Source: Croceicoccus pelagius
GTDB lineage: Bacteria; Pseudomonadota; Alphaproteobacteria; Sphingomonadales; Sphingomonadaceae
Assembly: GCF_001661915.1 (NCBI RefSeq)
Contig: NZ_LYWY01000033.1
Span: 1 to 64,000, forward strand
DNA length: 64,000 nucleotides
Reading direction: 5' to 3'
Positions 1 to 64,000 of this stretch are shown here, piece after piece. A program made the translations under genes and the position numbers. Under the pieces are notes generated by a model. It did not search any database. It was not told where the DNA came from and saw only the letters and a list, made by a program, of their open reading frames with translations. Numbering within the stretch: the stretch's first letter is position 1; each line of letters opens with the position of its first letter.

Positions 1-49
1 GAGGGCGTAGCCCGAGCGGGGGTCGCCAACACCCGGATTGTCATTTCTG

Positions 50-817
50 TCAGGGGTTGGGGCGTGCTTTTCGTGCCTGGCTCTGGGCCAGACGATAGCT
101 CTCGCCATTCATTTCCAGGATGCTGACGTGGTGGGTAAGCCGGTCGAGAAGCGCGCCGGTCAGGCGCTCGGAACCGAACGTTTCGGTCCATTCGTCGAAC
201 GGCAGGTTGCTGGTGATCAGCGTCGAGCCACGCTCGTAACGCTGCGAGATCAGTTCGAACAGCAGTTCCGCGCCGGTCTTTGACAGGGGAACGAACCCCA
301 GCTCGTCGATGATGAGGAGCTTGTATCCGGCCATCTGCTTTTGCAGGCGCAGCAGGCGGCGTTCGTCGCGTGCTTCCATCATTTCGCTGACCAGCGCGGA
401 CGCGGTGGTAAAACCGACTGTCAGACCCTTCTGGCAGGCCGCGAGGCCCAGGCCGATCGCGACATGGGTCTTGCCGGTTCCTGACGGGCCAAGGGCGATG
501 ACGTTCTCGCGCCGGATGATCCATTCGCAGCGCGCCAGTTCGAGCACCTGCATCTTGTTGAGCTTCGGGATGGCGGTAAAATCGAAGCTGTCGAGGCTCT
601 TGGCCGCCGGGAACCGCGCGGCCTTGATCCGGCGCTCGACCATCCGCCGTTCCCGGTCGATCAGTTCCAGTTCGACAAGCCGGGCAAGATAGCGGACATG
701 ATCCACGCCCTCTGCCGCGCATTGCCGGGCCAGCTTGTCATGCTCACGCAGGAACGTCGGCAGCTTGAGCGTCTTGAGGTGATTGGTGAGCAGCAGTTCG
801 GGAGCCGGGCTGCTCAT
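50..817 (-). CDS. istB: IS21 helper ATPase IstB
   Basis: This 255-residue AAA+ ATPase is the transposition helper of IS21 elements. It oligomerises on DNA and directs the IstA transposase to the target. A Walker A motif GPSGTGKT lies at residues 110-117 and a Walker B LLIIDELGF near 167-175. The N-terminal helical domain typical of IstB precedes them. Its start overlaps the end of istA by 4 bases (ATGA), which is the usual translational coupling in this family. Length is normal and there is no frameshift, so the element may still be active. Confidence 0.95.
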   Translation of the reverse strand: MSSPAPELLLTNHLKTLKLPTFLREHDKLARQCAAEGVDHVRYLARLVELELIDRERRMVERRIKAARFPAAKSLDSFDFTAIPKLNKMQVLELARCEWIIRRENVIALGPSGTGKTHVAIGLGLAACQKGLTVGFTTASALVSEMMEARDERRLLRLQKQMAGYKLLIIDELGFVPLSKTGAELLFELISQRYERGSTLITSNLPFDEWTETFGSERLTGALLDRLTHHVSILEMNGESYRLAQSQARKARPNP

Positions 818-2322
818 GCCGCGTCCTTCGTCTCGCCCGACAACAGCCGCATGTACGAGCGCGCCGATGTCGTCTCCACCCTCGTCCTGGGCAGGTAGGG
901 ATAGATCGCCATATCCAGTCTGGGCACCCGGCGTTCAACCCGGCACAATACAAGGTGCTTCACCGCATCGAAGCCGATCGCGCCCATATCAAGGGCCTGC
1001 TTCACCGCGGCATGCAGATCGGCAAGCGTGAAGCTTTCCAGCAGGCGCAGCACCTGCACATACTCGCGCCGGCCATGCTTGCCCCCATGACGGTTCAGGC
1101 GCGCTTCCATCAGCCGGCGCAGCGTCACAAACGCCTCGGGCAGGTTCCAGCCTTGCAAGGGCGCGGCCTGATCGAGGGCATTGATCTTCTGTTCGATCAG
1201 GGGAAGGTAATGGACCGGATCGAAGGTCACGTCTTCGCGGCTATAGCTGCGGGGATGACGGGCAATGACCTCGCCCCGGCAGCCGATCACCACCTCGCCG
1301 ACATAGCCCCTGATCCATACTTCCTGGTGGCCGAAGCGTACCGGTACCGAGTAATCATTGGTCCGGTAGCGCACCAGCGCCTGCGACGAGACCTGGCCGC
1401 TGGTCTGGTCACAGGCCTCGAACGGCGATGCCGGAAGGTCCTGCATCGCCGCCAGATCGCGTTGCAGTCTCTCGCCGATCGTCTCGTTCTCGCCGCGCAG
1501 CCGATCGTTCTGCCGTTTGCGGCATTGCTCCTCGAGCCACAGGTTGAACGCCTCCCATGTCGCGAACCGGGGGATCGGGACCATGAAGTTGCGGCGGGCA
1601 TAGCCGACCAGACCTTCCACGCTGCCCTTGTCGTTCCCCTTGCCAGGGCGGCCGTAACGATCGCGGATCAGGTAGTGCGACAGAAAGGCGCTGAACAGCC
1701 TCGCGCGCCGCCGCGTGCTGTCAGGAAGGATCTTAGAGACCAGGCAGCGATCGTTGTCGTAGACGATCGAGAGCGGTACCGCGCCGAAGAACGCGAAGGC
1801 ATGAACGTGGCCGTCCATCCACGCCTCGGCAACGGCCGCCGGATAGGCCCGCACGTAGCAGGCATCGCTGTGCGGCAGATCGAGCACGAAGAAGTGCGCC
1901 TTCTGCTCCACACCGCCGATCTCAACCAGAGCCTCGCCGAAATCAGCCTGTGCGTGGCCGGGGGCGTGCGCCAACGGCACGAACATCTCCCGGCTGCGCT
2001 GAACCCGCTCCCGGATGTAATCCTTGATGATCGTGTAACCGCCGGTGAAGCCATGCTCTGCGCGAAGGCGGTCGAACACACGCTTCGCCGTATGGCGCTG
2101 CTTGCGCGGAACCGACCGGTCCCCTTCCAGCCAGCCATCGATGATCGGTATGAACGCTTCCAGCTTCGGTCGCCGCACCGGGGCGCTGCGACGGTAACCG
2201 GGCGGCACCGAATACGACAGCATCTTGCGAACCGTGTCGCGCGATATGTTGAAATGCTTCGCTGCCTCGCGCTGGCTCATCCCTTCAGAACACGCCAGAC
2301 GAACCCTCAGGTAAAGTTCCAC
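814..2322 (-). CDS. istA: IS21 transposase IstA
   Basis: This 502-residue DDE transposase catalyses cut-and-join of the IS21 ends. An N-terminal helix-turn-helix (about residues 14-36, SQREAAKHFNISRDTVRK) binds the terminal repeats. The integrase core carries the acidic triad as D127 (QADFGE), D189 (IVYDND) and E236 (GSVEGL). A Mu-type beta-barrel-like C-terminal half follows. The start lies about 120 bases inside the element end, and the reading frame is intact. It is followed by istB with a 4-base overlap. Both genes appear intact. Confidence 0.95.
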   Translation of the reverse strand: MELYLRVRLACSEGMSQREAAKHFNISRDTVRKMLSYSVPPGYRRSAPVRRPKLEAFIPIIDGWLEGDRSVPRKQRHTAKRVFDRLRAEHGFTGGYTIIKDYIRERVQRSREMFVPLAHAPGHAQADFGEALVEIGGVEQKAHFFVLDLPHSDACYVRAYPAAVAEAWMDGHVHAFAFFGAVPLSIVYDNDRCLVSKILPDSTRRRARLFSAFLSHYLIRDRYGRPGKGNDKGSVEGLVGYARRNFMVPIPRFATWEAFNLWLEEQCRKRQNDRLRGENETIGERLQRDLAAMQDLPASPFEACDQTSGQVSSQALVRYRTNDYSVPVRFGHQEVWIRGYVGEVVIGCRGEVIARHPRSYSREDVTFDPVHYLPLIEQKINALDQAAPLQGWNLPEAFVTLRRLMEARLNRHGGKHGRREYVQVLRLLESFTLADLHAAVKQALDMGAIGFDAVKHLVLCRVERRVPRLDMAIYPYLPRTRVETTSARSYMRLLSGETKDAA

Positions 2323-2370
2323 GGTGTAAATCCCTCATCCCTCCTCGCCAGCTTCGCGAAAAGGGAAAAG

Positions 2371-2437
2371 TGGACGACTTTTACGCCGCCCGCAGCAGCA
2401 CTGCGCCGCCGCTACCGTGGCCTAATTTTGCACCGCC
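2371..2437 (+). repeat. IS21 subterminal transposase-binding repeats
   Basis: Two direct repeats lie inside the element end: TGGACGACTTTTACGCCGCC at 2371-2390 and TGGCCTAATTTTGCACCGCC at 2418-2437. They match at 15 of 20 positions. Multiple terminal repeats of this kind are the IstA binding sites in IS21-family elements. The assignment as binding sites is by family analogy. Confidence 0.7.
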
Positions 2438-2444
2438 GTTCTCA

Positions 2445-2538
2445 GTTGTGCCATGGCGGATGTCGGCGCGACAGCGGCCGCCGCAGCCATGATGCCTAGG
2501 CTTGCGGCCCCGAGCAGAGAGTGGATTCTGGCAGTCAT
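2445..2538 (-). pseudogene. 5' remnant of a secreted-protein gene interrupted by the IS21 element
   Basis: An ATG at 2538 follows a strong ribosome site (GGAGG, 8 bases upstream). It encodes a convincing Sec signal peptide: MTARIHSLLGAASLGIMAAA, then more alanines, ending in APTSAMA before Gln. The frame runs straight into the IS border at 2444 and stops seven codons later inside the element (TAG). Only about 31 native codons remain. The rest of the gene, if it survives, should lie beyond the left edge of the window on the far side of the element. The product was a small exported protein of unknown identity. The 283 bases upstream, up to the LysR gene, hold no other gene that I can support. 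Confidence 0.65.
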
Positions 2539-2821
2539 ATGCAAGACCTCCTTGATAGCCAAGCGACAGCTCCGTGCGAGTGCAAGCACCCGCCCGCCAA
2601 AGCGGAACACCGGTTACTGGACGATGCTGCCCTTCCGGCAGACAAAGCAGTCGCTTCCCAATTCGGGTGCGACCGCGGCCGCGCCCCCCTGAACGACGGC
2701 GTTATTATGGCTGTGGCCCGACTTTGGGTTGTCAGCGGGATCGTGCCGTCGAAGAAATGCTATGCAGCGATCGGAATGCAGGCAAATTCGAAGTGCTCAT
2801 GGCTGTCATGAACGCGATCGA

Positions 2822-3781
2822 TCACCGATTTCCCTGTCGGTTGGAAAAGAGCGCGACATAGCTTTCGACCTGTTCGACGAACCACGCCACCATCGGATCG
2901 CGCCGCCGGTGCGCGGCCCACTGGGCGACGATCGTTGTTTCCTCCCTTTCGAAAGGAGCCGAAACCACTTTCACCGGCATTGTCTCGGCAAAATGCTGAA
3001 AAAGCCAGCCGCTGCCGGTAGCGACGAGATCGCTGCCGATGACGATGGCGGGCAATGCTGCCTGCGAACTGGTGCGCATGGCAATACGCCGTTCGTTCAA
3101 CAGCTCGACCGTGCGCGGATTGACGGTGAGAAAGGCCGTCCTTTCGTCACGCGCAACAACGTGGCGTGCGGCACGATATTGTGCGTCGTCAATCTCGTAT
3201 TGTCCGGCCAGCGAGGAATGACCGGTCCAGATCATGCATGACACATATTCCGTGAGGATGGGCAAGGTGTCGAGTCCCGCCAGAGCAACGTCCTGTGGCA
3301 TCAGAAGCAGGTCCGCCCCCCGGTTGATCGCTTGATGGGGTGTCGACAGATCGAGTGGTATGACGTCGACCGAAAGACCGGGGGCAGCGGCCAGCAGCCG
3401 TCGGACGACCGGCCCCAGCAACATCTGCTCCACGACATCCGAAGCAGCGACGGTGACAGTGCCCAAACTTGTCAGCGGATCGAAGGACAGCGCGAAATTG
3501 AATACCCCGTCTACGTCTCGCAGCACCCGCCGTACCTCACTTTTGAGCGCAAGGCCAAGCGGGGTAAGTTGTTGTTCGCCGCCCGCATGGATGACAAGGT
3601 CGTCGCTGAAATGTTCTCGCAATCGGCGAAGCGCATGGCTCATCGCCGATTGACTAAGCCGCACGCGGCGGCCGGCTTCTGTTAGAGTCGGGGCATGGAG
3701 GATTGCATCGAGCGGATATAGAAGATTGATATTGAGACGCCGCACGGACTCGCCGTCACCTGCCGATGGCGTTGCGCTCAT
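2822..3781 (-). CDS. LysR-family transcriptional regulator (NodD-like subgroup)
   Basis: This is a 319-residue LysR-type regulator. The winged helix-turn-helix occupies about residues 18-76, with the typical segment LNINLLYPLDAILHAPTLTE followed by GRRVRLSQSAMSHALRRLRE. The opening N-L-N-L-L-Y-x-L-D-A is characteristic of the NodD/LinR branch. The C-terminal two thirds is the periplasmic-binding-like effector domain. The ligand cannot be read from sequence. It points toward the IS-disrupted secreted-protein gene, which lies in the same orientation 283 bases downstream. Nothing is divergent from it that would mark an obvious target. Confidence 0.9.
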   Translation of the reverse strand: MSATPSAGDGESVRRLNINLLYPLDAILHAPTLTEAGRRVRLSQSAMSHALRRLREHFSDDLVIHAGGEQQLTPLGLALKSEVRRVLRDVDGVFNFALSFDPLTSLGTVTVAASDVVEQMLLGPVVRRLLAAAPGLSVDVIPLDLSTPHQAINRGADLLLMPQDVALAGLDTLPILTEYVSCMIWTGHSSLAGQYEIDDAQYRAARHVVARDERTAFLTVNPRTVELLNERRIAMRTSSQAALPAIVIGSDLVATGSGWLFQHFAETMPVKVVSAPFEREETTIVAQWAAHRRRDPMVAWFVEQVESYVALFSNRQGNR

Positions 3782-3904
3782 TCCGCAGCCCGATCGAGCG
3801 ATCGCATCCCGTACCTTTCAGAATTACCCAGCCAGTAGGCGCATTCTGGCTCGCGATCCCCGCGAATTCAAGTTGCCACGACTATAGCGGGGGTAAGGGG
3901 GGCG

Positions 3905-4510
3905 TCATCGATAGGGTCCGCTGCCCCCAGGGCGAATGTCGCCTTGCTCAGCTCTATCGTGCGCTATTCTCGCAGACGCCGGACGTTTGAATTTCAGCAA
4001 ACGGTCTTCGACAATGCCGCCTCGTTCGTAGGCAATCTCCACTTTGTCCATTGTGGCGAGTTCGTTGCCAAGTGCGGCCATGCGGCTTGCGTCGAGCGGA
4101 AGATTGTCGATCCCGACGATCACGTCGCCGGGTTGCAGGCCGAACCGTGATAGGAGTTCCCGGTCGGTCTGCGCGGTGATCGGATAGCCGGTCGTGCCCA
4201 TGCGCGGCGTTGCGGGGCCGAAACGCAACCCTTCGGCAAAATCGCGGCCTTCGGTTTCGCCCAGATATGCTTCGGCGGCAGGCGTTGCGCCAATCGTGCC
4301 AAGGCCTGTCGTATCCTGACCGCCTTGCAGCAGGACGAATTCGTCGCCTGCCATTGTCGTACTGTGCGATGCACCCTGCCAGAGAGCTGTCGCGGCGACG
4401 ATGACAATCGCCGCCACGGCCGCAATCGGCGCAAGCCGGCCCGCCGCGCCAAGAAGGCGCGACAGACCAGCTGCTGGTGCCGGCTTCGTCAAAGGTTGCC
4501 GAGTGCCCAC
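3905..4510 (-). CDS. membrane-anchored PDZ protein, GspC-like
   Basis: This 201-residue protein has one N-terminal membrane anchor (about 27-45, LAPIAAVAAIVIVAATALW), a short periplasmic region, and a PDZ-like domain at about 112-175. The stretch LLSRFGLQPGDVIVGIDNLP is very like the C-terminal PDZ of type II secretion protein GspC, which contacts substrates or the secretin. The preceding Gly-rich segment may be a degenerate GspC homology region. Its start overlaps the end of the phoX-like gene by 22 bases, so the two are probably co-translated. No other type II secretion genes are in the window. It could instead be a generic PDZ chaperone; the GspC resemblance is inference. Confidence 0.7.
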   Translation of the reverse strand: MGTRQPLTKPAPAAGLSRLLGAAGRLAPIAAVAAIVIVAATALWQGASHSTTMAGDEFVLLQGGQDTTGLGTIGATPAAEAYLGETEGRDFAEGLRFGPATPRMGTTGYPITAQTDRELLSRFGLQPGDVIVGIDNLPLDASRMAALGNELATMDKVEIAYERGGIVEDRLLKFKRPASARIAHDRAEQGDIRPGGSGPYR

Positions 4511-6003
4511 GGTCCGCGGATCGCGAAGGTCACGCCCGGGGTCTGGACGTTGACGAAGAGCGTCTGGCCGTCGAAATCGAACGTCGCGCCAGCGAACTCG
4601 TTGCCCCGGTCGTCCTTTGCCGCAAACTGACCCGAACGGCCCATCGCTGCCAGATCGGCATCGCTGAGGTTGATGTTGTTCTTGGCAAAGATGTAAGCCT
4701 CACCGTGATCGGTGTAGCCCATCAGGCGGTTGCCGGCACCGAACTCGTCTTCGACGGCATCGCCGTCGTCGCAAGTGAGGATGCCGCCGCGCGGCGAGAT
4801 CGTGATGTTATCGGGGTTGTTACCGGCGACTTCGCTGGCCGCAGCATAGAGCAGGGTCATCGTGCCGCGTTCCGGATCGGAGGTGCTCGGCGTGTAGATC
4901 CACACTGCGCCCTGACCGCGGCCGTCACGACCGCTGCCGTCACGGCCGAATGCGGTGTCGACGATGGCGATCGTATCGCCATGCTGCCAGATTCCTTCGC
5001 CGCGGCTCATCGTCAGGCCGCCCTTGCCCAGACCTTCGAGGTAGGGGCCCGAGGCGCCACCGACGGGGTCGGCATCGGGATTGTCGATGTCCACCCATTC
5101 GATTTCGAGCGTCTGGCCGACTTCGGCGACCGCGTTGTCACCGCCGAGGGCGAGAAGCTTCGCCTGATCGACGCCGACGACTTTCGCCGCCTGCAGTTGG
5201 CCGCCCTTTGCCAGGGCACCATATGCCGGCGTCGTGTCGTTCGGCTTGAAGCGATAGAAGCCCGAGACATTGCGGCGGTCTTCGGTTTCGTAAACGTAGC
5301 CGGTTGCCGGATCGACGGCGATTGCTTCGTGATAGAGGCGGCCCATGGCGACGATCGGCTGGCCGGTGGTTTCTTTCGGATCGATCGAGCATTCGAAGAC
5401 GTAGCCGTGCTTCTTTCCGCCCAGCGCAGTGCCGTCGTAGAACGTCTCTTCGCAGGTGATCCAGGTGCCCCAGGGCGTCACGCCGCCGGCGCAGTTGTTG
5501 AAGGTGCCGCCGATCGTGGCGTAGTTTTCGATCAGCTTGCCGTTCCGAACCTTGAGAACGTCGCAGCCGCCGCCGACGAGCTGTCCGCTCTGTACTGCGG
5601 TGTCGTACTGGGCAGGCGCGTCGATAAGGCTGGGGGCGCCCTGAACTTCGTGGTTGCGGATGAGGTAGGTGTCCTGACCGCCCTTGCCGCCCATGGAAAC
5701 CACGCCCATGCCGTCGTGTCGCGGCGCGACAATGCCGCCGTCGGTCATCTTGTCGCCGGTCCAGCTCATAGAGCGGTAGGTGAACCCGCGCGGCAGTTTC
5801 AGCAGTTCAAGGCCGGTTTCCTGATCCTTGACCGGGAAAAGCGGGCCATAGGGGCTTGCGACGGGGGCAAGTTGACCGTTGGTGTGGGCAGCCATGGCCT
5901 GACGCGTCATCAGGCCACCAAGAACGCCTGCCAGAGCGGTGGCCGCACCGGCCTTGGCACTACCGCGCAACAGCGCGCGGCGGTTGATTGCATTGATTTC
6001 CAT
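4489..6003 (-). CDS. PhoX-like (DUF839) exported phosphatase
   Basis: This 504-residue protein belongs to the PhoX/DUF839 family of beta-propeller, Ca/Fe-dependent alkaline phosphatases, which release phosphate from esters in the periplasm or outside the cell. The start at 6003 is chosen because GGAGGG precedes it and because it places a Tat-type signal at the N terminus: NRRALLRGSAKAG, a hydrophobic stretch, then AMA. Family features include LPRGFTYRSMSWTG, the IRNHEV segment, ITCEETF, and CDDGDAVEDEFGAGNRLMG near the C terminus. Some DUF839 members lack phosphatase activity, so the substrate is not certain. It is transcribed together with the PDZ protein downstream. Confidence 0.88.
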   Translation of the reverse strand: MEINAINRRALLRGSAKAGAATALAGVLGGLMTRQAMAAHTNGQLAPVASPYGPLFPVKDQETGLELLKLPRGFTYRSMSWTGDKMTDGGIVAPRHDGMGVVSMGGKGGQDTYLIRNHEVQGAPSLIDAPAQYDTAVQSGQLVGGGCDVLKVRNGKLIENYATIGGTFNNCAGGVTPWGTWITCEETFYDGTALGGKKHGYVFECSIDPKETTGQPIVAMGRLYHEAIAVDPATGYVYETEDRRNVSGFYRFKPNDTTPAYGALAKGGQLQAAKVVGVDQAKLLALGGDNAVAEVGQTLEIEWVDIDNPDADPVGGASGPYLEGLGKGGLTMSRGEGIWQHGDTIAIVDTAFGRDGSGRDGRGQGAVWIYTPSTSDPERGTMTLLYAAASEVAGNNPDNITISPRGGILTCDDGDAVEDEFGAGNRLMGYTDHGEAYIFAKNNINLSDADLAAMGRSGQFAAKDDRGNEFAGATFDFDGQTLFVNVQTPGVTFAIRGPWALGNL

Positions 6004-6458
6004 GTGTCCCTCCATTTGCGTCGGGGCAAAGCCGACGACGAATCGACACACGGTAGTTAGGTGTTAACTATTACAGTTTTTTCGAGTTCAAGACGGTTTG
6101 GTGAAAGTGACAGATATGCTTTTGCAGTACGACAATTATGTCATAAATCCTGTCGATCAAATATCGGCTAAGTTGTATTATGATTAATTGAAAATCTTCT
6201 ACCATTACCAAAATTAAGCCGAGATATATATTTGTTTTGAATTAAATATCGGAGGTCTTTGGGCTTTGATATTGAATGGCGTGTGGATATTTTTCAAGAT
6301 TTTCTGCCCAAACGATGGCTTTCAGGATTTGAGCGGACACCCGACTGCTGGGATCACGGCGTCGAGAAGACTTCACACGGTTTGGAACGGCGAAGACTGG
6401 GGCGCAAACCAGAAACTCGGGGTCAACCTTACCGGCAGCGGAATCCGAAGAAGCGCCA
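6004..6458. other. AT-rich intergenic region
   Basis: This stretch of about 450 bases separates the phoX-like gene from finR. Roughly 6050-6300 is strikingly AT-rich compared with the surrounding coding sequence, with runs such as TTTGTTTTGAATTAAATATC. I find no credible gene in it: the short open frames have no convincing start sites or protein-like composition. It must contain the phoX promoter near 6004-6120. The rest is unexplained. Confidence 0.6.
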
Positions 6459-7337
6459 TCAGGCGCCTTCACAGATTTTCAGAAAGGCGCGGATCCCCGC
6501 CGTGAAGTACCTGGCCTTGTGCGTCATGATGTAGAACCGGCGCTGCAAATCGAGTTCGGGGACTTTGATTTCAACAAGCCGGCCTTGCGAAATGAGATGC
6601 TGCGCTGCGACGCGCGGGACGCAACCAATCAACGGACTGACGGCCGCCATTTCGAGAATGGCTTCTATCTGCTGAAGCTCCATGCCGATGCGCCAGCGGC
6701 TCAGGTGCGGCCGGATGGCCGTGTCGAGAGTCTGCCGGGTACCCGATCCCTTTTCCCTGACGACCCAACGCTCGGCCAGGACATCATCGATGCTCCACGC
6801 CTCTCTCCCGGCCAAATGATGCGATGACCCGCAGATCAGGATCAGTTCGTCATGGAGCCAGTCCGTGAGGACAAGGTCCGGGTGTTCATATGCCCCTTCG
6901 ACAAGCGCCAGATCGAGCGAGAAGTCGACGATCCGGGCCGCGATCTCCGCGGTATTGCTGATTTCCAGCGTAGGCGTGGATCCTTCGTGCCGCTGGCAGT
7001 AGGCGCTGATCAGGCGGGGCGCGATGTAGTTGCCGATTGTCTGCGTGGCACCCAGACGCAAAGGCCCCGGCCCGGCCCTGCCGGCCAGAAGTTCGTCGAT
7101 TTCTACGGCGCGGCTCAGAAGTTCCAGCGCAGGCACGAGGAGCGAGCGACCGGTCTCGTTGATCTTCAGTCGCTTGCCCGCACGGTCGAAAAGCGAACGG
7201 CCATAGCGCCGTTCCAGTTCGATGAGCGCGGTGCTCGCTGCGGATTGCGACATCGAAAGCTCCGTAGCGGCAGCCGAAATGCTTCCCGCACGCGCGACGG
7301 CCACAAAGATTTCGAGATGCCGGAGACTGAACTTCAT
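6459..7337 (-). CDS. finR: LysR-family regulator, FinR-like
   Basis: This 292-residue LysR regulator is divergent from the ferredoxin-NADP reductase gene. In Pseudomonas the LysR protein FinR sits in the same divergent arrangement and is required for fpr induction by oxidative stress. The N-terminal helix-turn-helix MKFSLRHLEIFVAVARAGSI, followed by AAATELSMSQSAASTALIEL and FDRAGKRLKINETGR, closely resembles that protein. The ATG at 7337 is preferred over the GTG at 7346 because it aligns with the family start. The FinR assignment rests on protein resemblance plus synteny; the activating signal is not readable. Confidence 0.8.
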   Translation of the reverse strand: MKFSLRHLEIFVAVARAGSISAAATELSMSQSAASTALIELERRYGRSLFDRAGKRLKINETGRSLLVPALELLSRAVEIDELLAGRAGPGPLRLGATQTIGNYIAPRLISAYCQRHEGSTPTLEISNTAEIAARIVDFSLDLALVEGAYEHPDLVLTDWLHDELILICGSSHHLAGREAWSIDDVLAERWVVREKGSGTRQTLDTAIRPHLSRWRIGMELQQIEAILEMAAVSPLIGCVPRVAAQHLISQGRLVEIKVPELDLQRRFYIMTHKARYFTAGIRAFLKICEGA

Positions 7338-7367
7338 ATCTATCACGTAGATATATCAAATCGATAT
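7338..7367. promoter_or_regulatory. two abutting palindromes, candidate LysR (FinR) operators
   Basis: Between the divergent genes lie two perfect 15-bp inverted repeats end to end: ATCTATCACGTAGAT (7338-7352) and ATATCAAATCGATAT (7353-7367). Each has 5-bp arms around a 5-base centre and fits the T-N11-A rule for LysR operators. The first touches the finR start codon, so binding there could also repress finR. The role is inferred. Confidence 0.6.
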
Positions 7368-7429
7368 TACCAGCTTTCTGGATAATGGAGGATCACCTAG
7401 ATCGCAGACGTCCAGCATGGAGAATTGAG

Positions 7430-8206
7430 ATGGCAAGTCTGCGCACCGAAAGCGTCCTCAGCGTCAATCACTGGAACGATCGGCTCTTCAGCTTCCGGAC
7501 GACCCGCGATCCTTCGTTTCGGTTCGAAAGCGGGCACTTCGTGATGTTGGGCATGCGTCTGAGCGGCAAGCCCTTGATGCGCGCGTTCAGCATCGCCAGC
7601 CCCCACTATGCGGACGAACTGGAATTCTTCAGCATCAAGGTGCCAGATGGCCCGCTGACATCCCAGCTGCAGCATATCGTCCCCGGCCAGGATATCGTCG
7701 TTAGCAACAAGCCGGTGGGTACGCTTGTCATTCGCGACCTTCGCCCCGGCCGGACACTTTACCTGTTTGCGACCGGAACCGGACTCGCGCCGTTTCTCAG
7801 CATCGTCCAGGATCCGGAGACCTACGAGAAGTTCGAGAATGTGGTCGTCGCGCACGGCGTGCGGACTGTCGGCGAACTGGCCTACTCAAACTTTCTGGGC
7901 AAGGAGCTTCCCGAGCACCCCTATCTGGGCGAACTCGTTGCCGGCAGACTGCACTACTACCCCACTGTCACGCGCGAGGCGTTTCGTAACACCGGGCGCC
8001 TCACTGGGCTCGTGCAGTCCGGAAAGCTCGCAGCCGACCTCGATCTGCCTGCGCTCGATCCGCGGCTGGACAGGGCGATGATTTGCGGCAGCGCCGCCAT
8101 GCTGCGCGACATGTCTGGCGTACTGGACGACCTGGGCTTCGAAATCTCGCCAGGCACGGGCGAACTCGGAGATTACGTAATCGAGCGCGCGTTCGCAGAG
8201 AAATAA
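7430..8206 (+). CDS. fpr: ferredoxin--NADP(+) reductase
   Basis: This 258-residue flavoprotein exchanges electrons between NADPH and ferredoxin or flavodoxin, feeding iron-sulfur, radical-SAM and oxidative-stress systems. The ATG at 7430 is chosen for GGAG 9 bases upstream and for the family-length product. The FAD motif RAFSIASP (about residues 51-58), the NADP-binding region FATGTGLAPFLS and the CGSAAML motif are present. The C terminus VIERAFAEK is the ending typical of bacterial-type Fpr. It stops 9 bases short of the convergent cobB stop. Confidence 0.94.
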   Translation: MASLRTESVLSVNHWNDRLFSFRTTRDPSFRFESGHFVMLGMRLSGKPLMRAFSIASPHYADELEFFSIKVPDGPLTSQLQHIVPGQDIVVSNKPVGTLVIRDLRPGRTLYLFATGTGLAPFLSIVQDPETYEKFENVVVAHGVRTVGELAYSNFLGKELPEHPYLGELVAGRLHYYPTVTREAFRNTGRLTGLVQSGKLAADLDLPALDPRLDRAMICGSAAMLRDMSGVLDDLGFEISPGTGELGDYVIERAFAEK

Positions 8207-8214
8207 GTGCCTTG

Positions 8215-9585
8215 TCAGGGCAATTCGAACGTCGGCCTGTCAGTGGATGTCGAATGCTCGGCAACCTCCACCTCCTGCTGTGCAGAAAACCATGCCGCGA
8301 TCGCCTTGGGGTTCGACCGGAAATAGAGATGCACGTAGCTGGCAAGCAGCGAGCCGTGTTCGTATACCGCCTCGCTGCGTCCGCCGTTCGGATTTCGGGA
8401 TCGCGCGGACGGGGGCAGGGTCGTTTCGACGCGCGAATAATGGAATGCGTGCCCCCGCACCGGACCATCCGGCAATCCGACCACTTGAAGGCCAAGACCG
8501 GCCAATCGTTCCTGCATGATGGTGCGGCCTGGCATCAGGTTCGCCATCGACGCGTTTGACCCGTCGACCAGTTGCAATGACTGCATGCAAACCATCATGC
8601 CCCCACATTCGGCGAGAACCGGCTTGCCTTGCGCATGATGGCGGCGAAGATCGCGCTGCCAGTTCCCGTTCGCGGCCAAGGTCGTGGCATGAAGCTCCGG
8701 ATAACCGCCCGGCAACCAGAGCGCATCGCAATCAGGCAGGCCCTCGTCCGCCAAGGGAGAAAAGAAACGCAGGTCTGCTCCCCACTCGCGCAAGACGGCC
8801 AGGTTGTCGGGATAGAGGAAGGCGAAGCAGGCATCGCGGGCAATGCCGATCCGCACCCCCGACAAGGCAGTGCCATCGACCGCCGATTGCGGACAAGCCG
8901 TGAAAGCCACTGCGGGCGGCAGGGTGTCGACACCTGTCGGAAGGGCAGCGGCAGCGGTGTCAAGACGGTGATCGAGGTCCGCGATCTCTTCCGCCATCAG
9001 CAGGCCCAGATGCCGCGATGACAATTCAAGACCGGAACTTCGCTCGATCGCACCCATCCAGCGAACCGGGCCGCGAACGCTGTTGCGAAGCATCTCTGCG
9101 TGTCGCGCGCCCGCCACGCGGTTGGCGATGACGGCGTCGATGCGGATATCGTCGCGGTATTTCGCCAGCCCGTGCACGATCGCGCCGAATGTCTGTGCCA
9201 TGGCCGAACCGTCGATTACCGCCAGCACAGGCAGTCCGAACCGCGCGGCGATGTCGGCGCTGGACGGATCGCCGTCGAACAGGCCCATGACCCCCTCGAC
9301 AAGGATGATGTCCGCTGCCCGTGCCGCTTCGTGCAGCAGGCGGCGGCATTCCGCCTCACCCACCATGAACAGGTCAAGCGGATGGACGGGATGCCCGCTT
9401 GCCTGCTCAAGGATCATCGGGTCCAGGAAGTCCGGCCCGCACTTGAAGACGCGCACGCGCAGCCCTACGTTGCGATAACGACGGGCCAGCGCCGCCGTCA
9501 CCGTCGTCTTCCCCTGTCCCGATGCGGGCGCGGCGACCATCAGGGCCGGGCACTGCGCCGCGTCGGGCGTGGTATCGTCGATCAC
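8215..9585 (-). CDS. cobB: cobyrinate a,c-diamide synthase (CobB/CbiA)
   Basis: This 456-residue enzyme uses ATP and glutamine to amidate the a and c side chains of the corrin ring. The P-loop region APASGQGKTTVTAALARRY lies near residues 16-34. The class I-like glutaminase half carries the nucleophile Cys in LAECGGMMV. The start is GTG 9585, which overlaps the cobO stop by 4 bases (GTGA) and gives the normal family length; the longer open frame upstream is only the out-of-frame cobO sequence. It is the third gene of the minus-strand riboswitch operon. Its presence without ring-forming genes in the window suggests those lie elsewhere, or that cobyrinate-level precursors are salvaged. Confidence 0.94.
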   Translation of the reverse strand: MIDDTTPDAAQCPALMVAAPASGQGKTTVTAALARRYRNVGLRVRVFKCGPDFLDPMILEQASGHPVHPLDLFMVGEAECRRLLHEAARAADIILVEGVMGLFDGDPSSADIAARFGLPVLAVIDGSAMAQTFGAIVHGLAKYRDDIRIDAVIANRVAGARHAEMLRNSVRGPVRWMGAIERSSGLELSSRHLGLLMAEEIADLDHRLDTAAAALPTGVDTLPPAVAFTACPQSAVDGTALSGVRIGIARDACFAFLYPDNLAVLREWGADLRFFSPLADEGLPDCDALWLPGGYPELHATTLAANGNWQRDLRRHHAQGKPVLAECGGMMVCMQSLQLVDGSNASMANLMPGRTIMQERLAGLGLQVVGLPDGPVRGHAFHYSRVETTLPPSARSRNPNGGRSEAVYEHGSLLASYVHLYFRSNPKAIAAWFSAQQEVEVAEHSTSTDRPTFELP

Positions 9586-10193
9586 AGGTCGATGCCTTGC
9601 TGTGCCCTGATTCCGGCGCGAAAGGCGTGCTTTACGTCGCGAATGGCGCTGACCGTATCGGCGGCCTCGATTAAGGCATCGTGCGCCGCCCGTCCGGTGA
9701 TGACGACATGCTGCATTGCGGGCCGCGCCTCTATCGCGGGCATGATCTCTTCCAGCGAGAGATAGCGATAAGTGACGAGATACGTCAGCTCGTCCAGAAC
9801 GACGAGGTGGACCGACGGATCGGAAAGCGCCTCCTTCGCCTTTTCCCAACCGGCGCGGGCGGCGGCGATATCGCGGTCCCGGTCCTGCGTTTCCCAGGTG
9901 AACCCTTCGCCGCAGCGTTCCCAGCGCATGTTCGGATCGCGGGCGAAGTAGGCGCGTTCGCCCACTTCCGCCTTGCCCTTGATGAACTGGAAGACAGCGG
10001 CCTTTTGGCCATAGCCCAGCGTGCGGGCAACCATGCCGAACGCGGACGATGACTTGCCCTTGCCGTTCCCGGTGACGACCAGCAGCAGCCCCTTGTCGAC
10101 ATTGGCGGCGGCGATGCGCTTGTCCACCGCCTCCTTATGCTTCGCGGTGCGGGCCTTGTGCTGACGATCTGCGGCGGCCTTGTCGGCTGTCAT
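9582..10193 (-). CDS. cobO: cob(I)yrinic acid a,c-diamide adenosyltransferase
   Basis: This 203-residue CobO/CobA/BtuR-type adenosyltransferase moves the 5'-deoxyadenosyl group of ATP onto reduced corrinoids. The P-loop VTGNGKGKSSSAFGM (about residues 39-53) is the family signature. LDELTYLVTYRYL and VVITGRAAHDALIEAAD follow in the expected order. The ATG at 10193 overlaps the stop of the upstream membrane-protein gene (ATGA), and its own stop overlaps cobB. It belongs to the riboswitch-controlled minus-strand operon. Confidence 0.95.
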   Translation of the reverse strand: MTADKAAADRQHKARTAKHKEAVDKRIAAANVDKGLLLVVTGNGKGKSSSAFGMVARTLGYGQKAAVFQFIKGKAEVGERAYFARDPNMRWERCGEGFTWETQDRDRDIAAARAGWEKAKEALSDPSVHLVVLDELTYLVTYRYLSLEEIMPAIEARPAMQHVVITGRAAHDALIEAADTVSAIRDVKHAFRAGIRAQQGIDL

Positions 10194-10798
10194 CACCGGC
10201 TGCTGACCGGCACGGTCAGTCCGGCAAACCGTTCGGCCGCGATATGCGCGATGGCCGCGATGCCCGTCCAGCTGAGCGTCGCCATCAGCGTGCCGGGGAA
10301 ATAACGTTCCAGCCGCGGCAGCCAGCCCGCGATCGTCGCATCGGGGAAATGCCCGCTGAGCGCGTAGAAACCGCCGCTGGAAAACGCGTTGGACAGCAGG
10401 GCCGCAAAGCTCACCAGCAGGATCAGCGCGGGCAGCGTGGCCGGCGTCATGCCGATGCGCGCGGCGCCGAAGCGTCCGGCCAGCCACATCGCACCATAGG
10501 CAGGCAGCAGCATCCAGTAGGCGACGGTGAAGCAGAAATCGGACCCGCCCATCACGCCGATCGTCACGACATCGATGGCAAAGCCCAGCACGAACAGCGC
10601 CGGAAAGGCGAGGCGCGAGCGGATGTAGAAACCGGCCACGAAAAAGCTGGCAAGGCTGGTTTCGGGAAGGTGGATATATTCGCTGAGCGAATGGGGCCGG
10701 GTCGCCAGCATGACGATGGCAAGGGCGGCGAACACGATCGCGTCGAAACGCCGGATGGCGGGTAGCGAATTGGAATGGGTTGGCAAGGCAGTCATCAT
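10193..10798 (-). CDS. polytopic membrane protein, first gene of B12-riboswitch operon
   Basis: This 201-residue protein has about five or six hydrophobic helices (for example residues 18-35, 62-84, 88-108, 120-140 and 170-190). I do not recognise the family. It is the first gene after the minus-strand cobalamin riboswitch and is translationally coupled to cobO. That makes uptake of cobalt, a corrinoid or a corrinoid precursor the most economical guess, but no motif proves it. The start has a good ribosome site (AAGGAG); there are two tandem ATG codons (10798 and 10795), and either could be used. Confidence 0.75.
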   Translation of the reverse strand: MMTALPTHSNSLPAIRRFDAIVFAALAIVMLATRPHSLSEYIHLPETSLASFFVAGFYIRSRLAFPALFVLGFAIDVVTIGVMGGSDFCFTVAYWMLLPAYGAMWLAGRFGAARIGMTPATLPALILLVSFAALLSNAFSSGGFYALSGHFPDATIAGWLPRLERYFPGTLMATLSWTGIAAIAHIAAERFAGLTVPVSSR

Positions 10799-10959
10799 CG
10801 GTCTCCTTTTCGGATGAGAGCGATGCGTCGCCCGTGGACGATGCCACAGGACGGGAGGCCGGGACTGGGATCCACGGCGCGCAGCAATCTTCGCAAGTGC
10901 CGAATGACGCGGCCCTTCCCCTCAACGCACACACAAGTGTCGTCCATCAAGGAACAAGG

Positions 10960-11200
10960 CCCCTCGTTCGTCCGGTACATCCCGCCCGGGCGAAGAACGA
11001 CGGCAACGGGCCGGTTTCCTGACTAGCCGGTTCGACGCGAAACTTGCCGCCTTCTCGGAAAGAAACACTTCCTTCCAATGGCATAGTGGCAAGCCGCTCA
11101 CCAGCGACAGTTGCGGGAGCAGTGCCGGATCGCGATGGCGGACCATCGTGCCGGACTTCCCGATTAAGCCCTTGCGGGCACCCGTTACGCCGGCGGCAAT
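10960..11200 (-). ncRNA. cobalamin riboswitch (minus strand)
   Basis: Read on the minus strand, the leader of the membrane protein-cobO-cobB operon has the B12 riboswitch hallmarks. A 5' segment GGGTGCCCGCAAGGGCTTAA starts near 11190, CTGCTCCCGCAACTGT follows, and the B12 box variant AGTCAGGAAACCGGCC lies at 11024-11009. A hairpin (10999-10965, arms CGTTCTTCG.. and CGAACG) comes after it as the probable expression platform. B12 binding would shut off the operon. Outer limits are approximate. Confidence 0.9.
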
Positions 11201-11284
11201 AGGGCCGATTAAAGCGGCAGGCAAGTGTTCGCATTTGCACAACACGCTTGCCAGCCACGCGCCATGCGATTATCCGCCCGCCCA

Positions 11285-11495
11285 AGCGACAGGTTCCCCG
11301 CAAGGGGATTGAAAGGGAACGCGGTTCAAGACCGCGGCTGCCCCTGCAACTGTGAGCGGAGAGCCATCGGCCATCATGCCATTGGGGTTTCACAGCCCCG
11401 AGAAGGCGGCCGGACCGGCATCGACCCGCAAGCCAGGAGACCTGCCTGACGCCGTCGTTCTTCGTCCGGACAGGGTGTGCCGGCCGAACGGGGAA
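11285..11495 (+). ncRNA. cobalamin riboswitch (plus strand)
   Basis: The leader of btuB carries GGTTCCCCGCAAGGGGATTG at its 5' side, then GCTGCCCCTGCAACTGTGAG, and a near-consensus B12 box AGCCAGGAGACCTGCC at 11431-11446. A hairpin with arms GTTCTTCG and CGAAC follows at about 11456-11490, nearly identical to the one after the minus-strand riboswitch. It is expected to repress the btuB-cob operon when adenosylcobalamin is abundant. About 130 untranslated bases separate it from btuB; I see no gene in them. Confidence 0.93.
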
Positions 11496-11625
11496 GTTCC
11501 CTCGCGAAACGACAGCCATTGCCTCGTGCGGCGCGTGCCGGACGGGATGGTCGTTGCGTGTTGGCATCGGCCTTTCCCCCCGACGCAATCCGCGCGTGGC
11601 GTCTTGTCACTTGTGGGGATTGTCC

Positions 11626-13533
11626 ATGCCCGAATACCGTTTTTTCACCCTTCCGGCCGTTGCCTTTGGCCTCTCCATCGCGCCCGCCGCTTTGGCCAAC
11701 GCAGTCGGCGAAGAGATCGTCGTATCGGTGTTGCGTACGCCGGTAGAAATCGACCGCGTCGCTGCTTCCGTGACCGTGCTGGATCTGGAAGAGATCGAGG
11801 CGCAGCAGCCTGTTGCGCTGACCGACGTACTGGTACGTACCGCCGGCATCGGCATCACCCGCAACGGCGGATATGGCACGGCGACGTCGTTGCGTATTCG
11901 CGGTGCCGATGCCGGGCACAGCGTGCTGGTGATCGACGGGATGCGCCTGTCCGACACCTCAACCACCGATGGCGGCGCCGATTTCGGCGGACTGTTCGCC
12001 GACGACATCGAACGGATAGAGATCCTGCGCGGGCCGCAGTCCGTGTTGTGGGGCAGCAATGCCATCGGCGGCGTCGTCAACGTCGTCACGGCCAGGCCTA
12101 CCGCGCCGCTGGAAGGCCGCTTTGCAGTCGAGGGCGGGTCGCGCAGTACGCTGAACGCGCGCGCCGGGGCGGGCGGCAGCAGCGACGCCATCGACTGGCG
12201 TATCGCGGGCAGCACGTTCACCACCGACGGCATCTCGGCCCGCGCCAACGGGAACGAGCGCGACGGTTACAGCCGCCAGTCGGGCAGTGGCACGCTGACG
12301 GCGCGGCTGGCACCTGACCTCGCGCTTGACCTGCGCGGATATTACGCCAACGGGCGCAACGATTTCGACGGGTTTTCGGGCGACAGCCGCGCCTATGGCC
12401 TGACGCAGACCTGGTCCGCCTATTCGGGCCTGAACGCCGCGTTTCTCGACGGCCGGTTCACCAACCGCATCGCGGTGATCGAGAACCGCACCGACCGCGA
12501 CAACTTTGACCCGGTCCGCAGCATTCGCCAGCAGACCTTCGACGCGCAAGGCCGCACCCGCCGCTACGAATACCAGGGCGGACTGGCGCTGGCAGACGGC
12601 ATCGACCTCGCCTTCGGGGCCGAGCGAGAGGAGCAGCGGATGCGGACCGCTTCGCCCGGCAACAACACCGCGCCGATCAGCGTCACCCGGGCCGAAGCGG
12701 ATATCGACAGCCTCTACGCCCAGGCGCGCATCAGCCCTATGCAGGCGCTGACTGCCGAGGGCGGCATCCGCCACGACAGCCATTCGCGGTTCGGCGGCAA
12801 CACCGTGTTCAGCCTGGGCGCCGCTTTCGCGCCCGGCAACGGCAATACCGTCGTGCGCGCCAACTATGCCGAGGGGTTCAAGGCGCCCTCGCTTTACCAG
12901 TTGTTCACGCAATACGGATCGGCGGACCTGCGGCCCGAACATGCGCGTGGCTGGGAAGCGGGGATCGAACAAAGCCTCGCCGATGATCGCGCCACGATTG
13001 CGGTCACCTATTTTCAGCGCAAGAGCGACAATTTAATCGATTTTGCCTATTGCCCGACCACCGGGACGCCGCCCGCCCAGTGCTATATTCCCGGCACTCA
13101 AGTGGAGCGGTTCGGTTATTACGCCAACATCGACCGCACCCGCGCACGCGGGGTGGAGGCGACCGCATCGGCGCAATTCGGGCCGGTTTTCGCGCGCGGC
13201 AATTTCAGCTGGATCGATGCGGAGGACCGCAGCGATGGCAGGCAGCTGCCACGCGTGCCGCGCTATCTGGCCAATGCCACGCTCGGCTATTCGGCGCCTG
13301 CCGGTCATTCACTGTCGGTCGCGCTCAGATACGCAGGCAAGAGCCGGGACCGGGCGGGCGGCGTGATGCTGGACGATTATTGGCTGACCGATCTGCGCGG
13401 TGAAGTCGCGTTGGCAGAAGACCTGTCGCTCTATGGCCGGGTCGAGAACCTGTTCGATACCGATTACGCTACGGCCAGCGGCTATGGCACATTGGGCCGC
13501 AGCTTTTATGCCGGCGCAAGGGCACGGTTCTGA
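11626..13533 (+). CDS. btuB: TonB-dependent vitamin B12 receptor
   Basis: This 635-residue outer-membrane receptor imports cobalamin or cobinamide using TonB energy. The ATG at 11626 gives a clear signal peptide ending near AALA. A TonB-box-like EEIVVSVLRTP opens the mature protein. The plug domain (about 45-150) contains LRGPQSVLWGSNAIGGVVNV, and a 22-strand barrel ends in Phe (GARARF), as outer-membrane proteins do. It lies directly behind a cobalamin riboswitch and its stop overlaps the next start. The receptor role is well supported; the preferred corrinoid is not known. Confidence 0.94.
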   Translation: MPEYRFFTLPAVAFGLSIAPAALANAVGEEIVVSVLRTPVEIDRVAASVTVLDLEEIEAQQPVALTDVLVRTAGIGITRNGGYGTATSLRIRGADAGHSVLVIDGMRLSDTSTTDGGADFGGLFADDIERIEILRGPQSVLWGSNAIGGVVNVVTARPTAPLEGRFAVEGGSRSTLNARAGAGGSSDAIDWRIAGSTFTTDGISARANGNERDGYSRQSGSGTLTARLAPDLALDLRGYYANGRNDFDGFSGDSRAYGLTQTWSAYSGLNAAFLDGRFTNRIAVIENRTDRDNFDPVRSIRQQTFDAQGRTRRYEYQGGLALADGIDLAFGAEREEQRMRTASPGNNTAPISVTRAEADIDSLYAQARISPMQALTAEGGIRHDSHSRFGGNTVFSLGAAFAPGNGNTVVRANYAEGFKAPSLYQLFTQYGSADLRPEHARGWEAGIEQSLADDRATIAVTYFQRKSDNLIDFAYCPTTGTPPAQCYIPGTQVERFGYYANIDRTRARGVEATASAQFGPVFARGNFSWIDAEDRSDGRQLPRVPRYLANATLGYSAPAGHSLSVALRYAGKSRDRAGGVMLDDYWLTDLRGEVALAEDLSLYGRVENLFDTDYATASGYGTLGRSFYAGARARF

Positions 13534-13940
13534 TGCTGGCGCGGGGCAGCAGCGGCCCTTCGGTGGTGGTGTGCAGCACGTGCCGCCTGTCCGCCGAGAG
13601 CCGAGAGGACGATGCCGGGCAGCGCGGCGGCGCGCTGCTCGCGCAGGAAATGCGCGCGTTGCAGCAGGCGGACGACCGCTATGCCGCCATCGAGGTAGAG
13701 GAGATGTCCTGCCTGTTCGCCTGTTCGCGGCATTGCGCGGTGCATCTGCGCGCGCCCGGCAAGATCGGATACGTCCTCGGCGATTTCACGCCCGATGCAC
13801 AGAGCGCGCAGGCGATTCTCGACTATGCGGTGCACCATGACGCCAGCGCCGAGGGGCAGGTGCGCTATGCCGACTGGCCCGACGGCGTCAAAGGCCACTT
13901 CATCGTGCGCGTACCGCCCGAAGGAGGGATCGTCGCATGA
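13533..13940 (+). CDS. DUF1636 Cys-rich protein of the B12 operon
   Basis: This 135-residue protein resembles the DUF1636 family of small, predicted metal-binding proteins often found beside cobalamin or metal genes. Cysteines sit as VCSTCR near residues 14-18 and as SCLFACSRHC near 59-68, the spacing expected for a ferredoxin-like or zinc site. The start overlaps the btuB stop (TGATG) and the end overlaps cobT by 4 bases. Function is unknown; a role in metal delivery or corrinoid reduction is only suggested by its place in the operon. Confidence 0.8.
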   Translation: MLARGSSGPSVVVCSTCRLSAESREDDAGQRGGALLAQEMRALQQADDRYAAIEVEEMSCLFACSRHCAVHLRAPGKIGYVLGDFTPDAQSAQAILDYAVHHDASAEGQVRYADWPDGVKGHFIVRVPPEGGIVA

Positions 13941-14953
13941 CCCTGTTCGCCGATCCCGCCGCCTTCGCCGCAGCGTTGTACAGCCTGCCTGCGCCCGATC
14001 CTGCCGCGCGAAAGGCCGCCGCTCAGCGACAGGCCGAACTGACCAAGCCTGCCGGTTCGCTGGGCCGGTTGGAAGAAATCGCGCTGTTCATGGCGGGGTG
14101 GCAGGGCAATGGCCGACCACGGGCCGATCGCATCGCGGCGGCCATCTTCGCGGGCAACCATGGCTGTGCCGCGCAAGGGGTTAGCGCCTTTCCGCCAGAA
14201 GTCACCGCGCAGATGGTGGCCAACTTCGAGGCGGGCGGTGCGGCGATCAACGCGTTGACCCATGCCTGCGGGGCCAGCCTCTCTGTCGTGGCGCTCGATC
14301 TCGACCGGCCCACCGCCGACATCTCGAGGGCCCCGGCGATGACCGAACGGGAATGCCTCGACGCGCTGAACCGCGGCGCGGCGGCGGTGCCTGACGATTG
14401 CCAGCTTTTCATTCCCGGCGAAATGGGCATCGCAAACACCACGCCCGCCGCAGCGCTGTGCATGGCCGCCTTTGGTGGCAGCGCGGCGGACTGGGCGGGG
14501 CGAGGCACCGGCATCGACGATGCCGCGCTGGCCGCCAAGCGGCGCGTAATCGAGACGGCTGTGCACTTGCACGGCCTGCACCGTGCCACCGCGTTCGAGA
14601 CGCTGCGCCGTCTCGGCGGGCGCGAGATCGCGGCGATCGCGGGTGCGGTCCTTGCCGCGCGACTGCGGCGCATCCCCGTCCTTCTCGACGGTTTCATCGT
14701 CTGCGCTGCGATTGCGCCGCTGGCGCGCGATGTGCCTGGTATCGTCGATCATTGCCTTGCCGCGCACCAGTCGGCAGAGGCGGCGCATGGACGTTTGCTT
14801 GCCGCGCTTCGCCTTGCGCCGCTGCTGACGCTCGACATGCGGTTGGGCGAGGGGTCGGGTGCGGCAGTGGCGGCGCAGATCGTCCACTCGGCGCTCGCCG
14901 CGCACAACCGCATGGCGACTTTTGCCGAGGCGGCGGTGGCCGGGGTTTCGTGA
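13937..14953 (+). CDS. cobT: nicotinate-nucleotide--dimethylbenzimidazole phosphoribosyltransferase
   Basis: This 338-residue enzyme makes alpha-ribazole 5'-phosphate from a lower-ligand base and nicotinate mononucleotide, the first step of nucleotide-loop assembly. Family landmarks are TKPAGSLGRLEEIA (about 36-49), FAGNHGCAAQGVSAFP, GEMGIANTTPAAAL, GRGTGID, PVLLDGFI, and the catalytic-Glu segment MRLGEGSGA near the C terminus. The substitution GEMGIA for the usual GEMGIG is small. Length is normal. It is coupled to the DUF1636 gene upstream and the phosphatase downstream. Confidence 0.95.
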   Translation: MTLFADPAAFAAALYSLPAPDPAARKAAAQRQAELTKPAGSLGRLEEIALFMAGWQGNGRPRADRIAAAIFAGNHGCAAQGVSAFPPEVTAQMVANFEAGGAAINALTHACGASLSVVALDLDRPTADISRAPAMTERECLDALNRGAAAVPDDCQLFIPGEMGIANTTPAAALCMAAFGGSAADWAGRGTGIDDAALAAKRRVIETAVHLHGLHRATAFETLRRLGGREIAAIAGAVLAARLRRIPVLLDGFIVCAAIAPLARDVPGIVDHCLAAHQSAEAAHGRLLAALRLAPLLTLDMRLGEGSGAAVAAQIVHSALAAHNRMATFAEAAVAGVS

Positions 14954-15528
14954 TACCTTTCACTCTCCACCTGATGCGCCACGGCCCGCCCTTGCGCACC
15001 GGTCTGATGCTGGGACATCATGACGAGCCTGCGGCATCGGGCGCGCATGCCGACATGGTTTCGCGTGCGGCGATGCTGGAATTCGGGGCGATCGTGTCTT
15101 CCGATCTTGGCCGGGCGGTGGATGGTGCCGCGGCCATCGCGCGTGCGCGCGGCCTGCCGCTGCGCCGTGATGTGCGCTGGCGCGAGTTGCATTTCGGCGT
15201 GTGGGACGGGATGCCCGCGTCGGAGATCGACCCGCAGGGGTTGCAACGTTTCTGGGCAGACCCCGATGCCTATCCGCCGCCCGGGGGTGAGCGGTGGAGC
15301 GCGTTGCGGCGGCGAGTTCTGTCCGCCATCGATGCGCTGGCCGGGCCCGCCCTGGTGGTCACGCACGGCGGCGCAATGCGGGCGGCGATATCGGTGCTCA
15401 CCGGGCTCGATCACCGCGGCGTATGGGCTTTCGATCTGCCTTATGGCGCGTGCGTGTCGCTGCGGGTCTGGCGGGGTGAGACGGCGGATACGCCGCTGTC
15501 GGGACAGATCACGGACCTGCGATCGTGA
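14950..15528 (+). CDS. cobC: alpha-ribazole phosphatase (histidine phosphatase family)
   Basis: This 192-residue phosphoglycerate-mutase-like enzyme is the CobC-type phosphatase that removes phosphate from alpha-ribazole phosphate or adenosylcobalamin phosphate. The phosphohistidine motif LMRHGPP is at residues 8-14. RELHFGVWDGMP and the second catalytic His in VVTHGGAMRA follow. The GTG start at 14950 overlaps the cobT stop by 4 bases. The name follows Salmonella usage. Specificity is inferred from the operon, since the fold is shared with many phosphatases. Confidence 0.88.
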   Translation: MIPFTLHLMRHGPPLRTGLMLGHHDEPAASGAHADMVSRAAMLEFGAIVSSDLGRAVDGAAAIARARGLPLRRDVRWRELHFGVWDGMPASEIDPQGLQRFWADPDAYPPPGGERWSALRRRVLSAIDALAGPALVVTHGGAMRAAISVLTGLDHRGVWAFDLPYGACVSLRVWRGETADTPLSGQITDLRS

Positions 15529-16235
15529 AGGCCATCGTCATCGCCTTCCAGTTCATGACGCGCATCCCGCTTCCTGCGGTCGATGCGCGGCCCGCCGACC
15601 TCGCGGCGGCGATGCGATGGTTTCCGCTGGCGGGCGTTGCGGTCGGCGCGGTGGTCTGGGGTGCGACCTGGATGGCCGGGGAGGTCGATACAAACCTCGC
15701 CGCGCTGGCGGGCGTTGTCGCCTGGGTTGCGATTACGGGCGCGCTGCATCTGGACGGATTGGGCGACGTTGCCGATGGCGCAGGCGCCGCGCACCGCGAC
15801 AAGGCGCGCCTGTCGGCGGCGATGGCCGATCCGCATATTGGCAGTTTCGGGGTTGTCGCGATCGTCCTGCAACTGGCAGCGAAAATTGTCCTTCTGGGGC
15901 TTCTGGCTGAACGGAGCGGGCTCCATGCGCTGCCCGCCATCGGTTGCGTGGCGCGGATCGGGCCGCTGGCATGGGCCATGCTGTTGCCGCCGCTGCATGA
16001 AGGGATCGGCACCAAGTTCGCCACCGCCATGGAACCGCGCCATCTTGCGATCTGGGCGCTGGTCGGCGCAGGGCTGGCGTGGTTTCTGCCCGCAATACTG
16101 CTTGCCGTTCCTGCGCTGGGGGTATGGGCCCTGTGGGTCCGATCGCGGCTTGGCGGTATTTCAGGCGACAGCCACGGTGCCGGAATCGAACTGGTGGAAA
16201 CAGCCTTGCTGATCGCCTGCGTGGTGTCGGCGTGA
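15525..16235 (+). CDS. cobS: adenosylcobinamide-GDP ribazoletransferase
   Basis: This 236-residue inner-membrane enzyme joins activated cobinamide-GDP to alpha-ribazole, closing the nucleotide loop. About six hydrophobic helices are visible. The family motifs HLDGLGDVADG (about 75-85) and RLSAAMADPHIGSFG (about 93-107) are intact. It starts with GTG, overlapping the preceding stop by 4 bases, and its own stop overlaps the next GTG in the same way. Length is slightly below the usual 240-260. Confidence 0.94.
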   Translation: MKAIVIAFQFMTRIPLPAVDARPADLAAAMRWFPLAGVAVGAVVWGATWMAGEVDTNLAALAGVVAWVAITGALHLDGLGDVADGAGAAHRDKARLSAAMADPHIGSFGVVAIVLQLAAKIVLLGLLAERSGLHALPAIGCVARIGPLAWAMLLPPLHEGIGTKFATAMEPRHLAIWALVGAGLAWFLPAILLAVPALGVWALWVRSRLGGISGDSHGAGIELVETALLIACVVSA

Positions 16236-17215
16236 CGGACGCGTTCGACTGGCACGGCGGCAGGCTGGACGAGGCGCATGAGCGGTTCGGCAATGGCGAT
16301 CTGCCCTGGCTGGACTTGTCGACCGGCATCAACCCGCGCGCCTGGCCGGTGCCGGAGAATATCGGCATCGACTGGCAGGCCCTGCCCACGCCATCGGCAC
16401 TTGCCACGCTGGAACAGGCTGCCGCCCGCCATTTCGGGGTGGATCCGGCCCTGTGCTGCGCCTTGCCCGGCAGCGAGATCGGCCTGCGCGTCTTGGGCCG
16501 CCTGCTCGATCTACCGGGCCGCCATATGGCCCCATGCTATCGCACGCACACCGCTGCCTTTCGGAACAGCCATACCGGTGATCCGGCACGGTGCGAGGGC
16601 AGGTCCGATGCGGTGGTGATCGCCAATCCCAACAATCCCGACGGCCGCATCCTCAAGCACGCCGAACTGCAACGCTGGCTGTCGGCGCAGCAAGCTGCGG
16701 GCGGATGGCTGATCGTGGACGAAGCCTTTGCCGACGCCGTGCCGGAAACGAGTATCGCAGGTCTTGTCGGTGCGGGCCGCAACATGATCGTCCTGCGCTC
16801 GTTCGGTAAGTTTTTCGGGCTTGCGGGTGTGCGTCTGGGCTTTGCCATCGCGCCGCCGCCGATCGTTGGCGGGCTGCGCGAAATGCTGGGCGACTGGCCG
16901 GTTTCGGCCGCGGCCATCGCGATCGGAACTAGGGCCTATGCCGATACGGTGTGGATCGCAAAGGCGCGCACGGAACTTCCCGTGCGGGAAAGGGCGTTCG
17001 ACGATCTGCTGCACAGGCACGGCCTTGTGGTGAAGGGCGGCACTTGCCTTTTCAGACTGATCGAAAACGAACGCGCAGGTGCCCTGTTTGAACGATTTGG
17101 CCGCAACCGGATCCTGACCCGCCCGTTCGCCGATTACCCGCATTGGCTGCGGCTCGGCGTTCCGGCCGACCGGAATGATCTTGCCCGGATCGAGGCTGCT
17201 TTCGCCGATGGCTGA
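16232..17215 (+). CDS. cobD: threonine-phosphate decarboxylase-like PLP enzyme
   Basis: This 327-residue fold-type I PLP enzyme corresponds to CobD of Salmonella (CobC in Pseudomonas denitrificans naming). It supplies the (R)-1-aminopropan-2-ol phosphate linker. LSTGINPRAWP opens the protein, VIANPNNPDGRI and LIVDEAFAD form the cofactor pocket, and the PLP lysine sits in SFGKFFGLAGVRLG (about residue 191). The GTG start overlaps the cobS stop by 4 bases. An open frame extends further upstream but is only the cobS region in another frame. Confidence 0.92.
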   Translation: MTDAFDWHGGRLDEAHERFGNGDLPWLDLSTGINPRAWPVPENIGIDWQALPTPSALATLEQAAARHFGVDPALCCALPGSEIGLRVLGRLLDLPGRHMAPCYRTHTAAFRNSHTGDPARCEGRSDAVVIANPNNPDGRILKHAELQRWLSAQQAAGGWLIVDEAFADAVPETSIAGLVGAGRNMIVLRSFGKFFGLAGVRLGFAIAPPPIVGGLREMLGDWPVSAAAIAIGTRAYADTVWIAKARTELPVRERAFDDLLHRHGLVVKGGTCLFRLIENERAGALFERFGRNRILTRPFADYPHWLRLGVPADRNDLARIEAAFADG

Positions 17216-18143
17216 GCCCATAGCCCTGATTGCGCTGGCGCTGGATGGCGCGCTGGGATGGCCCCGCTGGCTTTATCGGCGCGTTGGCCATCCGGTGGGC
17301 GGGTTTGCCCGGATCATCGAATGGGGCGCACGGCGATGGAAGCTGCCGATGCGCAGCCCGCGCCAGCGCCGTCTTGGCGGAATCGCGACGCTGCTGCTTG
17401 TTACCGGGATCGCAGCTGCGGTGGCCCTCCTATTGCAGTGGGTGGCGATTGAACTGTTGGGTTCCCATGGTTGGCTTGTCGTCGCGATACTGGCCTTTCC
17501 GGCGATCGCGCAACGCAGCCTGCTAGAACATGTCCGCCCCGTCCTTGCGGCTCTTGAAAGCCGCAACCTCGGACAAGCCCGCGATGCCGTGGCCCTGATC
17601 GTCGGGCGCGACACCGAGCAACTGGACGCGCCCGCCGTGTCGCGCGCCGCCATCGAAAGCCTTGCCGAAAGCTTTTGCGACGGCGTGATCGCACCGCTGT
17701 TCTGGCTAATCGTGCTGGGCTTACCCGGCGTCTGGGCGTTCAAGGCGATCAGCACGGCGGACAGCATGATCGGCCATGTCGAGCAGCCTTGGCGCGATTT
17801 CGGCTGGGCGGCGGCCAGGGCGGACGATTTTGCCAACTGGCTGCCGGCCCGGATCGCGGGCGCGCTGATATGTCTGTCTGGCGCAGGCGGTTGGCGCACG
17901 ATGGCGCGCGACCATGGCGAACATGCTTCACCCAATGCCGGATGGCCTGAAGCGGCGATGGCCGGCGCGCTGGGCGTCTGGCTTGCCGGTCCTGTCGCCT
18001 ACGATGGCGTATGCCATGACAAGCCCGTCATCGGAGCGGGCGGCAAGGCCGGGCCGGGCGAACTTCGCAAGGCCATCGGCATCTACATCAAGGCCTGCGC
18101 GCTGGCATGGATTATCGCGGGAGTTCTGGCATGGCCGGTCTAG
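17208..18143 (+). CDS. cbiB: adenosylcobinamide-phosphate synthase (CbiB/CobD)
   Basis: This 311-residue membrane enzyme attaches the aminopropanol linker to adenosylcobyric acid. Hydrophobic helices alternate with conserved segments: ALDGALGWPRWLYRRVGHPVG near the start, RAAIESLAESFCDGVIAPLFW (about 144-164), AFKAISTADSMIGH, WAAARADDFANWLPARI and HASPNAGWPEAAMAGALGV. The ATG at 17208 gives the normal length and overlaps the cobD end by 8 bases. The operon context (cobD, cbiB, cobQ) agrees with the role. Confidence 0.94.
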   Translation: MAEPIALIALALDGALGWPRWLYRRVGHPVGGFARIIEWGARRWKLPMRSPRQRRLGGIATLLLVTGIAAAVALLLQWVAIELLGSHGWLVVAILAFPAIAQRSLLEHVRPVLAALESRNLGQARDAVALIVGRDTEQLDAPAVSRAAIESLAESFCDGVIAPLFWLIVLGLPGVWAFKAISTADSMIGHVEQPWRDFGWAAARADDFANWLPARIAGALICLSGAGGWRTMARDHGEHASPNAGWPEAAMAGALGVWLAGPVAYDGVCHDKPVIGAGGKAGPGELRKAIGIYIKACALAWIIAGVLAWPV

Positions 18144-19606
18144 GTTCGCAGGGCAGTCTGATGTTGCAGGGTACCGGCTCCGACGTGGGCAAATCGGTGC
18201 TTGTCGCCGGGTTGTGCCGGGCACTGTCCAATCGCGGGATCTCGGTCCTGCCGTTCAAACCGCAGAACATGTCGAACAACGCCGCCGCCACGCCCGATGG
18301 CGGCGAAATCGGCCGGGCTCAGGCGTTGCAAGCCATTGCCGCGCGGGCCGAACCGCACGTGGACATGAACCCCGTGCTGTTGAAACCGCAGGCGGATCGA
18401 ACTTCGCAAGTCATCGTCCATGGCCGTGTGCGCGGAACGCTTGGGTCATCCTCTTTCCGCGAGGCGCGCGGACAGTTGCTGGGTGCGGTGATGGAAAGCC
18501 ATGCGCGCCTTTCGGCACGGTGCGATGTGGTCATCATCGAAGGCGCAGGCTCTCCGGCAGAGATCAATCTGCGCGCAGGCGACATCGCCAACATGGGCTT
18601 TGCCCGCGCAGCAAGCGTTCCCGTCGTGCTGGTGGGCGATATCGACCGGGGCGGCGTGATCGCGGCGCTGGCCGGGACGAAGGCAGTAATCGACCCGCAC
18701 GACGCAGCCATGGTTCGCGGTTTCATCATCAACAAATTCCGCGGCGATCCGGCGCTGTTTACCGACGGTTATGCCGCTATCGAACGGATGACCGGCTGGC
18801 GCGGGTACGGCGTCGTCCCCTGGCTGACAAAGGCGCATCACCTGCCCAGCGAGGATGCCGTGGTTCTGGAGCGCGCGGCAGGAACGGCAAGGGCCAAAAG
18901 GCGGATCGTCTGCCCGATCCTGCCGCGCATCGCCAATTTCGACGACCTCGATCCGCTACGGTCGGAACCCGGCGTGGAACTTGCCATGATCCCTCCGGGC
19001 AGCCCGATCCCCGTTGCCGACATGATAGTCCTGCCCGGATCGAAAGCGACGATCGCCGACCTTGGTTTCATTCGCGAACAGGGTTGGGACATCGACATTA
19101 TCGCGCACCATCGGCGCGGCGGTGTGATCCTGGGCATCTGCGGCGGGTTCCAGATGCTGGGCCGCACGGTCAGCGATCCACATGGTGTCGAGAGTGAGAT
19201 GAGAAACGCCAAAGGGCTGGGCCTGCTGAATGTGGCAACCGTGCTGTCTGGCAAGAAACAAGTCGCCCAGGTGCGAGGACAGGCACTGGATGCCGATTTC
19301 GACGGATATGAAATCCACATGGGGCATACCGAGGGCCCAGATAGCGAACGCCCCTTCGCAATGCTGGGCGATGGCCGCGCCGATGGTGCGCAAAGCGCCG
19401 ACGGTGCGGTGATGGGCACTTATTGCCACGGACTGATGGGTTCGGGACGGTTGCGACGGTCGCTGTTGGCCCGGATCGGCGCGCAATCGCACGGCGGTAA
19501 TCAAAGCGCTCGGGTCGATGCGGCGCTGAACGACATCGCCGGCGTTCTTGAAGAGACGCTCGATATCGAGGGGTTGCTCGAGCTGGCCATGGGTGCGCGG
19601 ACATGA
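18131..19606 (+). CDS. cobQ: cobyric acid synthase
   Basis: This 491-residue enzyme carries out the four late glutamine-dependent amidations that give cobyric acid (CobQ/CbiP). An N-terminal dethiobiotin-synthetase-like ATP domain has GTGSDVGKSVLVAGLCRAL and the signature PFKPQNMSNNA. A glutaminase domain has the nucleophile Cys in ILGICGGFQMLG and the His in GTYCHGLM. The substrate-binding YEIHMGHTEG is also present. The ATG at 18131 overlaps cbiB by 13 bases and is the conserved family start region. Confidence 0.96.
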   Translation: MAGLGSQGSLMLQGTGSDVGKSVLVAGLCRALSNRGISVLPFKPQNMSNNAAATPDGGEIGRAQALQAIAARAEPHVDMNPVLLKPQADRTSQVIVHGRVRGTLGSSSFREARGQLLGAVMESHARLSARCDVVIIEGAGSPAEINLRAGDIANMGFARAASVPVVLVGDIDRGGVIAALAGTKAVIDPHDAAMVRGFIINKFRGDPALFTDGYAAIERMTGWRGYGVVPWLTKAHHLPSEDAVVLERAAGTARAKRRIVCPILPRIANFDDLDPLRSEPGVELAMIPPGSPIPVADMIVLPGSKATIADLGFIREQGWDIDIIAHHRRGGVILGICGGFQMLGRTVSDPHGVESEMRNAKGLGLLNVATVLSGKKQVAQVRGQALDADFDGYEIHMGHTEGPDSERPFAMLGDGRADGAQSADGAVMGTYCHGLMGSGRLRRSLLARIGAQSHGGNQSARVDAALNDIAGVLEETLDIEGLLELAMGART

Positions 19607-20106
19607 GCAGCCTGCTTGTCCTGGGCGGTGCGCGTTCGGGCAAGAGCCGCTTTGCACAGCAACGCATCGAGCAGTATGCGGGCAAGCTCGCCTTCATTGC
19701 GACCGCGCAGCCGTTCGATGCCGAAATGCGGGAACGGATCGACCGGCACAAGGCGGACCGGGGCGAAAGGTGGCATACGATCGAGGCGCCATTCGACCTG
19801 ATAGACGCGATCCGGGAAGCGGACCGGCAGGCGGACGCGATCCTTATCGATTGCCTGACTCTGTGGCTCTCCAACCTGATGCTTGCGGACAAGCCGATCC
19901 CGGCAGCGCAACTGTGCGCCACCGTGGCGCAATGCAGGCATCCGGTAATCCTGGTTTCGAACGAAGTGGGTTACGGGATCGTACCCGAGAACGGCCTCGC
20001 CCGCCGTTTCCGCGACGAGGCCGGGCGCTTCAACCAGCAGGTTGCCGCGGCGGTTGATGCGGTAGCGCTTGTAGTAGCTGGCCTGCCAGTGTTCGTGAAA
20101 CCATGA
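19603..20106 (+). CDS. cobU: adenosylcobinamide kinase/guanylyltransferase
   Basis: This 167-residue bifunctional enzyme phosphorylates adenosylcobinamide and then adds GMP. The P-loop GGARSGKSRFAQ is at residues 8-19. The guanylylated His lies in ERIDRHKADRG near residue 49, and the conserved GYGIVPENGLARRFRDEAGR comes near the end. The start overlaps cobQ by 4 bases (ATGA). It is the last gene of the btuB-cob operon. Together with cobS, cobT and cobC it completes cobinamide salvage. Confidence 0.95.
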   Translation: MSSLLVLGGARSGKSRFAQQRIEQYAGKLAFIATAQPFDAEMRERIDRHKADRGERWHTIEAPFDLIDAIREADRQADAILIDCLTLWLSNLMLADKPIPAAQLCATVAQCRHPVILVSNEVGYGIVPENGLARRFRDEAGRFNQQVAAAVDAVALVVAGLPVFVKP

Positions 20107-20147
20107 TTGCGGGGCCAGTAGTAAGATCGGCGATTGTCAAGGCGATC

Positions 20148-20165
20148 AGCCGCTCAGGAGCGGCT
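20148..20165 (+). terminator. hairpin after cobU, possible operon terminator
   Basis: AGCCGCTCAGGAGCGGCT is a perfect inverted repeat about 40 bases beyond cobU. It lacks a run of U residues afterwards, so intrinsic termination is uncertain. The remaining bases up to the nodT-like gene (20166-20298) show nothing I can call. Confidence 0.4.
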
Positions 20166-20298
20166 GCTATCCTCTGTCCGAATCATCAACTCGAATGCGG
20201 TGTCATCGTATTTCTCGTGTCACCACAGACCTGAGCGATTTTCTGGTGCATTGGACCCCGTTGCCATGGGGTCGCGCGACTGTACGGCAAACGGCGCA

Positions 20299-21666
20299 TC
20301 AGCAGGGCGCGCCGCCTACCGCCTGATATAGCCCGACCAGCGTCGTGAGTTCGTCGGCCCTGACTTGCACCAGCGAGAGTTCGACGCCGAGCAGGGCGCG
20401 CTGGGCGTCGACCTGTTCGATGTAGGGCGTGTAGCCTGCGCGGTAGCGATTGCGCGCGTGGCGCAGCGCGTCGGCGACGGCGGTCTGCTGCGCCACGCGC
20501 GCGGTTTCCTGATCCTTGAGATTGGCGAGAACCGCCATCCGGTCCTCCACTTCGCGAAAGGCGTTGAGGACCGTCGAGCGATAGGCCCAGGCGGCCTGGT
20601 CGCGTTGGGCCGTGGCGCCGTCGAGCTGCGCCTGCAGCTTGCCGCCCTGGAAGATCGGGGCGAGAATGCTGCCGCCCAGCGACCAGACGCCGATCGGATC
20701 GGCAAGCAGGTCGGAAATCACGAGGCCTGCGCTGGCGCCCAAGTCGATCGAGGGCATGAAGTCGGCCCGCGCCATGCGCATTTTCGCGTCGGCCGCAGCG
20801 ATGCGATACTCGGCCGCGGCCACGTCGGGGCGGCGGCGCAGCAATTCGGACGGTAGCGTTGCGGGCGGAGCCGGTTGACGCAAGTCGGCCAGCGTGCCGC
20901 CACGCTCGATCGCGAAAGGCAGCTCGCCGGTCAGGACCGAGAGCGCGTTTTCCTGCCGCGCGATCTGTGCCTTCAGCTGCGGGACGAGCTGCGCGGTGGC
21001 CTGGTACTCGGCCTCCGCCTGTCGCAGTTCGAGCTGTGAGGTATAGCCGACTTCGGCGCGGTCGCGAGCGAACTTCAGAGCCTGTCCGCGGGCTTCGAGT
21101 GTTGCTGCCAGCACTTCCTGACGCCTGTCGAGTGCGAGGAGCGTGATGTATCCGCTGGCCGTCGCGGCGCTGACCGAGAGGCACGCGGCTTCTTCGGCTG
21201 CGGCGCTGGCGGCGACGCCTGCCTCTGCCGCATCGACACGGGCCGCGTTCTTGCCGAACAGGTCGACTTCGTAGGAGGCGCGGAAAGCGGGCTGCACGCC
21301 GACCGTGGTGCGCGGCTGTCCGAAGGGGGAAAGCTCGCGCTGCACGGCGCTTTGCGCCCCGGCCCCAATGGATGGCAACAGGTATCCACGAGAGCCGAGT
21401 TCGGTCGCGCGGGCTTCTTCCACGCGCGCCGCTGCGATCTGCACATCCGGATTGTGGAGACGGGCCTGTTCGACAAGGCGCGAAAGCTGCGGATCGCCGA
21501 AGGTGTCCCACCAGTCCTGTTCGACAGGCGCGGTGACTTCCAACTGCGTGCGCCAGTCCGTGGGCGCTGACACCGCAGCGCCAACCGGGGCGTCCTGAAG
21601 CGTGGGCGCGCAGGCGGACAGCGCGAGGGCGCAGAGCGACAGAAGCGCGGTGGACTTGGGCTTCAC
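20299..21666 (-). CDS. outer-membrane efflux lipoprotein, NodT/OprM family
   Basis: This 455-residue outer-membrane channel of tripartite drug efflux pumps has a lipoprotein signal with lipobox LSAC (Cys about residue 19). Two outer-membrane efflux repeats follow, each with the typical helical segments: WWDTFGDPQLSRLVEQARLH in the first half and LRRRPDVAAAEYRIAAADAK in the second. The start is GTG 21666 with an excellent ribosome site (GGAGGACTGATC). It sits 2 bases after the emrA-like gene and is the last gene of the efflux operon. Confidence 0.93.
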   Translation of the reverse strand: MKPKSTALLSLCALALSACAPTLQDAPVGAAVSAPTDWRTQLEVTAPVEQDWWDTFGDPQLSRLVEQARLHNPDVQIAAARVEEARATELGSRGYLLPSIGAGAQSAVQRELSPFGQPRTTVGVQPAFRASYEVDLFGKNAARVDAAEAGVAASAAAEEAACLSVSAATASGYITLLALDRRQEVLAATLEARGQALKFARDRAEVGYTSQLELRQAEAEYQATAQLVPQLKAQIARQENALSVLTGELPFAIERGGTLADLRQPAPPATLPSELLRRRPDVAAAEYRIAAADAKMRMARADFMPSIDLGASAGLVISDLLADPIGVWSLGGSILAPIFQGGKLQAQLDGATAQRDQAAWAYRSTVLNAFREVEDRMAVLANLKDQETARVAQQTAVADALRHARNRYRAGYTPYIEQVDAQRALLGVELSLVQVRADELTTLVGLYQAVGGAPC

Positions 21667-21668
21667 GA

Positions 21669-22784
21669 TCAGTCCTCCGTGTGTACTGTGGCGACTACCG
21701 ACATGCCGGGGCCGAGCCGCCTGGCCGCTTCCTGCCCCGTGTCGAGCACGATGCGCACGGCGATGCGCTGCGGCACTTTCACAAAATTGCCTGCGCCGGT
21801 GTCAGGTTTTACCACGCTGAACTCGCTGCTGGCGGCAGGTGCGATGCTTTGGACGCGGCCCGCCAGCTTCACGCCGCCCAGCGCGTCGATTTCCAGCGTG
21901 GCGCGCTGGCCGACGGCCATGTCGGCAGTCTGCGTTTCCTTGAAGTTCGCGACCACCCAAAGGTCGTCGGGGACGATGTACATGAGCTGCGTTCCGGCAG
22001 TGACGAGCTGGCCCACACGCGCGGTCACCTCGCTCAACCGGCCTGCACGCGGCGCGCGGATTTCGGTGCGCGACAGTTCGAACTCGGCAAGCCCTTTAGT
22101 GGCCTCGGCACCGGCGACTTGCGCTTCGAGCGCGCCGCGCCCGACATTGACCGAACGGATGTTTTCTAGCGCGATCGCGCGCTGGGCCTGCGCCTGTCGC
22201 ACGCCCGCCTGCGCCTGTTGCAGCGCGGCGCGGGCCTGGTCGCGTTCGCGCAGCGAGACCGAGCCTTCGTCGACGAGTTCGGCGATGCGGTTCATGTCGG
22301 CCTGCGCCTTCTGCAGCCCTGCACGCGCAGCCGCGACTGCTGCATCCTGAAGTTCGAGCTGCGCCTGCGCGGAACGCAGGCTTTGCGCGCTGTTGGCAAG
22401 CGTGGCCTTCTGCGCCGCGGTATTCGCTGCGCCCTGCTGCACCTTTTCCTGAAAAGGCGCATCGTCGATCCGCGCAAGCAGATCGCCCTTCTTCACGCGC
22501 TGGAAGTCGACCACCGGCACTTCGACGAGATAGCCACCGACTTGCGGGCTGACGACCGTGGTGCGCCCACGGACATAGGCATTATTGGTGGTTTCGTCGC
22601 CGCCATCGAACGGCGGTAGGCCCCATGCGAAGAGCGCGGCCAGAACGCCGAGCATGATGGCAACGGCGGCGATGACGACGCGCTGGCGCGAGGGATTGGG
22701 CGACCACCCGGTAGCCTGTTCGGGTGCGGGCGCGCTGTCCGGCGCGGCCTCGGTTTCGGGCTGTGACGGAGGGGTATTCGTCAT
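21669..22784 (-). CDS. EmrA-like membrane fusion protein (HlyD family)
   Basis: This 371-residue periplasmic adaptor links the inner-membrane pump to the outer-membrane channel. One N-terminal membrane anchor (about 23-42) is followed by the EmrA-type opening TTNNAYVRGRTTVVSPQVGG, a long coiled-coil rich in Gln and Ala (about 85-210), and a beta-barrel segment LMYIVPDDLWVVANFKETQT. The ATG at 22784 overlaps the emrB stop by 4 bases and has AAGGA upstream; the longer open frame is spurious. Confidence 0.93.
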   Translation of the reverse strand: MTNTPPSQPETEAAPDSAPAPEQATGWSPNPSRQRVVIAAVAIMLGVLAALFAWGLPPFDGGDETTNNAYVRGRTTVVSPQVGGYLVEVPVVDFQRVKKGDLLARIDDAPFQEKVQQGAANTAAQKATLANSAQSLRSAQAQLELQDAAVAAARAGLQKAQADMNRIAELVDEGSVSLRERDQARAALQQAQAGVRQAQAQRAIALENIRSVNVGRGALEAQVAGAEATKGLAEFELSRTEIRAPRAGRLSEVTARVGQLVTAGTQLMYIVPDDLWVVANFKETQTADMAVGQRATLEIDALGGVKLAGRVQSIAPAASSEFSVVKPDTGAGNFVKVPQRIAVRIVLDTGQEAARRLGPGMSVVATVHTED

Positions 22785-24466
22785 TGTCTGGTCCTTGCGA
22801 TCATGGCCTCCATGAAGGCCAATTCCTTGGCGAGCGGATTGCGCCCGCGGATCCTGTTGATGAGCCACGGCACGAAGACGGCGACGAATGTCAGCGCCGC
22901 CAGCATGCCGATGAGAAAGAAGACGTCGTTGAAGGCGAGAACTGCCGCTTCGCGGCCCACCTTCTGCGTTATGCCCGATGCTGCCACCTGTTGGCGCAGC
23001 GCGGGGTCGGTCTGGAAGGGGGCGACGGTCCGCGCGGCATTCCCCAGCGCCTGCCCCAGTTGATGGTTTGCCAGCGTCAGCGTGCTGCCGGCATCGATGA
23101 GGTGCGTCTTGAGGCGCACGGTATGAAAGGCCGAAAGCAGCGATATGCCCGCAAGGCCGCCGAGCGATTGCGAAAGCGAGAAGATCGCGATGAAGCCGAT
23201 CACGAAGCTGGGGCCCGCTGCGATCGCGCGCAGCATGCCTTCCATCATGATCGGACCCATCGCGAAGACCGCGGCAAAGGCGATGGCTGCCTGCGTGACG
23301 TACAGATCCTGTGGGCGGGTCATCACGCCGGTTCGCGTGTCGGCAAAGGCTGCGATGCAGATGACGAGGATCGCGAAAAGCACGGGCCGGGTCAGGTCCT
23401 TTGGATCGAGCCGCGCGACCGACAGCGCCATGCCGCCGAAGGTGGCGCCGGCCAGCACCCAGAAATAGCCGGTCAGCTGCTCGTTCCCGTAACCGAGGGC
23501 AGAAAACAGGCCGCTGGCCCCGAAGCCCTGTTCGGCAACCAGTATGCGCACCGTCGCGCCGACCAGTGCAAGCGAAAGGATCGAGCGGCTCGACAACCAG
23601 CTGAGGTCGAGCATCGGGCTCTTGCGGTTAGCCTCGATCAGGAGACAGCCGCCAAGGCCGAGGATCGCGACGGCCAGCGCCTGGCCGAGCCATGGGGTGT
23701 CCCACCACTGGATGCGGCCCTGGATGAGGAACGCGCAAAGCGAGGCGACGCCGATGACGAAGAGTGCGATGCTGGGTATGTCGAGCTTCTCGAACGTCTT
23801 GTGGCGCACGCCGGGGGGCAGGCGAAGCATGTAGACCATGCCGAAGCCCAGCAGCGACATGGCGAACTGGAACTGGAAGACATGACCGATGTCGCCATCG
23901 ACCAGCAATGCCGGTGAAAGCGCGCGCGTAAGCGGGAAGGCGACTTGTGTAAGGCCGAGCGAAATCACGAGGCCGCCGACCCTGATTTTGGGCGGAAGCC
24001 CCTGCATCAGGTAATAGATGGCCAGCGCCGAAAGCCCGCTCGCCGTCATGCCCGCAACGGCGCGGGCGGCGAGTTCGGGGTAATAACCCGGCTCGATCAT
24101 TTGTACGAAGTTGGCCGCGACCAGCCCCGCCATGGCCCAGCGTACGAAAGGCTGAATGCCGAATTCCTGTCTTACGCGAAACAGCAGCATGCTCATCGTC
24201 GCGTAAGTCGAATAGAACGCGACCGTCAGCCAGCCGGCCTCGACCGGGGTGATTGCGAACTTTGCCTGAAGCGCGGGTGTGTTGGCGAGGAGAAAGCCGT
24301 TTTGCGCCCCGCCGACAAGCCCCATGAACACGCCGATTGCCAGATAAGCCGCGCGGCGCGTGTTCGGGTGATCGGGATTGGCGGGAGAGCCGGGGAGAAT
24401 CGGCATCTCGTGAGGCTTGAACCTGTAACCGCCCAGATCGTCGATGAGAGTGTCGCGGTCGTTCAT
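22781..24466 (-). CDS. EmrB-like MFS drug exporter (DHA2 family)
   Basis: This 561-residue inner-membrane transporter has about 14 predicted helices. It is the proton-driven pump of an EmrAB-type tripartite exporter. The first helix region GVFMGLVGGAQNGFLLANTP and the second half, with TRPVLFAILVICIAA and SFVIGFIAIFSLSQSLGG, look like the sphingomonad/rhizobial branch. The classical DHA2 motif C is weak, so the substrate cannot be guessed. It overlaps tetR upstream and emrA downstream by 4 bases each. Confidence 0.9.
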   Translation of the reverse strand: MNDRDTLIDDLGGYRFKPHEMPILPGSPANPDHPNTRRAAYLAIGVFMGLVGGAQNGFLLANTPALQAKFAITPVEAGWLTVAFYSTYATMSMLLFRVRQEFGIQPFVRWAMAGLVAANFVQMIEPGYYPELAARAVAGMTASGLSALAIYYLMQGLPPKIRVGGLVISLGLTQVAFPLTRALSPALLVDGDIGHVFQFQFAMSLLGFGMVYMLRLPPGVRHKTFEKLDIPSIALFVIGVASLCAFLIQGRIQWWDTPWLGQALAVAILGLGGCLLIEANRKSPMLDLSWLSSRSILSLALVGATVRILVAEQGFGASGLFSALGYGNEQLTGYFWVLAGATFGGMALSVARLDPKDLTRPVLFAILVICIAAFADTRTGVMTRPQDLYVTQAAIAFAAVFAMGPIMMEGMLRAIAAGPSFVIGFIAIFSLSQSLGGLAGISLLSAFHTVRLKTHLIDAGSTLTLANHQLGQALGNAARTVAPFQTDPALRQQVAASGITQKVGREAAVLAFNDVFFLIGMLAALTFVAVFVPWLINRIRGRNPLAKELAFMEAMIARTRQ

Positions 24467-25092
24467 GGCGCGAGCGGCCCTTCGATCAGGGTGGCTTCCA
24501 ATGCCGCTGCGAATTCCGCGTCGCTATCGATCCCATCGATCAGCTTGCCGAGCCGGTCGCGGCGGGCGACCGAGCTGGCGGCGGCATAGATGAAGCTGGC
24601 GACCTTGAACTCGAGGTGTGCCGGCGGGGTCGGTCGTTTCTCGGCCGCCGCTTGTTCAAGCCTTACGAAACGCCGATGGAGCGGCATCGAAAGCGTTTCG
24701 AGAAGCCACTGCGAACGATCGCCATTCACCGTAATGTCGCGCAACAGCAGCTTGGGCACTTCGGGACGCTCAAGCAGATGGGCGAGAAACGCGCGCGCCG
24801 ACCGGTCGAGCCGCGCCTGCGCATCATCCTCATCGATGCCTTCGACCGCCCGTTCCAACACATCGCGCAGATCGAGGCCCGACTGCGAGACGATGGCCTT
24901 CCACAAGCCCAGCTTGCCTCCGAAGCGATAGGAGATGAGCGCGACATCGACGCCTGCGTCCGCCGCGATCTCGCGCAGCGACGTCGCCTCGAACCCTTGG
25001 GCTGCGAAGCGTTGCAGCGCGGCTCTGGAGATGGCCGCGCTGGTATCGGTATCGGTTTCCTTTGGGCGTCCGCGCCCGCGTCGTTCAACCAT
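24463..25092 (-). CDS. TetR-family regulator of the efflux operon
   Basis: This 209-residue repressor has an N-terminal helix-turn-helix (about 17-62: ISRAALQRFAAQGFEATSLR, then EIAADAGVDVALISYRFGGK) and a ligand-binding alpha domain. It is the first gene of the operon, overlapping emrB by 4 bases, so it likely controls its own transcription together with the pump. A palindrome lies 44 bases upstream of its start. Confidence 0.92.
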   Translation of the reverse strand: MVERRGRGRPKETDTDTSAAISRAALQRFAAQGFEATSLREIAADAGVDVALISYRFGGKLGLWKAIVSQSGLDLRDVLERAVEGIDEDDAQARLDRSARAFLAHLLERPEVPKLLLRDITVNGDRSQWLLETLSMPLHRRFVRLEQAAAEKRPTPPAHLEFKVASFIYAAASSVARRDRLGKLIDGIDSDAEFAAALEATLIEGPLAP

Positions 25093-25135
25093 TCACCATT
25101 CCTTGTGCGGTGCAACATAAGTGACGACATTCTGA

Positions 25136-25155
25136 TATTCAATGACTGTTGAATA
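25136..25155. promoter_or_regulatory. palindrome upstream of tetR, candidate operator
   Basis: TATTCAATGACTGTTGAATA is a perfect inverted repeat with 7-bp arms and a 6-base centre. Its position upstream of the tetR start and its size suit a TetR dimer. The rest of the gap up to the halogenase stop at 25392 (about 236 bases) contains no gene I can support. Confidence 0.55.
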
Positions 25156-25391
25156 AACCGACAAGATCGCTCGCCTTCACGGCCGGTGCGACTCACATCG
25201 CCTGCACAACACCGGCAGGGTTCCCGACTGCACACCGGATGGCGGCGTTTGGATAGAGTGGCGCGACACGCGCCAGCCGTTCGAGCCGGTGACCGCCCCC
25301 ATGCGCGCCGACCGGCGGTTCGCGCGGTTGGGGCTTGCCGGGATACTGGGACGCTGCCGGATCGCAGCCCGATTATCGCCGCGGCTGAAGC

Positions 25392-26879
25392 CTATAGCGG
25401 CGCGAAGTTCGAAGCGCTGGCGGCGAGGAGCGTCTCTGCCTCCGCCAATGGCGGCGCGGCCAGTTCGGCGGGGCGGGGGCGCATCTTCGCTTCGGGCGGG
25501 AATGTCCCATAGCCTGCGAACAGGCAGTGCCAGCTCATCGGGGCGTAGTGCGGGGTCTGGTAGGTCTCGATATTGGCTGCCGCGATGTCCTTTTGCGTGA
25601 ACCAAGCTGTCATCATTGCCTTCAGGCTGTCCGACAGCGCCTGGTTCGCCGCATTCTCGCGCCAGTAGTCCGTATCGGTACGCTGGCTCATCCGGTAGTG
25701 CGCGACGATGTAGTCGCGGATCGCGTCGTATCGCGCAGCCGTTCGGGCATTGAATTCGTCGCGGTGGCCATCGCCCATGTCGCCTGCCTCATAGGCGCGG
25801 ACGAAATCGAGGGCTGTTGCGATAACGATGTGGAGCGCCGTTGCCTCCAGCGGTTCGATAAACCCTTGGGCAAGCCCTGCGACGAGGCAGTTGCGGGTCC
25901 AGCTTTTTTCGACCCGCCCGACTTTCATTCTGAGGACCCGCGCCTCGGCCCCCACGGCCTCGGCGCCCAGAGCCGTGCGTAGTTCCGCCTCGGCATCGTC
26001 GTCGCTGATGTGGCGCGAGGAATAGACGTAGCCGTTGCCCACCCGCGTCGTCAGCGGGATCGACCAGCGCCAGCCCGCCTTCATCGCGATGCTCTCGGTC
26101 TGGGGCGTGTAGCTGTCTCCGCGCCGTGTCGGCATGACGACGGCGCGGTCATTGAACAGGTTGTCGGCGAACGACACGAAAGGCTCGCGCAAGGCCTGCT
26201 GCGCGATGATCGAGCGGAAGCCCGAACAGTCGACGAACATATCGCCCTCGATCCGCGTGCCGTCCGAACAGGCGAGCGCGGCGACGTTTCCGTCAGCGCC
26301 GATCTCCACGTTCGCCACCTTCAGCGGCAGGTGCCTGACCCCGCGCACGGTTGCCCATTCGCGCAGGAATGCGCCCAGCTTGTAGGCATCGAAATGGTAG
26401 CCGTAGGTCGGCGCGAAGGGGAAGTTCGGCGCGGCTTGCGGTCCTTTGCCCTCATCCGCCAGCTTCGCTGCGAGGAACCATGCGTCGGGATGAGCCGGTG
26501 CCTCGAACCCGCGCCGCGCCAGCGCGCAGGCGTGGACGAAGCCGGGTTCGGTATGCAGGTCGACCGGGCTGGGGAAGGGATGGAAATAGCTGTCATAGCC
26601 CGCCCGCTCGCTCCACCCCGTAAAGCGGATGCCCAGTTTGAAGGTCGCGTCGCAGGCGGTCATCCACTCGGCCTCGGCAATGCCGAGATGTTCGAACAGT
26701 GCCTTCAGCTGCGGCGTGGACCCGTCGCCCACTCCGATGATACCGATCTCGGGGCTTTCGACCACGGTGACGCGATCCGCGCCCCATTCCCTGGCCAGCA
26801 GGCAGGCGGTGATCCACCCGGCACTGCCGCCGCCCAGCACCACCACGCGCGGCGGTATCGAGGCGGCGGACGCGTTCAC
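25392..26879 (-). CDS. flavin-dependent (tryptophan-type) halogenase family protein
   Basis: This 495-residue FAD-binding protein is of the PrnA/BrvH halogenase family. The nucleotide motif VVLGGGSAGWITACLLA is at about 12-28, the putative catalytic Lys lies in ATFKLGIRF (about 81), and the halogenase-specific WxWxIP is present as WRWSIP (about 270). True members chlorinate or brominate indoles and phenols using FADH2 from a partner reductase. Members embedded in TonB-receptor sugar loci have no settled substrate. It starts with GTG, overlapping the GH97 stop by 4 bases, and is the last gene of the operon. Confidence 0.87.
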   Translation of the reverse strand: MNASAASIPPRVVVLGGGSAGWITACLLAREWGADRVTVVESPEIGIIGVGDGSTPQLKALFEHLGIAEAEWMTACDATFKLGIRFTGWSERAGYDSYFHPFPSPVDLHTEPGFVHACALARRGFEAPAHPDAWFLAAKLADEGKGPQAAPNFPFAPTYGYHFDAYKLGAFLREWATVRGVRHLPLKVANVEIGADGNVAALACSDGTRIEGDMFVDCSGFRSIIAQQALREPFVSFADNLFNDRAVVMPTRRGDSYTPQTESIAMKAGWRWSIPLTTRVGNGYVYSSRHISDDDAEAELRTALGAEAVGAEARVLRMKVGRVEKSWTRNCLVAGLAQGFIEPLEATALHIVIATALDFVRAYEAGDMGDGHRDEFNARTAARYDAIRDYIVAHYRMSQRTDTDYWRENAANQALSDSLKAMMTAWFTQKDIAAANIETYQTPHYAPMSWHCLFAGYGTFPPEAKMRPRPAELAAPPLAEAETLLAASASNFAPL

Positions 26880-28918
26880 TTGCGAGGTTGCAGCCTGATC
26901 GCCAGCCCGCCACCGGGGGCGAGGCGGACCCTCAGCGTGTCGCCCTTGCGAACCTTGCGGGCATCGTAGGCGATTTCGTGCCGGGCATCGGTAAGGTAGG
27001 TCGCGTTTTCGCCGTCCTTCCAGATCGTCGCATCATAAGTGCGGCCTTCGTCGAGGTGGTCGAAGGCGACCGTCACTTCGCGCTCGGTCGCGTCGTTGAT
27101 GCCGCCGACGTACCAGTCGTCGCTGTTGCGGTCCTTGCGCGCAAAGATCGCATAGTCGCCCACTTCGCCCGCGATCAGGTGGCTTTCGGCCCAGTCGGCG
27201 GGGACGGCCTTGATGAACTCCAGTTCCTTCGGATGTTCGGCAAGGCTTTCCACGAAGTCCGCCGCCATCTGGATCGGCGAATAGATCGCGAGATAGAGGC
27301 CGAGCTGTTTCGCCAGTGTAGAGGCGAGCGGAACGTCGTTGTCGCCCTTGAGGCTCAGGATGCCCGGCGTGTAGTCCATCGGCCCCGACAGCATGCGGGT
27401 ATAGACCAGCGTCGGTTCGTGGTCCGGCCCGTTGTTGAACGCGCCCCACGCATTGTATTCCTGACCGCGCGCGCCTTCGCGGGCGACCCAGTTGGGGTAG
27501 GTGCGGCGAAGTCCGGTGTCCTTGACCGGTTCGTGCGGGTTCACCGCGATCTTGTGCTTCGCCGCTTCCTCGACGACTTTCAGGTGGTGCTGCACCTGTC
27601 GCTGGCCGTCATGCCATTCCATGACCTGCCCTTCGCACGGATCGGCGATGTCGGCATTGCAGGCGATGATGCTGCCGGCATCGGCGACATAGCCGGTCTT
27701 CACCACGTCGATGTCCAGTCTGCCGTAAAGCGCCATCGCGTCGGCCAGCTGCGCTTCGTAGTTTGCGATGTTGCCGCCGGTTTCGTGGTGACCGATCAGG
27801 TGCACGCCCTTCTTCTTCGCATAGGCGGAAAGCGCCTCGATATCGAAGTCAGGGTATGCCTTGGTGAAGCTGAAGTCACGGCCATTGCCGAACCATGTCC
27901 CGTCCCAGCCATAGTCCCACCCTTCGACCAGCACGCCGCGAAAACCGTGCTTGGCCGCAAAGTCGATGTACTGCTTCGTCCGCTCGGTCGTGGCGCCGTG
28001 CTTGTCGCCTTGCGCCCAGCTCCACCGGTTGGAGATCATGCCCCACCAGATGCCGATGTACTTGGCCGGGTCGAACCAGCTGACATCGCCCAGCCTGTTC
28101 GGCTCGTTGAGATTGAGTTCGAGGTCGCTCTCTACAAGACCGGCCGCATCGTCGGAAATGCGGATTGTGCGCCACGGCGTTTCGAACGCGCCCTGCCGCA
28201 CGACTTTCGCCCCGCGCGAAGACGGCGCCAGATTGGCGCGGAAACGCTGGCCCCGAAGGCGCTGAAGCCACATGCCCGAATAATCGACCAGCGCGGCTTC
28301 GTGGAAAGATAGGTGCGTGCCGTCTGCAAGCCGCACGGTCATGGGCGTATGCGCCATCGAGACCGCGTCGATGGGCGTTTCGGAATAGAGATATTCGTAG
28401 CGGTTCCAGTCGCCTGCCGGGATCCACCATGCCTTGCCTTCGGGTGCGATGACGAATTCGGTCAGTTCCTCGGCAATGCGCGTTTCGGGATGATCCTTGC
28501 GGCCGGCAAATTCGTAGCGGAAGCCGACGCCGTCATCGAAGACGCGCATCCGCACGGTAAAGCCGCGCGGGGTCTTCGACTTTTCGGCAAAGGTTACGGC
28601 CAGTTCGTTGTGGCGGTCGGCGACGAACTGGCGTTCGCCCCAGGGCTGTTCCCAGCGCGTGTCGACGCTGTCTCTCGCCTCTGCCACGATGCCCATGTTG
28701 CGGCGGAGCGGGTCCTCGTCCGTGAAGTTGAAGCCCAGTGCCGATGCCGCGATCAGGGTCTCGCCGTCGCGGGACACCTCGTAGAAGGGCTTGCCCTCGT
28801 TGTCGGTGTCGAGCGTGACCGTGATGCGCCCGTCCGGCGACTGCACGGTCCCGGCAAGGGCGGTGGTCGAAAAGGCGATTGCGGCAAGGGAGGCCGACAG
28901 CAGGCGAGTGAGAGTCAT
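26876..28918 (-). CDS. GH97 alpha-glucosidase (SusB-like)
   Basis: This 680-residue exported glycoside hydrolase is of family 97, the SusB type that releases glucose from maltodextrins by inversion. A signal peptide ends near TALA. The N-terminal beta-sandwich starts at VQSPDGRITVTLDTD. The barrel includes VEGWDYGWDGTWFGNGRDFS and the catalytic-Glu region NPHEPVKDTGLRRTYPNWVA followed by REGARGQEYNAW. A C-terminal sandwich follows DDWYVGGINDATEREV. The ATG at 28918 overlaps the upstream GH13 stop; a much longer open frame upstream is only a shadow of that gene. Confidence 0.93.
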   Translation of the reverse strand: MTLTRLLSASLAAIAFSTTALAGTVQSPDGRITVTLDTDNEGKPFYEVSRDGETLIAASALGFNFTDEDPLRRNMGIVAEARDSVDTRWEQPWGERQFVADRHNELAVTFAEKSKTPRGFTVRMRVFDDGVGFRYEFAGRKDHPETRIAEELTEFVIAPEGKAWWIPAGDWNRYEYLYSETPIDAVSMAHTPMTVRLADGTHLSFHEAALVDYSGMWLQRLRGQRFRANLAPSSRGAKVVRQGAFETPWRTIRISDDAAGLVESDLELNLNEPNRLGDVSWFDPAKYIGIWWGMISNRWSWAQGDKHGATTERTKQYIDFAAKHGFRGVLVEGWDYGWDGTWFGNGRDFSFTKAYPDFDIEALSAYAKKKGVHLIGHHETGGNIANYEAQLADAMALYGRLDIDVVKTGYVADAGSIIACNADIADPCEGQVMEWHDGQRQVQHHLKVVEEAAKHKIAVNPHEPVKDTGLRRTYPNWVAREGARGQEYNAWGAFNNGPDHEPTLVYTRMLSGPMDYTPGILSLKGDNDVPLASTLAKQLGLYLAIYSPIQMAADFVESLAEHPKELEFIKAVPADWAESHLIAGEVGDYAIFARKDRNSDDWYVGGINDATEREVTVAFDHLDEGRTYDATIWKDGENATYLTDARHEIAYDARKVRKGDTLRVRLAPGGGLAIRLQPRK

Positions 28919-30492
28919 AGGCTTACGATCAGGGCTCCGTATGCGGGAAGTTCGCGCGGCGTCGCATCGTTCAGCGCGAGCAGGATTTCGCCGTTCGCCA
29001 CGCCCGAAAGCGCGACGGGATCGGCAGACAAGTTGAAAAAGCAGTCGACGGTTTCGTCCCCGTACCGGCGGCGGAAGGACAGCAACGCGCCTTCGTGCCG
29101 GCAATGGACGACCGCGCCGTGGTGCAGGGCGGGATGGGCATTGCGAAGTGCCAGCATCGCCTGCGTGTGGCTGAGCAGCGAGTCGCGGGTCGCCTCCTGC
29201 GCGGCGATGGATTTCGCCAGGTTCTGCGCGCCATAGGGCAGCCACGGATCGCCGGTGGTGAAGCCGCCTTCGGGCGTCCACGGCATCGGCGTGCGGGCAC
29301 CGTCGCGCGACAGGGTGAGCGGCCAGTTGGCGATCGCCTCCGGGTCCTGCAACTGGTCGAAAGGGATGTCGACCTGTTCCAGGCCCAGTTCCTCGCCGTT
29401 GTAGATGATGATGTTGCCCCGCACCGTGGCGAGAAGCGCCATCTTCATCAGGCCGAAGCGTGTCCGGTCCTCTGGCGGGCACCAGCGCGAGATCGCGCGC
29501 GGCGCGTCGTGGTTCTCGAAGGCCCAGCTCGGCCAGTTCGTGCCCGGCTCGTCCGGCCACTCGGTCAGCGCCTTGCAGACGAGGGCGGGCGTCAGCTTCT
29601 CGGCATAGAGGAAGTTGAAGCCGTAGGTGGAGTTGAGATGCTTGTCGTCGGACGTGAAGGCGCGCATCTCCTCCTCGACATCGTCGCCGCCCACTTCGGC
29701 GACGGTGAAGATGGCATCGTACTGGTCGGTCAGTTCGCGGATCCGCCGGACGTAGGCCGGGATGTCGGCGTGCGACTGGTTGTTGATGCGAAGCTGGTAG
29801 TCGAAAGGACGCGTCCGTTCCACGCGCCGGTCGTAGGCGGGCGGATTGTCCGTCATCTCCGGATTGTGCATCGCGAAGTTCAGCGCGTCCATACGGAACC
29901 CGTCGACGCCCCGGTCCAGCCAGAAACGCAGGTTGGCCAGCATCGCGTCCTGCACTTCGCGGCAATGCCCGTTCAACTGGGGCTGGCTGGAAAGGAAGTT
30001 GTGCAGGTAATACTGCCTGCGTCGCGCATCCCACGTCCACGCCGGTCCGCCGAACACCGACTGCCAGTTCGACGGGGGGGATCCTTCGTCCTTGGGATCG
30101 GCCCAGACGTACCAGTCGGCCTTTGGATTGTCCCTGCTGGACCGGCTTTCGACGAACCAGGCGTGTTCGTCCGACGTATGCGACATGACCTGGTCGATCA
30201 GGACCTTCAGTCCCAGTTCGTGGGCGCGCTTAACCAACGCGTCGAAATCGTCCAGATTCCCGAAGATCGGATCGACGGCGCGGAAATCGGCGACGTCGTA
30301 GCCGAAGTCCTTCATCGGCGAGAGGAAGAAGGGCGAGACCCAGATCGCATCGACGCCCAGCCGCGCGACATAGTCGAGCTTTGCCGTGATGCCCGGCAGG
30401 TCGCCGATGCCGTCGCCGTTCGAATCCATGAAGCTGCGCGGATAGATCTGGTAGATCGTCGCGCCGCGCCACCAGGGGAGGGTATCGGTCAT
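28915..30492 (-). CDS. GH13 alpha-glucosidase (subfamily 23-like)
   Basis: This 525-residue alpha-glucosidase has no signal peptide, so it is probably cytoplasmic and hydrolyses imported maltose or short maltodextrins. The GH13 regions are complete: region I DQVMSHTSDEH (about 101), region II GFRMDALNF with the nucleophile Asp, region III EVGGDD with the acid/base Glu, and region IV FENHDAPR. The start TLPWWRGATIYQIYPRSFMD is typical. It overlaps both neighbours by 4 bases. Confidence 0.94.
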   Translation of the reverse strand: MTDTLPWWRGATIYQIYPRSFMDSNGDGIGDLPGITAKLDYVARLGVDAIWVSPFFLSPMKDFGYDVADFRAVDPIFGNLDDFDALVKRAHELGLKVLIDQVMSHTSDEHAWFVESRSSRDNPKADWYVWADPKDEGSPPSNWQSVFGGPAWTWDARRRQYYLHNFLSSQPQLNGHCREVQDAMLANLRFWLDRGVDGFRMDALNFAMHNPEMTDNPPAYDRRVERTRPFDYQLRINNQSHADIPAYVRRIRELTDQYDAIFTVAEVGGDDVEEEMRAFTSDDKHLNSTYGFNFLYAEKLTPALVCKALTEWPDEPGTNWPSWAFENHDAPRAISRWCPPEDRTRFGLMKMALLATVRGNIIIYNGEELGLEQVDIPFDQLQDPEAIANWPLTLSRDGARTPMPWTPEGGFTTGDPWLPYGAQNLAKSIAAQEATRDSLLSHTQAMLALRNAHPALHHGAVVHCRHEGALLSFRRRYGDETVDCFFNLSADPVALSGVANGEILLALNDATPRELPAYGALIVSL

Positions 30493-32330
30493 TGGTCAGT
30501 CTCTTCGATGCGGCACACCGCCCAACCGAATGGCGCAAGGGACACCCGTACGCTGCCCGGCGCCGTGACGCCGGCAGGGCAGGTTCCCGACAGCGCGGAG
30601 ATCGTGCGGGCAGCGGTCCCGACGACGACGTTGCGGGTGATCGGTTTGGCGGTGGTGTTGAATGCGAGAAGGTATTCGCGGCCCGTTTCGGGGTCGAAGC
30701 GGGAGGCGGCGAAAAGCCCCGGTTCCTGTTCATACCCGCGCACGACCTGCCTGCCCCGCGACAGGGCGGGATGGGCGCGGCGCAGAGCCGATAACTCGGC
30801 GATCAGCGTGTAGATCGGGTGGCCAGTGTCAAAATTGGCAGTCGCGGTCGTGGCGTCGGTGCCGATGAGGACATTGTCGTTGTAGACCGCGGTACGGCTG
30901 GGGAACATGTCCTCGCGGGCGAGCTGGTCGTTGCCGTCGCCAACGAAGCCCTGTTCGTCGCCGTAATAGATCACCGGCGATCCGCGCAGGGTCATCATCA
31001 TGGCATGGCCCAGCATGACGCGGGCGAGCAGTTCGTCTTGCGAGATTTCGGGCATGTCTTCGCGGATCAGGGTCGAGAACCGGCCCATGTCGTGATTGCC
31101 AAGGAAGGTTGGCAGGTTCATCGCCGCTTCCTCGCCCCCTTCATACAGGACGTCGCCGTCGAACATGTGGGCAAGGACCACCGTGCCCTTATCGCGGCCC
31201 AGCAGTTCGCGCATCGCGGCCTGGAATGCGAAGTCCAGCACGGCGGGCAGATTATCGCGGCGCGTGTATTGCGCGATGTAGCCGCTGTCGGGCACATCCT
31301 TGTAGACTTCGCCGAACATGTGGAAATTCGGAATGCCGCGCGCAGCGGCACGGGCCTTCAGCGCGGGGACGAATTCCTGCCAGAAGCCGGGATCGACGTG
31401 GCGCGCGGTATCGATGCGGAAGCCGTCGACGCCGAAATCCTCCACCCATGATGCGTAGATCTCGATCATCCCTTCGCGCACGCGGGGATGTTCGGTGAAC
31501 AGGTCGTCGAGGCCCGAAAAGTCGCCGAAGCGGCTGTCCTCGCCCGTGAAGGTCGAATTGCCGCGATTGTGATAGTAGATCGGATCGTTCAGCCAGGCCG
31601 GGACCTTCACGTCCTCTTCGCCCGCCGGGACGATCGGCGTATAGGCAAAAGCAGGATCGATCAGCCTGGCAAAGTTCTCCGCGCTGCTGTCCTGATCGCC
31701 TTCAAAGCCGGGATTGATCGGCGCGCCGTTAGTGCCTCCCCTAGTGGAGTAGGGGTAGTCGGCGCGGCTGCGATAAGGGAAGCCATGCGCCTGGTCCTCG
31801 CGGAACATGATAACGTCGGCGGTGTGGTTGGTGATGATGTCCATGTAGACCTTCATCCCGCGCGCGTGCGCCGCATCGACGAAGTCGCGGAATTCCGCGC
31901 GCGTGCCGAAGTGCCCGTCGGGGCGGGTGAAGTCGGTGACCCAGTATCCGTGATAGCCCGCGCTTTCGTCACCCTTCGGCCCCTGCACCGGTTTGTTCTG
32001 GAAGATCGGCGCGAACCAGATCGCGGTGACGCCCATGCCCTGCAGGTAGTCGAGCCGCTGCGTCAGCCCCCTGAGGTCGCCGCCATGGAAGAAGCCCTTG
32101 GCCGTCGGGTCATAGCCCGTTGCCAGCCGGTCGCCGGTAAAATCGCCAAGGTCGTTCGAGGCATCGCCGTTCTCGAACCTGTCGGGCAGGACGAAATAGA
32201 CCACTTCCTCGGAAGGCGCGCGCAGGCGGAATGTGCCGTCGACCGGCGGTTCGGCAGGGGCCTGCGTCGTGGCGCACCCTGCAAGAGCAAGCGCAGCGAG
32301 AGAGCCGAGAAGGGCGTGGCGGATCGTCAT
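30489..32330 (-). CDS. GH13 alpha-amylase-family lipoprotein
   Basis: This 613-residue lipoprotein has signal and lipobox LAGC (Cys about residue 19), so it is anchored in a membrane, facing the periplasm or cell surface. The catalytic barrel has YMDIITNHTADV, GFRIDTARHVD (nucleophile Asp), MFGEVY (acid/base Glu) and FLGNHDMGR. It probably cuts maltodextrins or cyclodextrins to shorter sugars, in the manner of neopullulanase-like enzymes. It overlaps the halogenase upstream and the GH13_23 gene downstream by 4 bases. Confidence 0.92.
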   Translation of the reverse strand: MTIRHALLGSLAALALAGCATTQAPAEPPVDGTFRLRAPSEEVVYFVLPDRFENGDASNDLGDFTGDRLATGYDPTAKGFFHGGDLRGLTQRLDYLQGMGVTAIWFAPIFQNKPVQGPKGDESAGYHGYWVTDFTRPDGHFGTRAEFRDFVDAAHARGMKVYMDIITNHTADVIMFREDQAHGFPYRSRADYPYSTRGGTNGAPINPGFEGDQDSSAENFARLIDPAFAYTPIVPAGEEDVKVPAWLNDPIYYHNRGNSTFTGEDSRFGDFSGLDDLFTEHPRVREGMIEIYASWVEDFGVDGFRIDTARHVDPGFWQEFVPALKARAAARGIPNFHMFGEVYKDVPDSGYIAQYTRRDNLPAVLDFAFQAAMRELLGRDKGTVVLAHMFDGDVLYEGGEEAAMNLPTFLGNHDMGRFSTLIREDMPEISQDELLARVMLGHAMMMTLRGSPVIYYGDEQGFVGDGNDQLAREDMFPSRTAVYNDNVLIGTDATTATANFDTGHPIYTLIAELSALRRAHPALSRGRQVVRGYEQEPGLFAASRFDPETGREYLLAFNTTAKPITRNVVVGTAARTISALSGTCPAGVTAPGSVRVSLAPFGWAVCRIEETDQ

Positions 32331-33829
32331 GCGGATACCTTCGCCTGCGAGATCATCTGCTCCAGGAAATCGATGTGGCGCGGCATGGCGCGCACTTCCT
32401 CGACCAGCGCGGCCTCGGTTCCATCCAGCAGGGTGCGAAGGTCATCCTCGGGCATGGCATCGGCGATGGGGTTGTAGCCCTCCGCCTCCACGCCCTGTCC
32501 GGCAAAGACCTGGAACCAGGCGACTTCGGTGAACAGTTCCTCGTGCTCGCGGTGGATGAAGCCCGCTTCGCGCCACAGGGCGATCTTGTCGGTCAGCGTT
32601 GCGGGCAGTTCCATGCTCCGCACCGCGTCCCAGAAGGGCTGACCAACCCGTTCGTTCGCGGTGTAGTGGAGCACCAGAAAATCGCGGATGCGCATCCACT
32701 CGAAATCGGCCTGCGCGTTGAAATGGTCGATCACCGCCTTGCTCGGCTTGCCCGCAGGCAGGACGGCGAGAAAGCGGCTGATCGCGCTCTGAATCAGGTG
32801 AATGCTGGTCGATTCCAGCGGCTCCATGAAGCCCGCGGCAAGCCCGATGGCAAGGCAGTTGCGGTTCCAGTGCAGGCGGCGCTTGCCGGTGCGGAAGCGG
32901 ATCGGGCGCGGATCGCCCAGCGCCTCGCCGTCGAGATTGGCGAGGAGGATCGATGCCGCCTCGTCCTCGTCCATGTGAGTCGAGGAGAAAACGATGCCGT
33001 TGCCGATGCGGTGTTGCAGCGGAATGCGCCACTGCCAGCCCGCCTTGCGCGCTATGGAACGGGTGTAGGGCGTGAAGTCCCCGCCGCCCGCGCAAGGGAC
33101 GGCCATCGCGCGGTCGCAGGGCAGGTAATTCGTCCAGTCGTCGAAACCGGTTTCAAGCGCGCCTTCGATCAGAAGCCCGCGAAAGCCGGTGCAGTCGATG
33201 AAGAAATCAGCCGCCAGTAGGCGCCCGTCATCCAGCGTGACCGAGGCGATTTCGCCGCTCTCGCCATCACGCTCGACGCTGGCGATCAGCCCATCGTGCC
33301 GCGTGACGCCGCGCGCTTCGGCATAGCGGCGAAGGTATGCGGCGTAGAGCCCTGCATCGAAATGATAGGCATAAGGCATCTCGGGCGAACCCGGTGCGCG
33401 CCGTCCGCGCTGCATCCGCATGGTGCGCGCGGCCAGTTCGTTCAGCGAATAGCGCTGCAGCGGCTTGGCCAGCCCCAGTTTCTTCGCGCGCAGCCAGTAA
33501 TGCTGGAAGGGCAACAGCCCCGCGCCGCGCCCGATGGCGCCAAAGGCGTGCATGTAGGCCTCGCCCTCGCGCTGCCAGCCGTCAAACTCGATGCCGAGCT
33601 TGAAGCTTCCTTTCGTCTCGCGAAGGAATTCAGCCTCGTCGATGCCGAGCGCGCTGTTGAAAAGGTGGATCTGGGGGATCGTCGCTTCGCCGACGCCCAC
33701 CGTGCCGATCGCCTCGCTTTCGACCAGCACGATGTCGTGCCCGGTCGCGAACCGCGAGAGCGCGGCTGCAGCCATCCATCCGGCAGTCCCGCCGCCGGCG
33801 ATGAGGATAGAGGGTCTGGTCTGCTCCAT
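32327..33829 (-). CDS. flavin-dependent (tryptophan-type) halogenase family protein
   Basis: This 500-residue homologue is the second halogenase-family protein of the locus. It has the FAD motif ILIAGGGTAGWMAAAALS (about 8-25), a candidate catalytic Lys in GSFKLGIEFDGW (about 76), and the WxWxIP motif as WQWRIP (about 268). It differs considerably from the protein at 25392-26879, so this is not a recent duplication. It is the first gene after the TonB receptor, behind a strong hairpin, and overlaps the amylase start. Whether it halogenates anything is unknown. Confidence 0.88.
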   Translation of the reverse strand: MEQTRPSILIAGGGTAGWMAAAALSRFATGHDIVLVESEAIGTVGVGEATIPQIHLFNSALGIDEAEFLRETKGSFKLGIEFDGWQREGEAYMHAFGAIGRGAGLLPFQHYWLRAKKLGLAKPLQRYSLNELAARTMRMQRGRRAPGSPEMPYAYHFDAGLYAAYLRRYAEARGVTRHDGLIASVERDGESGEIASVTLDDGRLLAADFFIDCTGFRGLLIEGALETGFDDWTNYLPCDRAMAVPCAGGGDFTPYTRSIARKAGWQWRIPLQHRIGNGIVFSSTHMDEDEAASILLANLDGEALGDPRPIRFRTGKRRLHWNRNCLAIGLAAGFMEPLESTSIHLIQSAISRFLAVLPAGKPSKAVIDHFNAQADFEWMRIRDFLVLHYTANERVGQPFWDAVRSMELPATLTDKIALWREAGFIHREHEELFTEVAWFQVFAGQGVEAEGYNPIADAMPEDDLRTLLDGTEAALVEEVRAMPRHIDFLEQMISQAKVSA

Positions 33830-33912
33830 GTCACTTCGCCCCTGTGTTCTTGCGCCCGTATCTCGACGCTTCGTGCCAGAGCGGTATCCCGGGGTTCTTC
33901 GCGAAGGAAGAT

Positions 33913-33951
33913 CCCCGGCCGGGCGAGGTGAGGGAGAGAGCCCGGCCGGGG
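33913..33951 (-). terminator. strong intercistronic hairpin after the TonB receptor
   Basis: A perfect 12-bp GC-only inverted repeat, CCCCGGCCGGGC (33913-33924) and GCCCGGCCGGGG (33940-33951), encloses a 15-base loop between the receptor stop and the halogenase start. It lacks a good U run. It probably works as a partial terminator or 3' stabiliser that lets the receptor be made in excess over the downstream enzymes. Confidence 0.6.
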
Positions 33952-33984
33952 GTGGGGGAGACGTCTACCGATCAGATCTGGCGA

Positions 33985-36792
33985 TCAGAACCGGTAGGAC
34001 GCGCCGACAAGGTAGGTACGGCCATAACGTTCGTAGTCGATGACCTGGTCGCGGTCGTCGCTCTGGTACGAAACGAAGGGCTCGTCGGTCAGGTTCAGAG
34101 CCTGGACCGTCAGCGACAGGCCATCGAGTGCGCCGGACTGGAAGCGATAGCCGACCTGTGCGTCGAAGATCGATTCCGCGTAAGTCTGGCGGAACTGGCG
34201 GCTGGCCGAGATGCCGATGAACTCGGCCAGGAACGAAGAGCGGTAACGGTGCGACAGGCGCGCCTCGAAGCCGCCGTTTTCGAAGAACGCCGTCGAGTTG
34301 ACGACCCACTTCGACAGGCCCGGAACGTCGCTTTCGAACGAGGTGTCGGCGACCGTGTCGTAAACCGTCAGCTTGCTGTCGGTATAGGCGACGCTGGTCT
34401 GGAAACCGAAGCCGTCAAGAGCTTCCGAAAACATCGAGAACGGGATCGCCATGCTGGCCTCGATGCCGCGGATCGTGCCGTCGGCCGTGTTGTCCGGGCC
34501 GCTGACGAAGCCGAGCGTGGTAGTCGCATCGACAATGGCCTGTTGCTCGGGGCTGAGCGTTGGCAGCAGGTACGAGAAATCACGCACAACACTGACCGCG
34601 TTCGGGTTCACGAAGTCGTCCAGCCACTTGTGGTAGGCCGCGACCGCGATGTAGCCCTTGCCGCCCGCGAAGTAGTGTTCGAACGACAGGTCGACGCTGT
34701 CCGCGATGTACGGACGCAGCTTCGGGTTGCCGCCGCTGGCCGAGAACAGCGAGTTCAGGGCGCCCTGCGGCAGGTTCGAGACCGATGCGTTCGACGAGGC
34801 GTTCAGCTGGTCCATGCGCGGACGGGCCAGCGTACGGGCCGCGCCGAAGCGGACCTTCGAGTCCGGCGCCACTTCGAAGTTCAGCGACATCGAGGGTAGG
34901 ACGTGAGCGTACTTGTCACCCGACGTTACCGGCGTGCGTACCGCATTGATGCCACCCGGCGAATCGAAACCGCTCGACGACTGGTCGGTATAGACGACCT
35001 GCACGCCGATATTGCCAGTCATCGACATAGCGCCGAGGTCGGTGTCGAGATCTGCACGTAAGTAGCCGGTCCAGACCTTCTCGGTCACGGTCCAGTCACC
35101 CGGGAACGGCAGGTCCGAGCTCTGGACGTCGGTAAGGACGTAAGTGCCGTTCTCGATCAGCGTGAACGGGTTGTACGCGACCTGCGGGCCGAAGCCGAGG
35201 AAGCCGAGCGAGTCGATCGGGCTCAGCAGTGCGTCTGACGGGATCGTCATTTCGAGGACCGCGTTCGCATCGTTCGGGTTGGTCGAACCGCCCGAAAGGC
35301 TCAGGAAGTTCTGCGTGATGTCGCGCGTCTTCGAACGATCGGAGTAGGCGACGCCGGCGACCAGCTGCTTCACGAACGGGTGTTCGAGCTTGCCGACGAT
35401 CTCGCCGCGGGCCGACCACAGTTCGTCCTTGGTCATGGTGTCGTTGATGAAGCCGGTCTGGACGATGTTGCGCCCGCCGCCCCAACCGCGCGGGTCGGTC
35501 AGCACGATCGTGCCGGTGTCCGAATAATCCGCGGTGTTCGAGAACTGGAAGGGGAAGCCGCTGTCGCTGCGGGTATAGGTGACGGTGTCCGACGGATCGT
35601 CGCTGCTCGCGCCATAGCCGAAGCCCGAGTAGCTCTCGATCTGCTGCAGGCGGCGATCCGCTTTCGAGTAGGAAACGTCGAGGTTCAGCAGGATGTCGTC
35701 GTTTTCGTACTTGGTGTTCCAACCAGCGGCGAAAGTCTCGGTGTCCTTGCGGTCATAGTCGTTGCGCACGACCGGCTGCACGTTGGCGAAAGTCACCGAA
35801 TCGGGGAAGTCGCCGCCTGAGTTGTCGGTGATCGTCGTGCTTGCGCCCCAGCCCGGGTTGAGCGGGAACTCGATGCCGCGCATCGGGATGCGTTCGCGGT
35901 AATCGGCGTAGAAGAGGTCTACGGAAGTATTCCAGTCGGGGCTGGGCTCCCACTCGATCGTGCCGAATGCACCCAGACGATCGAGGTCGACCGACTTGGA
36001 GAACGGCTTCATGCCGCCCAGCACCATGTAGCCGGCGTCGTCCGGATAGCCCCATGCGTTGAAACGCTCGACCTGGCTCGGGCTGGACTGCAGCGCGAGG
36101 CCGAGGGCAACGCCGAGCGTGTCGTCGGCAAACTGGTCGACATAGGTGCCGGTGGCGCGATAACCCCAGCCCTTGAGATCGGGGTTCAGCGAGCCGTCTT
36201 CGTTGACTTCGATACGGCCTGCGACCGAGACGATGCGCTCACCCTTCGACAGCGGACGGATCGTGCGCAGGTCGACGGTGCCGGCAAGGCCCTGACCGAT
36301 CAGACCGGCATAGGGCGTCTTGTAGACGACGCCCTGGTCGATCAGTTCGGAGGGATACTGGTCATATTCGACGGCGCGGTTATCGCCCGAGGAAACGAGC
36401 TCGCGACCATTGAGGAGCGAGGTCGAGTAGTCGGGGCCAAGACCGCGAACCGAAAGCGACTGGGCGCGGCCGTTGATGCGCTGCACGGCAAGACCGGGCA
36501 GGCGGCCCAGCGTTTCCGCGATTGAGACGTCGGGCAGCTTGCCGATGTCTTCGGAGCTGAACGCCTCGGCGATGACCGGGCTTTCGCGCTTCAGGTTGAT
36601 CGAGGTTTCCAGCGCCTGGCGATAGCCCGACACGACGATGACGCTCTGCGCGTCCTCTTCGGAAACGTCCTGGTCACCGGGCTCGACGGTGGCTTCCTGC
36701 GCGTGAACTACGGCAGGCGCTGCAAGCGTGACGAGCGCGACCGTGAATGCGGTGGCGCTGGCGCTCTGACTCAACTTGGTCCGGAAATTCAT
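33985..36792 (-). CDS. TonB-dependent receptor for maltodextrins
   Basis: This 935-residue outer-membrane receptor has a signal peptide ending near VHAQ. A TonB-box-like region follows, QSVIVVSGYRQALETSINLK, then the plug (LPDVSIAETLGRLPGLAVQR; VRGLGPDYSTSLLNGRELVS) and a large barrel ending in Phe (VGASYRF). This form is common in sphingomonad and Caulobacter carbohydrate loci, such as the MalA maltodextrin receptor. The ATG at 36792 has GAGGAAG upstream; the open frame continues further but without a plausible start. The maltodextrin substrate is inferred from the four neighbouring alpha-glucan hydrolases. Confidence 0.92.
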   Translation of the reverse strand: MNFRTKLSQSASATAFTVALVTLAAPAVVHAQEATVEPGDQDVSEEDAQSVIVVSGYRQALETSINLKRESPVIAEAFSSEDIGKLPDVSIAETLGRLPGLAVQRINGRAQSLSVRGLGPDYSTSLLNGRELVSSGDNRAVEYDQYPSELIDQGVVYKTPYAGLIGQGLAGTVDLRTIRPLSKGERIVSVAGRIEVNEDGSLNPDLKGWGYRATGTYVDQFADDTLGVALGLALQSSPSQVERFNAWGYPDDAGYMVLGGMKPFSKSVDLDRLGAFGTIEWEPSPDWNTSVDLFYADYRERIPMRGIEFPLNPGWGASTTITDNSGGDFPDSVTFANVQPVVRNDYDRKDTETFAAGWNTKYENDDILLNLDVSYSKADRRLQQIESYSGFGYGASSDDPSDTVTYTRSDSGFPFQFSNTADYSDTGTIVLTDPRGWGGGRNIVQTGFINDTMTKDELWSARGEIVGKLEHPFVKQLVAGVAYSDRSKTRDITQNFLSLSGGSTNPNDANAVLEMTIPSDALLSPIDSLGFLGFGPQVAYNPFTLIENGTYVLTDVQSSDLPFPGDWTVTEKVWTGYLRADLDTDLGAMSMTGNIGVQVVYTDQSSSGFDSPGGINAVRTPVTSGDKYAHVLPSMSLNFEVAPDSKVRFGAARTLARPRMDQLNASSNASVSNLPQGALNSLFSASGGNPKLRPYIADSVDLSFEHYFAGGKGYIAVAAYHKWLDDFVNPNAVSVVRDFSYLLPTLSPEQQAIVDATTTLGFVSGPDNTADGTIRGIEASMAIPFSMFSEALDGFGFQTSVAYTDSKLTVYDTVADTSFESDVPGLSKWVVNSTAFFENGGFEARLSHRYRSSFLAEFIGISASRQFRQTYAESIFDAQVGYRFQSGALDGLSLTVQALNLTDEPFVSYQSDDRDQVIDYERYGRTYLVGASYRF

Positions 36793-36919
36793 CTTCCTCA
36801 GTCCCCTTGGCGCGAAGGCTTCGCTTGTCCGCGTGCCCCCTTGGATTCTGGCCGTGCAATCCATCGTGGGATGCAGGCGATTGGCCGCTGATAAATCCGA
36901 AATGCCCCGCCCGAGAAGA

Positions 36920-36937
36920 CAGCATACGTATACGCTG
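36920..36937. promoter_or_regulatory. imperfect palindrome, candidate LacI operator
   Basis: CAGCATACGTATACGCTG lies in the 277-base gap between the divergent receptor and lacI genes. Its outer CAGC...GCTG arms match exactly and the whole is two-thirds symmetrical. A LacI-type regulator next door makes an operator plausible. I see no other strong palindrome in the gap. Confidence 0.35.
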
Positions 36938-37069
36938 CCACTGCGAAAAGCTGATGATAGCGGGTTAAATCGTTCCAAATCATCGGTTTGACCGGTGCTG
37001 TTTTGCTTCCCGTATGTGAGATGCTGGGCTATGCTGACCCGTGCGGCAATTGCTCAGCGGGAGGGAGCG

Positions 37070-38107
37070 ATGGGGCGCAGGCCGACCGGCAAGCCCACCA
37101 GTTTCGACATCGCATATGCGGCGGGGGTATCGCAGCCCACCGTCAGCCGCGCGCTGCGCGGGGACCTGTCGGTCAGCAAGGAAACACGCGAGAAGATAGA
37201 GCGGATCGCCCGCGACCTGAATTACACGGTCGACAAGAACGCCTCTTCCCTGCGCTCGCAGCGGTCGAACACGATCGCGTTGCTGTTCTTCGAGGATCCG
37301 ACGTCCGACGACAGCATGATCAACCCGTTCTTCCTCGCCATGCTGGGGTCGATCACGCGGGCCTGCGCGAACAGGGGGCTGGACCTGCTCATCTCGTTCC
37401 AGCGGCTGGAGGACGACTGGCACGTCCGGTACCAGGATTCGAACCGTGCCGACGGGCTGATCCTGCTGGGTTACGGCGACTACGACCTCTATCGCTCGCG
37501 CCTCGACAAGCTGGTCGAGCAGGGCACGCATTTCGCCCGCTGGGGATCGGTGCGCAGCGACGACAGCGGATCGACGATCGGCTCGGATAACCTCGGTGCA
37601 GGGCGGCTGGCGGGTGAGCACCTATTGTCCATCGGCCGCCGCAAGATCGCCTTCCTCGGCCATGCGACCAGCCGGTATCCCGAATTCGCCCACCGCTACG
37701 AAGGCTTGTGCGCCGCCATGCGCGACGCAGGCGTCGAGCCCGATCCCTCGCTGCAATACGACGCGCTGACCACCGAGGACGCAGGTTATCGCGCGGCGAG
37801 CGAGCTCTTGGCCTCGAAAAAATCCTTCGACGCGATCTTTGCCGCCAGCGATCTTATCGCCATCGGCGCAATGCGGGCGCTGGTCGGTGCGGGCCTGAAA
37901 ATCCCCGAGGACGTCGCAGTCATCGGCTTCGACAACATCCCCGCCGCCAGCCTGACGAGCCCGCCGCTCACCACCGTACAGCAGGACGTGGCGGGCGCTG
38001 GCGCAAGGCTGGTCGATACCCTGATGGCGCAGATCGCGCGCCGCGCCGGCCCTGATGTTCGCTTGCCGACACGGCTTATCGTGAGGGGCAGTACCGTCCC
38101 GCGCTAG
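37070..38107 (+). CDS. LacI-family regulator of the maltodextrin locus
   Basis: This 345-residue regulator has the LacI helix-turn-helix at about 9-55 ([20 protein letters not shown]) and a sugar-binding periplasmic-type domain ([40 protein letters not shown]). The ATG at 37070 is preferred because GGGAGGGAG precedes it; the open frame begins 75 bases earlier. It is divergent from the receptor operon and upstream of the transporter operon, so it probably controls both, with maltose or a related sugar as inducer. Confidence 0.92.
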
Positions 38108-38241
38108 GCCATGCACTGCGGTTGTGGTGCAGCGCGATACATTCGTATTCTTGTTGTGCGACCGGCGTGCGCCGTGTGACCTGACCCGACCCCACGCGGC
38201 GCGATGACAGCTGCGGGGCAACGGGAAAGGATCGTTCCGCG

Positions 38242-39756
38242 ATGGAAAAACCGCGGCAGGGCTTCTGGGGCCTGTGGAACATCAGCTTCGGATTCTTCGG
38301 CATCCAGGTCGGCTTCGCGCTGCAGAACGCGAACATGAGCCGCGTCTTCCAGACGCTGGGCGCCAGCAAGGACGATCTCCCCGCGCTCTGGGTCGCGGCA
38401 CCGCTGACGGGCCTTATCGTGCAGCCGATCATCGGGCACCTGTCGGACCGGACGTGGAACCGCCTTGGCCGCCGCCGCCCTTATTTCCTGACCGGTGCGG
38501 TACTGGCCGCTATCGCGCTGTTCCTCATGCCGCTCGCCCCTGCCATCGCTGCGCCGCTGGTCTTTGCCGCGGCCATGCTCTGGGTGCTCGATGCCAGCCT
38601 CAATATCTCGATGGAGCCGTTCCGCGCCTTCGTCGGCGATATGCTGCGCACCGACCAGCACGCGGCGGGCTATGCCGTGCAGACCGCATTCATCGGCGCG
38701 GGCGCGGTGCTGGGCTCGATCTTCCCCTGGCTGCTTGAACACATGGGTGTCGCCAACGTCGCGCCCGAAGGCGCGCTGCCCGATACGGTGCGCTATGCCT
38801 TCTGGTTCGGCGCTTTTGCCATCCTTGCGGCGGTTGTCTGGACGGTCGTCACCACGCGCGAATACAGCCCCGAGGAACAGGCCGCGTTCACCGGCCACGT
38901 CGAAGCGGACGACGCCGGAGAGATCACAGCGCGTCTGGCCGCGAAGAACCCGCTGGGCGGTATTGCGTGGATCGTCGCTGGCATCATCGTGGCGCTGGCG
39001 GTCGACATGCTGGGCCTGCAGAAGGAAGTGCTTCTCCTCGGAGCGCTGCTCGCGATTTACGGCGTACTCGAAATCGTCGCGATCCGCATGGCGCGGCAGG
39101 GCACGAAGCCCAACATGCTTTCCAGTATCGTCGGCGACTTTTCGGGTATGCCGCCGGTCATGAAGCGGCTCGCGCTCGTTCAGTTCTTCTCGTGGTCGGC
39201 GCTGTTCATCATGTGGATCAACACCACGCCTGTCGTCACGCAATATGTCTACGGCTCCACCGACACGGCCAGCGCCGCCTATAACGAAGGCGCGAACTGG
39301 GTGAGCGTGCTCTTCACGGTCTACAATGGGGTCGCGGCGATCGCTGCGCTGGTCCTTTTGCCGTGGCTGTCGCGCAAGTTCGGGCAGGTCCGCACGCACT
39401 CGATCTGTCTGACGCTGGGCGCGCTGGGCTTTCTCGGCTTTTTCTTCCTGCGTGATGCCAAAGCGCTGATCGTGTGCGAAATCGGGATCGGCATCTCCTG
39501 GGCCTCGATCCTGGCCATGCCCTATGCCATCCTCGCGTCGAACCTGCCGCAGGCGAAGCTTGGCATCTTCATGGGCCTGTTCAACATCTTCATCGTCGTG
39601 CCGCAGCTTCTGGTCGCGACCGTCATGGGCTCGATCATGCTGGCGTTCTTCCCCGGAGAGCCGGTCTGGACGATGCTTTTCGCCGCCGCCGCATGGGCCA
39701 TTGCCGCATTGGCGATGACCCGCGTTTCGGCCGCCATACCTGCGAGGAACGCGTGA
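38242..39756 (+). CDS. GPH-type MFS disaccharide transporter (maltose/sucrose-like)
   Basis: This 504-residue inner-membrane protein has about 12 helices and belongs to the glycoside-pentoside-hexuronide/SLC45-like MFS group. The first helix [20 protein letters not shown], the loop [20 protein letters not shown] and [12 protein letters not shown] are typical. In Caulobacter a homologous transporter, MalY, takes maltose across the inner membrane beside MalA. It would do the same here for di- or trisaccharides made in the periplasm. Its stop overlaps the next GTG start by 4 bases. Confidence 0.9.
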
Positions 39757-41174
39757 AACTGACCCGCCCCCTCATCATCGCCGCTGGTGCCGCCCTGCTG
39801 GGTGCCGGCTCGCTCTACGCCATGGGCAGCGCGCCCGAGGAACCCGAAGTCAGCGCCGACCCGTGGACGCCGCAGCCCTACGTGGAGCTGAGCCATCCCG
39901 AATGGTCGAAGGACGCGGTTCTCTACCAGATAAACACGCGCCAGTTCACCGAGGAAGGCACGTTCCGCGCCGCCGAAAAGGAACTGCCGCGGCTCAAGGA
40001 ACTGGGCGTCGACATCCTCTGGCTCATGCCGATCCACCCGATCGGCGAGAAGAACCGCAAGGGGACGCTGGGCAGCCCCTATTCGGTGAAGGACTATTAC
40101 GATGTGAACCCCGAGTTCGGAACGAAGGAGGACTTCAGGCACTTTGTCGACGCCGCCCATGAGCAGGGCTTTCACGTGATCCTCGACCTCGTCGCCAACC
40201 ATACCGCCTGGGACAACGAGCTCGCGGCCAAGCATCCCGACTGGTACGAAAAGGACTGGAAAGGCGACTTCCGTCCGACGCCCTGGTGGGACTGGTCCGA
40301 CGTCATCGACCTCGACTGGTCAAAGCCCGGCGTGCGCCAGCACGTGGGCGAGGCGATGGAATACTGGGTCCGCGAATTCGATGTCGACGGATACCGTGCC
40401 GACGTGGCCGGCTATGTCCCGATCGACTTCTGGGAAACCGAACGCGCAAGGCTCGACGCGATCAAGCCGGTCTTCATGTTGGCCGAATGGAAGACTCCCG
40501 ATCTGACCCGCAAGGCCTTCGACGCGGTCTATGCGTGGGAATGGCACACGACGGTCAAGAACATCGCGCAGGGCAAGGCCGACGCCACCGCATTGTTCGG
40601 CTATTACGCAGAAAACCAGAGCAACTGGCCGGAGGAGGCCATGCGCCTCACCTATATCGCAAACCACGACAGCAATTCCTGGGAAGGCACGCAGTACGAG
40701 AATTTCGGCGATGCACTTCCGGCGTTCATGGCGCTTTCCTTCACCGGCGAGGGGTTGCCGATGGTCTACAACGGCCAGGAAGCCTGCAACGCCAAGCGGC
40801 TGGAGTTCTTCGAGAAGGATCCGATCGACTGGAGCCAGGGCGAGGATTGCGAGCTTGGCGATTTGATCAGCGATCTGATCACCTTCCGCAAGGCCAATCC
40901 GGTGCTGGCGAACGGCCAGTGGGGCGCGCGGATGAGCCAGGTGGTGAACGACAAGCCGCAGCAGCTTTTCGCATGGGTCCGGCAAGAGGACGGCAACAAG
41001 GTCGTCGGCCTGTTCAACCTTTCGGCAAAGCCCGTCAGCGCGAAGCTGACCGATGCGCTGGCGGCGGGCACCTATACCGAGTTCCGCTCGGGTGAGAGCG
41101 TGACCATCAAGGATGGCGACACGGTCGAGCTTCCGGCATGGGGCTATCGCCTGCTGTCGTCGGGCGCGAAGTAA
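39753..41174 (+). CDS. exported GH13 alpha-amylase-family hydrolase
   Basis: This 473-residue GH13 enzyme starts at GTG 39753 (GTGA overlap with the transporter). An uncleaved or Sec-type N-terminal segment, LIIAAGAALLGAGSLYAM, suggests export. The barrel shows VILDLVANHTAWDN (region I), GYRADVAGYVP (nucleophile Asp), FMLAEWKTPD (acid/base Glu) and TYIANHDSNSW (region IV). It is shorter than the other GH13 proteins nearby and probably acts in the periplasm on maltodextrins. Confidence 0.91.
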   Translation: MKLTRPLIIAAGAALLGAGSLYAMGSAPEEPEVSADPWTPQPYVELSHPEWSKDAVLYQINTRQFTEEGTFRAAEKELPRLKELGVDILWLMPIHPIGEKNRKGTLGSPYSVKDYYDVNPEFGTKEDFRHFVDAAHEQGFHVILDLVANHTAWDNELAAKHPDWYEKDWKGDFRPTPWWDWSDVIDLDWSKPGVRQHVGEAMEYWVREFDVDGYRADVAGYVPIDFWETERARLDAIKPVFMLAEWKTPDLTRKAFDAVYAWEWHTTVKNIAQGKADATALFGYYAENQSNWPEEAMRLTYIANHDSNSWEGTQYENFGDALPAFMALSFTGEGLPMVYNGQEACNAKRLEFFEKDPIDWSQGEDCELGDLISDLITFRKANPVLANGQWGARMSQVVNDKPQQLFAWVRQEDGNKVVGLFNLSAKPVSAKLTDALAAGTYTEFRSGESVTIKDGDTVELPAWGYRLLSSGAK

Positions 41175-41198
41175 GAGAGCGGGAAAAGGGCAGGGGCG

Positions 41199-42521
41199 AT
41201 GGGCAGTCACGCAAGATGGGCGCTCGTCGCCGCGCTCGCCGGGTTTCTTTTCGGGTTCGATACCGCGGTCATATCGGGCGCGGAACAGGCGGTGCAGCGG
41301 GTCTGGAACCTGTCGGACGCAATGCACGGGCTTGCCATATCGGCAGCGCTCTGGGGCACGGTCGTCGGCGCGCTGCTCGGCGGCTGGCCGTCCGATCGCT
41401 TCGGGCCCAAGCCGACGCTGATCGCCATCGGCGTGCTATATGCCGTGTCGGCCATCGGTTCGGCGCTGGCGTGGGATCCCACCTCGTTCATCCTGTTCCG
41501 CCTGATCGGCGGGCTTGGCGTGGGCGCCAGTTCGGTCGCCGCACCCGCCTATATCGCCGAGATCGCCCCCAAGGCACAGCGCGGGCGGCTGGTTGCGCTG
41601 TTCCAGACGATGATCGTCACCGGAATCCTTGTCGCCTTTGCCACGAACTGGCTGATCGGCGGCACGGGCAGCGACGACTGGCGCTGGATGCTGGGCGCCG
41701 AAGTCGTCCCCGCGCTCGCCTATCTCGCCGCGACATTCGCCATTCCCGAAAGCCCGCGCTGGTTGCTGCTCCATTCGGGCCGCGAGGCCGAGGCGCGCAG
41801 CATTCTGGCGCGCGTCAACCCGGCCGCGGTGGACGAAACCGTCGCCGCGATCGAGGCGGAGGCACGGGCCGAGGCGCGCTCGATCACCTGGGGCCAGTTC
41901 CTGTCGAAGCACTATCGCCGCCCCGCGATGCTCGCCTTCCTGATAGCGTTCTTCAACCAGCTCTCTGGCATCAATGCGATCATCTACTACGCGCCGCGCA
42001 TCTTCGAGATGTCGGGCGCGGGATCGTCGACCGCGCTGCTGGCGACGGTGGGGATCGGGGTCGTGAATCTCGTCTTCACGCTGACCGGCCTGATGCTGAT
42101 CGACCGGACGGGGCGCAAGTTCCTGATGTATCTGGGCAGCTTCGGCTACATCGTGTCGCTGGGCATGACTGCCTATGGCTTTGCGGTAGGCCAGTTCGCG
42201 CTTGTACTGCCCTTCATCTTCGCCTTCATCGCGGTTCACGCCATCGGGCAGGGCGCGGTGATCTGGGTCTATATCAGCGAGATCTTCCCCAGCGCCGCCC
42301 GCGCCAAGGGCCAGTCGCTGGGCGCAGGTACGCACTGGGTCTTTGCAGCCCTGCTGACGCTGGTCATGCCGGTCGTGTTGGCCAAGGTGTCGCCGGTCGC
42401 GATCTTCGCGTTTTTTGCCGCGATGATGGTGTTGCAACTGGTCTGGGTACGCTTTGCAATGGTCGAGACGCGCGGGCGCAGCCTCGAAAATATTGCGGCG
42501 GACCTGCTGAAGCGCGCCTAG
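41199..42521 (+). CDS. MFS sugar porter (hexose:H+ symporter type)
   Basis: This 440-residue transporter of the sugar porter family has 12 helices. It has the PESPRWL motif after helix 6, FFNQLSGINAIIYYAPRIFE in helix 7, and the D-R-x-G-R-K repeat DRTGRKF. Glucose released by the locus is its likely substrate. The start has AAAGGGCAGGGG upstream. Its TAG stop shares the sequence CTAG (42518-42521) with the TAG of the convergent glycosyltransferase gene. Confidence 0.92.
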   Translation: MGSHARWALVAALAGFLFGFDTAVISGAEQAVQRVWNLSDAMHGLAISAALWGTVVGALLGGWPSDRFGPKPTLIAIGVLYAVSAIGSALAWDPTSFILFRLIGGLGVGASSVAAPAYIAEIAPKAQRGRLVALFQTMIVTGILVAFATNWLIGGTGSDDWRWMLGAEVVPALAYLAATFAIPESPRWLLLHSGREAEARSILARVNPAAVDETVAAIEAEARAEARSITWGQFLSKHYRRPAMLAFLIAFFNQLSGINAIIYYAPRIFEMSGAGSSTALLATVGIGVVNLVFTLTGLMLIDRTGRKFLMYLGSFGYIVSLGMTAYGFAVGQFALVLPFIFAFIAVHAIGQGAVIWVYISEIFPSAARAKGQSLGAGTHWVFAALLTLVMPVVLAKVSPVAIFAFFAAMMVLQLVWVRFAMVETRGRSLENIAADLLKRA

Positions 42522-44194
42522 CGCAAGTCGACGACGACCGCTTCGTAGCCGCCGATCTTTCCACGCACGGGGCGGACGCGGGCGACCACGCGGCCGCTGG
42601 CAATCAGGTCGCGATAGGCAGCCCACTTTTCGGGATAGCGATCCGCTTCGGCGCGATAGCGGCTGAACTGGGTCAGCACTGCATAGTCGGCGCGGCACGT
42701 TTCGCGCATGTCGGCAGGGATGGCCGCGTAATCGAGGTTGGAATTGCCCCCTCGCACGGCATCGACCTCGTCGTACTGTATCTTGCCCGAAAGAATGTCG
42801 CGCGCATCAAGGCACCCAGCCTCGGCCAGCGGGAACAGCACCCGGTGGTCGGTCGGCGCAAGGTCGAAGGCGAAGTGTTCGACAAGGATCGAGGCATCGG
42901 GGGCGGCATTGGCCTTGAGCCAATTCGTCGCGATGACACGGGTGTCGGCCTTGCGCTCTGCCGTGTCGGCGCTCGTCTCCATCATCGGTGGCAGGATCAT
43001 CGCGAACCCGACGATGCCGGCCAGACCTGCTGCCACCTTGGGCTTCAGTCCATGGCCGACCATGCGCCACGCGGCTTGCAGACCCAGTGCCGCGGCAATC
43101 GCGACAAGAGGGATGAACGGCAGGATCCAGCGTTCCCAGACCAGTGTCTGGACCGCGAAGGCAACAAGAAAGCCGACCGCGACCGGACCGGCAAGCGGCA
43201 GGAACTCGCGCCGCGAAGACCGCGTGAACAAGCCGATCGCGGCAAGCGCGAGCGCCACCGGGCCGAGTGAGCGCCAGAGCGGGCCGCTGGCATAGAAGGC
43301 CAGGTTCTGCAGCCAGGTCCCGCCCGTCGCGCCGATGTGATGCTTCTGCGCCTCGCCCTCGAGGTTCGAGACCAGCGTTTGCCAGTCGAGCACGAGATAG
43401 GGCGATAGCAGTACGGCGAAAACGACCGAGAGGACGGAGACGACAACAACGCGCACGAGCGCAGTGCCCAGCCCGATCTCGCCCTTGGCGGCGCGCATGC
43501 CAATGGCGGCCGCAATGGCGAGGAAAGCCAATGCGAAAGGCCACTTCGTCGTCGTTGCCAGCGCCACGAAAAGTGCGCCAAGCACGTAGCTTCCCCGGTT
43601 TCCGTCCCGCATGATGTCGACAGCGCAGATCAGGGCGGCAAGCAGGAAGCAGGTCGCCATCATGTCTGACCGGATGATCTGGGACAGGCCGACATGAACC
43701 GGGCTCACCGCGACGAGCGCGGCCGCGATCAGCGCGACGGGGCGATCGAACAGGGGGTGCGCCAGCTTGTGGGTCAGCCAGACGCAGGCCACGCCGAACA
43801 GCGCCATGACGATACGCCCCGGCAGGACGATCATGCCCGGATCGCTATAGATTGCGTCGCCGAACTGTGCCGGAGAGGCGAAATGGCCGCCGATCCAGCC
43901 GACGGCGAAGACCAGCACGTCGACGATGGCCAGGACGTACATCGTGATCGTGGCGGGGTGTCCGAACCAGCCGGGGTTCAGCGTGCCGCTGGAAATCATG
44001 CGGTACCCGCCCAACTCAAAGATGAGTTCGTCCGGATCGAGCATGGCCGGCAGGCCGAAGCGGATGGAATCGAGGCGGAGCAGGAAGGCGGCGACAAGTA
44101 TCGCGACGAGCGCTACCCGCGCAAGCCCGCGGTCGGCCTGCGGCCCGATGAACGCGCGAAGCCCGCCCGTTCGTTCTACCCCGTTTTCTCGCAT
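42518..44194 (-). CDS. polytopic glycosyltransferase, GT39/ArnT-like
   Basis: This 558-residue integral-membrane glycosyltransferase is of the GT-C fold. The first periplasmic loop contains the acidic motif MLDPDELIFELGG (about 54), the expected catalytic Asp-Glu of PMT/ArnT-like enzymes. About 10 to 12 helices follow, then a C-terminal soluble domain. Such enzymes use polyprenyl-phosphate sugars to decorate lipid A, glycans or proteins. It is the last gene of the polysaccharide cluster, 10 bases after the GT87 gene. Donor and acceptor are unknown. Confidence 0.82.
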   Translation of the reverse strand: MRENGVERTGGLRAFIGPQADRGLARVALVAILVAAFLLRLDSIRFGLPAMLDPDELIFELGGYRMISSGTLNPGWFGHPATITMYVLAIVDVLVFAVGWIGGHFASPAQFGDAIYSDPGMIVLPGRIVMALFGVACVWLTHKLAHPLFDRPVALIAAALVAVSPVHVGLSQIIRSDMMATCFLLAALICAVDIMRDGNRGSYVLGALFVALATTTKWPFALAFLAIAAAIGMRAAKGEIGLGTALVRVVVVSVLSVVFAVLLSPYLVLDWQTLVSNLEGEAQKHHIGATGGTWLQNLAFYASGPLWRSLGPVALALAAIGLFTRSSRREFLPLAGPVAVGFLVAFAVQTLVWERWILPFIPLVAIAAALGLQAAWRMVGHGLKPKVAAGLAGIVGFAMILPPMMETSADTAERKADTRVIATNWLKANAAPDASILVEHFAFDLAPTDHRVLFPLAEAGCLDARDILSGKIQYDEVDAVRGGNSNLDYAAIPADMRETCRADYAVLTQFSRYRAEADRYPEKWAAYRDLIASGRVVARVRPVRGKIGGYEAVVVDLR

Positions 44195-44204
44195 GGCAGG
44201 ATCG

Positions 44205-45593
44205 TTAGCCCTGACCCGGCGGGGTCGGGTGCTTTATGCCCGGAAGCATCGGCGCATCGCCGCGAAACCGCCAGCGCGAGGCCCAGCCCTGAAACCGCAC
44301 GTCCATCCAAACCTCGCGGATCGTCACACAGGACATCGCGATCGCGACCGCCTGGATCAGCAGCGGCCGGACGAACGGCCAGACAGTGAGGTAAGTCGCC
44401 GAAATGACCTGGCTGTCGCGGTAATAGGTGGTTCGCGTCAGTTCCATCATCTCCTCCAGCTTGATGTCCGCCGACAGGGCGAGGAGGTAGCATGCGCAGA
44501 TCGAGAAGATCCGCCCGAAGCCCTTCCACGGCTCCATCATGAGCAGCGCCATCATGAATACCGGCGTATAGCCGCCTGCCTCACTGGTGACGAGAGCGAT
44601 GAGGATGCCGAGAAGGTAGAGCCTGTAACGTGTGACGACTTCGGGCCGCAGCCACGCGGCGGCGAAGGCAACGAGCAGAAAGGCTTGCGTCACGCGAAGC
44701 AGCACGTCGATGAACAGGACCGTGTATTCGACCATACGCGAACCGATCAGCAAACCGATGGGGACTGTCGCATTCTCGTTCGTAAGGACCGAACGCAGGC
44801 CCTGGTACGTCGTGGCCGGCCAGAAATCGAGAATGTTCTCGAACTCCTTGTTCGACCAACTTGTGATGTTGCGCAGGATCTCGAACGGGGTGCCGCGGCC
44901 AAGGATCGCGAAGCTGACCAGATAGACCATCACGACGCCCAGCATCGCCCCTTCGACCCAGCGCCAGCGCCGCTTGAACAGCGGGGTGAGCAGCGGGGCG
45001 ATGAGATAGACCTTCAGGTTCACGGCCATGCCCGCAAAGAACCAGCGCCACTTCGTCGATTTGAGCAGAGGCATCGTCGCCAGCAGGAAGAACGGGAACG
45101 CCATCAGGATGAGGTTCCCGCGCTCGATCCCGTTAAGCAGCGGCCAGCCGAGGCCGACACAGATCGTACGCGGGATCGCGCGGCTCTTGTCCCACTTGCG
45201 CAGCGCCAAGTACATGATCACCACGCTGGCCAGCCAGAAGCCCCAGATGCCCGCAACCCCGAGCCAGTCGCAATCGCGCACCGCAAGGCCGGGGCTGGAT
45301 TCGTAGGCCCGTACGCGCGGATAGCACTGCTCCAGCCCGACTACCCGCAGCATCACGAAGGACAGTGGCGGGTAGAGCGTGGTCCAGACATCGTAGGTGC
45401 CCGGATCACGCGCCCAGTAGGCAGTGTTGAACCAGTCGGCGTAGATATCGCTGGGTTCGTAGAAATAGGGCGGCGGCAGGTAGTAGTACGTCAGCAGGTA
45501 CCAGATCGTGTAGATCACCGAGGCGACGACGCCTGCGGCAAACAGCCACTCGAACCCGCGCCCGCTTCGCCAGAAGTCGGCAGGAGGCTTCAC
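44205..45593 (-). CDS. polytopic glycosyltransferase, GT87 (DUF2029)-like
   Basis: This 462-residue membrane protein resembles GT87 mannosyltransferase-like enzymes (DUF2029). About 10 helices are visible. A first-loop DIYADWFNTAYWARDPGTYD and the motif LLNGIERGNLILMAFPFFLL agree with this family, whose RGN element is characteristic. The GTG start at 45593 overlaps the gtrA stop by 4 bases; the open frame further upstream is spurious. It probably transfers a polyprenyl-phosphate-linked sugar made by the GT2 protein. Confidence 0.82.
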   Translation of the reverse strand: MKPPADFWRSGRGFEWLFAAGVVASVIYTIWYLLTYYYLPPPYFYEPSDIYADWFNTAYWARDPGTYDVWTTLYPPLSFVMLRVVGLEQCYPRVRAYESSPGLAVRDCDWLGVAGIWGFWLASVVIMYLALRKWDKSRAIPRTICVGLGWPLLNGIERGNLILMAFPFFLLATMPLLKSTKWRWFFAGMAVNLKVYLIAPLLTPLFKRRWRWVEGAMLGVVMVYLVSFAILGRGTPFEILRNITSWSNKEFENILDFWPATTYQGLRSVLTNENATVPIGLLIGSRMVEYTVLFIDVLLRVTQAFLLVAFAAAWLRPEVVTRYRLYLLGILIALVTSEAGGYTPVFMMALLMMEPWKGFGRIFSICACYLLALSADIKLEEMMELTRTTYYRDSQVISATYLTVWPFVRPLLIQAVAIAMSCVTIREVWMDVRFQGWASRWRFRGDAPMLPGIKHPTPPGQG

Positions 45594-45982
45594 GCCGCTT
45601 CCTGCGCCGTGAACACGAACCGCTTCAGGACGAAATAATTGATGACCGATGCGATCAGCACCGTCAGCGCGCCCGCAAGGTACGGGGAATCGATGAACTG
45701 GTCGAAGCCCCACAGCACCGCGAGGTTCACGAGGTAATTAAGGCCGTAGGAGACGATGAAGTTGACCCGCGACGCTTTGTGCCCGGCAAAGGCATAGCGG
45801 CTGTAGGTGAAGTAGTTGAACGTCATGCCCATCACGTGGCTGACGATCTGTGCGACGAAGATGTTGAGACCCAGCCACACGAACAGCGCGAACAGGCCGT
45901 ACCCGAAGGCAGTGTTTACGATGCCTGCCTGATAGTACTTGAACAGGCGCTGCCATTCGCTTGCGGAACGCCAGTCAAACAC
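45590..45982 (-). CDS. GtrA-family small membrane protein (flippase-like)
   Basis: This 130-residue protein has four transmembrane helices. The GtrA fold is recognisable from FKYYQAGIVNTAFGYGLFAL at the N terminus, VSHVMGMTFNYFTYSRYAF in the middle, and a C-terminal INYFVLKRFVF. GtrA proteins are thought to flip bactoprenyl-phosphate-glucose across the inner membrane for O-antigen modification. It overlaps the GT2 gene by 8 bases and the GT87 gene by 4, forming a GtrB-GtrA-Gtr-like module. Confidence 0.9.
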   Translation of the reverse strand: MFDWRSASEWQRLFKYYQAGIVNTAFGYGLFALFVWLGLNIFVAQIVSHVMGMTFNYFTYSRYAFAGHKASRVNFIVSYGLNYLVNLAVLWGFDQFIDSPYLAGALTVLIASVINYFVLKRFVFTAQEAA

Positions 45983-46979
45983 CGGTCCCCGCTTTCTCGT
46001 ACTCCGGCGTGCTGGCCGTTCCCTTGTAGTCGGGGGGGAAGTTGACGCGTTCCTCCTCCAGCACCAGCGGCTGGTTGCGGGTCCGGTCGGAAATGAGCTT
46101 CACCTGCACGCCCAGAAGGCCGAGGAACAGGAAGAGCAGAGTGAACTGTCCCTCCAGCATCGCGGCGAAAAGCCACAGCTGCCACGACTGTCCGGCAAAG
46201 GCAGCCCAGACGGCACCCAGCATGCAGGCCGCGGTCAGAAGTCCGAACAGGAAGGCGACGTAGAGCGGCGCTCGAAGCAGGTTGCCCGAAGAACCGGCAA
46301 GCCCGTTGAGTGCGAAGTCTAGCAGCGTGAAGAAATTGTTCTTCGACCGGCCACCGGCGCGGGGCGGGCGGGCGAAAGGGATCTGTTCGATCTTGTAGCC
46401 GGTTTCGACCAGCAGGCCGCGGAAGAACGGCTCCGGCTCGTTCAACTGTTCGATCGCGCGCACGACCTTGGCGTCGTAGATGCCGAAGCCGGTCGCATTA
46501 GGAATGATCTGGTAGTCGCCGAAGCGGCGCTGCATTGCATAGGACATCGAGCGGACGGCAGAGAGGATCAGCCCGCTCTTCTCACGCTCGCGGATGCCCA
46601 GCACGATCGGCACGCCTGCACGCCAGCGGCGCACGAATTCGGGCAGCAGGTCGGGCGAATCCTGGAAATCGGCGCACATCGAGATCACGGCGCGGCCACC
46701 GGCTTCGTAGATGGCATGCGTAGGCGATCGCATCTGGCCGTAGTTGCGCGTATTCTTGATCAGCTTGATGCGCGGATCGCGGGCGCACATGCCTTTGACG
46801 ATTTCTACCGTCCGGTCACTAGACTCGTTGTCGATGAAGATGATGTCGAAGTCGGCCCCGACGCTCTCCATCTTTTCGCACACGGCGGCGGCGATCGCCT
46901 CGGCATTGGCCTCCTCGTTGCGGCAGGCAATGCAGACGGTGACTTCGGGGCGGCTCTTGAGCGGGAGGGTCATGTTCAC
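45975..46979 (-). CDS. GT2 polyprenyl-phosphate glycosyltransferase (GtrB/DPM1-like)
   Basis: This 334-residue glycosyltransferase has a GT-A domain (about 1-230: VTVCIACRNEEANAEAIAAA, FIDNESSDRTVEI, the DxD-like CADFQDSPDLL) and two C-terminal membrane helices. This is the layout of GtrB and dolichyl-phosphate mannose synthase-like enzymes, which load a sugar onto a lipid carrier. A GTG at 46979 overlaps the wzz-like stop; an ATG two codons later is an equally possible start. Confidence 0.9.
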   Translation of the reverse strand: MNMTLPLKSRPEVTVCIACRNEEANAEAIAAAVCEKMESVGADFDIIFIDNESSDRTVEIVKGMCARDPRIKLIKNTRNYGQMRSPTHAIYEAGGRAVISMCADFQDSPDLLPEFVRRWRAGVPIVLGIREREKSGLILSAVRSMSYAMQRRFGDYQIIPNATGFGIYDAKVVRAIEQLNEPEPFFRGLLVETGYKIEQIPFARPPRAGGRSKNNFFTLLDFALNGLAGSSGNLLRAPLYVAFLFGLLTAACMLGAVWAAFAGQSWQLWLFAAMLEGQFTLLFLFLGLLGVQVKLISDRTRNQPLVLEEERVNFPPDYKGTASTPEYEKAGTGV

Positions 46980-48103
46980 TCTGCCGGGCTCTCGACCATC
47001 TCGACGCGACGCGCGCGATCAAAGCGCGAGCCGACCGGCGGGCGCAGGCGATAGAATTCCATCGCCGCCCAGATCAGGATGAAAAGGACTGTCAGTGCCG
47101 CCGCGGGAAGCCAGATCTGGCGCGAGGTTTCGATGTGCGCATCCTCGAGGATACGGATGTTCGCTGCCGAGGTCAGGTCTTCCAGCATCGTACCGTCGAG
47201 GTAGTTGAGATAGCTGGAGTGCAGCGAGCGGGCCATTCCGAGTTCGCGTTCGAGCCGGAACAGTTCCGCCGTCACGCCGACAGCTTCACCGACCGATCCC
47301 GAGTTGCTGCGCGAATCCGCCGCCAGTGCCTGATTCAGCTGGGCCTGCAGCGCATCCCGTTCGGCCTTTAGCTGGATAACGGTGATGTGATTGTCGGTAT
47401 AGACACGGCGGGCCGTGTCGATGGCCGTCTGCTTGTCGCGCACCGCCTGCTGCAGGGCAGGGATGCGCATCGCGATGGATTCGACCGACACGGTCGGGTT
47501 GGCATAGCCGTGCTTGAGGCGGAAATCGTTGTACGCGGCTTCTGCGGAAACGAGGCGTTCGCCCGCTTCCTCAACCAGCGTTTCAAGCACTTCACGCTTG
47601 TACTTGGTCTGCCGGATGGTGATTTCTGACAGGCGCTCGCGGGTCGCTGCTGCATAGGCGCCGACGATGTCGCGGGCGAGGTCCGCGTCGCGGTCCTCCA
47701 TCTCGATCAAAATGATCCCTCCGCGCAGCGAACGGACAGTGACCTTGCGTTCGAGCCAGCGGTGCAGGTCGAGGTCGGGTTCGTCGAGACGGTTCTCGAG
47801 GTCGAGATCCGCGATCACCTTTTCGCGCGTCGAACGGCTGGTGCCCACGCGCAGCGCGATCTCGACGTCGGCCTGCTTGCCGAAAACCGAATTGATTGCG
47901 CCAAGCTGACCCAGCGTGCCCGACAGGCCCAGCGTTTCCGGGTCGGTCGGGGTCAGCGAGGTCGAGGCGTGGAAGCGTTCGGGGAAGAAGCTCAGCACCC
48001 CGAAGATCAGGACCAGCGGCAGGAAGATCGCGGCACGGCGCCAAGCCTTGTCGAAGATCTTCATGTGGGTCACCTGACCCACGATGGACATGCGCGGCAG
48101 CAT
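46976..48103 (-). CDS. Wzz/KpsE-like chain-length or export co-polymerase
   Basis: This 375-residue protein has one N-terminal helix (about 27-44), a long periplasmic alpha-helical region (about 150-280) and a C-terminal helix (about 325-345). This is the Wzz/polysaccharide co-polymerase layout. No tyrosine-kinase domain is fused. It pairs with the Wza-like gene directly upstream and probably sets polymer length or gates export. Met14 (48064) is an alternative start. Confidence 0.85.
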   Translation of the reverse strand: MLPRMSIVGQVTHMKIFDKAWRRAAIFLPLVLIFGVLSFFPERFHASTSLTPTDPETLGLSGTLGQLGAINSVFGKQADVEIALRVGTSRSTREKVIADLDLENRLDEPDLDLHRWLERKVTVRSLRGGIILIEMEDRDADLARDIVGAYAAATRERLSEITIRQTKYKREVLETLVEEAGERLVSAEAAYNDFRLKHGYANPTVSVESIAMRIPALQQAVRDKQTAIDTARRVYTDNHITVIQLKAERDALQAQLNQALAADSRSNSGSVGEAVGVTAELFRLERELGMARSLHSSYLNYLDGTMLEDLTSAANIRILEDAHIETSRQIWLPAAALTVLFILIWAAMEFYRLRPPVGSRFDRARRVEMVESPAE

Positions 48104-50004
48104 CAGTCTATCGCCGCCACGGTCGCCGCAGCGATGCCGAACTGGAAGATGATCGAGCTGATCTGGCCGATCTTGGTCAGCAGGTCCTTCGAGCTGGTCT
48201 TGACCGGGACGAAGATCACATCGCCGGGCAGGGCTTCTTCACCCATGGCGCCGGACGAGCGGGGCAAGACCTCGCCGTTGGCGCGCACAACGAAAAGCCT
48301 GCGCTTGTCGGCTGCGCGGACCGGGCCGCCTGCCTGCGAGAGGTATTCCTTCACCTTTTTCGGATCGTCGGCGATCATGTAGGAAGCGGGACGATAGACC
48401 GCGCCGAACACGCCGACGCTGCTGGGCACGGGCGGAACATAGACGCGGTCGCCGTTCTCGAGAGGGAGGTCGGGCAGCGACGTTGCTGTCGGCTCGATCT
48501 CGAGGACGAGACGGCCGTCGGGTTCTGCCTCGCGCATTTTTTCGAGAAACAGGCGGGCGCCTTCGTTCTGTGCCGCGAGACGGTCCGCGCTGATGCTGGA
48601 ATCGGCGGTCAGCGGGGCAGAAGCCAGCGTCATTTCGAACTGGTCGATCGCGTCGTCGAAGTTCTTGCGCTGCTGTGCCGCAACCGAATTGCGGTTGAGT
48701 TCGGTGCCGAAGGGGAAGGCCCGGCTCGTCATGCCGCCGGCAAGCGCGATAACCGAGGAAAGGCTTGCGCCCGGCTCGACGTAGTAGTTTCCGGGTTTCT
48801 CGACCTCGCCCTCGATCTTCACGAAGACGCGCTGCGAGGCGGTGGGCTGCACGAGGTTCTTTTCGGACAGGACCTGAATGATGTCGGCAGGGCGCGCCTT
48901 CATCGTCGCGGCGTCGCGAATGACGACTTCCATCGGGCCGGGGCGCGCACCGTCGGCAACGCGGTAAAGGACGAGACGTTCGGCATCGCCGAGCTGCGTC
49001 GTACCACCGGCAATCGCCAGCACGTCAGCCAGCGATTCGGTCCCGCGCAGTTCGTAGATTGCCTCTGCCGTCACGCTGCCGAAGACGGCAACCTGCGGGC
49101 CTGCGGGCGGAATGAACAGGACGTCCTCGTTCTGCAGCACCGCGTCGTTCACGCGGCTACCGCCCAAAAGCAGTTCGTAAAGGTCGAAGTCGGCCACTTC
49201 CTGCCCGTTGCGGATAAGCTTCACCGAACGCATCGAACCGTTGGGATTGGGGCCGCCGGCTTGGAGGATCGCATTTGCGACAGTCGACAAAGAGCCGACC
49301 GAGAATGCGCCGGGGCTGCGCGCAAAGCCGGTCACATAAACGCGGATGCCGCGCAGTTCGGCAACGCGGACGCCGTAGCGGAAATTGCGGTACTGGGTGC
49401 CGATGGCACGGTCGAGCACGTCGCCAAGGTCGCCGCTCCGCACACCGGCGAGGTGGATCTGGCCGACTGCGGGAAGGAAGATGTTGCCGTTGGCATCGAT
49501 CGTACGCTCGGTGCTGCCCTCGACCGAACCGGCGAGCGAGATCGACACGACGTCACCGACGTTGAGGCGGTAGTCGGGCGGAACCGTCGCGGTTGCGGGC
49601 GCGGCGAAATTGCGGCTTTCGGGCAGGAGCAGGTCGGCGCCGTAACGCGGCAGCGGACGGCCGATCACGCGCTCGACATACTTTTCGAACTCGCCGGGCT
49701 CTGGCGGTTCGGTCAGGCGCTTGCTCTGGTCGAGAAGATCTTCCTGCGCCTCGAGGAAACGCTGGAGCTGCGTGCTTTCGTCGTTGCCGACTTCCTGGAT
49801 CGAGGTTGCGCCGTAGATGTTGGACTGCGGCGTGGAGAAGCCGGGCGAACCGCTCTGCGATTCTCCTTGCTGCTGTTCCTCTTCCTGATTGGTGCCCGTC
49901 TGTCCGGGAATCAGCTGCGCCATGGCCGGTGCAGCGCCGGCAACGCAGAACGCGGCCAGCAAGGTGAACAGGATGCTCCTGAACCGGAAGCGGCTAAACC
50001 TCAT
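48103..50004 (-). CDS. Wza-like polysaccharide export protein with SLBB domains
   Basis: This 633-residue exported protein has a signal peptide ending near AMAQ. An acidic Gln/Glu-rich linker (about 38-60) is followed by the polysaccharide-export domain (DYRLNVGDVVSISLAGSVEG, about 144-163) and several SLBB repeats (VYVTGFARSPGAFSVGSLS; VFVKIEGEVEKPGNYYVEPG; VGVFGAVYRPASYMI). It should form the outer-membrane exit pore for the surface polymer. It lacks a lipobox Cys, unlike classical Wza. The 137 bases upstream hold no gene and may contain a secondary promoter. Confidence 0.88.
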   Translation of the reverse strand: MRFSRFRFRSILFTLLAAFCVAGAAPAMAQLIPGQTGTNQEEEQQQGESQSGSPGFSTPQSNIYGATSIQEVGNDESTQLQRFLEAQEDLLDQSKRLTEPPEPGEFEKYVERVIGRPLPRYGADLLLPESRNFAAPATATVPPDYRLNVGDVVSISLAGSVEGSTERTIDANGNIFLPAVGQIHLAGVRSGDLGDVLDRAIGTQYRNFRYGVRVAELRGIRVYVTGFARSPGAFSVGSLSTVANAILQAGGPNPNGSMRSVKLIRNGQEVADFDLYELLLGGSRVNDAVLQNEDVLFIPPAGPQVAVFGSVTAEAIYELRGTESLADVLAIAGGTTQLGDAERLVLYRVADGARPGPMEVVIRDAATMKARPADIIQVLSEKNLVQPTASQRVFVKIEGEVEKPGNYYVEPGASLSSVIALAGGMTSRAFPFGTELNRNSVAAQQRKNFDDAIDQFEMTLASAPLTADSSISADRLAAQNEGARLFLEKMREAEPDGRLVLEIEPTATSLPDLPLENGDRVYVPPVPSSVGVFGAVYRPASYMIADDPKKVKEYLSQAGGPVRAADKRRLFVVRANGEVLPRSSGAMGEEALPGDVIFVPVKTSSKDLLTKIGQISSIIFQFGIAAATVAAID

Positions 50005-50141
50005 GAACTAATCCCGTCATATATCTATCGAAAGGGTCTCGATCCCGGCCATACCCGCGCGCGGCGAGAGGCTATGCGACCCCGTTCTTGTTCGTGAATT
50101 TCGCAAGTAACACGGCCCTTTCCGCGATGCCAAGAGCCATG

Positions 50142-51128
50142 TCACGCGATTTGCCGCATGAGCGTAACGGCGGTCTGTGCCGCCTGTTCGCCCATGGGGG
50201 TCGAAGTGATGGAGTGTCGTGCCAGCAGCGCATCGTACGCTGACGGATCGGACGTGTAGATGTTGGGCCTGCCTTCGCCGATGGCGGCCCGCTCGACACT
50301 GCCGCCGAGCCTGTTCGCCACCGCTTCGGCGACGTCCGCCAGTTCCATCGCGGTGCCGCCGCTGTCGATGAGCAGCGAGGGTGGACCTTCGCTCATCAAT
50401 TCGGCCAGCGCCAGCGATGTGACCTCGCGCACGGGGACGAAACTGCGCTCCACCCGAATCGGCGCGCGCACTTCGATCGGGCGGTCGGCCAGCGCGTCGA
50501 TGACGAAGCTCGCCAGTGCGTAAGTCTCGTGCTTGTTGATGAAGGGACCGGAGAGGGCATAAATACGCATGACCAGCGACCGGCGGCCCGGTGCGCTTTC
50601 GGCCCAGGCGCCAAAGGCCTGTTCGTCATCGCGCTTGAGCGAGCCGTAGAGCCTGAGGTCGTGCGCTGCATCGGGATCGTCGGCAAAGGCCGCTGCGCCC
50701 GAGGATGCCACGAAGATCCGGTCCGCGCCGATTGAACCGAGCGCATCCAGAACTTTGCCCGAAAGCGAGCGGTTGGCAGTGACGTATGCTTCCTCGCTCA
50801 TCCCGCCGACCTTGTCCTTGGTCAGGAAGGCGAGATGGAAGAGGATCGTCGGCTTCGTTTCGAGATCGGCGAGACTGTCCAGCGGCTGTTGCACGATGCC
50901 GTGATCGCCGAAGCGCACTTCGCGTTCGGAACTGCCGAAACAGGCGATACGCGCCCGCGCCGCCTCTTCGCCAAGGGCATCGAACAACCCTGCCAGAAGC
51001 GCGCGGCCGATCCAGCCGCTTGCGCCCACGATGACGATGCGCCGGTCGTCGCGGCGCAAGGCGTCGCACGCGGCAGGCGCCAGGGCGACCGCCTCGGCAA
51101 GGCGGGGAAGGGCAGCAGCCCGGGCCAA
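50142..51128 (-). CDS. NAD(P)-dependent sugar epimerase/reductase (extended SDR)
   Basis: This product of about 328 residues is an extended short-chain dehydrogenase. The Rossmann motif is VIVGASGWIGRALLAGLF (about 34-51), with SSGAAAF and the catalytic Tyr-Lys as YGSLK further on. No ATG is available near the start; TTG at 51128, 2 bases after the ThDP gene stop, fits best, and a CTG at 51134 is possible. By position it could reduce or epimerise the nucleotide sugar made by the upstream genes, like YerF in CDP-yersiniose synthesis. That comparison is inference. Confidence 0.82.
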   Translation of the reverse strand: MARAAALPRLAEAVALAPAACDALRRDDRRIVIVGASGWIGRALLAGLFDALGEEAARARIACFGSSEREVRFGDHGIVQQPLDSLADLETKPTILFHLAFLTKDKVGGMSEEAYVTANRSLSGKVLDALGSIGADRIFVASSGAAAFADDPDAAHDLRLYGSLKRDDEQAFGAWAESAPGRRSLVMRIYALSGPFINKHETYALASFVIDALADRPIEVRAPIRVERSFVPVREVTSLALAELMSEGPPSLLIDSGGTAMELADVAEAVANRLGGSVERAAIGEGRPNIYTSDPSAYDALLARHSITSTPMGEQAAQTAVTLMRQIA

Positions 51129-51130
51129 GT

Positions 51131-52912
51131 TCAGGCTTCCACGTCCTTCGTCGCGAGGTAGTCGATCTCGGGACTCATGCGGTCGATCGGGTTCGATTCC
51201 ATCGATCCGCTGGCCGTGATGCGGCTGCTGATCTTGGGCAGGTAGGTCTGTTCCGGATCGACAGGCACGATGAAGGCCTGCACGCCCGGCGTTGCCATGC
51301 GCTTCAGCACTTCCTCGTCTTTCGTGAAGTCGAGCGGAAGCGTCATGACCGGGATGTCCCAGGCCGCGAACAGCTTCGACCACTGCGGCAGGCCGAGGCC
51401 CGAACGCGTGTCGCAGCCGAGGTACTTGCCGTCGAAGTAGTTGCGCTGGGTCATGCGGATCGAGGCGTGGCCCTGATCGTGGAAGATGAAGATCTTCAGA
51501 TCGAGGTCGTTGATCGCCGCGGTGCCCAGTTCCTGCATGTTCTGGGCAAAGCCGCCGTCGCCCTCGATGAGGATCGTGCGGCGTCCACCAAGATGATCGC
51601 GCCCGGCAACCGCCGCGCCGACCGCACCCGACAGGCCATAGCCCATCGAGGCGAGCGACTTGTTGGTCAGCATCCGCTGGCCCAGCTTCTGCTTGTACAG
51701 CTGCATCGAGAGCGTGAACGCGCTCCCGCTCGAGCAGGGGATGATGAGATCATCGGGCGTAGTCAGCGTTTCGAGCGCGACGATGAAGTCATAGGGCGAG
51801 AGATAACCCTCGCCGGTATTGTTCACCGGCTCAACGCGGGGGACGGCGCGGCGGATCGCCTGAGCCTCTTCGAGCCAGTCATCCTTGCGGGGCAGTTCGT
51901 GGCTGACGAACTGGGCAAGGAAGTCGTTGGCGTCGTAGGGCAGGCCGATATCTACGCGCGGGTGGCCCTTCTGCAGTTCCTGCGGGTCGATCTCGACCTG
52001 CACGATCTTGGCGTCGCGGCCGAATTCCTGCCAATTGAAGCCGGTCTGCTGCATGCCGAGGCGGGTGCCGACCGCGATGATCAGGTCGGATTTCTGGATT
52101 GCGATGTTCGAGCTGCGCTGGCCCCAGGTGTTCGGGCGGCCGAGATAGTTCGGAGCATCGCCGTCGAACCGGTCGGCCCCGTTGTAGGTCGTCATGACCG
52201 GGATGCCGAGTTCCTCGATCCGGGCGCGCAGGGTGTTCGCGGTCGTCTGGTCGACGCCGCCGCCGACGAGCAGCACCGGACGTTTCGCGCGGGCGTAAAG
52301 CCCGGCGACTTCGCGGATCTCGTCCTCGTCCGCGATGGGAAGGACGGGCGCACCGAATTCGGGAAGTATGCTTTCCTCGACCGTTGCTGCCTGCACGTCG
52401 AGCGGCAGTTCGAGGAAGACCGGACCCTTGCGCGGGGTCCAGCTGGGCGAAATGAGGTCGAGGAATTCCTGCGCGCTCACCGGTGCATCGAGGCGGCGGG
52501 AAACCTTGGTGGTCGATTCCAGCAGGGCAACGCCGTCGATTTCCTGGATGCCGCGTGAACGGACCTGCCCGCGGGCAAGGTCGGCGGTCTTCACCTGACC
52601 GCCGATCACCAGCAGTTCGCGACTTTCCAGCCACGCCCCGCTGACGGCAGTAACGATATTGGTAAGGCCCGGGCCCGCCGTGACGAGCGCCAGCGCCTTT
52701 GCGGGTGCCGCGATCTCGTTGAAGTATTCAGCGCCGATGCCGGCCGCGACTTCGTGCACGACGGGAACGCCCGTCAGATAGCGGTCGAGGCTTTCGGTGA
52801 GGTGCATGATGTTGCCCCCGCCGACATAGAAGTAGTGCGTATATCCGGCTGCCTTCAGCCATGCACCCATCTGGTCGCTATACTTGATCCCGCCGTTGTC
52901 AGGCTTTTTCAT
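51131..52912 (-). CDS. thiamine-diphosphate enzyme, acetolactate synthase-like
   Basis: This 593-residue protein has the three-domain layout of ThDP/acetolactate synthase-type enzymes. The cofactor-activating Glu lies in VVHEVAAGIGAEY (Glu54). The central domain (about 195-340) is followed by the ThDP motif GDGGFAQN at 451. The usual Asn-Asn that closes this motif is replaced by His-Asp (IFIFHDQGHAS, about 478). In Yersinia, the related YerE adds a two-carbon unit from pyruvate to CDP-3,6-dideoxy-4-ketohexose. rfbFGH nearby would supply such a substrate. The ATG at 52912 overlaps the HAD gene by 14 bases. Confidence 0.85.
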   Translation of the reverse strand: MKKPDNGGIKYSDQMGAWLKAAGYTHYFYVGGGNIMHLTESLDRYLTGVPVVHEVAAGIGAEYFNEIAAPAKALALVTAGPGLTNIVTAVSGAWLESRELLVIGGQVKTADLARGQVRSRGIQEIDGVALLESTTKVSRRLDAPVSAQEFLDLISPSWTPRKGPVFLELPLDVQAATVEESILPEFGAPVLPIADEDEIREVAGLYARAKRPVLLVGGGVDQTTANTLRARIEELGIPVMTTYNGADRFDGDAPNYLGRPNTWGQRSSNIAIQKSDLIIAVGTRLGMQQTGFNWQEFGRDAKIVQVEIDPQELQKGHPRVDIGLPYDANDFLAQFVSHELPRKDDWLEEAQAIRRAVPRVEPVNNTGEGYLSPYDFIVALETLTTPDDLIIPCSSGSAFTLSMQLYKQKLGQRMLTNKSLASMGYGLSGAVGAAVAGRDHLGGRRTILIEGDGGFAQNMQELGTAAINDLDLKIFIFHDQGHASIRMTQRNYFDGKYLGCDTRSGLGLPQWSKLFAAWDIPVMTLPLDFTKDEEVLKRMATPGVQAFIVPVDPEQTYLPKISSRITASGSMESNPIDRMSPEIDYLATKDVEA

Positions 52913-53612
52913 CGTGCTTCTCCTTCGTGAGGGCAAGCAATGAGGTGAAGATCGTCATGACCTGGTTCGCGGTGAGCGAGCCGGGCGTGTTGTCGTCGTA
53001 TCCCCAGTCGGCGTGAAGCGGAAGGTGGACTTGCCCTTCGAAGGGTTCGAGGTGGCTGTTCATGTCGTCGAGATAGACGACGATGTAGCGGCCCTTCTCG
53101 CACCAGCCCTGGCTTTGCGCGACGGCAAGCTTGCTGCCGTGCATGCGGATGTCTTCCTGCCCGAACACGGGGACCACGTCGGCATCGTGGAAGGCCAGCG
53201 CCTCGCGGATCGATTTGACGTTGCGGGTCGAGAGGATCGCGAACTTGTCGCGGTTCTCGACGAGCAGAGGCTTCAGGCGAAGGAAGAAGTCGTAGACCGG
53301 CATGACCTTGGGCCATTCGGGATCGGCCATGATTTCCTCGCGCGCGGCAAAGAACGCCTTGGCGAAGTCCCAGTCCTCGTCGATCGGTTTGATCATCGGG
53401 ACGGCGGCAGGCTGGGTATAGCGGGTGACGCTATAAAGACGGTTGTACTGCCAGGCGTCGGTGACGACTTTCCGGAATTCCAGAAACTCCTCGTACTCGA
53501 TGTCCTGGCGGAAACCTTCCCGCCCCTTGGTGCATTTCTCGGCGACCGAGTAGGCCTCGTAGGCGCTGTTGAAGAGCACCCCGTCGAAATCGAGTACGAA
53601 TTTGACGTCCAT
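52899..53612 (-). CDS. HAD-superfamily hydrolase-like protein of the sugar cassette
   Basis: This 237-residue protein has HAD motif I as LDFDGVLFNS (Asp8 and Asp10), motif II as ILSTRNV (about 128), a Lys in GSKLAVA (about 161), and an acidic pair VVYLDDMNSH for motif IV. A phosphatase role is therefore likely, but the substrate is unknown. It sits between the aldolase-like gene (3 bases upstream) and the ThDP gene (overlapping). The three may act in succession on a phosphorylated intermediate. Confidence 0.8.
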   Translation of the reverse strand: MDVKFVLDFDGVLFNSAYEAYSVAEKCTKGREGFRQDIEYEEFLEFRKVVTDAWQYNRLYSVTRYTQPAAVPMIKPIDEDWDFAKAFFAAREEIMADPEWPKVMPVYDFFLRLKPLLVENRDKFAILSTRNVKSIREALAFHDADVVPVFGQEDIRMHGSKLAVAQSQGWCEKGRYIVVYLDDMNSHLEPFEGQVHLPLHADWGYDDNTPGSLTANQVMTIFTSLLALTKEKHDEKA

Positions 53613-53615
53613 GGA

Positions 53616-54317
53616 TCAGAGCCTTTCCCTGAGTGCCTTGGCGCGTTCCTGCGCAGCGCGCGAGATTGCGCCGTGATGGGCTTCCTGCATGTCCAGAAGT
53701 GCGACCTCGACCGCAAAAGCATCGGCCAGCGCGCCTTCGTCGAGGAACTTGTCGACGGGCATGACGCACTTGCGCGTCTCGACACAGGCGACGAGCGAAC
53801 GAAGCTCGTCGTCGGCCAGAAGGGTTTCGCGCGTCTCGCGGTTCACCGAACCGCCCATCGTGGTTTTGAGGCCACGCTTGAGCGCAGCGCGGGCGACGGT
53901 CTTCACCATCGCGATCGTTTCGTCGCAGTTGACCCCGTTGCCGCCGAAGCTGGCGGTTAGGTCGGTGCGTCCGACGGTCACTTCGGTCAGCTTGGTGCCG
54001 GCGTCGAGCAGTTCCTCGATGCGTTCGACCGCATTCTTCGTTTCCACCGTGACGCCGACGTGGTCGAATGCGCCGTTGGGCAGCATGTCCATATACTTCG
54101 ACATGGCAAAGCCGCTTTCGATCATCGGCGCGACGACCGAGCGAATGCCGAGCATTTGCAGGAAGCGGATGTCGGATTTCGCCTCGCAACCGCCGATCTT
54201 TATCAGGTACGGCAGGTTGTTTCGCAGTGCGAAGGCAAACTCCGCAGCGACGGTATCACGCGATAGTCCCTCGGCCTCGAACTCTCCCTTCAGGCCGACG
54301 ATTCTCGATAGATCCAT
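53616..54317 (-). CDS. HpcH/HpaI/CitE-type aldolase-like protein
   Basis: This 233-residue TIM-barrel protein resembles the HpcH/HpaI aldolase and citrate lyase beta family. The metal-binding Glu region is VTVETKNAVERIEELL and the Asp is in VGRTDLTASFGG; an Arg-like N-terminal segment is less clear. Family members cleave or form C-C bonds using pyruvate, acetyl-CoA or oxaloacetate. The start has AGGGAAAC upstream. Within a CDP-sugar cluster its job is unknown; it might make or remove a carbon branch or supply a keto acid to the ThDP enzyme. Confidence 0.78.
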   Translation of the reverse strand: MDLSRIVGLKGEFEAEGLSRDTVAAEFAFALRNNLPYLIKIGGCEAKSDIRFLQMLGIRSVVAPMIESGFAMSKYMDMLPNGAFDHVGVTVETKNAVERIEELLDAGTKLTEVTVGRTDLTASFGGNGVNCDETIAMVKTVARAALKRGLKTTMGGSVNRETRETLLADDELRSLVACVETRKCVMPVDKFLDEGALADAFAVEVALLDMQEAHHGAISRAAQERAKALRERL

Positions 54318-54363
54318 GTTTCCCTCGTCTTTTCTTTTCTTGTTGGCGACCCTGAAACGACCG

Positions 54364-55725
54364 TCAGGAACGGTTGCCCGCGACGAACCCGTGGATCGTC
54401 TCGGAAACGTAGTTGAGGTGTGCCTCGGTCAGACCGGGGTAGAGACCGATCCAGAAGCAACGCTCGGTAACTGCGTCGGCATTGGTCAACTCACCAACGA
54501 CGCGATAGTTGCGATCCTTCATGTAAGGCTGGCGCAGAAGGTTGCCGCCGAACAGCAGGCGCGTGCCGATCTTCTTGTCGTTGAGGAACTTCACGAGGTC
54601 GTCGCGGCTGAAGCCCACGTCCTCGCGCAGCGTGATCGGGAAACCGAACCAGCTCGGCTCGCTGTTGGGCGTGGCCTTGGGCAGGATCATCACGTCCTCT
54701 AAGTCGCTGAGCATTTCGGTCAGCAGCGCGAAGTTGCGTGAACGGTCGGCGATGAACCCGTCGAGGCGGCCGAGCTGGGCAAGGCCGACGGCGGCCTGCA
54801 TGTCGGTGATCTTCAGGTTATAGCCGCAGTGGCTGTAGGTGTACTTGTGGTCGTAGCCGAAGGGCAGCGAACCGAGGCGGCGTCCGAAGCGTTTGCCGCA
54901 CGTGTTATCCTCGCCCGGCGCGCACCAGCAGTCGCGGCCCCAGTCGCGGAACGATTCCATGACGCGCTTGAGGCGCGGCTTGTTGGTGAAGACCGCGCCG
55001 CCTTCGCCCATCGTGATGTGGTGGGCGGGGTAGAAGCTGAGCGTGCCGAGGTCGCCGAAGGTGCCGACGCTCTGCCCGTTGTACGTCGCGCCGAGCGCGT
55101 CGCAGCAGTCTTCGACCACCCACAGGTTGTGCTTTTCAGCCACGCGCATGACTTCGCCGAGATCGAACGGGTTGCCGAGCGTGTGCGCGATCATGATCGC
55201 GCGCGTCTTGTCGGTGACGGCGGCCTCGATCATCTCGGGCTTGATGTTGTAAGTCGGGATATCGACGTCGACGAAGACCGGAACCGCGCCGAACTGCAGC
55301 GCCGGATTCACCGTGGTGGGGAAGCCGGTAGCGACGGTGATGACTTCATCGCCGGGCTTCAGCGCTTCGCTGCGGTGATAGTGCGAGGTCAGCGTCTGGA
55401 AAGCGACGAGGTTCGCCGACGAGCCCGAGTTCACCGTGATCGCATGCTCGACACCGATGCGAGCGGCAAGCTTTGCCTCGAACTCGGTGTTGAAGCGGCC
55501 GGTGGTCAGCCAGAAGTCGAGGCAGCTTTCGGCCAGCAGCTGCATGTCGGTATCGCCGTAGACCTTGCCCGAAACCGGCACCGGGCTCTCGCCGGGGACG
55601 AATTCCTTGGGTGCGTGGAAGTTGCGCGCATACTGGCCGACGAGATCGACGATCAGGTTGCGGAACTCGGGTTCGGAGAGGTCGCCGGGAACCTGCCGCG
55701 GATCGATTGCGGGTTTGTCGTTCAT
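54364..55725 (-). CDS. rfbH: CDP-4-keto-6-deoxyglucose 3-dehydrase (E1, RfbH/DdhC)
   Basis: This 453-residue PMP- and [2Fe-2S]-dependent dehydrase removes the C3 hydroxyl from CDP-4-keto-6-deoxyglucose. The usual PLP lysine is replaced by His in [14 protein letters not shown] (His235/236). The iron-sulfur cysteines follow the E1 pattern exactly: Cys208, 57 residues, Cys266, one residue, Cys268, seven residues, Cys276. The ATG at 55725 lies 7 bases after rfbG. It needs a reductase partner (E3/DdhD), which I do not find in the window. Confidence 0.95.
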
Positions 55726-55732
55726 CGGAAAA

Positions 55733-56809
55733 TTAGGCTCCCTGGAGGGCACGCTCCATGCGTGCACGGTATTGTGTGAGTTGTTCGGATGTAATTGCGC
55801 GGGCATCGCCGCCGTCGGCGACCGATCGGTGCCATGCGACGATCCAGCGGATGGTTTCGGCAAGGCCGAGGGCGGGCTGCCAGCCCAGTTTCGCACGGGC
55901 CTTGGAACAGTCGAGCCGCAGGAGGTTCGCCTCGTGCGGTTTGGGGCCGTCGTCGAGATCGAAGCCGCCTTCGCCCCATTCGTTGATCATCTTCTCGACG
56001 ATCCAGCCGACGGGCTGTGTATCGCTGTCGGCCGGACCGAAGTTCCAGCCGTCGGCATAGTCGCGCTCGCCCTTGGCAAGACGCTGCGCGATCAAAAGGT
56101 AGCCGCCAAGCGCCTCCAGAACGTGCTGCCACGGGCGGACCGCGTGGGGCGAGCGGATCTGGACGCGTTCGCCTGCGACCATGGCGCGCACGATGTCGGG
56201 AATCAGCCGGTCGACCGCCCAGTCGCCGCCGCCGATGACGTTACCGGCGCGGACCGAGGCGAGCAGGGGCGCGCCCTCTCCCTCGAAGAAGGAGCGGCGG
56301 TAGGATGCAATGGCGATTTCGGCCGCGCCCTTCGACGAACTGTAAGGATCGTGACCGCCCATCGGGTCGCTTTCGCGGTAGGGCCAGATCCATTCGCGGT
56401 TCTCGTAGCACTTGTCGCTCGTCACGCAGACGATGGCATCTAGCGAGGCCGCGCGGCGACACGCGTCGAGCACGTGGACCGTGCCCTGCACGTTCGTCGC
56501 GTAAGTGCCGACCGGATCGTCGTAGGACGTGCGTACGATCGGCTGTGCGGCGAGATGGAAGACGACTTGCGGGTCGCAGGCGGCCATCGCCGCATCGACT
56601 GCGTCAAGATCCCGAATGTCGCCTTCGATATGCGTGACGAGATTCGCGATGCCTGCTTGATTGAACAGGCTAACGTCCTCTGCCGGAAGAGCGAAGCCGG
56701 TAACTTCGGCCCCCATCTCAACCAGCCAGAGCGCGAGCCATGACCCCTTGAAACCGGTGTGACCGGTGAGGAAGACCCTGCGGCCTTCCCAGAAGTCCGG
56801 GTTTACCAA
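55733..56809 (-). CDS. rfbG: CDP-glucose 4,6-dehydratase
   Basis: This 358-residue extended SDR converts CDP-glucose to CDP-4-keto-6-deoxyglucose. The opening [20 protein letters not shown] is typical, with the catalytic Tyr-Lys in [11 protein letters not shown] and [20 protein letters not shown] later. No ATG exists near the start. TTG at 56809 overlaps the rfbF stop (TTGGTAA) and gives the length of Salmonella RfbG; TTG at 56815 or 56836 are alternatives. The start is the only weak point. Confidence 0.93.
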
Positions 56810-57570
56810 GTTTTCCAAGGAGCACCCTTTTCCCAAAGTTCTTCGAGATGCAGCTTGTCGCGCAGCGTGTCCATCGGCTGCCAGAAGCCCTTGTGATGGT
56901 AGCCGTGCAGTTCACCGTCGTTGGCAAGGGCTTCCATCGGCTCACGCTCCCAGATCGAGGAAGGCCCGTCGATGTAATCGATCACCGAGGGATCGAGCAC
57001 AAAGAAGCCGCCGTTGATGAGACCGCCGTCACCAGCCGGCTTTTCGCGGAAGCCGCTGACCCGGTCGCCATCGAATTCCAGCGCGCCGAAGCGGCCCGGA
57101 GGGGCAACCGCGGTGACAGTGCCCTTGCCGCCGTGCGACTTGTGGAAGTTTACCAGCGCGGTCACGTCGATGTCGGCAACGCCGTCGCCGTAGGTGAAGC
57201 AGAAGGCCTCGCCTTCATCGAGGTAGGAGCGAACGGCCTTGAGGCGGCCGCCGGTCATCGTCTCGGGTCCGGTTTCGACCAGCGTGATGCGCCAGCCCTC
57301 GTTCCAGTTGCGATGCACTTCCATCTTGTTTTCCGCCAGATCGATCGTGACGTCGGCGGTGTGGAGGAAGTAGTTCGCGAAATACTCCTTGATCAGGTAG
57401 CCCTTGTAGCCAAGGCAGATCACGAAGTCTTTGATACCATGCGAAGAATAGATCTTCATGATGTGCCAGAGAATCGGCATCCCGCCGACTTCGACCATCG
57501 GTTTGGGGCGAACGGAAGTTTCTTCACCGAGCCTCGTGCCGAGGCCACCTGCCAGAATTACTGCTTTCAA
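56803..57570 (-). CDS. rfbF: glucose-1-phosphate cytidylyltransferase
   Basis: This 255-residue nucleotidyltransferase makes CDP-glucose from CTP and glucose 1-phosphate, the first step toward 3,6-dideoxyhexoses. The signature AVILAGGLGTRLGEETSVRP is at about 4-23, followed by KPMVEVGGMPILWHI and FTYGDGVADIDV. The TTG start at 57570 (GAGAG upstream) gives the normal length; the frame extends 17 codons further without a better start. It is the first gene of the minus-strand polysaccharide cluster. Confidence 0.94.
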   Translation of the reverse strand: MKAVILAGGLGTRLGEETSVRPKPMVEVGGMPILWHIMKIYSSHGIKDFVICLGYKGYLIKEYFANYFLHTADVTIDLAENKMEVHRNWNEGWRITLVETGPETMTGGRLKAVRSYLDEGEAFCFTYGDGVADIDVTALVNFHKSHGGKGTVTAVAPPGRFGALEFDGDRVSGFREKPAGDGGLINGGFFVLDPSVIDYIDGPSSIWEREPMEALANDGELHGYHHKGFWQPMDTLRDKLHLEELWEKGAPWKTW

Positions 57571-57684
57571 GTTTCTCTCTCGTAGGTTGCCTCGAAAGGT
57601 CTCCGGGCACCGGAAATGCATAATTGAACGACCGCCCCGCGCATGGCCGGACGGTCGGTTGGCGACCCGTGGTATGATACAAAC

Positions 57685-57855
57685 TTATGCTGCACTGCAC
57701 AATAATTTTCACCGTCGGTTCGGCACATTACTCTGCGGGTACAGCAAACTTAACAAATGATATAGCTATCCCCCCGGAAAGCTTGGAAAATCTTACTCAA
57801 TGTTGCGGCTCTCTCAACCAACCTGAAGCAACCGTCAACCTGCAGTGCAGCATAA
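57685..57855. repeat. 171-nt segment bounded by 15-bp inverted repeats
   Basis: A perfect 15-bp inverted repeat, TTATGCTGCACTGCA at 57685-57699 and TGCAGTGCAGCATAA at 57841-57855, encloses 141 bases of lower GC content. It lies in the gap of about 530 bases between rfbF and the small-protein gene (57571-58100), where I see no gene. It could be a MITE-like element, a paired operator, or a folded leader. The remaining gap sequence shows nothing else I can name. Confidence 0.6.
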
Positions 57856-58100
57856 ATGATAGCTTTCGAGTATGGCTATAGACAGACCGGGATGCACAAC
57901 GCCCGAAATCGACGAGTAGTTCCCGACAAACGACGAATTGACCTGAATGTGACAATCGGGTGGCAAGCTCGCATCCGAATCCTGCTTTGTAGAAATTCGG
58001 CAATGAGTAGTTCGACAGCGGCTCTGGGCAATCGCCTTGGATATGTTATCCTAACGACGTCTGGGGACACACGGTCCGCCATTCTATCGGGACAATCGAC

Positions 58101-58388
58101 ATGACGAACTTTTATCGCACCGTTGTCTGGTGTGCCGCACTGGCCATGGCGGTGCCGGTCGTGGCGGGAGAAAACGACGAGACCGCCGTCACCGACGATG
58201 GCGAGAACGCGCAGAAGCCCGATCCCAACGAGATCGTCTGCGAATACCGCCGTCCGACAGGCAGCCGCATCCGCGAGAAGATCTGCCGCACGCGCGCGCA
58301 GGCCGAGGAAGAGGCGCGGCTCAACCGGCACATGCTGGAGCGCGGTTCGGGCAGCGTAGGGCGGACGATGGCTTCGCCCAACGGCTGA
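58101..58388 (+). CDS. small exported protein of unknown function
   Basis: This 95-residue protein has an N-terminal signal peptide (about 1-22, ending VPVVAG), an acidic linker, and a basic segment with two Cys: EIVCEYRRPTGSRIREKICR. The Cys pair is spaced to form one disulfide in the periplasm. Short exported proteins with this kind of VCxYxxxTGSRI...KxC core occur widely in sphingomonads as far as I know, without assigned function. It stands alone between the polysaccharide cluster and the rplJL terminator. Confidence 0.72.
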   Translation: MTNFYRTVVWCAALAMAVPVVAGENDETAVTDDGENAQKPDPNEIVCEYRRPTGSRIREKICRTRAQAEEEARLNRHMLERGSGSVGRTMASPNG

Positions 58389-58439
58389 TCTGCGACGAAC
58401 ACACGACGTGCTATTTGTAAAAACCGAAGACGCATAAGA

Positions 58440-58467
58440 AAAGGGCAGCCCGCGAAAGCTGCCCTTT
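58440..58467 (-). terminator. intrinsic terminator of rplJL
   Basis: A 10-bp perfect stem AAAGGGCAGC / GCTGCCCTTT with an 8-base loop lies about 45 bases after the rplL stop. On the minus strand it is followed by TTCTT. It may also end transcription of the small-protein gene arriving on the plus strand. Confidence 0.85.
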
Positions 58468-58511
58468 CCCGTATGATCTCGCTGAACGAGATCGAAGGTA
58501 AGCGATAAGGC

Positions 58512-58889
58512 TTACTTGAGCTCGACGGTGCCGCCAGCTGCTTCGATCTTGCCCTTGATCTCTTCGGCTTCTGCCTTGTTGACGCCTTCCTTGACGGCCT
58601 TCGGCGCACCTTCGACGAGAGCCTTGGCATCGGCGAGGCCCAGGCCGGTGATGGCGCGGACTTCCTTGATGACCTGGATCTTCTTGCCACCGTCGCCGGT
58701 GAGGATCACGTCGAATTCGTCCTTTTCTTCAGCGGCGGCAGCGCCGTCGCCACCACCAGCAGGTGCGGCAACAGCAACAGCAGCGGCAGCCGAAACGCCC
58801 CATGCTTCTTCAAGGGCAGTTGCAAGTTCAGCGGCTTCGAGAACGGTCAGCTGCGACAGTTCTTCGACGATCTTCTGGATATCAGCCAT
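58512..58889 (-). CDS. rplL: 50S ribosomal protein L7/L12
   Basis: This 125-residue stalk protein recruits and activates translation GTPases. The N-terminal dimerisation domain (1-35, [20 protein letters not shown]), Ala/Gly-rich hinge (36-54) and C-terminal domain ([36 protein letters not shown]) are complete. It lies 72 bases after rplJ in the usual order and ends before a strong terminator. Confidence 0.98.
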
Positions 58890-58961
58890 TTGTATTCACT
58901 CCTAAGTTCATGCCCGGCGCGGCTGAAATTGCCTGTCCGCCGGCAAATCGCTTGAAACGTC

Positions 58962-59477
58962 TTATGCAGCGTCCTTGGCGGCGTATGCGCCGAAGACACG
59001 GGCAAGCTTCGCAGCCGGGGCAGTCGACAGCTGGGCGATCTTCGTCGCCGGTGCGTTGACAAGACCAACCAGCTTGGCGCGCAGTTCGTCGAGCGAGGGC
59101 ATAGAGGCGAGCGCCTTCACACCATCGGCATCGAGCACCTGCGAACCCATCGAACCGCCAACGACCTCGAGCTTGTCGGTGGTCTTGGCGAAGTCGATGA
59201 CGACCTTTGCCGCCGCAACCGGATCGACCGAAGTCGCCAGCGCGGTGGGGCCGGTCAGGAAATCGTCGATACCGGCATAGTCGGTGTCCACGATTGCCCG
59301 CTTGGCAAGACGGTTCTTCGCAACCTTGTAAGTCGCACCAGCGTCACGCATCTTCGAGCGCAGCTCGGTCGACTGGGCGACCGAGAGGCCGAGGTTGCGG
59401 GTGACAACCACCACGCCGACCTCGTTGAAGGTTGCGTTGAGCTCTGCGACCGCGTCGGCTTTTTGCGAACGATCCAT
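58962..59477 (-). CDS. rplJ: 50S ribosomal protein L10
   Basis: This 171-residue protein anchors the L7/L12 stalk to 23S rRNA. The N-terminal rRNA-binding domain (about 1-100, with [20 protein letters not shown] and [12 protein letters not shown]) and the C-terminal L12-binding helices are present. The ATG at 59477 follows AGGAG. It has no rplKA genes upstream: the nearest upstream genes are an XRE/DUF2975 module, and a terminator separates them. Confidence 0.98.
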
Positions 59478-59495
59478 GTTTGCTCCTTCACGTTT

Positions 59496-59519
59496 GATCG
59501 CCTGCCGAAACAGGCGATC
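59496..59519 (-). promoter_or_regulatory. hairpin in the rplJ leader
   Basis: GATCGCCTG and CAGGCGATC form a perfect 9-bp stem with a 6-base loop, just upstream of the rplJ ribosome site. L10 leaders are typically bound by the L10-L12 complex to repress translation; this hairpin could be part of such a site. The rest of the leader (59520-59737) must hold the rplJL promoter, but I cannot place it with confidence. Confidence 0.5.
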
Positions 59520-59737
59520 GGCTCATTGTGTCCACGCGCCATTGCCCGAAGGCTCCGGCGTGCGGGCGAGTCCGTTCGATCAGGGAAGGAGGAGCGCTTG
59601 CCCTTTCGCAAAAGGATGGGCGCGAATGGCAGACCCGAAAGTCGCCTGAAATCTCGTTTCCCCGTCTAGGCTGGAAATTAAGACCGGCATATTCCGGTCA
59701 CCAACTGTCTCGGACGGATGACGACGGCAAACCGAAA

Positions 59738-59763
59738 AGGCCCACCGACATCGCGGCGGGCCT
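59738..59763 (-). terminator. terminator of the XRE/DUF2975 module
   Basis: On the minus strand, AGGCCCGCCGCGATGTCGGT followed by GGGCCT forms a GC-rich hairpin and is followed by TTTCGG. It separates the XRE/DUF2975 module from rplJL, so rplJ must have its own promoter downstream. Confidence 0.7.
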
Positions 59764-59840
59764 CTAAAGGGTTTGGCGAGAGAGTCAAGCCGGGACCGGG
59801 CCTTCCTCCTACTCTGCGTCCCCCTTACTCTGCGTCCCCC

Positions 59841-60050
59841 TTACTCTCCGTCGTAGCCCAGCAGGTCGCCCGGCTGGCAGTCGAGCTCCCGGCAGATCGC
59901 CTCCAGCGTGGAGAACCGGATGGCCTTGGCCTTGCCGGTCTTCAGGATCGAGAGGTTGGCAAGAGTGAGGCCGACGCGGTCTGCCAGCTCGGTCAGCGTC
60001 ATGCGGCGTTCGTGGAGCAGGTCGTCCAGTTTCACGGTCACGGGCATCAC
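59841..60050 (-). CDS. small XRE-family helix-turn-helix regulator
   Basis: This 69-residue Cro/C1-type DNA-binding protein has the helix-turn-helix LTELADRVGLTLANLSILKT (about 19-38) and the typical ending LEAICRELDCQPGDLLGY. It resembles the YozG-like regulators that pair with DUF2975 membrane proteins. It overlaps the DUF2975 stop by 4 bases. It probably autoregulates the module through ATATCG palindromes upstream. Confidence 0.88.
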   Translation of the reverse strand: MMPVTVKLDDLLHERRMTLTELADRVGLTLANLSILKTGKAKAIRFSTLEAICRELDCQPGDLLGYDGE

Positions 60051-60571
60051 ACGGTTCCTTCCAGGTCGGCGCGCATCTCGGTTCCCTTGCGGAAAACGCG
60101 GGCGAGGACGAAGAGGATGATGACCAGCAGGATCGCGCTGAGCGAGATGCCATCGCCTTCGATGGTATTACCTTCGGTCATCTGTTCCAGCATGACGGCC
60201 CCTGCGGAAAGCGGCAGGCTGATGATCTGGATGGCAAGCATGAGCCAGGCCATGCGGGCAAGGCGCGTCGCGTTTTCCGGCACGAAGGGATCACCTTCGC
60301 CCACGGTATTGACGATGCGGCGGCACAGCCATGTCACGACGAAGACCATGCCAAGGACGATCGCACCAAGCCCGGCCATGCCGGCAAGCACGGGCAGCGC
60401 GTCGGGCACGACGCCTTCGGCGTTCAGCTCTGCGATGATCTGGGCGCGGAACAGGAAGATGGCCGGGACCGCGACGGTGCAGATGACGGCCGCGAGCCCG
60501 GTGATCACCTGGATGATGATGAGGATGACCCGCGCGATGGCAAGCAAGGGGTCGATGCGTTTTAGCGACAT
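60047..60571 (-). CDS. DUF2975 membrane protein
   Basis: This 174-residue inner-membrane protein has four predicted helices (about 13-42, 60-85, 108-130, 142-162). The loop VNTVGEGDPFVPENATRLAR is the hallmark of DUF2975. Such proteins are regularly coupled to a small XRE regulator; their function is unknown. The start follows a good purine-rich site (GGAGCCCCGCCC), and 48 bases separate it from a 45-residue peptide gene. Confidence 0.86.
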   Translation of the reverse strand: MSLKRIDPLLAIARVILIIIQVITGLAAVICTVAVPAIFLFRAQIIAELNAEGVVPDALPVLAGMAGLGAIVLGMVFVVTWLCRRIVNTVGEGDPFVPENATRLARMAWLMLAIQIISLPLSAGAVMLEQMTEGNTIEGDGISLSAILLVIILFVLARVFRKGTEMRADLEGTV

Positions 60572-60619
60572 GGGCGGGGCTCCTTCGTGTAAGAGTGTCA
60601 GGTCGGGAAGGACCGGTCG

Positions 60620-60757
60620 TCAGGCGACGACCGGCGCAACCGCAACCGCTGCCGAGGCGTAAGTCATGGCGGGCGTGGTGACCGTGGATGCCCACATGCC
60701 GACCGTCAGCAAGATGGCGGCGAACACGGCGGTGAGGTTGGTCTGATTGAACGTCAT
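60620..60757 (-). CDS. 45-residue single-helix peptide, first gene of the XRE/DUF2975 module
   Basis: An ATG at 60757 follows GGAGTTCGG and encodes a 45-residue peptide with one hydrophobic helix (VFAAILLTVGMWAST) and an Ala/Val-rich tail. It may be a membrane micropeptide or a short exported peptide. It precedes the DUF2975 gene in the same direction, immediately behind the palindrome cluster. I do not recognise it. Confidence 0.6.
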   Translation of the reverse strand: MTFNQTNLTAVFAAILLTVGMWASTVTTPAMTYASAAVAVAPVVA

Positions 60758-60777
60758 TTTCCGAACTCCGATATGGG

Positions 60778-60842
60778 TGATATCGATATTCAATAATACG
60801 GGATGCAATTATCGTCAATCGATAAATATCGAAAAACGATAT
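60778..60842. promoter_or_regulatory. cluster of ATATCG palindromes, candidate XRE operators
   Basis: The palindromes are ATATCGATAT at 60780-60789 and ATATCGAAAAACGATAT at 60826-60842 (6-bp perfect arms, 5-base spacer). Further half-sites, such as ATCGATAAATATCG, lie at 60819-60832 between and overlapping them. They sit upstream of the peptide gene that starts the XRE module and are the natural target for the XRE protein. Binding is inferred. Confidence 0.55.
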
Positions 60843-60937
60843 GTCGTTGATTGTTTTACGGAAAATCCAGGTGCGGCAGAGCGCATCAGGCCGGCCGAGA
60901 CAGCAAAAAAGCAGGATCGAAACGCGGTCCGCACCCT

Positions 60938-60966
60938 TTGACAGGGGCGGGGGCGGCTCCTATATG
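60938..60966 (+). promoter_or_regulatory. sigma-70-type promoter upstream of rpoB
   Basis: TTGACA (60938-60943) and TATATG (60961-60966) are separated by exactly 17 bases. The -35 is perfect and the -10 keeps the essential TATA. Transcription would start near 60973 and give a leader of about 255 bases before rpoB. Confidence 0.75.
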
Positions 60967-61227
60967 CGGCCTCGTTCGAAGGCTTCGAGCAAGGCGGCCC
61001 TGGCGCGGGGGCCGACCCGGGATGGAGGCCTCGGATTCAGCGAAACGACGCGACGGCTGTGGGCCGGGAATACCTCGGAAAGGGGCGGATTCCCGTTTGT
61101 CCTGCGGCCTTTTGTCGTTTTTGCAGTATCGCACGCGTGCGACGAAATCCCCTGCCGGGGCGGCAGACCGACTCGAATGTCGGCAGGTCCGAATCGGCAC
61201 AACACGAAGCAGAGGCTCCATACCTTT
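60967..61227 (+). other. rpoB leader
   Basis: This untranslated stretch of about 260 bases lies between the promoter and rpoB. It contains the perfect 14-bp palindrome TCGCACGCGTGCGA at 61129-61142 behind a T-rich segment (TTTTGTCGTTTTTGC). No peptide with a convincing start was found. It could attenuate rpoB expression; this is not shown. Confidence 0.45.

Positions 61228-64000
<2,773 letters not shown>

Follow-up and report, generated by a model that had tools for sequence, protein, structure and literature searches.

A predicted aldolase-HAD-ThDP donor route to a long-branched CDP-dideoxysugar in Croceicoccus pelagius

The 64,000-nucleotide stretch of Croceicoccus pelagius DNA analysed here (the window; contig NZ_LYWY01000033.1) carries a CDP-dideoxysugar gene cluster whose composition raises the question of which sugar it produces. 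RfbF, RfbG and RfbH together form CDP-4-keto-3,6-dideoxyglucose, a function established for these families, with the RfbH family supplying the CDP-4-keto-3,6-dideoxyhexose. In combining rfbF, rfbG and rfbH with a YerE-like ThDP enzyme and an SDR, the cluster resembles the CDP-yersiniose pathway, but in the window an aldolase and a putative phosphatase are placed ahead of the ThDP enzyme. The genes follow the order rfbF-rfbG-rfbH-aldolase-HAD-ThDP enzyme-SDR, all on the minus strand and each with an open reading frame (Table 1), confirming the set and order given in the original prediction. Its description of the genes downstream of rfbH as packed almost without gaps is also correct, as the intervals measure 46 bp (rfbH/aldolase), 3 bp (aldolase/HAD), -14 bp (HAD/ThDP enzyme, an overlap) and 2 bp (ThDP enzyme/SDR). 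A branched or chain-extended product had been proposed on the grounds that the yersiniose-like set is joined by two closely linked genes, and the sequence comparisons below support this proposal. They suggest that the aldolase and the HAD protein make the donor for the ThDP enzyme, and that the cluster product is probably a CDP-activated 3,6-dideoxyhexose bearing a long polyhydroxyalkyl branch at C4. The predicted product class is thus that of the long-branched 4-C sugars such as caryophyllose and erwiniose, and not yersiniose.

Table 1. Genes of the dideoxysugar cluster and of the adjoining polysaccharide region in the window.
Feature	Position	Strand	Basis and remarks
rfbF, glucose-1-phosphate cytidylyltransferase	56803..57570	-	TIGR02623, 440.5 bits (cut-off 300.25); start codon TTG
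rfbG, CDP-glucose 4,6-dehydratase	55733..56836	-	TIGR02622, 477.9 bits (cut-off 278.45); ORF bounds, real start possibly more internal
rfbH, CDP-6-deoxy-4-keto-glucose 3-dehydratase	54364..55725	-	NF011936, 725 bits (cut-off 423)
HpcH/HpaI-fold pyruvate aldolase (proposed), P0001, 233 aa	53616..54317	-	Relatives, motifs, model
HAD-superfamily phosphatase (putative), P0002, 237 aa	52899..53612	-	HAD motifs
YerE-like ThDP-dependent carboligase (predicted), P0003, 593 aa	51131..52912	-	TPP_enzyme N, M and C domains
SDR, NAD-dependent epimerase/dehydratase type	50142..51128	-	PF01370, E 6.1e-11; TTG start at 51128 assumed
Wza-like polysaccharide export protein	48103..50004	-	Poly_export and SLBB domains
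Wzz-like chain-length protein	46976..48103	-	Named from position and look
Family 2 glycosyltransferase	45975..46979	-	PF00535, E 7.4e-20
GtrA-like membrane protein	45590..45982	-	Named from look
GT87-like membrane glycosyltransferase	44205..45713	-	PF09594, 26.3 bits (cut-off 25)

Taken alone, P0001 has no Pfam or NCBIfam match at 0.001 and does not reach the cut-off of PF03328 (HpcH/HpaI), which its distant relative L069 exceeds (28.9 bits vs. a cut-off of 25). At E<=1, PF03328 matches 24 of 25 aligned aldolase sequences. The structural model of P0001 has the TIM-barrel fold of HpcH/HpaI (class II pyruvate) aldolases, and the aldolases among its best 1000 Foldseek matches (VIA-align list) are titled pyruvate aldolases in the PDB. 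Residues E92 and D119 are invariant across 36 aldolase sequences and, in an alignment with HpcH aldolases of solved structure, fall on their ET and GxxD stretches; we take them to be the metal-binding Glu and Asp of this family. The label "HpcH-type" is therefore upheld by relatives, motifs and model, though not by a family match of P0001 itself, and P0001 is proposed to be a pyruvate aldolase making a phosphorylated 3-deoxy-2-ulosonic acid. The "HAD" label fared similarly, as P0002 alone also lacks a Pfam or NCBIfam match at 0.001, while HAD_2 matches one of seven aligned sequences (E 0.00021) and the residues D8xD10, S128/T129, K161 and D182-D183, presumably the four HAD phosphatase motifs, are invariant in all seven. 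Not all HAD proteins are phosphatases; dephosphorylation of the aldolase product is the role proposed for P0002.

P0003 contains three TPP domains (N, M and C) above the Pfam cut-offs, and its sequence includes HEVAAG and EGDGGF, which we take to be the catalytic Glu and the GDG motif of ThDP enzymes. Its closest PDB match is 8rph (E 8.4e-78), with an acetolactate synthase, 5ahk, behind at 2.6e-57. Passages of PMC12188165 identify 8rph as JanthE, so that P0003 is, as judged from its sequence, a YerE-like ThDP enzyme with JanthE as its nearest solved structure. By analogy it would act as a carboligase onto a ketone, and the SDR is proposed to be a ketone reductase.

The original prediction suggested looking for co-occurrence of the four genes in other genomes, and this comparison came out positive. 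The contiguous aldolase-HAD-ThDP-SDR cassette occurs in 6/6 loci in which the aldolase is the window's own or shares 58% identity or more with it (the window, L020 and L051-L054), and rfbH lies inside the examined stretch in all of these except L052. With a P0002-type HAD profile, single matches were obtained in six of 21 genomes; these are the six cassette carriers, which are also the source of the profile. Beside the cassette, tblastn detects a wza-like match in four of the five other loci (missing in L053), a syntenic wzz-like gene in 4/5 and a syntenic GtrA-like gene in 5/5. More broadly, 111 loci (L018-L027 and L051-L151, the window not included) were scanned for an aldolase-ThDP pair regardless of HAD. 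After removal of L027 (no aldolase ORF), L068-L070 (duplicates of L072-L074) and L018, L022, L024 and L026 (outside sugar clusters, none with a nearby ThDP enzyme), 103 loci remained, 90 of which carry the pair.

A sample of 396 genomes from the window's order shows the same association. A close ThDP relative (E<=1e-75) is present in 18 of these genomes, and all 18 carry a gene of a 3-deoxy-ulosonate-forming family: the aldolase in 15, and in three a NeuB-family gene (PF03102; E 9.6e-34, 2.6e-34 and 3.7e-37) that fills the aldolase slot of a largely syntenic locus. The NeuB family is another producer of 3-deoxy-2-ulosonic acids, from PEP and an aldose. Conversely, the aldolase occurs in 17/396 genomes, each with a ThDP enzyme nearby, although in G607 and G671 this enzyme is of a distant type weaker than E<=1e-75. 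One genome-contig scan found at least 468 sites encoding an aldolase relative, and the loci kept from it are mostly sugar clusters; among the 80 kept loci, none belongs by title to a producer of caryophyllose, erwiniose or gastriose. Among 326 genomes from the phylum of an Actinomycetota MAG there were three hits, including the metagenome-assembled genome itself. Plasmid searches returned only Ilyobacter polytropus (a catabolic setting according to the annotation) and two Novosphingobium humi records; the aldolase had no phage match, and the ThDP enzyme had no plasmid match at 1e-60.

The aldolase-ThDP loci also tend to encode a candidate for removing phosphate, of which HAD is only one kind. 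Counting non-duplicate loci, with distance limits of 10 kb for aldolase-ThDP, 6 kb for HAD and AroB-like genes and 3 kb for inositol-monophosphatase-like genes, 76 of the 90 loci carry such a candidate: HAD only in 37, AroB-like only in 32, inositol-monophosphatase-like in 6 and HAD plus AroB-like in one (L130), with none found in 14. Relatives of all three partner types remove or eliminate phosphate. HAD and AroB-like partners tend to be mutually exclusive (Fisher p 1.5e-9, kinship ignored), and at least 18 changes of partner type are needed on the best aldolase tree, a quick tree in which 33 of 104 inner branches are well supported. The HADs were called by a motif pattern, which selected 45 of 2,492 ORFs of suitable length, 44 of them within 6 kb of an aldolase; PF00702 was found in 32 of the 40 pattern HADs searched against Pfam (duplicates and L092 omitted). 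The pattern HAD of L092 is a spurious frame, and tblastn places a NagD-like HAD elsewhere in that locus. The AroB-like proteins comprise 38 long ORFs, 26 of which were aligned; both DHQ-synthase domains were matched in 26/26, and the 51 invariant columns include Glu, His, Lys and Arg residues, presumably those of the DHQ-synthase active site. The conservation of this site fits a 7-carbon 3-deoxy-ulosonate 7-phosphate as substrate. Tentatively, and with rather less assurance than for the window itself, these loci may represent a plug-in donor module present in many phyla, comprising an ulosonate maker (HpcH-fold aldolase or NeuB-type), a swappable phosphate remover and a YerE-like ThDP ligase. 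How the phosphate is removed would determine the end of the branch, a phosphatase leaving CH2OH and an AroB-like protein with a partner SDR (oxidation, elimination) leaving CH3 as in caryophyllose. If true, the AroB-like reading would give the dehydroquinate synthase fold a new role in which no ring is closed.

For the window, the following route is envisaged. The aldolase would condense the enolate of pyruvate with a phosphorylated aldehyde to form a 3-deoxy-2-ulosonic acid phosphate, from which the HAD protein would strip the phosphate. The ThDP enzyme, acting as YerE, ErwE and JanthE suggest, would decarboxylate the free acid and transfer the acyl chain to the C4 ketone of the CDP-4-keto-3,6-dideoxyglucose supplied by RfbF, RfbG and RfbH, forming a tertiary alcohol, after which the SDR may reduce the new ketone adjoining C4. 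The predicted branch is CH(OH)-CH2-(CHOH)n-CH2OH. As a best guess at its length, D-erythrose 4-phosphate as acceptor would give a six-carbon branch, making the sugar a relative of caryophyllose with a hydroxyl group at the chain end; alternatively, a branch of five carbons would arise from glyceraldehyde 3-phosphate, or one of seven from a pentose phosphate. The position of the adjoining wza, wzz and glycosyltransferase genes suggests that the branched sugar enters a polysaccharide exported through their products.

The make-then-dephosphorylate logic is that of KdsA and KdsC, in which a 3-deoxy-ulosonate phosphate is made and a HAD protein then removes the phosphate; the synthase of the window belongs to a different family. 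In L022 and L024 the aldolase relative lies beside waaA/lpxK-like genes (named by look), the source of the idea of arabinose 5-phosphate as acceptor for a Kdo-type donor; kdsA is present in both genomes. Two of seven genomes, the window's and G039, gave no kdsA match. The arabinose 5-phosphate isomerase family TIGR00393 scored above its cut-off in three of eight genomes (G250, G020 and G751) and slightly below it in G597, with the window's genome not above it. With no kdsA match and TIGR00393 not above its cut-off, arabinose 5-phosphate is disfavoured for the window.

Three other readings of the cluster were weighed. In a plain CDP-yersiniose pathway, the ThDP enzyme would use pyruvate to add a two-carbon branch, and the aldolase and HAD protein would serve another purpose in the operon. 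The yersiniose set of rfbFGH, ThDP enzyme and SDR is complete in the window, and passages of PMC12247030 report that YerE itself prefers pyruvate. Such a pathway has no separate donor-making genes, yet here an aldolase and a HAD gene lie inside the operon and recur with it. An aldolase or NeuB-family gene accompanies the ThDP enzyme in all 18 order-sample genomes that have it at E<=1e-75, and a ThDP enzyme lies within 10 kb of the aldolase in 69 of 80 named loci, which makes this reading highly improbable. That the aldolase acts downstream, extending or remodelling an acetyl branch added by the ThDP enzyme, is scarcely credible: gene clustering fits it, but nothing more specific does, the aldolases it matched bear PDB titles of pyruvate aldolases, for which a CDP-bound acetyl branch is unfitting, and the NeuB family in the same slot of three genomes, as users of PEP and an aldose, is equally at odds with such a substrate.

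The remaining possibility concerns only the order of events, with the ThDP enzyme transferring a chain that still bears its phosphate, and the CDP-sugar becoming the substrate of the HAD or AroB-like enzyme only afterwards. The AroB-like proteins retain a Lys and an Arg (K213 and R227), presumably the residues that bind the carboxylate of the substrate in DHQ synthase, and because this carboxylate is lost on decarboxylation, their retention argues against action after transfer. The arrangement of genes in an operon does not dictate the sequence of reactions, however, and an AroB-like enzyme that worked on the transferred chain could produce a ring such as that of the carbocyclic caryose (structure in passages of PMC9026286). 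On balance the altered order is considered unlikely, and dephosphorylation before transfer is the preferred reading.

The branch of gastriose has seven carbons and a CH2OH end. According to passages of PMC12247030, MygE, the ThDP enzyme for this sugar in Mycobacterium gastri, takes C3 to C8 2-oxo acids with benzaldehyde but has no in vitro activity with ketones. The same paper reports that YerE accepts only pyruvate and 2-oxobutyrate, whereas ErwE of Pectobacterium atrosepticum leaves pyruvate unused and favours 4-hydroxy-2-oxo acids. The erwiniose system is thus similar to that proposed here in the ThDP-dependent coupling of a hydroxylated 2-oxo acid to CDP-4-keto-3,6-dideoxyglucose (in vitro with a ketone analogue), and differs in that the donors named there are short hydroxy-oxo acids. 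Caryophyllose (Mycobacterium marinum MMAR_2332; Pseudomonas caryophylli) carries a 1,3,4,5-tetrahydroxyhexyl branch (PMC5706390, in part) with a D-erythro end (PMC9026286, in part). This six-carbon 4-C branch has its CH2 at the second carbon, the place expected if the donor were a 3-deoxy-ulosonate; the CH2 sits at the position of the pyruvate methyl, so the sugar fits an aldolase-made donor. Its CH3 end would suit the AroB-like/SDR variant better than the HAD-containing variant present in the window.

The literature already describes caryophyllose, erwiniose and gastriose together with their YerE-like enzymes (passages of PMC12247030), so that the original description of the product as not yet described holds at most for the exact structure. 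The donor module itself was not found proposed in the part of the literature on long-branched 4-C sugars covered by our search, and it may be in print elsewhere. The published passages name the ThDP enzymes for the long-branched sugars, but not where their unusual 2-oxo acids come from. The module makes that origin testable, and branch length and end group would become predictable from the genes. Because relatives of the aldolase are so numerous and those kept lie mostly in sugar clusters, many new surface sugars, and enzymes forming chiral tertiary alcohols, may be discoverable in this way. The modular scheme of chain maker, phosphate trimmer and chain-to-ring ligase appears to recur in many bacterial groups.

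All seven genes of the sugar cluster were located on the minus strand at the positions given in the original prediction, and the tight coupling described there is seen in the gaps of 46, 3, −14 and 2 bp that separate the genes from rfbH through the SDR. The rfbF, rfbG and rfbH products each score well above the cut-off of their own NCBI equivalog models. The order of the export and transferase genes downstream of the cassette (see table) is mostly preserved in other cassette genomes. The YerE-like ThDP enzyme, P0003, contains all three TPP domains, and its nearest solved relative is 8rph (E 8.4e-78), with acetolactate synthases far behind. This structure is JanthE, described as a YerE-like enzyme coupling 2-oxo acids to ketones (PMC12188165); according to a review, the long-branch enzymes MygE, RhopE and SpirE have so far not accepted ketones in vitro, and ketones are untried with MMAR_2332 (PMC12247030). 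The HAD protein, P0002, matched no family in Pfam; its four HAD motifs are invariant across seven sequences. A P0002 profile identified exactly one gene per genome in six cassette genomes, the same six having helped to build it, and matched nothing in a further 15 genomes from the set carrying the aldolase or the ThDP enzyme. A seventh relative, 29% identical, adjoins an aldolase gene in a Desulfurellaceae MAG (L106).

Coordinates of features in the window and in related loci (L) and genomes (G)
Feature	Location	Remarks
wza-like, wzz-like, GT2, GtrA-like, GT87		Downstream of cassette; Pfam matches for three
rplL- and rplJ-like ribosomal protein genes	window 58512-59477	By look; upstream of sugar operon, same strand
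Frames resembling cobalamin synthesis genes	window 14400-20060	By look
Putative glycan-uptake cluster	window 25392-39756	By look; tryptophan-halogenase-, amylase-, LacI- and transporter-like frames
NeuB-family synthase	L173 4714-5844; L174 11792-12931; L175 8480-9598	Aldolase position, between SDR and ThDP gene; window's family
AroB-like gene (examples)	L117 11506-12570; L112 11504-12433	
ThDP match in cassette relative	G751:C6:112282-114021	One TGA counted within match in search output
Lone aldolase relative	L022 9932-10726; L024 10209-11003	Directly after waaA- and lpxK-like genes (by look); no nearby ThDP enzyme; both genomes also carry kdsA
Cyanobacterial aldolase relatives	L101 10001-10780; L146 10001-10771; L120 9908-10693	No nearby ThDP enzyme; NagD-like HAD follows in L101 and L146
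rfbF-rfbG-aldolase-wza	L019 10037-12747	Novosphingobium humi plasmid NZ_CP103869.1; no ThDP enzyme within 24.6 kb of plasmid sequence examined

In a sample of 396 genomes of the window's order, the aldolase was found in 17 and the ThDP enzyme in 18 at E ≤ 1e-75, a threshold at which more divergent ThDP enzymes that lack an aldolase would go unnoticed; 15 genomes are common to both sets. In the other two aldolase genomes, G607 and G671, a more divergent ThDP enzyme is encoded close to the aldolase (L063 and L059), so that all 17 pair the two genes. In the three genomes with the ThDP enzyme alone (G661, G513 and G490) the genes are arranged similarly: a NeuB-family gene occupies the aldolase slot, and the ThDP gene is followed by a phosphoglycolate-phosphatase-type HAD; in G513, rfbF stands separately. 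The aldolase was also detected in 9 of 385 genomes of the class, two of these matches being weak (2.4e-4 and 9.9e-4) and lacking sugar genes, and at E ≤ 1e-10 in 7 of 349 genomes of a phylum sample that counts the window's own genome. One scan of named genomes yielded at least 468 aldolase relatives, the best 80 of which, ranked by match and not random, come by their titles from Magnetococcales, Patescibacteria, Chlorobiaceae, Lentisphaerae, Elusimicrobia, Bacteroidetes, Cyanobacteria, Myxococcales and others. A ThDP enzyme lies within 10 kb of the aldolase in 69 of these 80 loci, and several of the remaining 11 are short contigs. Because it is nearly always found with a YerE-like ligase, the aldolase likely makes the donor of that enzyme, and its replacement by a NeuB-family synthase indicates that its product is likely a 3-deoxy-2-ulosonic acid.

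The four-gene set singled out by the original prediction recurs in all six loci with a window-type aldolase, which form one clade (SH-aLRT 100). Elsewhere in the order, five loci (L060, L062, L063, L065 and L066) have the order aldolase-ThDP-HAD with a HAD of a different kind, and six (L055-L059 and L061) have an inositol-monophosphatase-like gene beside the aldolase (PF00459, E 1.8e-42 in L058); L064 has neither a HAD nor an inositol-monophosphatase-like gene. In four further loci (L021, L023, L025 and L067) the phosphatase near the aldolase is replaced by an AroB-like gene together with a small SDR, an arrangement also present in 35 of the best 80 named loci. Among 90 non-duplicate loci with both aldolase and ThDP enzyme, the partner is a HAD only in 37, AroB-like only in 32, inositol-phosphatase-like in 6, HAD plus AroB-like in 1 and none in 14; a CDP-sugar gene lies within 12 kb in 73 and rfbH in 57. 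HAD and AroB-like genes are mutually exclusive (Fisher p 1.5e-9, uncorrected for kinship), and in a stricter test on independent pairs almost every informative pair agrees with this, with too few pairs for significance (median p 0.0625). The best aldolase tree is a quick one of 107 sequences, 86 of them labelled by partner, and 33 of its 104 inner branches have good support; on it the partner switches at least 18 times among the three types. This pairing, in most loci, with one of several unrelated phosphate-removing enzymes makes it likely that the aldolase product is phosphorylated and must lose its phosphate.

Dehydroquinate synthase naturally acts on a seven-carbon 3-deoxy-ulosonate 7-phosphate. 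The 26 aligned AroB-like proteins keep the positions that we take to be the active site of that enzyme, which, with its seven-carbon substrate, suggests by analogy that erythrose 4-phosphate is the aldolase acceptor. Loss of CO2 from a seven-carbon acid would leave a six-carbon acyl chain, equal in length to the branch of caryophyllose, given as 1,3,4,5-tetrahydroxyhexyl (PMC5706390), and the D-erythro end described for caryophyllose (PMC9026286) would also be consistent with erythrose 4-phosphate. Since the window's cassette includes a HAD, the branch formed there should end in CH2OH.
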